64,000 bases of DNA, taken from positions 19,424,974 through 19,488,973 of the forward strand of contig NC_089724.1 of assembly GCF_035083965.1 (NCBI RefSeq). The letters are read 5' to 3'. The notes under the pieces are model-generated. The model saw only the letters and a program-made list of their open reading frames with translations. It ran no database searches and was not told the origin of the DNA. The position numbers and the translations under genes were made by a program. The stretch is from Branchiostoma lanceolatum. Taxonomy: Eukaryota > Chordata > Leptocardii > Amphioxiformes > Branchiostomatidae. This document shows positions 1-64,000 of the stretch, in pieces. The first letter of the stretch is position 1. Every line of letters begins with the position of its first letter.

Positions 1-594
1 TCGAAAAAAGAAGTCAAACCCAAATAAGATAGAATTTAGTGTTAGTATTTGAAATAGAATAGTCGCATGCTATATTGTTACCAATTGTCTGTCCGTCCTT
101 CCATGTTTCATGTAAGTGTACCCATTGGGGAGTATGTAGCCATTTTGCACCCCATTCTCTATTGGTTACAGAGTTAGGTATGATATTCTTTGGTCTAGGT
201 GGGACATCTTGGTTCCAGGGGTCTTTATGCAAATGTGTGCAAATTAAGGAAATACGCCCCAAATTGAAAATAAAGCACCAAACTTGGAGAACACATTTCT
301 CCAACTTTAGCTTTTCACACGACGGAATACTGGTATGTTAATGTGGCACCCAGTCGATCCCGATTCTCCGATACAAACGTGTGGTGTTTTCAGTATGAGA
401 CAATGGTCAGCTTGCTGCTGGCTTTAGCGTGTCGGGAACGGGAAGCGCCAGGTTAATCCCTGCCGAGGGGGATCACATTTATCCCCTAGTACAGACGGAA
501 AGAAGAAAAGAAAATTACCCGGGGATTTATGTAATGAGTTGTTCAATTAACCTGGATACCATCCTGTTTAGCTTCGCCTGTTTGGAGTGATCGA

Positions 595-780
595 GGATGC
601 TAGCGAGCGCATATCAAACGGGGTGGTACTCATGCTAGTGCCCAAATACTTCGAGTCATGATAGCGTATACTGAACAGGGCGGTACCCAGGCTAGTGCCC
701 AAATACTTCGAGTGATGATAGCGTACTACTACAAGTATACTAGCAGGGCGGTACCCAGGGTAGTGCGCAGCGAGTAATGC
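595..780. repeat. Tandem repeat, about 65-bp unit, roughly three copies
   Basis: The core GCTAGTGCCCAAATACTTCG occurs at about 634 and 691. The flanking words GGGCGGTACCCAGG and GATAGCGTA recur near 678 and 746, and near 661 and 718. The first unit is partial and the last one degenerates by about 780. There is no coding content. Confidence 0.75.
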
Positions 781-810
781 CACACAACAGCCAGGGCTAG
801 TTACTAAGTT

Positions 811-1042
811 AGGGCCCTGTCACACTTGTGCGTATATTCAAGTGCGCGTGAGTTGCGCATTAACATTTCCTAGGTAAGGAAAGTTTGCGGGGAAGAAGCT
901 GTTTTCTGCGTTGACCCACCGTTGTGGAGCCTAGTTATCGAACCAAGGAAATGACTTCCTGGGCTGAAAACTTAATCTTGACCAAAAACATGTTAATACG
1001 CAACTCATGCGGGCTTGTACACACAAGTGTGACAGGGGCTTT
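811..1042. mobile_element. MITE-like element with about 20-bp terminal inverted repeats
   Basis: The left end GGGCCCTGTCACACTTGTG (812-830) is inverted at the right end, CACAAGTGTGACAGGGGC (about 1022-1039). TAAGTT flanks both ends (805-810 and 1043-1048) and is a likely target-site duplication. Sub-terminal inverted similarity also exists (GAGTTGCGCATTAAC against GTTAATACGCAACTC). There is no ORF, so the element is non-autonomous. Assignment to a DNA-transposon superfamily is not possible from this copy alone. Confidence 0.85.
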
Positions 1043-3823
1043 TAAGTTCCAACGGTTGTGTTGCAGCAACTTCGCTACACATACATGTAGATAACTTATT
1101 GGTCCATTCTGAGGTATTCTAAGACAATGAGAAGTTAACTAAATGACAGGTGTAATCTCCAAGCAGATAGACGGTTACAACAGTAAAGCCGGCCAGTCCG
1201 AAAAGTTACGATTTTCTGCCCAGCGTCTATTTGAAGATTATGATAGAGAGGCGTTTCTGATGGGGTGTCCAAAATGAGATATAAAGTGATTTGATGTTCA
1301 TAGGAGTGTGGTATCCTTTTCAGTTCAAAGTTGTGTGTATAGCCCCCTATATATGGGCTGTGGTACCGACATAAGTTCTTCAAGCAATAGATAATATACA
1401 TTTTTATCTTTATTCAAACATCAGTGCAATAATACATAATAGAAAACGTCTGGTACGTATAGTTCAGTATAGTTGCATCAGAGGATTCATCAAGGAGCGT
1501 TGATTCGCAGCCTGTGTTTTGGCGAAAGAAGTCAGGAGAGCAAGTCGTCCAAGGCATGGCGAACACACAAACACATTGTACTTTCTCATTTAACCTGAGT
1601 CGCGCTTTTAGCGGCCGCCCGGTCAACCCTTAGGGCCATAAAAGCGATGGGCAGCGGGAGTTTAATCACCTGAATTACTCACTACATAAATACATGTCGT
1701 GCTGGGTGACATATGGGACTCGACGGGGGGCATGGTTCCAAACTATTCCTTTTCTTTCTATACATTTGTTGCCTTCAACGTCCGTCAGATGGTTGACATC
1801 TGCAACACTTTTGTTGTATTTTCTGGATGCAAAAGCTGACTATCAGACGATATCACTCCGTCTGCTGACATATCTTGTAAACAATCACCTGGCCCAAGCT
1901 TTGGTTCAAAATATTCTCATTCCTTTGATTTCACTGCTCTTCTATCAAGGACCATTATAACGCTTGTCCTGAAGGACGTTAGCATTTTCAATGAGTGCCT
2001 GGTTTCAAGCACGTGCTCAGCTGCGGTACAAATGTACGTTCAACAAAGGATTATTCTATCTATTTTATAGTTTTGATTTACAAATATAGAAAATCTAGTC
2101 GATTGTTGCTTAATTCTCCTTTCCAATAAGACTTCAATTCCTGCCTAAGGCTGTATGTAAAAGAACCAATGTTTTTTCAACACTACGAAATAATGATATA
2201 GTTATTGTTGTCTCTGGTCGTGAGTTACAGACAAACGTTACTGCTACAGGCGTGAAATGGGCAGCCAAAATGAAAAACATAGTTAAACGTGACAGTGGTC
2301 TGAGCTCCCCCCCACAATAAGCTAATGTCGACTACTTGCTGTTATCTCTTGTTGTTGGTTCTACGGTAGTGGCAACTGTGAACCACGCGTGTACGTTTGT
2401 GAAACGCATGACACGGAAGGATGAGAAATGGAGTGAGATACTTTCATCTGCACAGTGATTATGTTACAATGCGATCGGCAAACTTTGATCAGAAGAAAAA
2501 TCTCGACAGGAATCATCGTTAATCCTTCCTCCTGGCAGAGATGTGTGACAACAATGTCAGGATACCTTTATAGACCTATTTATCAAGACAGAAGTTTACT
2601 GTGTCAGAACAGATAACCCCTCAACGTTACAAAAAGTTGTAAAAGGATTAACGTGTCACTTTTGCGTAACACAAACAAGGTAATGGCGCAGAATAAGGTT
2701 GAATGCACACGACAAGTTCATTCAAACCAAGATAATGTCCTTGATCAGAATACTAGTATACACTTTTTCATTAATTCGCTAGTTTAAACTTTTTTTCCCC
2801 AGTACAGTAGTGGAATCGACCGTTCGTGTCCTTTTTAAAACACAGAGTCATGTCATGTGGCTAATCAGGTGAAATTAAGGCCAGTCTTTTATATGTATGT
2901 GGTTGGGTGGAATCCTTCGTGTGGGTCTGGGAGGAATGCTAATGATGTGTACATCACACGGGTCAACCGTATAACAACGACAGTTGACATATCTTCTTAC
3001 GTGCCAGTGTAAGCACTCCAAATGGCGGAGTTTAGGAAATTAAAACAGGAAACTGATTGCAACTAAAACAGATTGATATAGTGTTCATCCTATCAGGACT
3101 TTAGTAGTTGTATATTTCTAGAAATAAATCAGTTAAGGTTTGTATCTGTAATGTTCAACTTGTGTAAGCACCCTCCGATGTATAACAGGCAAGCTGCTAG
3201 CAGACTGAAAATCATTGCTTGGATCATACACTAAGTAGACGGGAATGATTCGTTGGTAAGATATGGATCCAAAGTATCTAATAAATATTTTACTGCCTAT
3301 GGGTGAGTGGTGTATCCGAACTTTCATTTCGTGACAGTTTTGGAACTCAGTCATTCCTGTTGCAAACTGAATAGCAAATGAGTAACACAGCATACTATAA
3401 TATATGTGTTTATTGTGTAGATAAACTTTTCATAAGTCGTGCAAGTTATCGAATGAATGATGTCTAATGCGTACAATAATTATGTTAACTTCTGTGAACT
3501 TTTGAAATATCTTGATGTCCATCTCCAACTTGTGACAAACTCAATACAATACAAAACAAAACACAATACTAGTATGGCGTCCAGAATTGGAAGAACACTC
3601 AAAGCGCATCCCTGTGATTTCTTACCATTCAATTAAGCTCAATGAGGCAAGCCTGAGACCTGTTTCGCCACCTTCCAGTATACGGCGTCATTAACAACAA
3701 TGGGAACATTGGGTTTACGACCTATTGGCTAAATGTCCCTTCTTTGAGAGAGAAAAGTTTAACACATAAAGTTGTAAAACTGTAAAACGTTTCGCTCAGA
3801 GTCGCCGTCGGTCGACAATCTGG

Positions 3824-4216
3824 ATGAAAGCTGATACCTCCGAATCTGGCATGGTTGGCCGGTTCGGCGATGCCCTACGGGCCCTGCCGCGCCTTTGTGC
3901 CGAGGCTATCCGCTCTCTGCTTGACGCGTGTTATCTACTCCATCAGTGCTTTATCTACGTGCCCCTTGTGACAATTTGGACATCAGATAGCGACTTGCGG
4001 GAGGCGGAGACGGACGGGTTTGTGACGCGGGACGACCGCACACCTGTCCCCGCCTCCCCGCCTCCCCTGGTGCGGACGGGCCCGCCACCGGGCCCACCCG
4101 GACATCCACAGAACCTAGAGTTGTCGACAACTCCACATCCCCAATCTCTAATTTATTACCTCCTGTTTTCTTTGATTTTGAGTTCGTGCTGTGAGCAAGA
4201 GTTCTTGGAAGGTTGA
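3824..4216 (+). CDS. Hypothetical GC-rich ORF, possible first exon
   Basis: A 130-codon open frame lies in an island clearly richer in G and C than its surroundings (about 3830-4110). The N-terminal part is Leu/Ala/Cys-rich and could form an amphipathic or membrane-associated helix (residues 10-52). A Pro-rich stretch follows at about residues 75-97, with PPPLVRTGPPPGPPGHP. No family is recognised. The opposite strand is also open (3951-4241), as is common in GC-rich DNA, so coding status is uncertain. It may be a first exon, a promoter-associated CpG-rich island or chance. No downstream exon could be joined to it. Confidence 0.25.
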   Translation: MKADTSESGMVGRFGDALRALPRLCAEAIRSLLDACYLLHQCFIYVPLVTIWTSDSDLREAETDGFVTRDDRTPVPASPPPLVRTGPPPGPPGHPQNLELSTTPHPQSLIYYLLFSLILSSCCEQEFLEG

Positions 4217-4331
4217 GGGTCTCCCGTGCCGCTTGACGCACAGGTGTTCAAACAGGTGGTCCGAGGAAACCACACGAGACGTCCCACGGTGATCCAGCCT
4301 CGCAGGCCCGTCACCGCATTGGATGTGCATG

Positions 4332-4616
4332 TAGTATCCTACCAGGTAGGCGCTTTGAATCTTCAGCCTTTTTTCCATGTAGACCCCATAAGCTAATAGT
4401 TATGAGTTATTGTGTGATTTGTGAGAATACCGTGGCATATTGTTCATTGCCTTGACACTACAAGCCGGCTGGCGGTATTCTACCAGGAAGGCGCTTTGAA
4501 TCTTCAGACATTTCATTTTTTCCTGTAGAGCCCATATTAGTTATGAGTTATTGTATAATTTCTGAGAATACCGTGGCATATTATTCAGTGATTTGCCACT
4601 GCAAGCCTGTCGACGG
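4332..4616. repeat. Direct duplication, about 142-bp unit, two copies
   Basis: Copy 1 (about 4332-4473) and copy 2 (about 4475-4616) share GGCGCTTTGAATCTTCAG, TAGTTATGAGTTATTGT and GAGAATACCGTGGCATATT in the same order and spacing. They differ by substitutions and small indels. No terminal inverted repeats are evident. Confidence 0.85.
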
Positions 4617-7491
4617 TATACATAGGTACTTGTGATCTACCACACTTTGAAAACAGCTCTCCATTTGGAAAAAGTATGCCAATCAGGGGAAAGTTACAGT
4701 GACCTGTGAGTTCAGGCGACACACGACTGCAAGCGTGAAATGTATGTGACAGTGTAGCGTTGCGTTTCTGCGTGGCGTTTGGATGTCACATACACCGCAG
4801 AATACGGAAGTAGCCTCGGCGTATAAACAATTCTCCAGGGCGATTGAACCGCATACTCACGAACTTCTATTTCACACAGGAAAGAATAGCAAATATGTTT
4901 CTGTGTGAACTCAGTAGGCAACTTGCCACTGAGATCAGTTAGAATATCATCGACTGCTTAGTTTGTGAAATATCCCGAAACGAGACATATCAGTCTTTCA
5001 TAGTTTAGAATCCTCTCTTCATCACTCATCCAAATGTACATTTATACTGGTACAATCACATTGCCTTCAATGAAAAAATGGAACAAAATCCCCACTTTAC
5101 CTATGAGGAGACGGATTTTACAGTTAATACATGCACAGTCTTGTAAGCTAACGTTACATGATCTTTAGGACTAAAGTAAGTTTAAAGCAAGCCACTTACG
5201 AAAATAAGATTATACGCTTACAGACTTTCACATCGACTTTTCTTGATTCCCTGTGTCTCACGGTGGTCAGTTGTGTCCTTGTCTAACCATGTTTCGGTGG
5301 GAATTCCATACCTAAACCGTGTAAGTCACAAAGATTTTCCCAATTATCTGATAACATCTGTTTGGCTGTCCTGACAATGTATCGGTCTGTGAGATAAAGG
5401 GATAGACGAAAGCAACAGTCTTACCTGTACAATGTGGAAATGTGTGAAGATAAAAAAGACATACATATCGCAAGTCTTACAATCCAGGTTATTGTGTGAT
5501 TTTTCTCCAAGTTATCGCGGACAGTTCAATCATAGGAATCCGTCCGCAGAGCACAAGGAAGAAGCCAGAGAAATTTCCTGTTGGCGACTTGCTGTGTGTA
5601 CTAGTACTACTTGCGTCGCCATGTGACGGCCTTAAACCTGTATTTTGCGTCGTGAGATCAAAGAGCAAGGGAATGTCCGCAACATAACAGCGGTATAACA
5701 ACATGGGAAAAAGCAAAAAGGAGATTTTATCAGTAGTTTCCCACATCCTAACGCACAACGTAATCTAGCCTTTGTTACTCGAGGCTCATGCTGCCTGGTG
5801 CTAGGTGGGCGGGCCTCCTCTCATAGGGAAGGGCTGCTAGAAGCTTGATGTTCAGGTTACCTACCTGTCCAACTATGAAATGGTGGATATAGACTAGTGA
5901 GTATTTGCATATTTGGTAAATGTAAAAAAAGTTGCTTGTCGGGAAAGTGTTTTGAATGATATTTTGTGTAACACCTGGTTTTTATTTATTCGGCAGGTTT
6001 GTGAGAGGGACAGCAGGGAATGTTCGGGGTGGACACCCTCTTCAGCCAACGTCTCAGGAGCCCACTTGAGATGGTAAGCTTCGTTAACAAGTGTGTGTCC
6101 TCGTAATGTTATAAAGTATTGAGAGGTTTTGTTTTGAAACTGCAGCCTAACAAATTCAGTGATGATTACACGTAACGTTACTGAGTACCCACGCATAATC
6201 AAGAAGCCGCGAACTGCCAAAAAGGGCGGCGGAGCAAAGACACAACCCGGTGATGAAAGTTCTACAAGGAAAAGACGAAATAAAAGGAAGCAAATTGCAC
6301 AGGAAACAAATTCAATTTAACAAAACATGTAAACAATCTGTGGCAGGATATAATGCAGAACGTTTGCGGGTTGAACTTTGACAAAATATTTACACATTTT
6401 GTTTCCGTTACTATAGCTATGTAGCCTACGGCCTTAGATATGACAAACAATCGAACTGCATGTATTTCGTTTCCAAAGCGATGTTCCCAGCTTCCGCTAC
6501 AACAAGAGATATAATGTACGTAACGTTATGCCAAAGTCCCTTCAAACACCTGTTCAGTTCAGCAGCCTCTTTAGTATTCACAGCCACTCGACAAGACCTC
6601 ATCACAGAACGTGCATGATTTCAAAGATATGTGGAAGAAACAGGGACTACATTGCCTCTTGAATACGATAGATTGTAAGGCTTAGAAAAAAGTGAAATGA
6701 GTTTCTATGTATCCTTTTAAGCCCGTCACAGAAAAGCTACCACACAAAATCGTGCTTATCTACTCAATTCACTTTTTGTCTGATCCCCCTTGGATACAGT
6801 AACAAGTAGGGCAAAACGATCAGGTATCCGGTTTGCCCTGGAGATATCCGCCTTAATCCGCAAACCATCCGTCAATCCATCTAAACTCTGTAATTACGCC
6901 ATGATATGGCGCGAATTACCCGCGGCGTCAACTTAAAAAGCTGTCGAAAAGGAACGAACAAAGAGTGGAACAAGCCTTCTATTTGATCGATCCGACATTT
7001 AAGTGTATTCACACACAGACAGTAAATCCGCCGGGGCTCTCGAGGCATCCAGTCATTATGGTGGCCCAGCTACGGTATCAGATAAAATCACACGAAGCAT
7101 CATTGCTATGGAGGTAAATGTACGTCTGTTTGCATATTCAACTCGTTCTTTCAGTATAGCAAACAAAGATAGTGCATGTCATATTTGCAACGTAATCTTT
7201 TGCAATGTCTGTCTACACCACTATGAATCAAATATTTTTTTTTTCTTTATTGGTATTTCGAAATAAATTACAAACTCAAACACTAACAGAAAAAAGGACA
7301 TACATGGGCACAACAAAAGCCAAATAAAAACCGGGACAGTGTGTACATGTGCAGCACATATACACTTACAGATGGTCATAGCCTCCCTCATGAGTATCAA
7401 TTGTAGTTAGCCTTCGCTCCAAACAATATTGTATATGATTACATGTCCTTAATTCGTTACATCTATATTATTATCGGTTTGAATAGTAGTA

Positions 7492-7551
7492 TACTATTAG
7501 TATCAATAATTACAAATAGTAATACAATTACTAATAGTATCAATAATTACA
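7492..7551. repeat. AT-rich direct repeat of about 22 bp
   Basis: The word TAGTATCAATAATTACA occurs twice, about 38 bp apart, with short inverted words (ATTAGTAT, ATAGTAAT) between the copies. This is low-complexity AT-rich sequence with no evident function. Confidence 0.6.
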
Positions 7552-8032
7552 TATAATATAATTCACATGAAATTAAATTAAACATAAGGTTCCCCACTTA
7601 CCCCGATGCTTCTCCAGCTTACCCCTCCGAGATGCAATGAGACGTTCTGTCTTTTCAAAAGAAGATACTAATTTTCTAAAGGACTGGAAATTTATGATTT
7701 TTAAACTTCTACACCGGAAGATGAAAATTTTACCTAACAAAATTATCAGATTTTTAAGGGGAGATGCATTTGCAGATATATCTCCGATCAAATATTATTT
7801 ATTATTACTTGTTGTGCTTAGATAACACACTAATCCGTTATGTCATTTGATTTTTTTCCTAGAAAGACATCTGTCTCCAACTATCGACTTGAAGATGGAA
7901 AAAAGTCACGATGCTGTGCTGGACTGTACTGCGGCGATGGTTAAGAGTTATGTAGCCACGTGATATCAGAACAGTATCGATGGATTTGGAAACCACGTCT
8001 ACACTGTATGTCTATATGAATCGGGTACTAAC

Positions 8033-8236
8033 GGCGTGGTCACATTCGTCGTAGGTCTTCGTACGATTTTGATATCTTTGGATTTTAAAGTAGGCCGTGA
8101 CAGAACTAACTACAGACAACGACAGCATTTTCGGTAACAAGGCAGCTAAAATTTGTATGGCACATGTACGGCTATCCCAAGAGTTCTCTCAGTTTGTTGT
8201 CGTACGACGGTCGTTAAACGAATGTGAACAGGCCCC
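8033..8236 (+). mobile_element. MITE-like element, family B, copy 1
   Basis: The left end GGTCACATTCGTCGTA is inverted at the right end around CGTACGACGGTCG and CGAATGTGAACAGGCC. The interior (about 8130-8185, with GGTAACAAGGCAGC and GTACGGCTATCCCAAG) matches the interior of the element at 46867-47076 in reverse complement. Two dispersed copies in opposite orientations support a real repeat family. There is no coding capacity. Confidence 0.75.
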
Positions 8237-8987
8237 AACATTCTGCATATACTGTACTTACATACGCTAGTGTATAGAACATACTCGATGTGACGGATTG
8301 TCCACACCTACCTACTATGCACAGTTACTAGATTCATCAATCTGAATTTCACGGAACGCCCGCCATTACTGATGTAGTCAGCCATACAGCGATGACGGCC
8401 TGAAAAAGTCATGGCTATTGCCAGTACGCTGCTTGGATTCGAGATTCTTGGTCTTGACAAAAGGTACTACCTCCGACAGGGTGAGATTAGAGTTCTCAGT
8501 TTCTGTGTGCAGTAGCATACCGAGCTGAGGTGGTAGACAGAAATTGATGTACAGGAAGATAGAATCTTAGATATGTAATCGCCACCTTGTCATGCCGTTC
8601 ATGTTTAAACATGCTCCCGTGTATGCACAGGAATGCTGCGGTACGTGCCGCCTAACACGAGCTCTATGTCACTAAATCGCCTTATTTCCAGTGTATCTGT
8701 CTGGAGGATTATCGGATAAACGCTGTCTTCACTTCAACAGCGCCCTTAACCGTATACAGGTTATTTAATTGTAGTGCACTTAGTACCAGCCGTTTGAACA
8801 GAGCCTTAGTTTCTATACATTACTTTCAATATGTATTTTTGAGCGTGGTTAGTATATTACCACAGTGTGGTATATCACTGCGGCCTGATTATTACATTAC
8901 TGTGCTGGGTAGTTCCTGGCTATTACAAGTCAGGTGTTTTTATTGGAAAGTTGTTCACACAAGTTTACTTAAGGTTTTAGTTTTAAT

Positions 8988-9050
8988 CCGCCACCTGCAG
9001 CCGGCACCCGGCTGTTGTTTTCATAAGCCGGGGGATGGCTGTAGGTCGGG
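8988..9050 (+). other. Imperfect GC-rich hairpin of miRNA-precursor size
   Basis: The left arm, around CCACCTGCAGCC and CCCGGCT, pairs with the right arm, around AGCCGGG and GGCTGTAGGT. The 12-nt loop is GTTGTTTTCATA. About 20 base pairs form, with a few internal mismatches. Size and shape resemble an animal miRNA precursor, but no known miRNA seed was recognised and no expression evidence exists. It overlaps the end of an unremarkable ORF. Confidence 0.35.
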
Positions 9051-12000
9051 GTTGTGATGTATTGGTTTACAACGCTTACGGAATCGCTATGCCAAATATC
9101 TTTGTATACCCTTGAAGGTCAATGTGGGTCTGGGACGAGTACACCCCTCCGAGACAGCCGTCATGTTTGAGAATCTCTACACGTGGCTGTATGCTCGGAA
9201 TGAGCGCGCTGAGGTAGGACCGTCGCTGTGCTGTGATGTGTAAAAATGTTTGCATATCCGAAAACATGTCCAACATCTAGTGATAGTAAGAAAGGCTAAC
9301 ATTGAAGCAAACTGTGCCGACTTAGGCGCCATAGGACACGCTGTGAAAATGCAACTCTATTGTAGCTAGCCCATAGTTTATCAATATCATTGGCGCTTTA
9401 GTATTATATGTATATAATTGTTAGGATAGGTAATGACTAGAAATAAGATATTTTAGTTTGAGTCCTTATCAAACTCCGTCCCAATTGTATAGGTTGTATT
9501 GCATACAAGTTACAATCATTATATGTGAATTAGATGTCATTATACCAGGCTTGTATCTGGGTACTTGCCTTTATTATATGTACTACGGTGTTCATGGTGA
9601 AGTAACGATTGCGAATTATCTACGCTGTATAGACCCGAACATAGCTGATATATGGTAAGCCAGTAGTTAGACGCGGCATCTAGCGATCATAGTGATTACT
9701 GCATATGAACAAGGCAAATCTGGCAATAAAACCGACTTTTCGATATATTCAGGTTTGTACCCATCGTCGATATTTTTTATCAAAGCGTGAGTTCTTTAAT
9801 GATATATCGTGTATAGAGACTTAAGCATTATAGGGACCTCAACATTATCTTCCTACCAGCCTGACTAAACTGCGCCCCTAGCGGTCCGGATCCACCGACT
9901 GACGGCCCCCTGGCCGATACATGTTGTACCACAGGCTGACCTCCTACCTTCCCTCCCCACCTTCGACCGTAGAACAAAGGCCATATTCCACACATAGTTT
10001 CACAGGACACATAATAGCCAGGAACAAAGAACGACACTTGAAACCTGTAATCGCATAAACACGTAACGTAAACATGTTACACAGGCCGTCTGCTTATGTC
10101 GACTGGTCATGGACTAGCCACGTACTAGCTGTTGAAAGAAAACGTGCACTTTACTACAGTATTCTCCTTACGAACGGTACTATCTTTTGGAACATTAGGT
10201 CCTTCTTTGTCAAGATTGTAACTTCACAAGCTACTGGAGCTTTCAGTGTCTTTTGCGGCGTTTTTGTTAACGTTAGGTCCATCGGCTGCTACATCAGACC
10301 ACGAATACCTTACAAATTTGAATGTACGATGAGGATGGTTAAGCGACCTTGCAATTGGTTGTACTGGCATCTTACTTTTCCCTGTAAGACATTCTGTATC
10401 TCAACAAAACATGTACTGTATTAGCTCAATACAAAAGCCATAATCCTCTGAGAACCTAGCAGCCAATTCCTCTACGTGTCCAGAATGGCTTATCGTCCTG
10501 CCACTGGACGTTGATAGCCATCGCCAAATGTCATTAAGATCTCTTTGCTTGTTATGGCGGCGCTTTTATAAAAGCTGAACTGTGATCACGAACCTTTTAC
10601 AAAAGCTGTACTATGAACACGAATGAAACACAGATCCATCAGGTAACGTCATGATCCAGCTCAATTTTTTTAACCAATTGTGGAGACGGCTTGGGTCATT
10701 TGTCACCATATAAATCCGCGCTTAGCACAGCGAACCTCAGCCGATAGTTTTGTGGGCCACATTGTTTAACTAATAACCCGGCATCCAACCTGGGCCCACC
10801 GCGCTGAGAGTCGCCATAGTTACAAGAGCTCCTTTGTCCAGCTATAAAGCAAGGCTGGTTAGAAACCGTGTTCTCGGGTTGTCGTCCGGTTGATTTGCTG
10901 TGTAAAGCACGGCTTGTGTGACCGGTGTGTGTTTCAGACTAGTTTGTGGTAGCGGTGGAGTGGGCGGCGGACGAGAGAAAACCATCCTTACCGCTGCTAC
11001 CTGGATACGACGTGTTGTTTCCTACCAAGACGCAGTCGGATCTTAACGTCTTGAGGCCCGCAAGACGCTATCTGGTGCGGAGCAATGGAGGGATTGGAGG
11101 GAGATATTTAGCGGGGGACACGGAGAAAGTGTGTTTCTGCGGAACAGGTGTGGAATTCACCTGAACAGGTGTTGTTAAGGCATCAAACGAAGACGTAAAG
11201 GTCAACGCTCTACACTAGACCTTCATTTTGACTGCATGCGGAATGGACCACTGACGTCGACACATAACTTGCGTGGACCATCAGTATACAGGGCTGATGT
11301 ATGTAATGATATCGGGATCTCAATCAAACAGCACCTGGACTATCAACCTTGTCGGATTAAGGACTTACACGTACATGCGTCAGAATGGCACCGTCGATTC
11401 ACGTGTTGTGAGGTGTAGTTCAATATAGCAGGTGGTCTCAAACTTAGAAGAGGAGGACGAATTGGTCCCCAATTCGGGAACGTAGTGCCCAAATCGGCAA
11501 CGCAGCTAAAGAACTCGACGCCAAGGTCCATCTGGGTAAGATCATTCACTTGTCAGACCTTGAACTACATCTAGGTTGTCGCTAGAGTACCGACACTGTG
11601 GGAATCCTATACCCAGAGTGACTTCGGGACGAACGTATTTACGACAAGGATATCGTCTCCCGGCGACGGGAAGGAAGCTTTGCCTGGCTGACTGGTACGG
11701 ACCGAATGCAGGATTTTGAGGTTTAAACCAACTTAGGCGTAAATTGGATCACCTGCCCAAGTTTTATTACAAAGCTTATCGTATCGACAAAGCGGTAGCA
11801 AGAGTGGTGTACAGGGCACAAAGGACCACACAACGGGTACTTGTCATCGTTTGTGCTGTCAAACAATCAATAGATTTTTTCCTGTCTTGGTGACATGGGA
11901 ATGCTTTCTTTCGTTGCTATGACGGCGGCACTAACTACATCTCGGTAACGTTTATTAAATAGTTTCTGATACAAAAAGTCGACACCCGAAACAAGTCGGA

Positions 12001-12080
12001 CATTTACAAGAAGGATCAAGGACATACTTCGGAGCAGACGTTTACTTCTTGAAAGTTAAGGGAACTGTACCACTCCTTTA

Positions 12081-13977
12081 ATGGTGTTGCACGCCGGTGC
12101 TGACGCAGGTCTGGCCGTGCAGAAACGTCCGAACGTCCGTTCGTCTGTCAGGGACTCGGTGGTCGACCTCATCGCCCGTGGGGTGTGCAATCGTACCCAC
12201 CACAGTGTCAAACACGGCCGCTCCCGCCCAGAGGACAGGCCGAGGGACAGGCTGCCGTCCTTCCGTCCTACCATGAAGGGTCTAGAACAAAGTTTGACCA
12301 CCATGTCTTTACCTCGGCGTACTCCGGCCACTCTTCACCAACTCTCCCCCTCCACGCTCCTGCTCGGCAGCTCCACCCTCCCCATGCCGGCCATGGCTAA
12401 CCTGTGGACACGCGAAGAAAGCAGTCAGAAACTCCCCGTCATTCATGAAAGACTAAGAACTCCTTCGAGGAACCAAAGGTCTCGTTCCATACCCTTCCTG
12501 CCTCCTCCCACGAAAGAACAAACCTCTCCAAGGTAACATTAAGAATGTCTTCTTTATCAGTTGATATCCCTGGTTTTATTGTGTGTAAATTGAGATGAGA
12601 TTCGTCTGCAAATCTAGTTTGCATTACTTGATACACATTTGGGAGTTTTTTCTTCTGATCGATAGATAAATCAAAGTTGTCTGAGGTTTAGGAAAGTTTC
12701 ACACCAAAACTTCACATCGTGATATTCATTTGCACATGGTAGCATATGCACAAGATATATTCTAATTCTATCTCTAACATTCTAGCTTCATCTTTATCAA
12801 GGAAGTAAAAATTATTCTTTACTATAAAAGTATCATTGGGACATTTTTCAATATTTCCCTAAAACACACTTACTCAATCTATACATTGGCCTCCAGGTTG
12901 TTCTCCGGAGAAAGTATCGAAACTGTTGTGATTAACCTCAAACAGATACTTCAATCCTCTGCCTGCATGGATACTTAATTGTAATATTATTACACATGTA
13001 TTGATTTCCAGACGGTCCTACAGCGAGGACCTCGGCAGAATGATCCCCATCAAGCCTAGTACGGCAGAAATCATGTTTCCGGAAAAGATGTCGGAAGCCC
13101 TGACGCCGGATTCCGGAAGAAAATCCACCATCTTGAAGCCAGGCGGTCAGGTCCAGAGACCGGTTACAACAAACGTGGACAAGTCTGCGGAGAAGAGGGT
13201 TCACTTTCAGATCACTCTTCCCAGAGAAAAAGAGGTAAATGTCCTCAGATATATATACATTTTATTGTGCGGACATTCCATCATGATATCAGCTGGCATT
13301 TTAATGATCATTCCTGTCTGACAATAGGTTGTAAAATATCTGTAGGCTATAACTAAAGACCATGATGGCAAATGTGTGCGCTTTTGCCCGAAGTAGCAAC
13401 AAGTTTTTATGTCCTATATAAATACGATGAAACAACGATGAAATAGAATTAAGATGTCAGTGTCAGATTAGGCTGTCACTGCCTTTTAAGTTTCATGGTC
13501 GACAGTTGCATACTTTTCTCACACTCATCAACTTCTATCTAGGTCACATTCAGGGTGCCAACGCGGAAAGGCAGTGGTTCGTCGCGGGGCGTGAGCGAAA
13601 TCAGTCCCGAGAACAACTCCACGGTCACGCCGGTCTTCAAGGTCATGGTCACCACTAAGAGCAACGTCGAAGCAAAGCCGTCCACAGGGGACAACGAAAA
13701 GGCCAAAATCGTAGCTTCTCCAGCCGAGGCGTTGTGCCGGACCTTTATAGACACTCACAAACTCGGTGCGCCGTCTACACCTAAGCTAAGGACCTCTTCT
13801 CTGACAGTGGATCATTTCAGTGCTATAGACTCTTATGCAGGACACGTCAACTACTGCGACCACAAGAAGACAGACCAGATTGTGAAATGGCTCGAGGACG
13901 TGAACGAACAACAAAACATAGACGCCAAAGTCAGAAGAAGCCAGTCGTCCACTTCGTCCGAGAAGATCAGTGTATGA
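12081..13977 (+). CDS. Gene A: putative PP1-docking protein, 369 aa, three exons
   Basis: Exons 12081-12532, 13012-13234 and 13543-13977 join in phase (phases 2 and 0) with GT-AG introns. The ATG has an in-frame TAA 24 nt upstream. The protein is largely low-complexity and rich in Arg, Ser, Pro and Thr, with no folded domain recognised. Residues 190-193 read TILK and residues 213-216 read RVHF. A SILK-like motif followed by RVxF is the known docking arrangement for the PP1 catalytic subunit. A second similar hydrophobic run, VTFRV, follows at the exon 2/3 junction. Near the C terminus, KKTDQIVKWLEDV (W341) resembles gene B (EKTDMICRWLERC) and gene C (KRRCRQWLAEV). PP1 binding is inferred from motifs only. 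The family name is unknown to me. Confidence 0.85.
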
Positions 13978-14039
13978 TGAACGATTCTATATCATGTAGC
14001 GATGAAGGAATGCTCTACCTCGAGGTGTGTGTAGCTGGG

Positions 14040-14045
14040 AATAAA
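14040..14045 (+). terminator. Candidate poly(A) signal of gene A (AATAAA)
   Basis: A canonical AATAAA begins 63 nt after the TGA of gene A. It is the first such hexamer downstream and implies a short 3' untranslated region. Confidence 0.5.
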
Positions 14046-16179
14046 ACTGTTCATCATAATTACATTAAGTCGCTGTGACAAGCCAGGATTCTGATGGCCG
14101 TACGCGTATGATAATGATAGACGTTTTCGAGAAAACGCGTACGAGCCAGACAATCAAAGAAAAAGGTCAATATTTTCAAACAAACCAAAATCCTTTCTGG
14201 TTTGTCACTCAGGGTTGTGTATTGGGGGGTGTCACAAATGTTCTCATTTGAGTTCATGCTACTTTTTTCATTCAGTTGTAGAGGACAAAAACACCCTCTG
14301 TGACTGTAATCTACATCTAGTGATTAGACACTGAACAAGACATTTAGAGAGTTGACATTGTCAAACCTTAATTGGCAAAGGAAGCATTGAAGGGTTAGAT
14401 AGATTAAAGCACGATCACAAATGAGTTTGCTGTACCCATTAAGACACTCCTGCTACGACACTCTGCTTATCAATATTTGTTTGAGATAACCGTGTGCTAT
14501 TAGGTTAATCCCTCACTGCTATTTCATCATGATACCTTGGTCCAAATTGTTTTCGTCACAAGCACTTGTACAGCTGTTGAACTGGATTTGGATATCTTCG
14601 TTGCATTTGTTCACAGATGTCAAGGATTTATCAACTTTCATGATTTTATGTTTTATGTTAAAAGACACGTTTTGTTATTCTGGTTCATAGTTTCATTTCT
14701 CAGATAAGGTTTTGTGATTATGTTTTCACCGATTTGTTTGGATTCATTTTCTTTCTGTAACAATATTTTGTTTCTGTATATTTTGTTCCTGTATAGATTT
14801 TGCCCTACAAAAATTCAGAATGTTATGCTGTTATGAGTCATATCAATCTAGATAGTACGGTCATTCGTTTCAAAGTTCGCTTTCAAATGTCGCCATCACT
14901 GAGGACAAATTGGAAAATGATCGTGTCAGCATGGGAGCAGATTGCGGCCTCAAACAGTTGTGTGTCACCTTTGGTGTTACCTTAATCATACAACTGCTCA
15001 AGGTTTCACGACAATCGCAATCAACCGTGCTTACTGTGCAAATAAACAATATTTCTGTGGCAATCAAATTGGTGTAGTGTTTCGTAAATAATGCCTCGTA
15101 CCAACGAAAACAAAAATGTTCTATTTGTAGACGGGTATGCCCTGTAGTTAGATCTGGATGTAGATACGCCAAGTGAGCTATGATCTTTCCTTCCATGAAA
15201 GTACATTCTACTCCGTTACGTTGAACGTGTGGGGTTTTATCTCGTAACGTTTTGTGTTATACTACTTTAAGGTGCATGTTTCCACGGATGGGAAAACAGG
15301 TGCTTTTATCCAGTTGTATAGTATGTTCTGGCTGAATGAATCAGCAAGAGTAGTTGTTCGTAGCGTTCAGTTTGAATAGAACACTGCAAGGGTTGGATAT
15401 ACAAGGTAACAAAGCGGGCAGGAGCGGAGTTAAGCCAAGGTTTTGTTACCTGGAGGACGGGTGCTATTATGTTCTGTTTGCTTTGGTGAAAGGGTCGCGG
15501 TGTCACGTTTAAGTTTCTTTCTCTCTCCGTTTTCAAGGTACATGCCGTAACGCATTCAAACCACTTCTAAAGGCCACAAAAAGGCTCAGAGACTCGTGTT
15601 TCAAAAACGGTAAATCATTGCACTTCTATTCTGATTGGCAGTCATTCAGGTGTAGTTGCCCCATAGCGGTTAATACCTGTTGCTAAGTGACCAAGTTTCT
15701 CGGTCGTTTGACGTTGCACATGCACTTGCGAATACTGACCTTGACAATTAAGATTTTCGCCAAGAACAAGGCCATCCTTTTCATACCTACCAGGGCTTAT
15801 CCTAGTCTGGTGAAGACAGCTAGGAAATAGAAATATTTCTCGATTATTTAATAAAAGTTTATCTCTTTGGAGATAATCATCTCTCTTAAATCAGCCTTGG
15901 ACAATGCCTTAAACAAACCTTTCATTTTTTTGTTCATTTATTGAAATAAAGTCAGCCCATGTGGAGACAAAACTTGTGGCTGTAATTATATAAATAATTG
16001 CACAGAGATTGCCTTCCCTTTCAGGCTTTTCGAATATACATAAATGATCAGATCATATTTGCGTTTAATTCCGACCTTTATAGCCACAGAAACTGTACTG
16101 TTCAATAGATTCTAGTCCCTGTTACATTAGTCTATAGCTAGATGCCTGTACTCTCAGCACAATCATGATGAGAGTAACT

Positions 16180-16336
16180 GAGGAAGCGAAGGAAAGAGAG
16201 TGGGGGAGAAGAAATGAGAAACTTTGAAGAAGAAAGAAGGGAAAACTTGAAGAATGATTGGACGTGACGAAAGGAAAAAAGAAGGAAGAAAGGCAAAAAG
16301 GACGAAGGAAAAAAGGAGAAGAAAAGAAATTTTTTC
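16180..16336. repeat. Polypurine tract (GA/AAG-rich), about 155 bp
   Basis: The plus strand is almost entirely A and G from about 16180 to 16330, ending in GAAAAGAAATTTTTTCTCTTG. There is no fixed unit length. Such tracts can adopt triplex or H-DNA structures and expand by slippage. The pyrimidine-strand ORF at 16138-16347 is a by-product of this composition. Confidence 0.75.
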
Positions 16337-18840
16337 TCTTGAGCCAAATTCAGTGATGCGCCTTGATCAGAGCAGTGTAAATCTAAATACCTAACAAAGC
16401 TTGATGGCCTTCACATAGCTATAGTCGTGGCGGGGAGGGGGTCTACGTGCGGCTGTGCAGTATCGTGTCTCTGTCTTAAGGAGGTATTTCTCCAAGGTTG
16501 AAGCTAAGGTTACTTGTGTGTAAATTTGCAGAGTATTAAACCAAGATAGCAAGCGAGCAGTCACGTGACGGGGTTATTGCAAGACCCAACACGCGTGAAT
16601 AGCTTACTGTTCTAGCTTATCTCGCCAGACGGCGCTCATGTTTCTTGTTTAGTCTCCTGAGACGACTTAAGATTCTTAAGTTAAGAGTTTCATGATTTTC
16701 ATCTAACGTAACTTCGATGTGTCACATTCTGTTGATCTGACTTCCAGAACCACCCAGCGTCCTAAGAACAGAGACCTGGGGAGTGATGTTGTAAACAGAG
16801 TGAAGTTGGACATCAATAACCTATCAGTGACGTTACATGAAAGCGGGCGGAACAACACGAACCCTGCTGTTGTAATGTGCGCATGACCCAAAACCCACCA
16901 TTGTGAAGCCCTTTGTTCGCGGGAACACTGAACTTGAAACAGAATAGCATGTTTTGATCACAATTTATACACACATTTGAAAATGCACTGAATGTGTATG
17001 AAAATGTTGTTATGTTATCTACAAGCTGGGTCAGGCTATGATTTTAAAGAAAACATCCATGCTAGCATGCTACATGGTGCGTGTACGTGTGTGTGAGTTT
17101 CTTCGAATTCGTTACTTCACAGAGAAAGAAACGGCCGTTTTTCAGACATATTCTCTTGTTTTATTCATCATAAGTCTGCTCTAACATTCGAGATCGGCAA
17201 GCAGTCACTGCAACTTTTCGTATAAGCAGTTACTTGTTGTAAAGTGCCTTTTGAGATGATAAGAAAACATGCACAACTTAATTATTTTGAGACATGTGAT
17301 CCTTTGGACGAGTACTTGTCACAAAACTCGATTAAAGATCCCAAGCCGAGATGTATTGCTAAACAGTTACAGAGATATAATCTTTCCCAACTTCAAGAGG
17401 TCTCTACGTGACGATACTGTATCTTATTCTTTTGTTCGCGGGGTGACAGTGGTCCATTCTTCTGAAATACCAGCCCCGTTACTCAATACCTCTGACCCGC
17501 CGTCACATATCGTACTATCACGCGGTGGCCACGTGAAAACCTAGTTGTGTTAGGTTAGGTTATACTTAAAGTTATATAATTCTAAACATCCTTTAATCAC
17601 CTACGAGTTCATAAAAGCAGATGGTAATTTGGACAGGTAGTTTCGTTACCCCCTGTGTATACGGAAAGTGGGGTTTGACCACCTGTGTGGTTGAAAAGAA
17701 ACTCGTCTGACGGTCACTAGGGGTAAGAACTAGTCACCCATGCAGAGGAGACGTAATGCCGCGTAACGCAGACTATTGACTCCCAGACCCGTGACAGAGG
17801 CGTTGTAATCACTGTTTGGTAAACTGGTAGGGAGAGAAGATTATAAAGGAGTGTGTGGATAAGTGAGTCCAATTATCGGTCACTGCCGAAAGGTTCTGTT
17901 GTGGCTTGCAGATAAGACAGTTGTTCACAGGGGAAGTAGTGTCCGCAAGACCCACCTCTATCTGGATTGAATAAACAGAAGAAATTGGCCAGAATAGGAT
18001 GGATGATTATAAAACACAGTCACTACAACTTGTACAAAGATATATTTTCTTCAAACATCAGCTTTACTTTTGAACCTTTCAGTGTAAAAAAAAAAGAAGA
18101 CAGCATTGTTGTGGGGATATTCACTTCGTCAGTATTCGTACCTCAATCAATATCTAGTTTTGTTTTGTTAACATTTATGTATAGATTTGCACTTTGTTAC
18201 ATCAGACAATGTCGCGGGTCTGACATATCAGATTCTGCCATTAGGTTGTTATGGATTTTATTGATACTTTTTTGATGCTCTGACACAGCTGTGTCCGCCT
18301 TTATAAACACTTAACATGTGATATAAGCAAGATGAGCCTGCGAGGAAAAGAAAACTGGCACCGACTGGTACCTTTCTCTAAGAATAGCCATCCTTAAACC
18401 GCCTACTTTACCTGGAGGATTCCTTAGATAGAGCGTAAGAAGCGCACATAATCCAGCCGAGACATAGGATAAGCCCTCAGATGATATGTGAAAGCGTGGA
18501 GACGATTTCAGATAATCCTTGGATGAATCTTCTCTAATACCAAGCTCAACGGCTGTCCATCCAATGAAATGATCTTAAATGTTGTTAAAGCATATCCTAC
18601 ATGCAAAGGAATGGAAACCCCTGCACTTAGGTCTTTTTGTACAGTAAAGCTTTGATCACACCTTTTGTGTACGTGAGATGGTCGGTGGCGATGTCAACCC
18701 AAACAATTCAAATTAAACATACGAAGTTAAGATTTAGACTCGTTTCAAGGTTTGCAACTGCGTGGCAAATGACCAAAGATCTTGAGTTGAAAAATAAAGA
18801 TTTGCCCGAGGAGAAAACTTTCAGTGACCCTAGACATTTA

Positions 18841-18854
18841 GTTGTCACGGCAAC
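18841..18854. promoter_or_regulatory. X-box-like palindrome GTTGTCACGGCAAC
   Basis: This 14-mer has the half-site layout of an RFX-factor X-box (GTTGYC, two bases, RGCAAC). A second half-site, GGTTGTCAC, follows at about 18861. No gene begins nearby, so this is a sequence match only. Confidence 0.25.
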
Positions 18855-21447
18855 GACCCCGGTTGTCACAATGGGAGTTGTCAATGGCGCGTCAAACGAC
18901 ACCTGCCACGCGAGACGACAGCGCGAGCCCGGCAGACGTCAGCGAGGACAGCGCGCTGTAAACAACTTATCAGAAACTTCCGAGTTTTCTCTGGTATTCT
19001 TCAGAGCAACGCACAAATTCGGCTGACTGCGAAATATGAGAGAATCGGGTGACTTCTAGGAAGACAAGAAAGGTCGACAACGATGAAACTTCGACGGAGT
19101 ATACATGGGACGGAGGGAGGAGTACTGTTGCAAGGTGGGTGAGCGACACCATGTTCGATATGCTTGTAGGTAAACACAAACGTCCGCCCTTGGTAAGAAC
19201 AAAAGATGGGCGATAGCTATTTTCCAAACAAGTCTTCGGTGTTCATTAACCCTTACTTCAGGTTTTGTCTGTTGTTAGAGGTCTTCTTCACCAGTTTCAC
19301 CACCGGAAAGTCCACATGAACGGTGTACACAAGGAAATTCCGCTGACACCTGTCACGGCCAAACAAAGGCGCTCGTGTGCCCAGGTCAAGGTGTGAAAAC
19401 ATACCGACAAAGTTTATATAAGCAATCGATTATCCTGAATAGGAGAAAGTTGCCGACTTTAGTGGGCTCAATGTCAAGAGCCAAATACTCGCTGTCTTCT
19501 AATACATGATATCTTTGTTATGGAAGGAAAGCTAAGATAAATCCTACATGAAATTGTCTGCGAGTCTCCAAGGTAAATTATTGATTAAGTTTCCTCCCTA
19601 GAGACCAATAAAAAAAGCCGATTTGTCAGTTGTCGCCTATAGAAGATGCTCACTTTTGTCGGACATACAATTGTCTTATGTTGGATGCTTACTGACCTTG
19701 TTGTGCCTGTCAAGTGTTGTTACAACATGGCGCCCATTTTTGACATATCTTCCAAACAAATCTTCACGAGATAAACAGTGACAGAATTATCAACCAGTCA
19801 TAAAAAGGTAGGTTGAATTATTGATAGGGTGTTGGCAGCAACGTTTTATGTGACATATAGTTTCCTAGTCTTTCTTGCGTGATTGCCGATACAAGACAGA
19901 TAACCCTTTTAGTTTTACTTGAAGTTAAGATTAAAGGGTTCCCGTTCACGAATTACTATGATCTAGGCTATACATAAAGCGCAAGTCGTAGCTAAGTCAA
20001 GCAGTGCACTACTGCAGCCAAAGCAGTGACGCTGTCAAGCATTACGCTTCGAATTTGACCTGATTTACCTTTACCTGCGAGTGTAAAGTACACCCAATCA
20101 TCCACAGATAAAAGCATCAACCCATAGGTATGTTGGAATACTAGCGCAATGTACATGCATGTAGTCAAGACACTAAAAACAGAAATATTTTGCCTGTCAC
20201 TCGTAAGATATGTATGGAGGTATAATTGTATACAAGAACGTGACAGACATACGCGGGATGCGTTTGAGTCAAGGTTTGTGACGAAACATACTACCTTGGG
20301 TGCCAATAGTGCCGCGGGCCTTAGTCACTACGGCAACCGACTTAAGAAACACACCGCCTGAAACGGCGCATGTACAAAATACCATACTTGTTTTTGAGCA
20401 ATTTAACATTTCAGAGACGACTGACCTTTTTGTTCAAGCCTCCATGACAAACAACACGCTTGGTCCGTTTTCTTCATATGAAGGTTTCTGTCTTGTTGTT
20501 GGTAACGAATGTCTCCTGTAAACACTGCTCGGGAAATGTCGGTATGAACTTTAAAGATAAACACGACTTCCCAGTGAGAATGTTGTGAACTCCTAACCCC
20601 ACCGCATAGCTTTTATTTCTCACGTGGATCCCCAGAGCCGTTTTGCATAGACCATTCAAATGAAAGAAATTTACCCCTTCTCTGTAACCTGTTCTTCTCA
20701 CAAATTGGAGACCATAATTACTCTCTAATCAATCATGCGTATTACTATTATATCGTGGGAACGAAGGACGTCGTTTTCTCCTTGTATCTGCACTACATTT
20801 GTTTCGTCTGTCTTTAGTTTATTAGTTCAGTGGTTTGTTCGCAAGTGTAGTCCAGCTAGGAACTTCTACAAGTACAACACTCTGCCATTCAGAACTCGTC
20901 TTCCCTCTATGTGTACATCTAAATTAAAGCTTTAAAGGTACATATTTGTATTTTAGACAGCCTCACAAAATACCTAGCACTCTATTGCCTTTCAATAACT
21001 AAATCATTTCTCAGGGGAAGAAGTAAAACTGATTGTCATCAAACGATTTCATGCTGTCATGTGTTGATTTTACGCAATATGAAATTGACTGGGATACAGT
21101 GACTGGATGGAGCAGGCATACATCGTAGCAAGTGATTCACAGAGAGCACATTGGGTACTCTTATTGTTCCACTTTGCTTACGGCAGCCGGGTGTACGTGT
21201 TGTCCTTGTAACGTTATGCTTCCTTCATGAAAGACACAGTTTTTCTATAATGAATAGTAAGGCCTTTCACGCCTTTATTCTAGCTTTGTTTACCATAAAA
21301 CCGACGACATGTCCTATATTGATGAGCAGGCAGCGAAGAGACTCCATGGTTTCATTTTTCACCATCTCTTTGATATGCGCAAAGTTGATATGCTGGCTGA
21401 TGTGTAGTTAATGGTTATGCGTTATGGATTTAGGAAATGTACAGAGT

Positions 21448-21608
21448 CAGCGAAATAGTGAACACCTCTCAGAGAGCATTAAGAGTTTCTAACAGTTTGG
21501 AAAATAAAAGATATTTTAGTGTCTGTAGTACAGACACTAAAATATCTTTTATTTTCCAAACTGTTAGAAACTCTTGATGCTCTCTGAGAGGTGTTCACTA
21601 TTTCGCTG
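21448..21608. repeat. Near-perfect inverted repeat, 80-nt arms, 1-nt spacer
   Basis: The left arm (21448-21527) and right arm (21529-21608) are reverse complements except for one T/G position, near GCATTAAG against CTTGATGC. That position would be a G:U wobble in RNA. The centre is GTCTGTA-G-TACAGAC. No target-site duplication is evident just outside the arms. Transcribed from either strand it would give one long hairpin, like hpRNA or endo-siRNA precursors. Alternatives are a very young foldback element or a cruciform-forming inverted duplication. Confidence 0.95.
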
Positions 21609-22659
21609 TTTCAATATTGATCAACTGACGACCGTAATTACAATATTTGTCTGGAAGCGTCGGAAACGTATAACTTTTTTTAGCTTGACACGGCGACTGT
21701 GCCGCCTGTCTTTCACGACTCTACCCTTGAAGTTGTGAAACATTACTTTTCCTATATCGATGATTTCTTTTTTTCACTTGAACATTGCAAGGATTTATAG
21801 TTATCAAAGTCACCAGAACAATTGTTAAAGCAAGTTATGATTTGCATCAGGGGAGAAAGAGATAAGGCAGTCTTACCAGCATGCATGCCATTCTCGCTTA
21901 AGAATCCATAACGAAGTCTTTTGGAAAGAAATACAATACGACAGAAACAAAAATAAAGAAAAACAAGAGTCCGTAGGACACAATTCTCCGTGAAGTATTT
22001 ATAGTATGTACAAGTATTGACCCACACAAATTGCATCTCTGCACACTGTCCACGTAGTGTTTTAGAGCAAGTAAAGAAAACGTGTTTGTTTATCTTTTTC
22101 GTTCAATACAGGAGTGGTCAACCTGCTGAAAAGTATGTTTTTACAGCATGGCACAGATGGGATCTAGAAATCCCGGGAAAAGTCACAAAGTTAAATCTAG
22201 ATGGCCCCTTTTCAATTATTAACGAACCATTCTTATTCAGCCTTACAACTAAGATGTATCAGAAATCACAAATATGCAGTAAATCCTCTTTCCACAATTT
22301 ATTGCAGGCCGGCCTGATCTATAGCTTTCAAGCTATTTGCAATAAAAAAGGCTAATTTATATTATCGTAACATTTCACGAAGGTCAAAGGTCACCGGATC
22401 TAACCACCCGGAAGTGACACTGGCGCGCGCACTTTTCTGAGAGATATTTCTCAACAATCTTTCATCCCCTGCGTAAACTTTTTACATTGTCACAGCCGCC
22501 GTATTATAAACTACAAGTGTGGTAAGTTTGAAGGTCCAGAGATTTCCCATTTTCACACTGTGCGTAAAAGTGCATCGTCCGTCCCGTGCGCACATACTGT
22601 ATGCGAGTTGCGAGTGGACACGGCATACTTAATACACAGACTGAAGCTCACTCGGCACA

Positions 22660-23037
22660 TGTTCGCAGCGAAAACTCACAATTCCCGTTGCCGCATTGGT
22701 ATGTAACTTGGTATATCGCTAGCTAGGTTGCTTGTGGTGATGCACGTTGTCTATTTTTCAATGTAACAGTGACTATACGATCACAGCAAGTAAGGAAGAT
22801 TTATACCCCGTATCTGCCTGAAATATTCCAGTCATGCATAACGGATTATAACATGGTCCCTATGGCAGGGCAGTGGGACATAGCATTAATTATAGGGGTG
22901 CAATTACGATATTGGATTGACGTTTAAAGTAGTTATGGTGTAACAAAGCTATTGTGCATCACCACGCCGAACCAGGCAAACGATATGCCAAGTTACACAC
23001 CAATGCGACAACGGGATCGTGAGTTATAGCTGCGAAC
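22660..23037. mobile_element. Foldback element with about 85-bp inverted repeats
   Basis: The left arm (about 22662-22746: GTTCGCAGC, CGCATTGGT, GTAACTTGG, TGGTGATGCAC) is inverted at the right (about 22953-23036: GTGCATCACCA, CCAAGTTAC, ACCAATGCG, GCTGCGAAC). Arms match at most positions with scattered substitutions, so the copy is older than the hairpin at 21.5 kb. The roughly 200-bp interior has no ORF. Confidence 0.8.
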
Positions 23038-26000
23038 GCGCAATCAAATGCATTCCCAATACTCCCAGAAGGAGGTCATCCTCCTTCCCGGAGTAATAAC
23101 CTCCCCCTATCAACATTTCTCGAATTTGACGTTTGAACACACGGCTATAGTTGATTCACATTCGGCTGTGCTATAGGATAGTTTCCCTGTCGTTAGATTG
23201 CGCTGCAGGTCGTTTGCGGACGATTCTTTTGTGTCCATCCCTGAAGTGATAGATGAGAAGGTCGCAGCCCCTGTTGTCTATGGCGTTGTTCAAACCAGCC
23301 TGTTTATGTTGTAACGTCCTACCCGGGCCTGAAGCAATTGTACGACCTATATTTAGCCCACCACGCCTTTTACTCTTCTTTTTTTGTGGACACCTATAGT
23401 ATAGTATAGATCTTCGTCTCTTTGCTTAAGTTAAGACTTTGACAAACGTTCTTGTGGGCATCCGCGATGTGAGTGTGCGTGTTTGCTAGTTTCTGGAAAG
23501 TTCTGGAAATAAACCTTGGAGATGGTATTGGGTCAACCCAGTTTTAGGCGGAGCGGTTTATCTTGTAAACGAACCGGAGTTCTCGGATTGCCGTGTCTTA
23601 CATCTGTGTCGGTGATGCGGAGAGTGAGAGAATGGGTAGGTGGGTGGCTTACATAAGGTCCCCATCTCCCCCACGGAGAGATATTCCCACAGTTGGACGG
23701 TCTAGTAGTGCGTCAGAAGAGCACGGAATAACCTCGGGGCTCAGTCAACAACACAGGGGATCGGAAAGAGAAGCCGAATGCCGAGCGAAAACGACTTAGA
23801 CTGTGAGCTTTCAGACTCAGGTTCGTACATATCGTGATATATGATGATGCACCCAGGCGTGTCGGTTCGCAAGAAACTGCTTCCGCACTAGGTAACGTCT
23901 GCGACAAAGTTTTGAGAAGTCACGTACGTCACGAGTAACTTTTCCATGATATTAACACACTTCTTGAATGCGTATACTGTCAATTTGGCGTCTCACCTAT
24001 AATATCGTATAAGAGTAGGCGTATTATAAATGTCATGTGGAGATACCCTTGGCGTGGTCTGTGTGTGACTGGCATCGCTTTCCTGTATTCAGAGAATTCG
24101 TCATACATGCACAGCTGCAAACTGAACTATCGCACGTTTCTTCTCCTACTGTCCGAGTGTATATGTAGTGCTGCTCTCAGTGTAGACAAAAATATATGTT
24201 GGAGGAAAAATCACGAACGGTTTTCAATTTGCACTTAAGTTTGTGCACCTATTGCAGGTACTGTCTTTCGGACATGGATATGGATATGGATGTGCATGGA
24301 TGCCATCTTTACAGTATCTTTACTGCACCTTCCTTGGAGAGCTTCTTGGTATCGTCATGAGTACGAGTCTACAACTTGTCTTTGTGTCCGAACACCGGTT
24401 GACTCCAACATGCTAGAGCCACTGTAGGCCAGTATATCTGATGTAACTGCGGTCGCCGACCCGTACAAAGGGGCGGGTCTGGAAGGATCACAGTCTGTCG
24501 TTATATTGCTTTATAATTCCTACATGTCTTTTCCTCAGTTTCATCCCTCTCAACGACTAGATTCACTTTAGTGAGTGTTTATTTCACACTATATGTGTAA
24601 TTCGTATACTTCCATTTTCATAGCATCTACCCTCTGGCCCTGATGAATTGACTCTCCTTGGCTTGCCCCTGGCTCGTCAGTGATGTACATTAACGTTATA
24701 TAAGCGACTTGTTTAAAGCCCTGGTATATCAGAGGTCCCGTACATAAGAGCCGAAAATGTCAGGTCCTTTTCATTTCCGTCCTTACTTCCTGTAAAATCG
24801 GTACCCATTACCGGGCCATGTTTCCGAGTAATAGTCAAGCGGGTCTAGTGTAAACTAAGGTCACATCAGAAAATAGCTTTCTTACGGTTTACATAAATCG
24901 CTAACTAGTTAGAAATACGTGATATGACCTAAAAACCTTTATACGTCGTTTACAATTTCACTAAAATCGCAAATATTACGGCGTACGTCATGTTCTGCTG
25001 AATTCTGACGTCAAGCGAGCTAGCAATGACATTTGGCGCACTTACGTTGCCATGGTAGTAGACGACAGGGGATCAAATAAATTGCTGCCCAGGCCCCGCT
25101 CTGATCACATCAGCTGTGCGTGTGTGGATGTGGGTGTGTAGTTTGTGCCTTACCGACTCTCCACAGCGGTAGATGTACAAGGTAAATTGTTAAGCATTTT
25201 GGTTGCAACTCCCTAATGATTTACATGTATCTCTGAGATGTATCATATTTCCAAACAGGTCGTTTCGAAGGCACACGTTACACAGTAACAGTATTGACCA
25301 GCTTAGGTTGTTTCAGTACAGATATTGAATATTGTATGTACTGTTTAGTATCATTGTTTAGTGTTTGTGCGCGAGCCATTCAGATCATTTTTTATTCTAT
25401 CTAATTATTTTATCTTATTTTACTAAAAGTATGATGTATCGACTGCTAGCATTTGAGTAGTATTTCGCATGTACAATGTACGAATTGTGGCGATACTATT
25501 ATGGTTTACCCTGGATACCAGTACGTAATCTAGCTAAAATATACATGAAACGACGTGATATTCCCATGGCGATGGATATACAACTCACCAACCTTCTCTG
25601 ACCACTCAGAGTACATGGTTCTTGAGATAGATATCCCATCATTCTTGTTATCTATACGTTATTGACACATACACTGGACAGAACAATTACATATTCAATA
25701 TTGACTCAGCGAATGACGCCCGCATCCAATCGATATGAACCAAGGAAGATAAGCTTGTACGTTGGTGAATTTAAGATGTCAAGAATCAAACATTAAGACA
25801 TTTCCAAAAGGGCGTTGGTGTGTCAATATTATTCCCTTTAAGTTCTCTTAACCCCTTTCAGGTCAGATTTACCCAAACTCCGTCTGCACGAAGCTCATTA
25901 ATCAGCACTTAGCAGTAAAACACGCCTGACCTTTGTTCGGAGCAGGTATTTGATCTTAGTTGTTGAACTTTGTGCCGCGAGATGAGCCCAGTCACGGTGG

Positions 26001-27082
26001 GTACTTTGTTTACACGGAAACCACATATGCATAAATTAACGTGGTGAGACTGCCCCTGTTCAGTAACGGGGCTGACTGGTGGCGAGGGCTCTGGTAATTC
26101 TGTTTCTCCTGTCGGTGGTTCAAAGTTATACCAGGTATGTAAGCTGCCATCCTGCTAGTTGGAAGTAGTCCTACTGAATTCTGAGGAAAATCAAGCCAAA
26201 TCGTTTTGAACAATGTCAAACACTTGAGCGGTAAACAACAACATGGCCAAGGGCTACACATCATAAGCTGGTGTGTTGGCGTTGGATATATATTTCGGAG
26301 TCACGAAAAGGCACGATTCATGTGCAAAACGACCATCATAACCTTATACGTTTACGATTATTGTAAACCTCATGATCAACTGAACATATTCATGCTAATT
26401 CCGTTTTGAATACCTGGGACTGAGACTGTATATTTGTTCCAGCACTTTTGATGCGAGTTTAGTGAACATGCTATTTTATGACATTATTTCTGTTGGTCTG
26501 CAAGCCTTTGACTTTGTTTATCTGATCATCATTGTTGGTCAAAGATCTACTGTAGTAGTGTCCAAATTCCAAAAATGTAACAACTAGTCAGCCCAATATA
26601 CTTACAGTCATATTCTTATGAGTATTGTCAAATAGAGACCGTGCCTGTTCAGTGTAGTATATTTCCGTCAGTTTTAGAAGTATCCTTTACATTCAATTCT
26701 GTATCAGGACTTTGGCTGGCTGACCCCGCTTCTTTTGCAGACTTTGTTACAAGTTGTTCCTTCCCAATTTTTGCATCCGGGAGTTATGTAACATCAGAGA
26801 ACACAAGGGGAAGTCCCGCATTTCTTGGGGGGAAATTTCCTCATAGGTCTGCTGTTGTAATACCGAACCCGTAGGCGTTATTTTCAGCTGCCATATCAGG
26901 GGGATTTTATGGGGGGAGCGGAACAACGTTGCTACTAGTATTTGTTTCCAGGTAATTAGAACTTTTTACGGAGGAAAGGGAAACTATGTTGCTATTCCTT
27001 TTCTGGTTAAGAGTTTTTCGATCGTTGCTTTATTTTCTGATACTTTTCTTTAGCATTTTCATCTCATTATCCACATTTTATC

Positions 27083-27545
27083 ATGGTTGCCATTCATCAC
27101 TGTTATTGCTCGTCTTTTAGTCTCGTAGTTTACCAGTGTGCCAAAGAATTTGTAAATACTGTACGTCCAAGGCGGTGGAAGACGAGACACATTTTATTTC
27201 CAAGTGTATATATAACAGTGACGAAAGAACCGAATTATTTAAACAAGTTATCACGAAATATCCCTACTTTTGCACATTCACGGATGAACAAAAAGCTACC
27301 TTTCTCTTGAAATCACAGAACCCACAGATACTAGAAAAAGTGGGACTTTTCGTCTTCCACTGCTTCCAACAAAGAAGTCAAACACAGCTAATTTAGATAT
27401 AGCCAACAATTGTATATAGTAGCAGTAACCTATTGTTACAGCAAAGTCAGACACAGTTTACTGACGCATGTATGTTTTTCCTATGTTTTTATCATGTATT
27501 TGCAATTAGCCCACGGGCATGAACTTGCAATAAACTTCTTTATAT
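27083..27545 (+). mobile_element. 5'-truncated LINE: C-terminal tail of a reverse-transcriptase ORF plus 3' end
   Basis: Codons from about 27136 to 27396 read RICKYCTSKAVEDETHFISK and continue with CIYNSDERTELF. This is the Cys/His zinc-binding tail typical of the C terminus of non-LTR retrotransposon polymerases (CX2C, ETHF, C, then an R-x2-LF segment). The ORF closes at 27396. A 3' tail ends in TTGCAATAAACTTC near 27525-27538. No polymerase core lies upstream, so the copy is 5'-truncated and inactive. The clade (CR1/L2-like) is a guess. Confidence 0.7.
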
Positions 27546-27645
27546 CGTGCATAATTTTCTTACTCTGTTAGACGTGGGCAGATGCAAGAAATTCACTTTT
27601 ACTACTGTACCGCACGTAGAACTAGCCCTTGATGCTGTCTTCAGG

Positions 27646-27778
27646 TAATCTCCAAGCAGATGTGGAGGGAGGCTAAATCGTTACGTTTTCCTATTTGCCA
27701 TTTCTGTGCTAAATTGCCTCCTGAATTGGACAAGAATAGACTTAGCCCGGAAAACGCCCCAAAACGCTTGGAGATTTG
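27646..27778. mobile_element. Short MITE-like element with AATCTCCAAGC ends
   Basis: AATCTCCAAGC near 27648 is inverted as GCTTGGAGATT near 27767. The longer word TAATCTCCAAGCAGAT also occurs alone at about 1151-1166, suggesting a dispersed family. No ORF is present. Confidence 0.55.
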
Positions 27779-28709
27779 TCTTCAGTCTGACATTTCTGCC
27801 TAGAAAGTTCTGCTGTTTTGTCTGCTTCTGTACCTATATTCGCTTGACACCATCATCAGTTAGGGGGTAAAGATATGACTAATTCACAACGTGCAAAAAT
27901 AATTTCTGTTACCGGGCGGCTCGTACAGCAATAGAATATTGATCGACGGTAACTGCCGGCAGCTCAGGCAGGAAAGTCGGAAACTTCTATATCGATTTCG
28001 TGTAGAGGTTGTGGGACAAAACCATACGGTCGTAAGATTACATTTAAGTCATCTCACGTCAGCAAAAGCAGAATGGCCTCTCGGTAAGTGTTCTGACATT
28101 TATACAGTTATGTAAACTTGAAGGTCAACGCCCGCTCGACTAGACTTTGGCCTTCAGGTGTGTTTCACGCAGTCAGCACGTTTTGGACGCGTGCAGACGG
28201 CAATTTGTGAGAAAAGAATGACCTAAATAACTGACAAAGCATCCTTAATGAAGATGGGAAGGTTACCCCTACCGACGATAGAGTTACAAAGTATAATGAA
28301 GAACGTAATCACGTCCAACACACGATACAAAGGACCAGCTGTGAGCTAGCTTGTTCCAGACAAATATGATAATATTTCAGACAAATTTAATTAGCTAGTG
28401 GTATTGTTCCGACGTCCTTGGCATTGTGTTTATGGCAAAAACCTTCGAACAATCACGATTTTCTAATGCTGACTGGGAGAATTTTGACAGCTTACTATGG
28501 TTCTCACTCTCCCGGTGAACATAGTGGGTTGTTTGCAAATGCACATCACCAAAAGACAGTTGTACCCGTAATCTGTATGATAGTATGATGTACTAGTGGA
28601 TCTATCTATGATATGATAGTATTCTTAAGCAATTCTGTCATGATACGTTTGAATTGTACTTCCAGTGGCGTTTCTCTACATGTGGACTAGCTAGTTTGTT
28701 GGGTCAACT

Positions 28710-29246
28710 ATGATTTATGCTTGGTTGTCCCTGGATCCGTTTGGTATTCTAATGTTGTTTTGTCGGCTTATGGTTTCCCGCAGAATTTTTTTTAATCTCT
28801 GGGTGACTAAGCCACACTGCGAGTTCGGTGACAGTCAACCGTATTTGTTATCTCTTCTAATTCTGTACTCGGATATCATGATGTTAACAAAATCTACGAG
28901 AATTATTGTGTGTGCTGTGTGGAACGTTATGTCATTTATTAACTCCATAGGCCTGATTACGACAGATAACATCGTTTGCATGTTAAAAGATCTCTGTGGG
29001 CAGGTGGAATTTCACAGCAGATCCATATTATCTGCTTTCGGCTTACAACAATATTACATACCTTGCCCTGGAAGTAGTTTTCGTTTACGATACGGTGAGA
29101 AGATTTTAGCCGGTGATTTAAACCGTTTAGCGATATCACGTTGCAACGAGACTATGAGTTCATATGCACGTGTCAATCTTCTGATAGGTTTGAAACATTT
29201 ATCTAAAGCAAGGACATTATATAGGCAAGGACCTTGTTTAAAGTAA
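28710..29246 (+). CDS. Hypothetical 178-aa ORF just upstream of gene B
   Basis: This is one of the longest unexplained open frames in the window. It is hydrophobic and Cys/Leu/Ile-rich with no recognised domain. Its TAA (29244-29246) is followed 13 nt later by a strong donor (GTAAGT from 29260). Splicing there to the acceptor at 29363 would place this frame in register with gene B, so the two are separated only by this one in-frame stop. It may be an upstream ORF in a 5' exon, a remnant of longer coding sequence, or chance. Confidence 0.2.
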   Translation: MIYAWLSLDPFGILMLFCRLMVSRRIFFNLWVTKPHCEFGDSQPYLLSLLILYSDIMMLTKSTRIIVCAVWNVMSFINSIGLITTDNIVCMLKDLCGQVEFHSRSILSAFGLQQYYIPCPGSSFRLRYGEKILAGDLNRLAISRCNETMSSYARVNLLIGLKHLSKARTLYRQGPCLK

Positions 29247-29363
29247 TCAATATCGTTTGGTAAGTTTCATGACCAGTTAGATATCAAACAGCATCACACA
29301 ACTATATACATATGGTGTGAAATGGCTCAAATCTAATCTCGTTTATTCTTTTTCTTTCCCCAG

Positions 29364-30775
29364 ATCTCCGCATAGGTTCACGGGGAAAAGCTGACCTCCC
29401 GAAATCCAAAACTCCGGTCCGCCACTGTACTTACAAACCGCCAAAGTGGGGCTTCCGAGCGGAATCCCCTGCAGCTGCATCCCAATCTCGCCAGGTGGTG
29501 TCCCAGCCTGAAGAGGACAAACTGTTCATGATGGCGTACGGCACGCAGGTGAAGATGCACATCTTTCACGGCGAGGGAGGCCGCAGCACGAGCAGCTCCA
29601 TCCTGAGGTCTATCAACCAGACCCCGCGGCTCGGCGAGAAGAAGGTCCGCTTCGCTGAAATCACCAACTCCCTGGACAGAGTCCAGACCAGAATCGGCCG
29701 TCCCACCACCAGAGGAAATAATTTCTTTCGCGCCGACGAAGTCTGGGGGCTGGAGGAGAACAATAACGATTTAAGTAAGGAAGGCGGACTTCTTCCTAAC
29801 ATTGAAAACTCGTCCGACTCGAAAGACAATTTGGACTTTGGGCTGCAGAACTCCAGAAATCTGTTCGGGATGAAGAATGGAGAGTTCGAGGAGAGCCCCC
29901 CGAGTTCACGCAACCACGGCATGTGGCACAACGCGCCGCCCCCGACCCCACAGAGCTCGCGTATGACGTATGATCTGAAGCTGGCGCGTGCGCAGAAGGA
30001 AACAAGGACGAGGGAAGGCTTTCCAGGTGTGCTGATCTCACAGACACACAGACCTCACCTGGTAACGAAGGACAGGTCCTACGTCATGGACAGGTGCGGA
30101 AAACCTTCGAGAGCCTTATATAATACGTCTCTCGGTCTCTCTTTTTCTAACATCAAATACCACATTGGCTGTATGGTACTGGCCATTTGCTTTTCCTGGA
30201 CTTTTTTTCATTATGAAATGATTCACATATAATGCAATAAGAGGAAGAATAATGATAATGACGATCTCCCATACTCTCTGTTAGTCGCATTGAAGCGACA
30301 CCAGCCACTAGTCAATTGAGTGTACAGAGGATAGAGGCTCCCGACCTAATGCTAATCCTGTGATGTTTTATTTCTTTACAGGTGGGCTGAGAAGCAAGGC
30401 CTGACGCCAGCAGTGCAGAAAGCACCCGTGGTGTACGGCAAGGGTCGACAGGTCCGTATAGGCGCGCCCTCTATGGAACACGAGATGGTACTGCAGGAAT
30501 TAGATGGTGGCGGCACTCACGATCATATTGAAAGCGGAGTCGACGTCGGCAACTCTCGGGAGGTGACCGGTGCCCCTAGGGATAACCCAGATCAACCGGC
30601 GACCAAGAACTTGTACTCCGTGTTCGGGGATCACGATGTGGAAAAAACGGACATGATTTGCCGCTGGTTAGAACGGTGTACGTACCTGGACGGCGAGGAG
30701 AAGGAGGAGGACGAGCAGGGAGTCACGACGGACATTATCGTCCTCCCGTCCATCCTTCAGGACAGGACTTCGTAG
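29364..30775 (+). CDS. Gene B: putative PP1-docking protein, 5' end unresolved
   Basis: Exons 29364-30093 and 30382-30775 (phase-2 intron) give 373 codons of open frame to a TAG stop. The first in-frame ATG is at 29528, giving 319 aa. Sequence before it (LRIGSRGKADLPK, CTYKPPKWGF) looks coding, so an unidentified upstream exon may supply the start. Counting from that ATG, residues 24-27 read SILR and residues 38-42 KKVRF. This is a textbook SILK then RVxF pair for docking to the PP1 catalytic subunit. Acidic and Pro-rich linkers follow. Near the end, EKTDMICRWLERC matches the gene A C-terminal motif. The last 30 residues are acidic, then hydrophobic (DIIVLPSIL). No named family is recognised. 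Same strand and similar length as A and C suggest dispersed paralogues. Confidence 0.75.
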
Positions 30776-33700
30776 TGCCGACCCTCAAAACTTGAGAGGA
30801 GCGGAAAGGGTTTGTAATTGATGGCAGAACTTGAATTGCCGGACCGTAAAGGGACCATTGGAGAAAAGATCCCTACGAAAATCCGCCCATCTATTTTGCT
30901 GTATGATATGGTATTATTCTTTATTGTTGTATAATTGTTGCTGTAAACTTCACCGTGTGCATCGATCCCTCCATCGTCTATCCGCCCATCCTTCTCAACA
31001 ACCTGGATAACGCACGACTACGCCTCTGAGACTTCACCAAAATAATATATTCTTATTATGAACGATTACCATCTCTCCTGTTGATGCATGTGATAATGCA
31101 GATTCTTCACGTCGGCACTCTGCCATATCCTATTGTCGCCATACATACTTTGATACTCTCCCCACTTGCAAGGGAAATTTCGACGACTATCGATTAGTCA
31201 GACAATACTAGTAATGGTCAATAGTAAATGGAAAGTTGCTGAGTAGGAGCACGGTGAATTACACCATATTTCTTGGTATGTACTAGTACTGATACTGTGG
31301 ATGTATTGGTAATTTGTTGTTCCTAGGAATGTCAACATATATATCGTGTGACAGTGTCCATGAAAAGATTTGAAAAGTATCACGTTTTGAGCACTGTAGG
31401 ACATAGGAGGGATTAAAAGTGCTCAGACTCGGAGACAAGAAAGATACTCGGTTTTTATTTTTGTGATTTTACTTTCTTCTAGTTTGTAGTGGCTGCTGTT
31501 ATTGGTATGAATGAAGACATGGCTTAAATTTTGTATTTAAGGTCTGTCAAAGCACTGAAAAGAAAATGCGCAAGTACATTATGGCCCGTTATCCGTGTAG
31601 GCAACACACCAAAAGACAACAAATGAAAAGTAGATCTGGACAGAAGTCCTCAGTCAAGAAAACAAAACCATTGTAATGATATCGACCAAACAGGGTACAT
31701 TTGACAGAACGATAGTGCTTAAATCTTTGAAAGCCATCATCGAAAAGGTGCCCAAATCATTGTGCTGCGACGGATCCGGAAGGAATGCTGAAACCATCAC
31801 GCTTCGGTAAAGTCGTGTGGGATACCTGACGTGTTTTATGGATAAAGAACAACGTAAACACACGTGAATTGGATTTTCTGGCTGAAAGTTGAAAGAGCCC
31901 TTTGTTCTGACGATAATTTCTTGCGGCCAGTTTCCACCGAGAAAATTGAGCTGCACAATTTAATCATGAGAGATTCAACCAGGGAAAGTTCACTGTTGAT
32001 GTGCACGTGGGTGATGTGGCGATCTACTGTTTCCGAGAAAAGAGTCGCCCTTTAGCTCTACGCTGTAAAGATAGTTCAATAGGGCGCACATTTGCCATGT
32101 TCTCCTCGCTGTGTCTATGTGCTCCCTTCCCCAGTAGTAAATTGATAAACCGTAATTGTAAAGAAACATGAACCCCAAATTCACACACTCCTGCCCACTA
32201 GGACACACATGCTTTCCATCACTGACGTCAGTCGGACTGGAATGCGGCGCGTGGGCTTCAACAGCTTCCCGTTCCTGGGGACACACCATTAATCAAGGTT
32301 AGGTGAGATGGCCAACCTTGACAAAAATATCTATATAGTGACCATTGCTTTTGCTTGATAAGGGTTTGTATCATAAGCAGTCTGTTCACAGTGCAGATTG
32401 CACCCCTAGTCCTAGTCCAACCCGTTGGTTGAAGTATGCGTATTAGTGCATGAAGACAACATGCTAAAGAAAAGAAACGTTGAAATTTGTCTCTAACAAA
32501 TGTTTTATTACGCAAGCTTTTTGTAACGTTATTGCCAAAACGTTGTCAGAAGTTGTGATTCATGGAGCTTCATGACCAAACATCATTAAATCTCCATTGA
32601 GGACAATAAACGTCACTATCGCGTACCATGGTTTATTGTGTGTTAACCAGCCAGGATCAACTCTCTGAGTTCTTTTATGGCAGCAACAAATAAACTCGTC
32701 GTTACGCACTATTGACTGTAACAACGAATGATTCACTTCTGTACACGAGAGGTGGTTCTGTACATAATGTTGAGAAAACAGACAAAGATTGTTGATTCTC
32801 CATGAGCCGCTCCAGTCACTTTATCAAAGTAAATCAACGATAACGTGGGTTTGTTACAAAGCTCAGCCGGATTTTGCACCGTCCAAGCTTATTATTCACC
32901 AGAGTTTACAGTGTTAATTATCGTGCCAGAATCACCCGGACAAACCCAGAGCACACACCGCCATAATTCTGCTACTATAAACTCTCCGTGGACTTTAGCC
33001 CCGCAGCGCGGACGCGGCAGAAACAAGTGTATCAATCCTTAGAGGTAACGTTAACTCAGGCACTTGCTGTTGAGGTCATTCTATGTAGACCTATGTACTT
33101 TTGCAGCAGGACAGGCGTATTGCATGAAAGACGCATTGAAGCAACTGATCATGAATATGAATTGGAAAAAAGCGGAGTCATGTGATTGCATAAACATTAC
33201 AAACATTAGTGTACGTTGACACAAATGTCTTCAGTGTTCACAAAAAATAAAACTTAAAGTATAAACTTGGCACATGATGTAGCAAACTTAGCAATATATA
33301 GCAAAGTAACAAAGCTTTAAGGATGAGGAACTAAGGTAAACAAAAACTCCCCACAAAAATTACAAGCTTTCCCCACAAAAATTACAAGCTTTGTACTACT
33401 ATAGTATATGGACAGCAACCAACGTTGTGCACTGAACATGCCCAATATGTACTTGCCTTCATAGGTCAACTCGCAGAGGGAGGGCGAACATATTTTCTTG
33501 AAGAACGACCAGACCGTGCCTCATACTTGATATTCTCTGAGCCTAGAAGATTCGTGATCTAGCCGTGACCAGACTTTTCTTCAGGACAAGGAGATGTCTT
33601 TGTGTGTGTTGCGTAATTGGGCAAGCGATCATACAGTCAGTCCAATCAATTAGTGCGCATAGATTGCTACATAGCTGTTGTCAGACTTGAGAGTAACCTG

Positions 33701-34776
33701 AGACGTTTTCTCCGAGCAGTTCGTCTGCGAAAAGCAGCATGGCGTGGATGGTGGCGCTGTGTTGATGCACAGTTTGGGAACTTATGGCTGCCGCAGTGGT
33801 TTCCTCTTCCTAAAATGGAGACATTCAGGTGAGCCATTTACTCCCTTTGTCTGACTTACATGTGATAGTGCATGGTGGACGTTTAGATGGGTGAGAGTGC
33901 AGAGCAGTTAGCGGTAGACATAGTCGTAGTGGAACGCCACAGGACAGGACAAATAATCTCTGAACAAGATAATGAACAACAGTTTACATGATACTGAATA
34001 ACTCTTGTAATATCATGAACTTTTACTGTACACTGATATAGCTTATATTGTACTTAGAAAACCTCTGACGGTACTATGTTCAAGTTTTGTAAACCAGGCT
34101 GGTTTTGGCACCAATTAGCCTCCTGGCCATAGAGTAGAGTGTGTAACATGCCACTGTAGATTCAAACTCATGCTTCTCCGCAAATGCCTACGACCTGCAT
34201 GGGAGTTCTTAAATTATTTGTCTAGTAAAAAAGTGATCCTGTTTTGCACAATACAGTGTCTGTGATGTAACGTCCATGTTGATCTCTATGCAGCAACTTC
34301 CAACAGGGGAGGCCATATTTTGACATCTGACGCCCCCACAAACGAATCACTGCCAAAAGCCCATTTGCTCCATGTGTTGGGTGTTTGCGGAGTAAATCAA
34401 ATTGAGCAGCCCGGTTTGGTTCTTCGTGTTGTCTTAATTGGATAAACGTCGCAGGTGATGTTTTTAGGGTTCGTGTAAAAGGGACCACCATTGTTCAGAA
34501 CGTACAATGCGAGTGAAAGTAAGTGTGGAGGCTGGAGGGTTCCTTTCACTGCACTTGAAAACCTAACATGTTCACATATGACGCAGTTCTGGCCCAAATG
34601 TTTATCACATGAATGATCCCAGAACTAAAGGTCAGCGTTTCCGATAGGATTTAGCACAGGGGACCATCCGTTAGTTTCCCAGCGTAAGAACGACAGGCTC
34701 GTTCCTGGTTTTGTCCTGGTGTCTGGGGTTTGCCAGCTGAGACCCCATTTATTACAAACTAGAGTTCCACGACCTC
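30776..34776. other. Non-coding stretch downstream of gene B
   Basis: No exon with recognisable similarity. A perfect direct repeat of CCCCACAAAAATTACAAGCT lies at about 33350-33393. Other ORFs are short and overlapping. Nothing else was identified. Confidence 0.5.
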
Positions 34777-35917
34777 ATACCTTCGCCGAATGATTTTAAC
34801 CTTTATGACTGACGTATTTCTGTGTTTCTCATCAATTATAAATCATACCAGTTGATTGTCTTAAAATTTGTCCAAAGTATGAGCTTAACAAATTATAAGC
34901 TTAACAAAGAATGTTATGCTAATATTTATCATCAATTATGCAAAGGACGCCCTTATTAGCATAATTTGATTCAACGATGTTCACATTCACATAACTCCCT
35001 GATGCCACAAAAAAAGTATTAGATGTATGAAATTGCCGTCATTTGCCAGTGTGGAATAATGGAAGTTACTTATTAAGTATGCAAATTAGGCCAACATTTG
35101 CATATTTTCTATCTATTAACAGTCCTCTCTTCCTCAGTTACAATTTGAATAGTCATATCATGGAGCAAAGCGGATTTTTAAAGTTGCCTCATTAATTATG
35201 CAAATTAGAATCTAATTTGCATGATTATTGTCAAATCATACTAAACATCACACAAGCTATCCACATACCAAAAATCATGACCATCCATCAAGACCATCTT
35301 TTTATAGTATTTTCTCATTAATTATGCAAATAACGTCATCATTTGCATAGTTCATATCAATCAATATTTCTGTCTTCCTCAGTTACATATGTCACATGTT
35401 TCAGAGTCCTATCATGGAATTTGGCGGCTGTATAAACTTTCCTCATTAATTATGCAAATTAGATACTGATTTGCATAAGAAGTATCTAATCATGTACATC
35501 ATCACTCAAGCTATCTACCTACCAAAAATCATTACCATCCATCAAGCCCTTCTTGAGTTATTCCCTTTCAAAGTCAGACGCAAAACCTGCTCCTGCAGTT
35601 CCAAAAAAGCCGCTAGGGCGCCCAAACCCACACCACTTACTCTCTGTCCAAAAATCTATCTACCACTCAAAAATAAGTTCCATAGCATGTCCAGAACACG
35701 AGATATCAAAACAGGAAGTTCCGCTGCAGTACCGTAAGAAGCCGCTAGGGGGCCCAAAATCTAATCGTTTTTAGGTCTCATCAAAACCTACCAACATACC
35801 AAATACCAGGACAATCCATCAAGGCATTCTCGAGTTATGCTGTGCCACTACACACAAACACACACACACACCCACCCACAAACGCTACCCTCTGCATAAC
35901 CTTCTCGGCGAAGGTAA
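34777..35917. mobile_element. Inverted-repeat-bounded element of about 1.1 kb, non-autonomous
   Basis: ACCTTCGCCGA at 34779-34789 is inverted as TCGGCGAAGGT at 35905-35915. Between them lie the periodic array at 34938-35476, a duplicated GCCGCTAGGG word (about 35610 and 35741) and a short CA-rich run (about 35843-35880). No transposase ORF is present. Diverged internal repeats repeatedly carry phrases like CATACCAAAAATCATGACC and CCATCCATCAAG. The short 11-bp ends make the boundaries provisional. Confidence 0.65.
34938..35476. repeat. Periodic array of paired ATGCAAAT / ATTTGCAT words
   Basis: Convergent octamers occur at 35079/35096, 35198/35215, 35324/35341 and 35452/35469. A degenerate pair (ATGCAAAG/ATTAGCAT) lies at 34938/34955. 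The offset inside every pair is exactly 17 bp. Pairs recur every 119-141 bp, embedded in units beginning CTCATTAATTATGCAAAT. This is a diverged tandem repeat whose best-preserved part is a palindromic core. ATGCAAAT is also the POU-factor octamer; binding is not implied by sequence alone. Confidence 0.85.
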
Positions 35918-38431
35918 TTACAGACTGGGAAATGTAATGTTATATTCAGTGTTATAAACTTGCAAACGTGTTATCTGCCCCACCTTTACTGTATTATAAA
36001 GTATTATAAAGCTGATAATGCTGTGCTTAGTTTATCATTATGAATCTGTACGTCGTATTTGTTGGGCACAAATGAATCAGTAATTCAGGGAACGTTTTTT
36101 GTTTTGCTCTCCACTGAACGTCGGCGCATTTTATTGTGTTACGTTTCCCCGATAGTTGTTGATACAGTACTTGTGTCATCCGCGTATGGGAAGGTGTCCT
36201 TCGACTATTTTAGACATATACGGAAAATTTGCATACTGGTATAGCCATATTTCTGTTGTACCAGTGGCCATTTGGACTGTCTCCTGTAGATTTATGCACC
36301 ATGTTGCAACATGGATTTATTTTGATAAGGGTTGGTCCAGAAATCGTTATTTGGGAGGTAATTTTGTACATCATTGATGAGTTCACATCTTCAGGTTATC
36401 CCTTAATGTCTTTGACCCTGGACATCGTTTGCCGTATAACTTTGTCTTCAAAGGGACTGAAACTTTTACTTCCGTTTTTTCGCCAAGGTCACGGTCTTTT
36501 CCTTCACTTAAGCGCGGTTTCAATATCATTTTCTAAGACAGCTGTTTTTGAGACGTGTAACCTTAGACAAGGGAGTTTACCGGCTGGAAACTTTGAAGGG
36601 TCGGGTGCTCATGAACATGTTGAGGAAGGAAATATAGAAGGGAATGAAATCTGTAAAACATACATTCCATGAATACCTCTGTTGTGGACACAGCTAATCG
36701 ATTTATGACAAGGATGAAGATATCGTAAAACTCGTTAATGACTAAAGACGTATTGATGGCTAAAGGACACTTGACAACTCACTTCTTTTGAAGTCCAACT
36801 TCAGGCCAGGTGCTGGAATTGCGGGATTCACCCCTGTCACGATCGTAGCCTTGGCCTTAAGAAGGCAACCTACCTTAATCTTGTCCTGGAAACCTGTAAG
36901 GACAAGCTTAATGTCCTTAATGTCGCAAGAATGGATATGTATATGTGCGCCCCCTCCCTAAGTACACACCTCGGCAGTTGTTGCTAAGCGAGTCGTTTCT
37001 AAGACCGTGCAGGACGTCCTTATAGACACTCAGTGTTCAGCAGCTAACGACCCAGTTTTGTTAGCGCCATTCGAAGGTTTCCAAGCGTGTAAGGACCCCT
37101 TGTGGAAGGACTGTTGTTCGGCTTTGTTCGGAACCTTTCGTGTCGCGGGGATAACCTGCATGTAAGTTACGTTGGCTTGTACATGGACATGGAGTATTCT
37201 CATTCAGATGCAAGAATCTAGTCGATCCTTTTAGTGTTAGTTTGTTTTTTGCCTTAGTATAATGTGTTATATCTACAACAGTATTAGTAGATATTGTGTG
37301 GACATCTTGCTCAATGAGGTACAAGGTGACCCTGACCTGTGTTCTATCGGCATTCCCTCCTAGGACGTCTACCGGTTTGTCCCTAATTATTTTCGTCATG
37401 CATCATACCAGAAAGGATTGCAGCTTGGACCATGTTAGCTCGAAAACTCAGTGTTAGATATGAAAACATTTCCACGCGCCATGCGCTCAACAATTTCGGA
37501 CCTGTTCCATCCCTTCACCGCCGACATCACGACACGAGCTTGGGTCTGTACAGACGTCTAATGTTACATTCACTATATTTGTGCTTTTGTATTTCAGGCA
37601 CGTTCAAGCGACCTTGAAATCATTTCTTTGCAGATGGATTAAGCGCGAGGTTGTGAGCGATTGTTGGTGTTGTACAGGGGGAGGGACAGTACGGTGCCGG
37701 GCATGATTCCATTGTTTACACCTGAGATAAACAGCGCATACTTGGTGCGATCATGAAATGGACGGAGTTTATCTGTGGTTTTTGTGAGACAGTAGTGTGT
37801 TGTCACTCAAGAGTTGTGGTTTCTAAACTACGGGAAGGACAACTGTGACTTTGACGATGTCTAACCTTTCCCGGAATATTGATTGGCGTCAACCACAACC
37901 CTCACATTCAATGCTAAGACGTGTATGAAACGTACAACGAAATGATGTACTTTGGCCTCATTAAATGCCTTGTATGTATCGATAAACCGGGAGTAAATAC
38001 CAACATCATACATCACCTGTACATGTAATTTACATTTCATACAAGACAGGACACCACTCTTAAGATGAATAGATCGTATTCTTTCTAACGGTTTTGTTTT
38101 TGTTTTTACAGGACTATTTAACGGGAAGAACTACCCAGGTGACGCTTTATTGAACATCAGATTCTTCACTGAAGCGGCACCACAGTGATTACGATCCATA
38201 TTCTGGGGATGATTCTGTCGTAATTCGTGAATAGCAGACACAAACAAGACCGTCTGAGCTGTTTTGATGTTTTTAGAAGTGTTCTTTGGCCTGTCAAGTT
38301 CAGCTGTTTATGTTCACTTTTACTTCAAGGCTGTGTGTCGTCACAAATATCTTACCTATCCGAATGCCGACTGTTTTGACAACGTTGTGAGAGAGGGATC
38401 CCGATGTTTTGGTGAACCTAACACAGCCAGC
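35918..38431. other. Non-coding stretch upstream of gene C
   Basis: A 147-codon ORF (36229-36672) is open but has no recognised domain and random-looking composition. A good acceptor (TTTTTACAG at about 38103-38111) lies about 320 bp before the gene C ATG, so a 5' untranslated intron is likely. Nothing else was identified. Confidence 0.45.
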
Positions 38432-39529
38432 ATGGCTGTGGAGTCTCAGACCGCGCCAGGCCCCAGTTTGTTTGGTCGTCTGTTTGGGAAGGGGATAAGC
38501 GCTACCCAAGCGGAAAGTTTGTCTGGGAGAGAGCCCGGACACGAGCACCCCGCCCAAAAGGGGCCCAAACTTTCCTTCCTCAGAAGATGTAGATCAGAAA
38601 CGGAACAGTCACTCTCACCAAAAATAGATTCGATAAATAGTCGGAAAGATTCATTGAAAAGTAAGAAAAGTCTGTCGTGGCCTGCTTTAAATGTAAGAGA
38701 GGACGCCAAGACGCCTTCAGCCATCTCTCAGACTCACAGAAGACATGGAGAGAAGGAGGGAAGGATTTCTCATCGGGTTACGGGCAAAGTCAACCAAGGA
38801 CCTCATGGATCGAGGACATTTTATGCACCACCAAACGAGACCAGTAGGAACTGCACTAGTAAGTCTCAACTGTACACACCTTCCCGTTTGTGTGAGGTAC
38901 CCGTGCAATACTACCGAGACCTTCAGCGTGGTATGCCGCCCGGACTCTACATGAGGCCCCCGAAGCCGCCCTCTTGGCACGGTTCTAGCTTGGAAAACGA
39001 CAGCGAGAGTACGAGAGCTACCAGTCCTACGGAAAGCACATCCGGACAAACGCATAAACACAACGACATAGACCTACATGGCACTAAAGGGAAACTGACA
39101 CACGGCCAGGGGAGCAGAAGTAGATTAGAACAAAGTGCCGGAAAGCCAAGGCTAGAGTTGGGGGCTAGACCGAAAACGTCCGCGGACCCTGTCAGAAAAT
39201 TCCCCCCGCAACACAGACTGGTACACCGCGCTCGGATCCGGCGCACGCGCAGTGAGTTCCTGAACGAGACTGAGCTTCCCGATGGAGAATTCACCGTCAG
39301 TTTGTCCGAGCTGGAACCCTCTGACTTCCGACCACAGATCACTGCGCATGCTCAACAGGACGTGCGGGTGTACTGGGACGAGAATAAGCGGCGCTGTCGG
39401 CAGTGGCTGGCGGAGGTCAGTGCGCAGGCGTCAGTGTTAGAGGACGTACAGGAGGTGGATGTAGAGGAGGACGGAGATGAGAACTGGTCACTTCCTCCGA
39501 TATCCTCCTCGTCGTCTACATCGTCTTGA
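38432..39529 (+). CDS. Gene C: single-exon protein, 365 aa, related to genes A and B at its C terminus
   Basis: The frame is open from 38264, but the ATG at 38432 has strong context (A at -3, G at +4) and begins MAVESQTAPGPSLFGRLFG, more protein-like than the sequence before it. The protein is Ser/Arg/Pro-rich and mostly disordered: basic-Ser segments near residues 45-85, a Tyr/Pro patch with MRPPKPPSW near residue 180, a basic patch (HRARIRRTRSEFL) near residue 275, and an acidic, Ser-rich tail. KRRCRQWLAEV lies about 40 residues before the stop, aligning with WLEDV of gene A and WLERC of gene B. No SILK/RVxF pair was found. Function and family are unknown. Lack of introns could mean intron loss or retrocopy origin. 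Confidence 0.8.
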   Translation: MAVESQTAPGPSLFGRLFGKGISATQAESLSGREPGHEHPAQKGPKLSFLRRCRSETEQSLSPKIDSINSRKDSLKSKKSLSWPALNVREDAKTPSAISQTHRRHGEKEGRISHRVTGKVNQGPHGSRTFYAPPNETSRNCTSKSQLYTPSRLCEVPVQYYRDLQRGMPPGLYMRPPKPPSWHGSSLENDSESTRATSPTESTSGQTHKHNDIDLHGTKGKLTHGQGSRSRLEQSAGKPRLELGARPKTSADPVRKFPPQHRLVHRARIRRTRSEFLNETELPDGEFTVSLSELEPSDFRPQITAHAQQDVRVYWDENKRRCRQWLAEVSAQASVLEDVQEVDVEEDGDENWSLPPISSSSSTSS

Positions 39530-41206
39530 TCCACGTGGTTACAACATACAATTCTTTGTAACTATGGATGCACACGATCACACTAATGCATTACATCTCA
39601 CATGGAGAATATATGACAGACTTTTGATTCCTGTACGCTGAAGTACTTTATAAATTGTACATGTTTCGAAAGACTTGTTGCTTGCACGAAGATACATATG
39701 TAACACTGTTGTACACACACATTGTAAAACGTTCAAATTACAAAGTGATTGCATGGTAATATGTTACAGTCTCCTTATTTGTTGTCAAGCACAAAAAGGA
39801 CACACACTCTGGAACACTCTGGACTACAAGAATATGTGAATGGAATAATCATAAAAAAAAGGTTGTTTCAAATATTTTTTATGTTGTTTTAATAGCAATC
39901 TTTGTACACGTTTGTTGCGGGTACCCTAAAAAATTGAAGAAACAATTATAGAGATCTCACCACTTGTACTCCTCCGTGCAACGAAAATAAATGAGACGAG
40001 TAAGAAAGTAATCATAGGGCCAGGGACAACCAAACACTTAAAGGGGCCACACTGGCTAATTGGTCCTTATGCAGAGGCGACAGAACACATGCCTGCTTTA
40101 CCCCAACATCAGAATCAAAGTAGCCGGTCTCCTGATCACCTGATCACCAAACACTACCTTATTTTCTACTCTCGTATATCTTGTCTACAGTCTTCACGCC
40201 CCGATCCCGAATAGAATACCATTCTGTGCAAACACAAACTTTAAGTCATCCCGCCAAACAAGATCAAAGGCCTTGAATAGGTACAAAAAAGTGTAGGTGG
40301 GTTTTCCATAGGCTTTACGAGTAGCAATTATGTCCAGGTACATGTAGTTGTTTGTTGTAACGCGAGTAGCATCTATGTCCACATAAAAAATGTGATCTTC
40401 GGGTCGTCTATCCTTTTTTAAAAGCCCCCTAGATTTCCCATAGAATGTTCTTCGATGTATGTTAGGAGTCTATAGCCTTGTTGAATACTAAAAAAAAGTA
40501 CTTATGCAAGAGGAAAGAGTTATGCCCCTGTAACTTAATTGTTTAAATCTTGTATCTCAACCTTTATATATATGTGTGGGAACTGCAATGCCTTTTTGCC
40601 AATCTTGTAGTATTTCTCCACTCCTGAAACAACAATGGAAGAGTACAGTGGTAGGGTTTAACATATTGTTTCCCCCTCCTTCAAGAACTTGTTGATACAA
40701 TTTGGTCCTGGCCAGGGCTCTTGTACTAAAGATGCCTTCCTCGCTGTTTTGTTACCTCTGTGAAGGAGGTTCACCCCATAAGAGTTCGCAGCTATAACTC
40801 AAAATCAATTTGATACTTTGGCATGTCGCCTGCTAGTATTGGCGAGATGATATATCGATGCACGTTGAATATTCGGGCACCGTAGCCCGTAGCAGTGTTT
40901 CTAGGTATTAAATGTAATTTTACAAAACGACACCCCCATCTTGCAGGTGTGGTACAATCCATGGCTGGGGCCAGTAACTGGGTCCAATTACCTACTCTCC
41001 AAGTAGAGGTTAGGCTCCGGCTTGCTACACTGCATTGGTTACTGCCTAGCGTTACAATAATCAACTACCTGGAAACAGGTTTTAAGGAAATCTTTACTCT
41101 TGGTAAAGAGGGCATCAACCACCTCAGACCACACCACAAACACCATAGTTACTTCACGGAGACTTGTGGTCTACGGACTCCTTCCTTATGTAACGACGTC
41201 CTCAAC
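39530..41206. other. Non-coding stretch with a decayed LINE
   Basis: AATAAA at about 39985 could serve gene C. The remainder is AT-rich and holds the minus-strand reverse-transcriptase remnant listed separately. No other gene was seen. Confidence 0.5.
40190..40740 (-). mobile_element. Decayed LINE reverse-transcriptase fragment
   Basis: On the minus strand, KPTYTFLYLFKAFDLVWRDD, followed by LKFVFAQNGI, matches the conserved non-LTR RT block with KAFD-x-VWRD and QNGI. Further upstream (about 40576-40605), DWQKGIAVP matches the earlier block (EW-K-G-I-V-P). In-frame stops and frame changes between them show a pseudogene. Confidence 0.7.
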
Positions 41207-41498
41207 CTTTGCCCCGATGTGTACTTAGTGTGTTAATTAGGTATGTAGACCATATGGGAGGAGTAATTTGCATATACAATAGCTTAATTCTTCACTTACT
41301 ACAATGTTTCGTTTCAATTGTGTAATAAGAAGCCGATGTACAATAGCAAGTGACGCTCGACCGATTTATGCCAGTGATTAATGTGTTTGTTTCATCAACT
41401 TAACAATTCTAACAATTTGTCTTCAAACGACCGGTTAATAAACAGAATAATTACAAGACAAAGAAACTTGCGGAGCGAGTTTGCAGACAACTGTACAG

Positions 41499-41506
41499 TA
41501 TAAAAA
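41499..41506 (+). promoter_or_regulatory. TATA box of CENP-B-like gene 1
   Basis: TATAAAAA lies 54 bp before the ATG. The matching TATAAAG stands 58 bp before the ATG in the second copy. Between TATA and ATG both copies share CCAGTCCTGTATTCGACACG, so transcription likely starts there with a 5' leader of a few tens of bases. Confidence 0.65.
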
Positions 41507-41552
41507 TATTTTGATCTGACTTCCAGTCCTGTATTCGACACGACACGACACG

Positions 41553-42560
41553 ATGGCAACAAGATCGAACGTGAAGAGGAAATGTTTGATGCTGAGCCAG
41601 AGAATCCAGGTCATCAAAGAGTACGAGAAGGGCGGCAGAAGTTCGCGGAGTCTCGCGAAGGAGTTCGGTGTGGGGAAAACTCAGATCGAGAACATCATCA
41701 AGAGAAAGAGAGAGCACCTGGACGACTTCGCCAACAACACGCCAGAAACCCAGAAGAGAAGGCGCTACACGGGGTATGAGGAAATCAACGAGTTGTGCTG
41801 GGAATTCTACTGTGACAGAACATCCCAGGGTAAGTCCACTAACGGACCGATGCTACAAGGAGCAGCGCTGACATTCGCCAAAGACCTGGGTGTGACTGGC
41901 TTCAAGGCATCAAACGGATGGCTGGAGAGTTTCAGGAAGCGTCACAATATCAGCACAATCGGTAAGTCGAGCGGTAGTTATCGCGAAGACAAGGCGGTGG
42001 TCCAGAGACGTGGGCAGGAGGTTTCCAGTACCACAGATGGACAAGTGCACACAGCCCTGGACCTTTCTATTGACAACAGTTGTGACGAGAATTCAGAGAG
42101 TCAAGACAGCGGTGCAAAGACGAAGGCGGCAGACAGCTGCCACCTAGATGATGTGTTGTTGGGATCCGAAAATCGTGAGCAGAATGAGTCCAATATCACA
42201 AGTCGACACGCAACCCCGGACATTTCTACCGCTAGCAACAGTTACATCGGGAGCCCTGCAACGACTGAGAAAGACCTGGCTAACAGAAGAGAGGGCGGCG
42301 ACACACACGCCGCAACACTACCAGTCGTGGTGAAAGAAGAACCAGAAGAGACTGAAGGCGAATGGCAGGGGGACAGCAGTGATGGAGATATACCTACTGG
42401 TCCCATTAAGAACTTCAGCATGGCGATAAAGGCTGTGAATGAGATGAAACTGTTCTGTTTGAATGAAGGTCTGGGGTCTGAAATGTTCACTCTCTACGAA
42501 CTAGAAAATCGCTTCATCTCCTTGTGGATGAAAAGACAGACAACGTCTACGGCGATATAG
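41553..42560 (+). CDS. CENP-B/Tigger-type DNA-binding protein without transposase core, copy 1 (335 aa)
   Basis: Single exon. Residues 16-60 form a psq/CENP-B helix-turn-helix ([20 protein letters not shown], then [10 protein letters not shown]). Residues 76-133 form the second Tc5/CENP-B DNA-binding half ([26 protein letters not shown]). Pogo/Tigger transposases follow this with a DDE integrase domain. Here a Ser/Glu-rich linker of about 150 residues replaces it, including VKEEPEE, a SUMO-acceptor-like site. The last 50 residues ([30 protein letters not shown]) look like the helical tail found after the DDE domain in Jerky/Tigger proteins. It is likely a nuclear DNA-binding protein of transposon origin. 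TATA box and poly(A) signal are both duplicated with it. A non-autonomous element is the alternative. Confidence 0.88.
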   Translation: MATRSNVKRKCLMLSQRIQVIKEYEKGGRSSRSLAKEFGVGKTQIENIIKRKREHLDDFANNTPETQKRRRYTGYEEINELCWEFYCDRTSQGKSTNGPMLQGAALTFAKDLGVTGFKASNGWLESFRKRHNISTIGKSSGSYREDKAVVQRRGQEVSSTTDGQVHTALDLSIDNSCDENSESQDSGAKTKAADSCHLDDVLLGSENREQNESNITSRHATPDISTASNSYIGSPATTEKDLANRREGGDTHAATLPVVVKEEPEETEGEWQGDSSDGDIPTGPIKNFSMAIKAVNEMKLFCLNEGLGSEMFTLYELENRFISLWMKRQTTSTAI

Positions 42561-43136
42561 ACCTGGATGACTTATAGAACAGGTGACTAGGACAATGCTT
42601 GAAATGTCGGTGTTATTTTTTCTATATGCTATATTGTACATAGTAGTTTCAACTTAATACTGTATGTAGTTTTGAAGCACTGTCACAGAACGCAATGTGC
42701 ATGCGCAAGGCTTCTGGTGCTCCGTCTGGCTGGTGAACTGCTTGTATTTATTAATAATCGGTGGCAAAGTCAACTGTCAACAAAGTACTTCAATTGGAAT
42801 GTATTGTCAGGCATATCGAAGAGTTATGTTCGAGTTATGATAAAATCTATCACGGTATCTTTTGGATGTTGGTTCTTTTCCGATACAACTATATGGAAAC
42901 TGTATAGAGAATATCATCTTTTAATATATACGGGAACTAAACCTTATACGCTCTAATGCAGATACGTTCCCGGTACGTGCTTAGTTTTAATACCCTTGTA
43001 TGTGACCACGTTACTTAAATGAACGGGGATGTAAACGAGTAGTTGTAACGTCCCATGGCTCTTTGTATATAAAGGTTTCTGGTGATATATATACATGTGC
43101 TGTTTTCCAGTTATATGTTTCAAGTGGAGTTCTGTC

Positions 43137-43142
43137 ATTAAA
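43137..43142 (+). terminator. Poly(A) signal of CENP-B-like gene 1 (ATTAAA)
   Basis: ATTAAAG occurs at the position homologous to the ATTAAAG of copy 2, 577 nt after the stop; the gap is lengthened by the copy-1 insertion. Confidence 0.5.
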
Positions 43143-43331
43143 GTATCAATACACATGGACTGCATTGTCGCTCTTAAAGTCGCACCAATGTATTCGAAAC
43201 TCATGAACTGAAAGAATTCAAAAGTTTCCTAGACATCCCAAAATACCATAGCCGCAAAATTTCACAAGAGTTCGGATTTCTCTGCTTAGAATATTCAAAG
43301 TTTCTAATATGTCTTGTTTAATTGTAGTTCA

Positions 43332-43370
43332 GACAGGACAGCATTCCATGGCCTGGAATGCTGCCTTGTC
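43332..43370. repeat. Short hairpin at the edge of the duplicated segment
   Basis: GACAGGACAGCATTCCA pairs with TGGAATGCTGCCTTGTC across a 5-nt loop, with two mismatches in 17. It starts exactly where homology to copy 2 ends. Confidence 0.7.
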
Positions 43371-43766
43371 AGATAAATTAACGACTAGTTCGACCACCTC
43401 TAGACTTCCTGCAACTATCGCCTCGTGATCGTGGCGAGAATAAATGAGACGAAGCAATTTTTTTCTAAAAGTTTTTTAGATTTCGGTCGAAGAGATCCAA
43501 CAAATACATTTTGGCAGTGTAAAACTGAAATGCATCAGGCACTGGTATTTTCAACATTAGATTGTGATCATACACATTGTATAAGCACAAATACATTTGT
43601 AAACTGAACAAAGAAGTACAATGTTTTGTACACATTCTTTCATCAACACATTTTTCTAATCTCAGGGAACACAAAACGTGGCCAGAATGACTAAGTGGTC
43701 AATTATCAAGGTTTGATTATTCTCAAACTTTGTTGTACATGAGACTGATAACAACGTGCGCAGCCG

Positions 43767-46700
43767 TCAGTCCCATAGCTGAGTGGGTAGGAACAGTCTG
43801 AGCTGCAGCGCCTGGTCTGGATCCAGATTAGGGAAGAAGCGCAGTCCCGTCAGTAGCTCGATATCTCTCACTCGGGCAACGTGTGTCTCCATTAGGCTAT
43901 CCGAGTCCTGTAAGGAGAAAGTTTAGATCAGCAGCCAGCAGAAACATAACTCGTATAATAGGAAAAAAGAAAGAGAAAGCGTTCTCGAAAATCCATATTT
44001 GGTCCTTTTTCTTCGTTGGCGCACTATTTCAAACACAGCAACTTTTTTCGGCAAAAATATCAGGTCTCTACATATGGCGCACATAAACCATGCACGCTTT
44101 AGCTAGCTGTATTTGTCAGGGCCTAATACGTAGACGAGAATGAATACCTGGCAGCCCCGTTCCGCGGACAAGTATCTCTCTCTGTGTGGCAAAATAAAGG
44201 AAATGACGTCGACTTTTCCTCCCTGGCAGGCGGAAGTGATGTTGCCACCGCCCAAACATCTCGTGACGATCTTGTAATAGTGAGTGGGGATGGGTGCTGG
44301 GATATTGGGTAGAAATCTAGGGAAGAAATACAGGAGTTGGTGCGTAACAAAACCACGTGAAATGAAACATTGAGAATTTTTTTTGTTATCTATGTAGAAA
44401 AATATCAAACAGATGCTGACTGTGTGCCGTTGGTTCCCGGTTCGTCCCTTGTACCATCCACGTTCCAGTCAAAGATGGGTCCGGATATGACGTTCACGCC
44501 GCTGTAAGTTCCCGCCCAACGCGAAATCTTCTCCTCTGCCGGACGCCACAGGACTGATGGCAAACAACATGGCGGATAAAGTGTCACTGTCCATGGTACT
44601 GAAACAGGATCTACTGGCATAAACATCCAAACAAGTACACTGCATTTATGTGCAAAATGGATAACGTTACAAATGTGTTTTCTGTCAAGCGCTAGCTTGG
44701 AGTGAAACTCCAATTGGTTGGTTGGAGCTGCAATACTTAACCACAACATTACCACATAAACGCTACTTCTTCGCGTAGTATTTCGCACTTAGAGGCGTCC
44801 TTACACACACTGATCATGTTAGAACAATGCCTTGGTATCGTCAGTACAAAGATTCGCATACTTGCTGAGAAGCTCCTGTGTTGGGGAACCATGTTACTCG
44901 TCACCAGGGCAGTCATCCAGCTGCTCTCGTCCCCAGACTTTTGGTCTGCGAGGATAAGACGAAGCAAAAGACCGTGGCATTTTACTTAAGGGCAATAAGG
45001 ATACATCAAATACCTTGAAAGATTTGGCTTTCTACAGGCTTTACCAATGCTATACTGTTTCCGCGTCACACCTGTACTGTTTTACTGATCGATTCCTACC
45101 TTAGAAATACGCAATGTGAAACGACTCCACGTCACGACTTACACGGTGAGTACAGATATCCGATGTCCAGGTCACCGAACTCAGTACAGTTTAAGGAATC
45201 GGTAGAAGGGACTCTGACGTCATGCCGCCGACATAATGACGTCACAGCTGCCGATGACATGTGTGTGTCCTAGCGGTGGAAAGTTACCCATCACGCAAAA
45301 CAATCAGCACATTCTCCACGGTAATACCCGTAATTGATATATAAGAGTCTAGACGTGAACTTCAAGAAATAATGCACATTCCTTTGACATATATGTATAT
45401 GTCCTATTTTCCATTAACATGAGCTTCACTCGTCGACTTGTAGTTAGATTGATTCTTGATATGAACGTTACCTCAGACAGAGTGGTAGCAGACCAAAGCG
45501 GCATGAATGTGTCCCTGCTGTAGGCGGCTACATAATCCTTCTGTGTAAGATGACAGTACCCCGTAGGAAAGGTGACAGAAGGTGCGCCGAATGGGAGATG
45601 TTGCGACTGATACATGGACTCTGAAAAACGAAGGTATGATGAAAGGTTAGGATCTGTTGTTTGGGTATTTCGCGATGACTTACATGGAACCTCAAAAAGC
45701 AATTCGTTTGGACACGTGTAATGTTTGAATGACTTACCCTGAGCAGCGGCCAAGTTTAGTTCACGGTCAAAGTCTTCGACTGTTGCAGAATTCTGTGGGG
45801 AACGGCCAGGTAAACAAATCAAAGTATCAAATCAAACGAATCAAACGAAGAAAAAGCATCTGTGGGTTTGATTGAGTTGAAACCAAGGTTAAAGCTCGCA
45901 TGACGATCCTTACAGCGAATCCTGAGCAGGATGACCCAGGTGCTGATATACAGTCCTGGTTCTGTGAAGCAACAGCGGTGTAGTCCGCGGGAAAGGGGCA
46001 GGACCCGGCTGCAGCGGGCGGGGCCTCAGACGGTACAGGCCGGGGCTGCAGCAGGATATGGTTCAGGCTGCCGCGTGTACCGTTGTTCGGGGCCGGAGTC
46101 ACTCCAACCAGATCTTTGTCGCAACAAATGGATGGTGTCAGCCATGTTTCTCGATAAGAACGCTTATGTTATTTCAATTTCATACCCTGGTTTCTTAAGC
46201 GACAGGTATTTGGCACATACAAGACGATAAATTTGTTTGTGCTACCGTGATATTTCGATGCCTTGCTGAGGCCGGACACGACAAAGGTTTCGAAATAGTT
46301 TGAAAGTTAAAAGAGATATGCATGCAAGTGATGAAACTATCTCTGGTTTTGTCAACCTTTCATCTTCATGTGATGATATAGAAGAGCCAGATCCTCACCT
46401 GCCATAAGGTCGTACAGTTCGATGTTTTGGAAAGGCTGCGATTTTGTGTTTTGTTTGAAGGCAGGGCCGTGCGCGACAAACAGGGCCTACGAGAAAGAAG
46501 AAGTTGTACAGTTTTTAGCAGTCGTTATCAAAAATCATAAATCGTAAAGCAATGATACAGTAAACTAAGCAAAGTACCTACATGCATGCTACGGTACTCG
46601 TTGTCGTACCCGTGTGCCCCACCATCGCAGAATGCACTGGCATAGTTGTCTTCGGCACTCCTGTAAGATATACCAGTGGATATATCAGCATTTACCTTTA

Positions 46701-49700
46701 GCAAGGTGTCATCGATAAGTCACAATGATAAGTCAGTATGAAAATACTTTTCATTTGGGATATCCATATACAATATATTACCGATTTTTACTCAATTTAA
46801 TCAAATTAATGTCGTACGACTTTTCACGGTATTACTGTGCACTGCAACACCACCACTACAAGTTCCTAAGGGCGCCCTCACGTTCATCGTACGATCGACG
46901 CACGATCACAAACTGAGGACGTCGACATTCTTGGGATAGCCGTGCATGTGTGGTACAAAATTCAGCTGTCTTGTTACCGAAAAGATCTTTGTCGGTGGTT
47001 GTTTCTGTCACAACCCGAGCTGCTTGAAAATTGTATGACATCAAAACCGTACGACGAATGTGACCGCGCCGTTAGAACTACCGCTCCCCGTGAAAGGGTG
47101 GTGATGATATGAGAGAAGGTGCGCCATACCTGGCCACGAGCCAGTTGTCTACCACACTGATAACGACGTCTTCTATCCGGCGGTTGTTGACGAAGTGGAA
47201 CCGTTTGGGAAGGTCTTGTTTGTTGTAAACAGTCATGTGGGGACTTGCACACTAGAGAAAAGGATGTCCCGTTACGTATAGGAAATGCATGCGTAGGGTC
47301 TGCATAGGGTGCGTATCATGTTGTTTTACAAAACACACGTCGCGTAATTCACCACAAGTAGAATTCTGCAAAAAGTCTGCTGTATCCATTGATACATAAC
47401 TTATTGGGAAATAACACTCTCTTCTGGAGTTTAGGGCCCCTTTAATGAAAGTAGATTGCATGTGGATTGGACGGACACCTCACCGTTAAACTGTCTGCAA
47501 CTGCAACAGGATCGACTGAAATGAAGAACAAAATTGTAATGTTTTACATCGCAGCTAGTTTGACATGTAAAGAACTACTTGTAATCCCGACAATTGTGCA
47601 TAATTAACGTTTCTACTCGGTCGTTGAGTCCCACAAACCTGTGCTTCTCTTTTATTTATTTCTACTGTTTAGAAAAAGGATGCTGATTTTTTATTTACAT
47701 TCTTACTTACTTCCTTCCTTCTTTCTCTCATTTCCTTCCTTCCTCTCTCATTGCCCTTATTTTTCTCAATAGTGAGTAAAGATGAAACGTAGTTGAAACT
47801 CACACGTATTTTCTGTATCGGGCCGAAAAGGCCGGATCCTTCCCACTGATCCTGAGTAGATGTACATCCCGCTTGTGTCAGTCAGCTGAAGAAGAGGTAA
47901 TTATAAAACTGTAACAAACCTGTCAGTCATTAGTTTATGTGGTACAGATGTAGTCATGTAGTACACAACAAAAGTACAGCGACTTCCGTAAGGTCTTCTA
48001 CAACAAAACATGCAAACAACAACAATGGGATACAAAATAATTCACCTTAGTACAAGTATAACAAGTATATGAATACTTCAACATGTCAAGTTTAAACTAT
48101 CACTTACACTACTAGTTCTAAGATCTAAACATTCTTTGATATATTTACCTATTTGTACACAGTAATATAACTACCACGACCTATGCCCCGATTTGTAATT
48201 AGTGTAGTTAGGTACCGTGGGAGGTGCGACTTGCATAATGAGCCGCGTAAATTCTACATCTTCTAGGTTATTTCCTCTAAAGTGTGATACTAGTAAGACG
48301 CCGATGCAAGAGACGCTCGACCGATTTATGCCAGTGATTGATGTGTGTTTTGTTTCAAATTAGTAATTGTAACAATTCGTATGCAAATGTGACGCGTTAG
48401 TAAACAGAGTCATCAAAAGACAAAGCAACTTGCGGAGCGAGTTTACAGACAACTTTGTACAAGGCAGTATAAAGAGAAATAGTTTGATCTGATTTCCAGT
48501 CCTGTATTCGACACGACACGACACGATGGCAACAAGATCGAACGTGAAGAGGAAATGTTTGATGCTGAGCCAGAGAATCCAGGTCATCGAAGAGTACGAG
48601 AAGGGCGGCAGAAGTTCGCGGAGTCTCGCGAAGGAGTTCGGTGTGGGGAAGACTCAGATCGAGAACATCATCAAGAGAAAGAGAGAGCACCTGGACGACT
48701 TCGCCAACAACACGCCAGAAACCCAGAAGAGAAGGCGCTACACGGGGTATGAGGAAATCAACGAGTTGTGCTGGGAATTCTACTGTGACAGAACATCCCA
48801 GGGTAAGTCCACTAACGGACCGATGCTACAAGGAGCAGCGCTGACATTCGCCAAAGACCTGGGTGTGACTGGCTTCAAGGCATCAAACGGGTGGCTGGAG
48901 AGTTTCAGGAAGCGTCATAATATCAGCACAATCGGAAAGTCGAGCGGCAATTATCGGGAAGACAAGGCGGTGATCCGGAGACGTGGGCAGGAGGTTTCCA
49001 GTACCACAGATGGACAAGTACACACAGCCCTGGACCTTTCTATTGACAACAGTCGTAACGAGAATTCAGAGAGCCAAGACAGCTGCCAACTAGACAATGC
49101 GTTGTTAGGAAACCTGGAGCAGAATGGGCCCGGTTTTACAAGTCGACACGCAACCCCGGACATGTTTAACGTTACCAGCAGTAACACAGAGAGCCCGGCA
49201 ACATCTCACTCGACTAACGAGAGAGAGGATGGCGACACACACGCCGCAACACTACCTGTCATGGTGAAAGAAGAACCAGAAGAGAGCGAAGGCCAATGGC
49301 AAGAGGACAACTGTGATGGAGATATACCTACTGGTCCTATTAAGAACTTCAGCATGGCGATAAAGGCTGTGAATGAGGTGAAACTGTTCTGTTTGAATGA
49401 AGGTCTGGGATCTGAAATGTTCACTCTCTACGAACTAGAAAATCGATTCATCTCCTTGTGGATGAACAAAAGGACAGGGAAATAGAGCGACTTCTTTGAA
49501 AAAGTATGACCAAAAACAATTCTTAATATGTTTTCCACCGTAGATTTGTTATATTGTAACGTTACATAATTTCAACTCCACATAAAAATAGTTTTTATAC
49601 TTTTGTCTGTGACCATGTAACTTCTTAATACCCTTTGCTTCTCTGTATATAATGTATTTTGGTAATATATACATGTACTACTTTCCAGTTGCACGTTTCA

Positions 49701-52700
49701 AGTTTAGTGGATGAATTAAAGCTATATCAAAATGAAGTCGCTTTTTCCTTCCTTAGACCACCCCTTCCTAAAGTCGCACCCACGTGTCCGTAACTGAACC
49801 AACGAAGTTCCTGGACGACCCGATCAAGTTACCATAACCGCTACAATTAACACAGGTTCGAAGATTTTACGCCTCTCCAAAATAGTCAAAGTTTCTCGTT
49901 TGTCTTTTTTGATTGTAGTTCATCAATTATTTAAATAATATTTGATATAACATCACATCACATGTGTCCATTGATGACTTCCTGTTACTCTACGGCGAGC
50001 GTGACTAGCATATAGAAAATATACTAGTATAACTGCGAAAACACAGACGGACAGACCAAAAACGATACCTGTCTGATAAACCACTAGGTAGACCGCCTCT
50101 GAACTCTACTTCCCATCACTTCCACAAGTCTATCCTTTGTGGTGACACCATCTTCCCACTCACTTCCGGACACACACCAACATTAACAAACAGACCGAAA
50201 AGATTCCGTACACGGAGCAAGAAGGTATCAGTGGAACGTATGCAAATATGTTGTGCTCAAATACGATCTTGGTCACTTGTACTTGCCTTGTCACATAAGA
50301 TCACTTTAAATCACAAATTTCCCTCAAAGTTGTAAACAACATATTATTCATCGTACCTTGTCAAGTCGGACAACTCTATCGCAGCTTGTCTCCGCCATCC
50401 CTATGACACACACAACAACAAATAAAACAGTTAAATGCACAATAGACTAGAAACGCGTTTTAGCGTAATTTTTGTCTGGAAAAATTGTAAGTAGGTGACA
50501 CAATTTGAGGAGTGAACATGACATTTCCTGGTCTGAGCTCGAGTATGACGTGATTCAGGAGAGGAAACGGGGATGACCCCATGTTTTGTGTCTGTACCAT
50601 GATCTGCCACTGTGATAATGTTGATGCAGCCCAGAAGGTCTCTCTCCGCCAGCCCGTCCATGAGCTGTGCCATGGTGCAGTCAATCTCCTCAAGAGACTC
50701 CCTTATCTGTCATGGGAGGGAGAAAATAACTTTGGAGCAGAAGTTTGTCAAGTAGGGATGTTTATCAACCAAAACGCGTAATCCGATGGCATGACGTCGT
50801 CACTAAAATAAAAAATAAAATAAAAATTTATACTGATTTTGACCAGTGATAACACATCCATTAGGTTAAATCCTCGTTTTTCTGCAAGTTAGCCTTAAGC
50901 TTTTGTTTGAATATTTACCATAACATTTTTGAAATTAATACATGTATAAATGTTTTATACTTCTTTTGAGTTGGGTCCATATATGTGCCCTGTCGTGTCC
51001 ACCTGCGAGAAGTACAGCGTCAGGAAGGACGGCCTGGGGATGTTGGAGAGAAATGCGCATGTTGCCAGGTAATATCACCGTTACGTTGTACATCACTGCC
51101 TTACAAACATTTAAAGACTGGTAAAAAGTCACACCAAGGGTTCTAATGAGTAAAGAGAAATACGCAGTACCTTTCATTCTCGGGTAGCTCTAACCACTTC
51201 AAAATCTGATTCACTCGGTCCTCATAAGCAACGCTCCTGTGGAATAAAAGCATATGGATGAAGCTATTATCATTACTGTTTAATCAAGATTTTCCAAATA
51301 TCACCCCGGCCCACCCTCCCTCAGTTCTGTGAATCTCTTTCGATAATATCAAGCGCCAAGTGTTGTGCTGGCGGTGGTGCAAAGTTTGCGTAGGTCGAGC
51401 TATCCTAACACGTCAGACCTCCTACCCATCGTATCTCCTGTAGTAGTCAGGGTACATGCCCTCAACCTTGACGTCCGAGCCGGGCCAGAAAAACGTCCCT
51501 GACCGCTTACCCTGCTTCTTCACTGTGTTCCACAGCTGGAAAATACAAGTCAGTCATGGATAAGCGGGTATACTGACTGTAAACCTCCAATTTATGTGAA
51601 TCTAAAAACTGTACATGTATATTGGATTTTTTTAGCAAGGAGGGCGACACCAGGAGGAGTCTTTAGCGTAGTACTGTTGTAATAACATTCAGATTGGACT
51701 TATTACAAATATGAACTATAAAGCTGTAAGGAAAAACTGCTACTGAAATTCCGATTAGTTCCCCATACATGTCGACACACTACAGGGTATACAGTATACG
51801 TCATATCGCCGTTCTACTTACTGGTTCTCCTCCCCACCAGGCAGGGACGAAAGACTCGTTACAGCCCAGGCAGAATGACGTGTTGAAGACAGGATCGTAC
51901 ATGTTGTTTTCAGTAATCCCATTGGACTCGCCATACAGTCCCTGGAAATCAGTCGGGACAATCATTCACCAAGTGGACGCTAGCCTCCGATCAGTTGAGG
52001 TAGTTTTGTGGAAACAACAGCTTAACAGAATATGACCAAATTGGTCTACTGGAAAACTTTTTTCTACATGGCCCACCAGCTTACTATAACGTTAACAGAA
52101 CTCCAAGATTGATCCGTGATCACAGAGGACAAACTGACGATAAAACGCGCTTACCGTGACGATGGTGTAGTGGTTGGGGAATGTCACCGTTGGGAACTGG
52201 GAGTACATGTAGGGTGCATGGACACCGCACCTGGCTAGGGTGAACAATGAAACAAAATCCGCAACATCAACTGCAAGTTGGTTAAAGAAATATTGCACAA
52301 ATGAACTAGAAATAAGCTTCGAAATGAGAACGCTTTAGTCTGGCTTACTTGTCCTGGATTCTATTTATTTTTATCTATCAATCTTTAGGTTGGTCCCTTT
52401 AGTTAACTTAGGGAGCCCTTACACAAGATAACGCCAATCATAGCAAATCAGGCTACAAAATAATAACTTAACATAAACTGAATGAGTAATCCATTCACAA
52501 TCATATAACATAAAACACTAACCATCAATCATACGATCATTCGTAATGCACAGTTTTATAGAGTTCATTCGTATGGCCTCGTGTACCCGTACATGTATTG
52601 TTCTGAAAGGTATCAAGGTATACTCACCCATCCGACCGATGGTGGGGGTGATGTTCCGGAGGAGATATTCTGCTTTGAAGCCATCGATAGAGATCAGGAG

Positions 52701-53702
52701 AACAGGCGGCTCCGAGTAACTGTGGAGGAAACGGAAAAGAAACATGGTTAAACAGAACAAAACGACATCTTAAAATGAGTTAATCATTGCATCCTTGCTG
52801 TGTAACTTGACACGTCCCTAAATGGAGTGGTAGGACACGCCTCCCTCTAAATGCCGTCCTTCCCAGATCATGACGGTGTTCTTTACTGTATCCAAAGCCG
52901 GTCCATTTCGGACCGTCGTATTTAAAGCTCTCTTGGCATCTCTGATACAGTTGCGACAGTGGTCTGTCGACTCTGTCCTAACTATGGTACCGTACTCCGT
53001 CCCAATCCCTGTGCCGGTGTTCTTACCCGGCCGGACAGCGGGGTCCGTCGGTGCTGATGCACGGCTCCTCCAGCCATGCCCCGCGGGGACACTGGAAGCC
53101 TTTGTCACCTGTAGATGACAAGAACACGAGATGAAGCGATCTTACATCTTCTCCGAAACAGAATGATATGTTAAGTTTCAAATGAAATTCAATGAATTCA
53201 ATCAAACAAAAACGATAAATGCATCATAAGATGTTGTGATGCGGTCTGTATTTTTGAAATTTTGTTCCTCGTTCCATAAAGACGAGCTAGATCAATGTTG
53301 TTCCAAGTACATTTGTAGTTTGATCCGTTAGCCGCCATTTTCTCACCTGATTTTCGAAGTCCAAGGCCTAACCCAAGTCCAAGTAGTAGACATAGGAGGG
53401 ATACCTAAAACAAGAAGGTCTGTTATAAGAATGATTATACTACTACCAGTAGTCCAGTACTGAATTCTACATCCTTTTCTATGTCAATAAGTCTGTCATC
53501 TAAGATGATGTTATTTTAACAAAATCTGCGTATATAAGTAAGAACGTTGTGTATACGTGCTTGATCTAATAACAACATGGATAGCGTATAGTATGATTTC
53601 TGGGCAATCAGTTAGTGAAGTGGCCACACCCACCACTATCAGACCAGCAATAAGTCCCTTTCTTAGAGCCGTCTTTGTTGGTTTGTCTTTATCACTGGCC
53701 AT
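43767..53702 (-). CDS. ENPP1/3-like: ENPP1/3-like ectonucleotide pyrophosphatase/phosphodiesterase, 24 coding exons, about 768 aa
   Basis: Exons in coding order: 53702-53634, 53404-53347, 53108-53027, 52719-52628, 52234-52155, 51941-51822, 51535-51426, 51236-51171, 51033-50961, 50706-50598, 50400-50357, 47885-47804, 47515-47484, 47251-47130, 46660-46582, 46486-46399, 46113-45914, 45792-45738, 45620-45472, 45213-45143, 44945-44862, 44553-44421, 44316-44148, 43907-43767. ENPPs hydrolyse extracellular nucleotide or phosphodiester bonds. It is a type II membrane protein: a short cytosolic N terminus, then a transmembrane helix (about residues 16-40). All seven expected catalytic residues are visible: Asp in ISIDGF, Thr in TFPNHY, Asp and His in VDTTGH, Asp-His in ADHG, His in AHGYDN. 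The C-terminal nuclease-like domain keeps an EF-hand-like loop (DWNVDGTRD). PAWWGGEP and FFWPGSD fit ENPP1/3. No somatomedin-B domains lie between helix and catalytic domain. An in-frame TAG lies 30 nt before the ATG. The exon 19/20 junction is one base out of phase as drawn. Confidence 0.93.
46867..47076 (-). mobile_element. MITE-like element, family B, copy 2, in an ENPP intron
   Basis: The ends GCGCCCTCACGTTCATCGTA and TACGACGAATGTGACCGCGC are inverted. The interior (CTTGGGATAGCCGTGCATGT, CTTGTTACCG) is the reverse complement of the 8033-8236 element. It sits between ENPP exons 14 and 15, leaving splice sites intact. Confidence 0.75.
47692..47765. repeat. Pyrimidine-rich low-complexity tract in an ENPP intron
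   Basis: The plus strand is a run of CTT/CCTT/CTCT words (ACTTACTTCCTTCCTTC). It lies just downstream, in the coding sense, of ENPP exon 12. Confidence 0.6.
48468..48474 (+). promoter_or_regulatory. TATA box of CENP-B-like gene 2
   Basis: TATAAAG lies 58 bp before the ATG, collinear with the TATA box of copy 1 but in diverged surroundings. Confidence 0.6.
48526..49485 (+). CDS. CENP-B/Tigger-type DNA-binding protein without transposase core, copy 2 (319 aa)
   Basis: This is a paralogue of the 41553-42560 gene, antisense within ENPP intron 11. The first 140 residues differ from copy 1 at only a few positions (for example VIEEYEK for [20 protein letters not shown] for GSYREDKAVVQRR). The last 50 are also nearly identical. 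The acidic Ser-rich linker is shortened by several indels and much diverged, but keeps SRHATPD, ESPAT and the [11 protein letters not shown]-like site. Retention of an intact frame and of both end domains, with a freely changing middle, argues for a functional nuclear protein. Transposition of a non-autonomous element is less likely because the copies share promoter and 3' region but no terminal inverted repeats were seen. Confidence 0.88.
   Translation: MATRSNVKRKCLMLSQRIQVIEEYEKGGRSSRSLAKEFGVGKTQIENIIKRKREHLDDFANNTPETQKRRRYTGYEEINELCWEFYCDRTSQGKSTNGPMLQGAALTFAKDLGVTGFKASNGWLESFRKRHNISTIGKSSGNYREDKAVIRRRGQEVSSTTDGQVHTALDLSIDNSRNENSESQDSCQLDNALLGNLEQNGPGFTSRHATPDMFNVTSSNTESPATSHSTNEREDGDTHAATLPVMVKEEPEESEGQWQEDNCDGDIPTGPIKNFSMAIKAVNEVKLFCLNEGLGSEMFTLYELENRFISLWMNKRTGK
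49715..49720 (+). terminator. Poly(A) signal of CENP-B-like gene 2 (ATTAAA)
   Basis: ATTAAAG occurs 230 nt after the stop, homologous in position to that of copy 1. Confidence 0.5.
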
Positions 53703-53802
53703 GGATGCTGGGGATTCCACAAACTGTTCCTACAAAGTCCTTTCTGTCTGAAAGAACAACAATGAAAAGTCAGTGTGTCACAACAATAAATACATACATA
53801 CA

Positions 53803-53833
<31 letters not shown>

Positions 53834-56800
53834 CATACATACAGATATATAAACATACACTTGAAACGCTACCATAAAAATAATCTTCTTCAATGGCGAA
53901 GGTAACAAAGACATCGTGATTCTAAATATCAGTCCAACAGAGGAAAATGGAGATTTCAATAGGGGGAGGGGAGGTGCATTGCATTCGATGATACGCTACT
54001 AAAATAGATTCATAATCGGAACGCTGACATGTGCATCGAGGACAAACCCAACGTCAATACTATTTATGATATATGCATATCAACATGAACTCACATTGTA
54101 TCGTTTCAATGGACCTTAACGTTGCAGGTATCGACTGCACAACGTATTTCCTTCGGCCGTCACAATCCGCCACATTATCATGGCAGGCAGCAGAAGTTGG
54201 TAACATAATCTCCCTGCATGTGCTCTGGCCTTGTACATGTGACGTTGGGCACCACAGCGGGCACACGGTACAATAACAGAGGCAAAAGGAGCGGGCCGAA
54301 GGACGGAGAGGGAAGATATATGTGGCATTTACATCAGATATTATATACGATGTGATTTACGGTATGATTAACTTTATTTATTGCCATTTTTGACTGACAA
54401 ACTGATAGGATAATGAGGACACTGTTACCAGCATTGGTTATTTTATTAGGCCATGTTGATTGGATTATATGGATGACATCCGCACGCGCATCAATTTTCG
54501 GCCGTTTCCTAGAATAAATAAAAAGTTTTCGACTATACTCTAAATCTCACAAAGCAGCTGCAAAATGATCAAATATATGGCCTTACTTCACGAAAATGAC
54601 AATATTCAAAACAATGGACCTCTAGACCTTTATTGGACATGCTACAATAAAGCATTCTCCTTTGAAGACCGTGAAAAGGTTAACATTTAAAGTTGTCAGC
54701 TTTTGACAGAATTTTTTTTCAAATAAATATGTAAAAACATGGTTCTAAGGGCAATTGGCAATAAACATTATATTAGCAGCTTACAACATGTGCTAAGAAA
54801 CTCATCTATTAATGTAAAACCATTTTGCTTACAACACGAACAAATGCACTGCAAATAAAAGACCATAAAAAGACACGGCTTTTGTAAATCGAGGGCGACT
54901 TCAGCTAGTTACAGCTGCATTTCTTTACAGGTACATATCGTTAATGTACTAGAAAAGTACTATTGGGGAGGGGGTATAAGATTGCTGTTTCTTTTAGATC
55001 AATAGATCTTTGCATTTTCCAGTTGCTTATTTGATCCCATTATATATGCGTCTTCCTAGTTAGTTTACTTCACCAACTCTATGATCAGACGGCTTTTGGG
55101 TGTAAGTTTTATTTTCTCTAATCTACAGGTGCGTATCATGCTCCCCACCCGCTGTTCTGTCCCCAAACACGCTTTGTGCCTAGATCGTGTGTAAAAAAGG
55201 CTTTAGATTTCATTTTTTTCAACGTTACTGCGTACATATACAGCACAGTAAGTTGAAAAGTGTATCCAAAGTTTGTTTATCGTTCGTGCGAACTCCAGGG
55301 GTCATTTATTCACAGTTGCTGTCTTTACAAAGGGCGTGGGATCAATAGTTGAATGAATGACCAGCTCTGATTCAATTGGTTTCTTTAAACATTTACCCAA
55401 TTGGCCAACAACGGCGGTGTGCTTCAAGCACCTAAGCACACAAGTGCGTCCCTATGACCCTTTCAGAACAGTAGCTCGAGAAATGCTTGACAACCAGCGT
55501 AACGTTAACTTTCTAATCTAAGATTTGGTAGCTTTAAATAGAAGCAGTGAAACCAAATGGACATGTAGAAATGTGGTACATGGTCAGTTTGAATTTAAGC
55601 CCTTCCAATAGGCGACCCATACATGTGCTTTTTTACTTGCATCAAATCCTTTGCCAATACTCTGGCCTGTGACGGAACGTTTTTTAAGTCACAGGGGATG
55701 ACATTTCCTTACGTCTTATTATGAAATTTACAGCTTTACATTTTTCTTTAACTTGTAGACATTTATCTTACTCAACTGTCAGTGTTAACGGTCCAGTTAG
55801 TAATGTTTTGAGATCAAACAATGCATCGAAATAACCTGAAGCGAACGATCATGAATACATGTACTTTGACCCACCTGGCGTGGCTTTGATTTTAGCCAAG
55901 TGCATGGTTTACTCTGAGAAACAGTACTTCAGGTTAAGTGACCGACAACGTAATAAATCCATCCACGTCATGAAGATAACCATATCCTCACCTTTGTCAC
56001 GGGTAGGTACAACAGAGCAACTGGTCAAGTAAACAGCCGCAGAATCTGCCGCTATAGCGCTAGTCTGATGTGGTAAGAGAAAATGTGAACTCAGCCAAGA
56101 AGTTGGCAAACAAGGAAACAACTATATATATACTGGGGACGTTTCATTACGTACTGTCGATATGCGGAGGAGGGGAAATAAAACAATGCTTACTTCAAAC
56201 TAGTGACTCTCCAAATAGTTTTATTTCAATATTTTTCATCTGATTCCTAACTCATCACGTTTCATATCCTTTAATGCATGTTATATCGCGATATATCAAG
56301 CGAACATGAAGACCCAACCTTCAGTGGTTCATCCCCGAGTGAGCGCAGCTGGTGTCGCCTCAAATCAGTCTATAACCTACACGTGAGGGGTGCGTGTTTC
56401 TTATATGGCCTGCGTTTAAGAATCATTCACTATTTTCGTCCCTTTTCAGTATAGTAGTATTTATCCTTTAAAAGAGAAATTGAGTGAGATCTGGAAAGTA
56501 TTGATTCATGACACGATGGTGACAAACAAGAAATAAACCAGACTGATGTCTTTTTTCAAGACACCGTACATGAACATGTACATTAGGAGGGCCAGGTACG
56601 CGTGGTCTAATGGTGAAAAGCTGTGTGATAACGTCGTATTTCCTGGTCCATACCGGCATGGACTGCCCGGGTGAGGTCTTTACGGTTCAATGGTAGGTTC
56701 AATGGTAGGTCAAAAAGTGGGAGTTGGGTCGGGAATGAGATTGTCATTACAAGCCCATGAAGCCTATTCTATTGAACAATGAATTGAAAGAAATCATCTC

Positions 56801-57562
56801 AAAATAATTCAGCTGACCTGTTGTTACTCCCGATCATCCACATGCGCTGCGGGGTCTGCTTGCCAGGTGTGCAACTTCAAAAGTCAAACCGTAAACTGCA
56901 CAGTGTTATACTAAGTTATTCTTGTCTATCCAGTATTTTTTAATCATTTGGAAAAGTCAAAAAGGCTACTGTGCGTGGCCTTACATTGCTTTTCAAATGG
57001 ATCTGTCATAATATTACCTGTAGTGTGAACAAAAGGAAAACAAGACTGTTTGATTAGGACCATGTACTTTGAACTCAATAATTGAAACAAACCTACAATA
57101 CATGCAATGAATGTTTTATTTTCTGACTTTCTGATTTTAAAAACTTGAATTATCGCAGTTGTGTTTACAGATAACCAGTTTCTTGCTCTTTGGTGCCAAC
57201 TATAGTTAAAGAAATACTTTTTGGTAAACTATTAACTTAACGTTACATGACGCTAAAACAACAAGTAGGCGTGTTTGCACTAGGCTAATGGATGTCAAGA
57301 GCACTTCAAAGCAAGTCGTGGGGCTATGTAAGCAACAAAACTGCACAGAACCACCTCCTGGCTGATTTACTTTGAACTACCTCAACAAGGTACATACCCC
57401 ATGTTACAACTAGTACCGTTAGCAAGGAAAGTAAACAAAACTACATGTAGTTATGTTGAAGTAGGGTTGTATCAAGATCCAAGATAACTTTTCTTTTAAT
57501 GGAGTACTCGCATCTATACTTTATCATGAACTTTTCACTTCTACGCACACACAAAAAAACAG
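53703..57562. other. ENPP 5' region and intergenic space to MRPS18C
   Basis: An acceptor (TTCTTTCAG ending at 53748) precedes 45 nt of leader before the ENPP ATG, so at least one untranslated 5' exon must lie upstream. I could not place it. No other gene was recognised. ATTAAA on the minus strand (57495-57500) could end MRPS18C. Confidence 0.5.
53791..53842. repeat. (CATA)n microsatellite
   Basis: About 12 tandem CATA units with one interruption (CATTACATAC). It lies 43 bp upstream, in ENPP sense, of the acceptor of the first coding exon, in the usual branch-point zone. Confidence 0.95.
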
Positions 57563-59502
57563 TTAATTATTTCTTTTCCACTTAAACTTCTTGGGCAGAT
57601 CCTTGAGTGGAAGGTCCACCGAATCGTCCCTCATGTTTGCAACCCCCGTGTCTTGTAAAGCTGGGGCAGAGAAAATCTTGGGATCTTTCCAGTAGATGGG
57701 GTCTTTGTGCATCACAGGGAGGAAACCTGGAAGAAACAAAAGAAACAGTAAAACACATTCCCCTCATTTATATCACTGGTGTGTATGGGAAGTTACAGTA
57801 TAAGATGTGAGAAAATACTACAGATATATAAGATCCTCACCAAGGTGCTGAGCATTCCTGATTTGCCTCTCCACCTCCTCCTGTTTCTTGTCACACAGGC
57901 CTGTGATGTGGCGGCCATAGATGCGCCCCGTGTATGGAGACAGAAACTGGGACAGAAGCTGGGGGTTCTGGGGGGTGGAAAGAGAGGGCACAACATGTTA
58001 AACACCTACAGAGTTTGTAGAGCAATTTTCCTGCTTTGAATATTTAATTCTTTCTTTCTTTTTCACATCTGTTGTTGTTTTCACAGAGAAAACATGTCCT
58101 ACCAGCACCCAAAACATGTAGATAAGTTTGATCAGCATATTGTAATTTCATAGATAATAGTTTAATACAACAAGAAAACTAACCTTGTATGAGAGCTCAA
58201 CATTACACAGGATACACCTCTTGACTTCTTCCTTGTACGGGTCCTCCATCCTTCTTTGAGGCTGGAAGAACAGAACAGTTTAACAAAATGTACTGCACAT
58301 CTACTACTACTTTCTCAACTACATAGACATGTACATATTAGTGTCTGCCATGCTCTAAAAATGTTTTACCTGATTATCAACACACATATTTGGCTCTTTC
58401 ATCTAACTTATAAGCAAAAAAAAGTGCTCTTGCATACAAATGAACATCCTTGGCCTAACTCCTGTGTGTCAACATATGTTGGTACTGTATTTTTCCTGTA
58501 GAGTGTTTAAGGTTATACTTCAACAGGTAAAACAATCTCCTGAACAGAGTAAATCTTAATTTTGTCTGCTCATTGCTTAACTCAGGCAATTTGACTGAAG
58601 CTGGCTACATACAGTTAGCAACAAAACATTTAATCTGCTTAATTAGCAACATATCTAATGACTGTCACTTTTTTCCATAATGATACTTATTTTACAGCAA
58701 ATAAAATTTTACAGTAAAATCTCTACCATATCTGTGTCTTCTATTTCAACATTGGTGTTATCATCTGAGGTCTGGTGTGGAGTGTCTGTACTGAGACAGT
58801 GATGAGGAAGCTGGAGACATCCTGGCAGAACTGTGGACATGTCAATAAAACAAAATTGACATTTATTTCTATGGTTCTTTCTAACTCTAAGGCAAATCAG
58901 ATGACATTGTAAGTTAAACTATGTGACATGAGGACAAAGTTAACACAGAAAAACGTATTCAAGTTTTTCTGCACGTTTTGTTATTTTCATTAGTTTCAAA
59001 TACATGAACCTGTAACGTCAATAACCAAATACGTTATACAGGGATATATACATGTAATGTCCTTGTAATAATACATAGCACATATACGTGTATCGACAAA
59101 AGCCAAAAAAGCTACCCAAAAGGAGCCAGCTTGACAGATAAAAGCAGTGGTTTTTGTTTTGTAAACTTACTTAGATATATGCAATTATCGTAATATCTCT
59201 ATAAACCCTGAAATTTTAGTGAACGTTGAAAATGTGATGGAGATAGTTGGGAAGGTCGATAACGGAACGGAAAGAAGAGGGCCATGGACGGTTCAAAAAT
59301 TTTGGGGTGTCTCATACTTTTTCTCAATTAAACATTAGATATCGTACCCCAAGACTTGGAACCGTTCCTTTTCTCTTCCTTCATATGTTTATCTTCCACA
59401 CTAGTATATCATTGCGCCCTTACCTTGTCCTTGAACGCCAGAAATTGCGGTGAAACTTTTCCTAACGCTGACCACGGCTCGTCTCGCCACGACGGCAGCC
59501 AT
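57563..59502 (-). CDS. MRPS18C: Mitochondrial small-subunit ribosomal protein bS18m (MRPS18C), 180 aa, five exons
   Basis: Exons in coding order: 59502-59424, 58821-58727, 58261-58184, 57967-57841, 57726-57563; all phases agree. The N terminus is Arg-rich without acids ([17 protein letters not shown]), as expected of a mitochondrial targeting peptide. About 40 variable residues follow, then the S18 domain: [34 protein letters not shown] and [17 protein letters not shown]. It belongs to the small mitoribosomal subunit. Three cysteines (CILC and TGLC) sit where human bS18m helps bind an iron-sulfur cluster. Human MRPS18C ends soon after KDPKVC; here that Cys is replaced (PKIFSAP) and about 35 residues extend the tail. 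It is head to head with ELMOD3. Confidence 0.95.
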
Positions 59503-59856
59503 GTTTCTGACCTCTGGGTCACGGAAGGTGAAAGGTCAGTGCATGTTTTCAAAATGGCTGCAGCTTGAAACGGTTTTATGGTGAGTTTCTTTGATATATC
59601 ACCGTTTGTCCTTAGATGTGCGATAGAAACGCTAATAACGCTAACGTTAACGTTAACTTGTGTTTGAGTAGGATGCCACAATACGTGAGTTGAATTTTTG
59701 CCAACTAGTGAGGTAACAAACGCGGTAATCTTTCAGCATAAGCAAAGTATGATGTCAAGTTCCATGCCAGCTTCAAGTTATGCTAACAGGTGTCATCCTT
59801 GTAACATTCACCACATGTTTGTTTTGTTGCAACAATTGTAGATACACTCTTGGAAG
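59503..59856. promoter_or_regulatory. Bidirectional promoter region between MRPS18C and ELMOD3
   Basis: Only 354 bp separate the two divergent start codons, so both 5' leaders and promoters must share this space (or extend into the genes). No TATA box is obvious for either. It contains the palindromic run GTTAACGTTAAC (59646-59657), preceded by CGCTAATAACGCTAAC. Confidence 0.6.
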
Positions 59857-62800
59857 ATGACTGAAGTGGAGAAAACAGTAGCTGCGGTAAGAAAGACCTG
59901 TCTTTACTCACCAAGTCATTTAACTTTCAAATGTTTCAGCAGAATTTGTTGCTAGGCAATTAATTACAATTTGTTGTAACGTTAGCATCGTTGACCTTCT
60001 TGATAAAGTTGTTAACCTATCTCTGTAGAGTACCTGAATATAGTATATATACCATAGAGACATAAAGGCATAGTTAACACTACTGATATGTCTACACGTT
60101 TATATAGAATGCCCCAGCACCGGGTGCACTCACAGGCTCTGCTGCAATTCACCCTGGGAAGTCCCCTGTGAGTATAACAACACTGTAACTTGTGCTCAGT
60201 GCTGCACTGTCCTCTAATTCATCACTCTGAGCCCTAAAAAGACTTTTCAGTCATCTCTAACACGCTTACTCTTATATATATATAATATATATCAAGTGAA
60301 AACTTTATATGCTTTGCAGGCTTGTGCATGTCATGTGCATGCTTATACTATAAATCTCTGTGTTGTTAGTAAATGCAGGTGTATACTGCTAATGTTTATG
60401 TCTGGTGTGTAGTATAATCTCCATAGTTGAATTAGTTCACTGGACACTTGGGCTAATTGTATGCTGTGTTGTGTTCTACATTTAAACATTTTATTATTTG
60501 TTATTACCAGTTTTAATTGTTACGCTTTGGTCTGAAAAAGAAAGTTTCAGCTTAATTGAGTTAATAGTATGAAAAAAGTGATTTTGTTTTTTTCAGCTGA
60601 TGGTTCTCCAGGCAAATGGTCTCTTGACTGACTTCAACAAACCAGTCCAGGAGGAAGGTGAGGACATTTCTAAAAACAACAACTACTCGTAAAACTAGAT
60701 GAAATCACGCAGTCCAGCAAGGATGTCTCATAGTTAAGCAATAATGAAGGAGATAACATTGCTTTAATTTTACAGAAGATATTTAGTTATTCCTGAAGTG
60801 AAGGACTGAGGTTGTTTTTGCAGAGGTGAGTGAAGATGTCCTGCGGGCCCAGGAGGAGTGGGATGCTGTGGAAACAGTTCAGCCAGGTAAGAAGCCTTTT
60901 ATCAAAGACTTGGGACTTGGATTCTGACGTTCCCTCCAATGCTTGTATTGTGATGTCTTAATCTGTATCATTTTCAATGGGCCAGTCCAAGTACTTCATT
61001 TCATTGTTACTATTTTTACTGTATTTTTTGCCCTTGGGGCACAGAAATGTTATTTGTTTGAATTATTATGACATATGAATACAAGATGTGTGTGTTACAC
61101 CTACTGGGGTATTTTTGTTTTACAACTCTTCTGTTACGACACTCATTACTAAAGAAAACTCAATTCTCATTGCTATTAATCATACAGTGGGCATGTGATG
61201 TTCTGTACATTTAGGATTTGTTTATGATAACCATGTTTAAGACAGAACTTTCACTATTATCAATTTTGGGTGTGACATTTAAAGTGAATAACCAATATGC
61301 TATGACTAACCACTAACATTCCTCTTCCTTCTGACTTCTGCATGATGTGTACTACAGAAAACCAGAGTGAAGGTATCACAAGCCCTTGGTTGAGTAGAGT
61401 AGTACTGTGTGCCACAGCAGGATATGCCTTGTTGTAACAAGCTGTAGTCCTGATAGACACAGCAGTCAGATCTCTCAGATGTAGGCTGACTGTTTAGTGC
61501 ATTACATGGCTGTGGTGCTGCGGTGTGTATCATGGCATGGTGCTAGCTGTAGATTAAAATGCACTGCTTTACTTCTTTAGCACATAGCACAGCATTTGAT
61601 ATTAGCACCTTGTAACACTTGTATCTTTTGTAACAAGTTTGTCCTTTGTGTGTTGCACTCTTGCACTAGAATAGACATGTACAATTAGGCTAACACTGCA
61701 TACTGTTATCTTTTCATGGAGTGTTGTTTTCTTCTTTCCCTGATGTTTTCTTCTGCTAACGAAGTAACAATCCTGTTTCGTGGACTGACTTGTGTCACAA
61801 TTTGACGCACAGAAAAATAAGAACGCGATAACATCCTACCTCCATAATCAGTCTTGGTGACAGAACTTTGGCATTGATGTAGTTTCAAGGTCAGCTATGT
61901 CCTAAGGTGGTCATAGCACATGAGAAATCATGAAAACCGTTGTACTGTACTTTCAGTGTTTGGCTTTGTTCTTCTGCCTATAGTTGCAAGATGGATTAAC
62001 CAAAATGCAACAAAAAACAAATCTAAAACAGACCTTACTGCATATAGCAATATAACATTGTTTTGCCATGCTCTGTTTTTCAGGAACAGGCAGCTTACAA
62101 AATCAGTCCAGTCTGATATCTTTCAATGAAGCCCTGGCCTTTTTCCAGACCAAGGATCTCAGTGAATATATGGTAAGGAGAAATGCATATCTGTTTTGTA
62201 GTATGTTTTCATAACTTTTGTATGGTATTAGGAAGTCTTTTGAAATGCACATATCTGTTTAAAGGATAAAGACATTGAAGCACATTGTTTCTTGTCCACA
62301 TAGATGAAGATCAAGCCCTCAGTACCGAGATCAGGGTTTTCTGCCCTATGCCACTGGTTGTTTGGTCCACCCAGATTACAGCACAGTCTACATGAGGAGA
62401 GGAACCTAGTTTTTGCCATGGGACTCTGTGAGTAACAATAATTTTGGACAGGTTGCAGTCTTCATATTAAAAAGTGCAGCACTTAATTTTGTGTAATTAC
62501 CTTTTTTTCTACAGAGACTACTCCTTTATTTCACTCAGTTCAGATAGATGTTCAGTGGTACCCTTTTATTACAGCCTTCCCGGGTATATACCATAGACAT
62601 GGTTGGAAGTTCTTAGAATGTGTACACATTGAACGTTTTTAGCCCAGGATGCAATGTGAATCTTAAGTTTTCATGTCTGGGCAACTGTTTATTTGAGGTT
62701 CTCTTCCATCTTCATTTATTTCACAGGCTTTCCAGTGTAAAGTGCTTTGACACTCATTTAATGTTAATGTAACGAAATGATTCTAAACATTTTGAATTAC

Positions 62801-63955
62801 ACTTTTGCTACCCTTGTGTAGACCCCTTTGATAACACAGAGGAGACCCACATGCGTGTGCTACAGACGGTTTACAAGAGACTAACTGGGACCAAGTTAGA
62901 CTGCCCCAGATTTGGTGGGCACTGGGAGCAGATTGGATTCCAAGGTGATATACATGTACATGTATATGTTACTGCTCAGAATTACATGCTATCTATTTTC
63001 TTCATCATAAGTAGATGTGATAACAAGATCTAAGCCATACTTTTTAGATCGAGAAATTCATTGTTTTCCAAAACATAGAGCCTACAAAGACAGGAAATAG
63101 GGACATTTCAAAGATTTTATTTGTACTTCTTATCATTATTCTTTTTACACTTAGTATTGCTACTGTGTGAAATTTTGTGATGTATTAGACCAATAGATAA
63201 ACACTGCATCATGCATTGCGGTGTTGATACTTTTTCAGCACACTGACTATAACTTCATTTTAGGATCTGACCCAGCCACGGACCTACGAGGTACAGGCTT
63301 CCTGGGCCTGATGCAGGTCCTGTACTTTGTCATGGAACCAAGAACCTTGTCTCTGGCTAGGGATATCTACAAGCTGTCCCTCCACGAGACTCAGGTAAGC
63401 TCCTGCAGAGGACACCAGCCAATTAGTGCAATTGTAGTGACATTTGGCATTTTATTTTAGCAGTTCTGTTCTGTTATTTATGTCCAGTTGTTGCTGAAAG
63501 GCTAGTTGTCCTGTCCCATGCAAGTAGGTGTTATAGGTACATGTAGTTGAGTCTGTGGATGTGCTCACTGAACATCTTTGTTTATTCCAGAACTTTCCCT
63601 TTTGTGTGATGTCCATCAACATAACCAGAATTGCCCTGCAGGCACTGAGGGAGGGCAACTTATCCAAGTAAGAAAAATTAATGAACTAAGATTCCTGAAC
63701 CCATTTTTGGCTGAATTCTTTTTATCCCAACTACTACTTAGAGAGCCTAGGCTATTTGTAGGCCCTGCCATAGTGGTGTTAACCAGACCTGAAATAAAAA
63801 CCCCTTTTGCATTACTATGTTCCACAGAGAGTGTAATAGAAGGCAGCAGATCATTGCAGTCATCAATGACTTCTATGTAGCCACCTTTTACCACCTCTAC
63901 CAGATCTGGAAGTCACAACACAAGACAATAGCTGACTCTGGATATGTTATTCAAG
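59857..63955 (+). CDS. ELMOD3: ELMO domain-containing protein 3, ten exons, 3' end beyond window
   Basis: Exons: 59857-59886, 60108-60167, 60597-60657, 60824-60886, 62084-62172, 62304-62427, 62822-62944, 63264-63394, 63591-63667, 63828-63955; all phases agree and 295 codons are visible. The N-terminal 75 residues are variable. The ELMO domain then runs to the window edge, with HWEQIGFQG at the exon 7/8 junction and [14 protein letters not shown] in exon 8. ELMOD proteins are GTPase-activating proteins for ARF/ARL GTPases, and the Arg in TDLRG is the residue known to be needed for that activity. The block [20 protein letters not shown] and the segment [16 protein letters not shown] point to ELMOD3 rather than ELMOD1/2. 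The final donor (GTGACT after 63955) leaves phase 1, so at least one more exon lies outside. Confidence 0.94.
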
Positions 63956-64000
63956 GTGACTTTTACAGTTCCTTTTGATAGGGACAAATGATTGTCTCAT

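Follow-up and report, generated by a model that had tools for sequence, protein, structure and literature searches.

The window, meaning the whole 64,000-nucleotide stretch of Branchiostoma lanceolatum DNA that was analysed, holds two plus-strand genes, A and B, whose predicted products each carry a SILK-like site ahead of an RVxF site. Gene A was resolved into three exons. Exon 1 (12081..12532) starts at an ATG, with its donor GT and frame read directly, and belongs to a stop-to-stop frame starting at 12060, which places a stop just upstream of that ATG. Exon 2 (13012..13234) lies between an AG acceptor and a GT donor and is entered in phase 2 and left in phase 0. Exon 3 (13543..13977) opens within a loose RVxF match, KEVTF, contains the C-terminal WLE motif and runs to the stop; an AATAAA follows at 14040. 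Joined through GT-AG junctions, the three exons (codon score P 0.0037, 0.0083 and 0.0043) give a frame of 369 aa with no inner stops. Upstream, a plus-strand ORF at 3794-4126 has a raised codon score (21.7) and is a possible further exon.

For gene B, a partial model was obtained. An internal exon (29364..30093, phase 1 in and phase 2 out, codon score P 0.0007) holds both docking motifs, and the last exon (30382..30775, P 0.004) holds the WLE motif and ends at the stop; joined in frame they encode 373 aa, the first exon excluded. A first exon is expected upstream, since the acceptor lies behind a polypyrimidine tract and is entered in phase 1. In a codon-score scan, no convincing candidate for it was found upstream among the 40 best segments listed: the only plus-strand segment between A and B in that list, besides those of B itself, is 23569-23778, which we rejected at an unconvincing score of 12.3. 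Neither AATAAA nor ATTAAA occurs within 525 bases past the gene B stop. When codon scores were recomputed leaving each exon out in turn, all five exons of A and B exceeded stretches drawn at random from the window, with P from 0.0007 to 0.008. Between the two genes, 161 bases at 21448-21608 are 98% identical to their own reverse complement, a near-perfect palindrome resembling a foldback element.

Downstream of A and B on the same strand lies gene C (frame 38258-39529, ATG at 38432, coding 38432-39526), which has a strong codon score and encodes 365 aa of disordered composition with no Pfam match. Its C-terminal segment DENKRRCRQWLAEV places a WLAEV stretch at a position similar to that of the A and B motif, and gene C was considered as a third member. 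We rejected it: compared over the last 80 residues, it did not exceed shuffles against A (p=0.20) nor against B (p=0.85), and it has neither a SILK-like site nor a strict RVxF, only a loose RVYW. The next best match in the window to the A and B WLE motif, at 51182 on the minus strand, was likewise set aside as a fourth copy, as it falls within a phosphodiesterase-family match and is unrelated; ENPP phosphodiesterase matches extend over about 50958-52250 of that strand, the best in the PDB being ENPP3 (E 5e-14). Elsewhere in the window, a tandem pair of about 240 bases (35066-35300 and 35311-35554) is 77% alike, and two plus-strand ORF copies at 41346-42532 and 48306-49466 (spanning 330 and 346 aa between stops, 93% and 85% alike across two blocks) carry CENP-B_N and Tc5 DNA-binding domains, with no transposase catalytic domain in Pfam scans. 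A minus-strand match to ribosomal protein S18 (E 1.7e-12) occurs at 57839-57967, presumably nearest to the mitochondrial MRPS18C. The ENPP and S18 matches, the Tc5/CENP-B ORFs and the introns together give the impression of an animal nuclear genome.

The docking motifs were defined by pattern. The strict RVxF pattern has five residues, [HKR][ACHKMNQRSTV]V[CHKNQRST][FW], and the canonical SILK pattern is [GS]IL[RK]; we also used a looser SILK-like pattern, [GST][IV]L[RK], which we widened so that TILK qualifies. In A, TILK (13127..13138, aa 190-193) fits the looser pattern only and lies upstream of KRVHF (13193..13207, aa 212-216), which matches the strict RVxF pattern; 19 residues separate TILK from RVHF (aa 213-216). 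In B, SILR (29597..29608, aa 78-81 of the partial protein) fits the canonical pattern and lies upstream of KKVRF (29639..29653, aa 92-96), also a strict match, with 11 residues between SILR and KVRF (aa 93-96). The preliminary description had reported both arrangements at distances of 20 and 12 residues, and they are indeed present; the difference from 19 and 11 is one of counting, from the first residue of the motif or up to the residue that follows. It had also placed E-K ahead of each RVxF, which is what the sequences AEKRVHF (A) and GEKKVRF (B) contain. To these sites we add the second, loose RVxF of A, KEVTF (aa 224-228), which is interrupted by intron 2 and was absent from the earlier account. 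A pattern scan for PhiPhi, MyPhoNE and Fxx[RK]x[RK] sites found none in A or B, which counts against PP1 docking. A six-residue form of the RVxF pattern, given in PMC4794898, matches neither protein, both having E at its first place.

A C-terminal WLE motif had likewise been reported in both proteins, and we recovered it as DHKKTDQIVKWLE in A and DVEKTDMICRWLE in B; the corresponding features are DHKKTDQIVKWLEDV at 13858..13902 and DVEKTDMICRWLERC at 30635..30679, both on the plus strand. The match amounts to one block of 13 residues, 8 of them identical, with the tryptophan 29 and 36 residues from the end. Over the last 80 residues, A and B matched better than shuffles (p=0.0008, 5000 shuffles), in a region picked after the motif had been seen. 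Over the whole proteins they did not (p=0.146, 2000 shuffles), and a comparison of B with gene C, which looks unrelated, did about as well (p=0.17); the BLASTP E values of 0.024 for A and B and 0.042 for B and C are also close, so that the pairwise evidence is weak. When A and B were aligned freely with MAFFT, the docking motifs fell out of register, the distance from RVxF to WLE being 128 residues in A and 245 in B, and intron phases differ as well (2 and 0 in A vs 1 and 2 in B). Common descent of A and B is thus possible but thin as judged from these comparisons, and the docking pair may have been acquired independently in the two genes. This bears on the argument, made in the preliminary description, that the same order in two diverged genes makes chance less likely. 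The order is indeed the same, but it counts as evidence only if A and B share descent or selection, and with descent reduced to one 13-residue match and the motifs unregistered, it carries less weight than was claimed.

Both proteins lean towards disorder in their composition. In A and in B, 98% of 21-residue windows lay above zero on the disorder scale, a measure of composition only, with a threshold of our choosing, and the mean hydropathy fell just below the charge-hydropathy line by a narrow margin (0.424 vs 0.434 in A; 0.404 vs 0.414 in B). The least disorder-like window of A is centred on aa 322, just upstream of the WLE motif; in B two windows tie for this minimum, one covering the WLE motif and the other at aa 63. 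Our best reading is that A and B are two candidate members of an already known class, the disordered PP1 regulators; that they are largely disordered adaptors binding the PP1 catalytic subunit we consider somewhat better than an even bet. PP1 docking, the central proposal of the preliminary description, stands as a well-supported prediction, made from the strict RVxF, the nearby SILK-like site, the disorder-like composition and the rarity of the pairing; its canonical form does not hold in A, where TILK is non-canonical.

Database searches bear on whether such proteins already have a name. Spliced A had no Pfam match, nor did its exon 1 taken singly, and spliced B matched no Pfam model at the cut-off, DUF7828 falling below it (E 0.15); the single exons gave sub-threshold matches only, to HSP9_HSP12 (E 0.19, A exon 2) and DUF7828 (E 0.078, B last exon). 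Pfam-A includes an IPP-2 model, and that profile was not among the matches of A or B at E up to 10. Searched against PDB sequences with E values up to 10 allowed, the docking segments matched nothing, although such a search has little power for short motifs. No relatives of B exon 2 were found in GTDB genomes or of A exon 3 in IMG/VR, which, as collections of prokaryotes and viruses, say little here, and Rfam gave no match. In the literature on SILK, RVxF and PP1, on amphioxus, and on metazoan lineage-specific and disordered proteins, no title on the A/B locus was among the matches listed. The Pfam results speak against A and B being orthologous to an animal family that already has a name, perhaps one known to interact with PP1, but no model in curated libraries. 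In its favour, many PP1 interactors have no Pfam model, and our searches covered Pfam, the PDB, and prokaryote and viral contigs. We regard this explanation, which overlaps with our best one, as a serious possibility that falls somewhat short of even.

Are the motifs nonetheless fortuitous? Disordered proteins could acquire RVxF- and SILK-like strings freely, in which case neither A nor B would bind PP1. The motifs are short, TILK departs from the canonical form, and shuffling yields the loose RVxF in 27% of cases for A and 31% for B; the failure of the docking motifs to align and the unremarkable whole-protein similarity given above point the same way. PMC4794898 puts the loose pattern in about 25% of all proteins. 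The pairing is another matter. We defined a pair as a SILK-like site within 60 aa upstream of a strict RVxF, the limit being our choice and the motif class having been selected after sequence inspection, which qualifies all the rarity figures that follow. In 200,000 residue shuffles of each protein, the frequency of a pair was 0.07% for A and 0.04% for B, falling to about 0.016% for each when [GS]IL[RK] was required. The six frames of the window contain 840 stop-to-stop ORFs with a minimum length of 40 aa (51,376 aa in all). A strict RVxF was present in 8 of them and a SILK-like site in 9, and the pair occurred in two, namely the exons of A and B, which have coding support, and in none of the other 838; the reverse order occurred in none, and the pair with [GS]IL[RK] in B only. 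Shuffling all 840 ORFs for 3000 rounds gave an expectation of 0.071 pairs, with at least two in 0.2% of rounds. Taken whole, the observation of SILK-RVxF pairs in A and B is unlikely to be chance, and we hold the fully fortuitous explanation to be less likely than not, at roughly one chance in four.

If A and B are indeed PP1 adaptors, the parts of each protein can be given tentative roles. KRVHF in A and KKVRF in B would be the main anchor, sitting in the RVxF groove of PP1, and TILK and SILR, 19 and 11 residues upstream, would add a further contact, one that is likely to be strong in B but weak in A. By analogy with Rif1 and Inhibitor-3, the RVxF would be essential in both proteins and SILR helpful in B, and TILK may contribute little in A. 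As in Rif1, the active site of PP1 would stay open with both contacts made, so that A and B would act as adaptors rather than blockers. The C-terminal D-x-x-K-T-D-x-I-x-x-W-L-E segment could fold into a short amphipathic helix to which a partner or a substrate would bind. The anchor should also escape the Aurora B switch, because position x of its RVxF is H or R and not S or T. A bolder version seems to us doubtful, namely that A and B make up a family of animal PP1 adaptors not described before, marked by a C-terminal KTDxIxxWLE helix along with SILK and RVxF, their anchors built against Aurora B. We consider it very unlikely that A and B are instead PP1 inhibitors covering the active site: the small Inhibitor-3 (PPP1R11) has a SILK-type site upstream of RVxF, and so does Inhibitor-2, but neither A nor B matched a Pfam inhibitor family, and the CCC run that forms the active-site motif of Inhibitor-3 is missing from A and from partial B.

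The adaptor reading matters because PP1 takes its specificity from partners, which share short motifs only and are hard to find. Two candidates on the same strand with a common C-terminal segment would make a small, testable set for the origin of new PP1 adaptors, and if PP1 binding is real, that segment hints at an unknown partner.

How A and B compare with known PP1 partners can be followed from the small proteins to the large ones. Inhibitor-2 (PPP1R2) is a small disordered protein with a SILK-type site ahead of an RVxF-type site, a layout that A and B, disorder-like in composition, have in common with it, whereas A and B lack an IPP-2 Pfam match. Inhibitor-3 has LTIK at 28-31 and KVEW at 40-43, 8 residues apart; losing this non-canonical SILK site left its affinity nearly unchanged, and NMR showed that the site contributes once RVxF is deleted (PMC10066265). 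It thus resembles A and B in having a SILK-like site a short way upstream of RVxF, and differs in the form of that site and in that its inhibition requires the CCC motif, which A and partial B do not have. In KNL1, SILK and RVSF are also neighbours, within aa 24-70, and both are inhibited by Aurora B (PMC6715587), which targets RV[S/T]F sites (PMC8786283); unlike A and B, whose RVxF has a non-phosphorylatable residue at x, KNL1 is a kinetochore protein with motifs under Aurora B control.

Rif1 offers a further parallel in layout. In the mouse protein, SILK (2128-2131) precedes RVSF (2150-2153) with 18 residues between them, compared with spacers of 19 (A) and 11 (B), and the docking region has no fixed fold, as predicted for A and B. 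Changing RVSF to RVSA reduced affinity to below 0.1%, changing SILK to SAAA cost about 20-fold, and binding left PP1 activity unblocked (PMC5437018). Position x is S in Rif1 and H or R in A and B, and Rif1 is very large and built with HEAT repeats, whereas A and B have some 370 aa each and no Pfam match at the cut-off. The preliminary description had treated SILK ahead of RVxF as the established arrangement; as a diagnostic, the order does not hold up, since Rif1 homologues, like other proteins, are reported to show both orders (PMC3410773), a source whose assignment of order to groups conflicts with the mouse Rif1 positions of PMC5437018. As for spacing, the 19 and 11 residues of A and B are close to those of proven cases, with 18 in Rif1 and 8 in Inhibitor-3.
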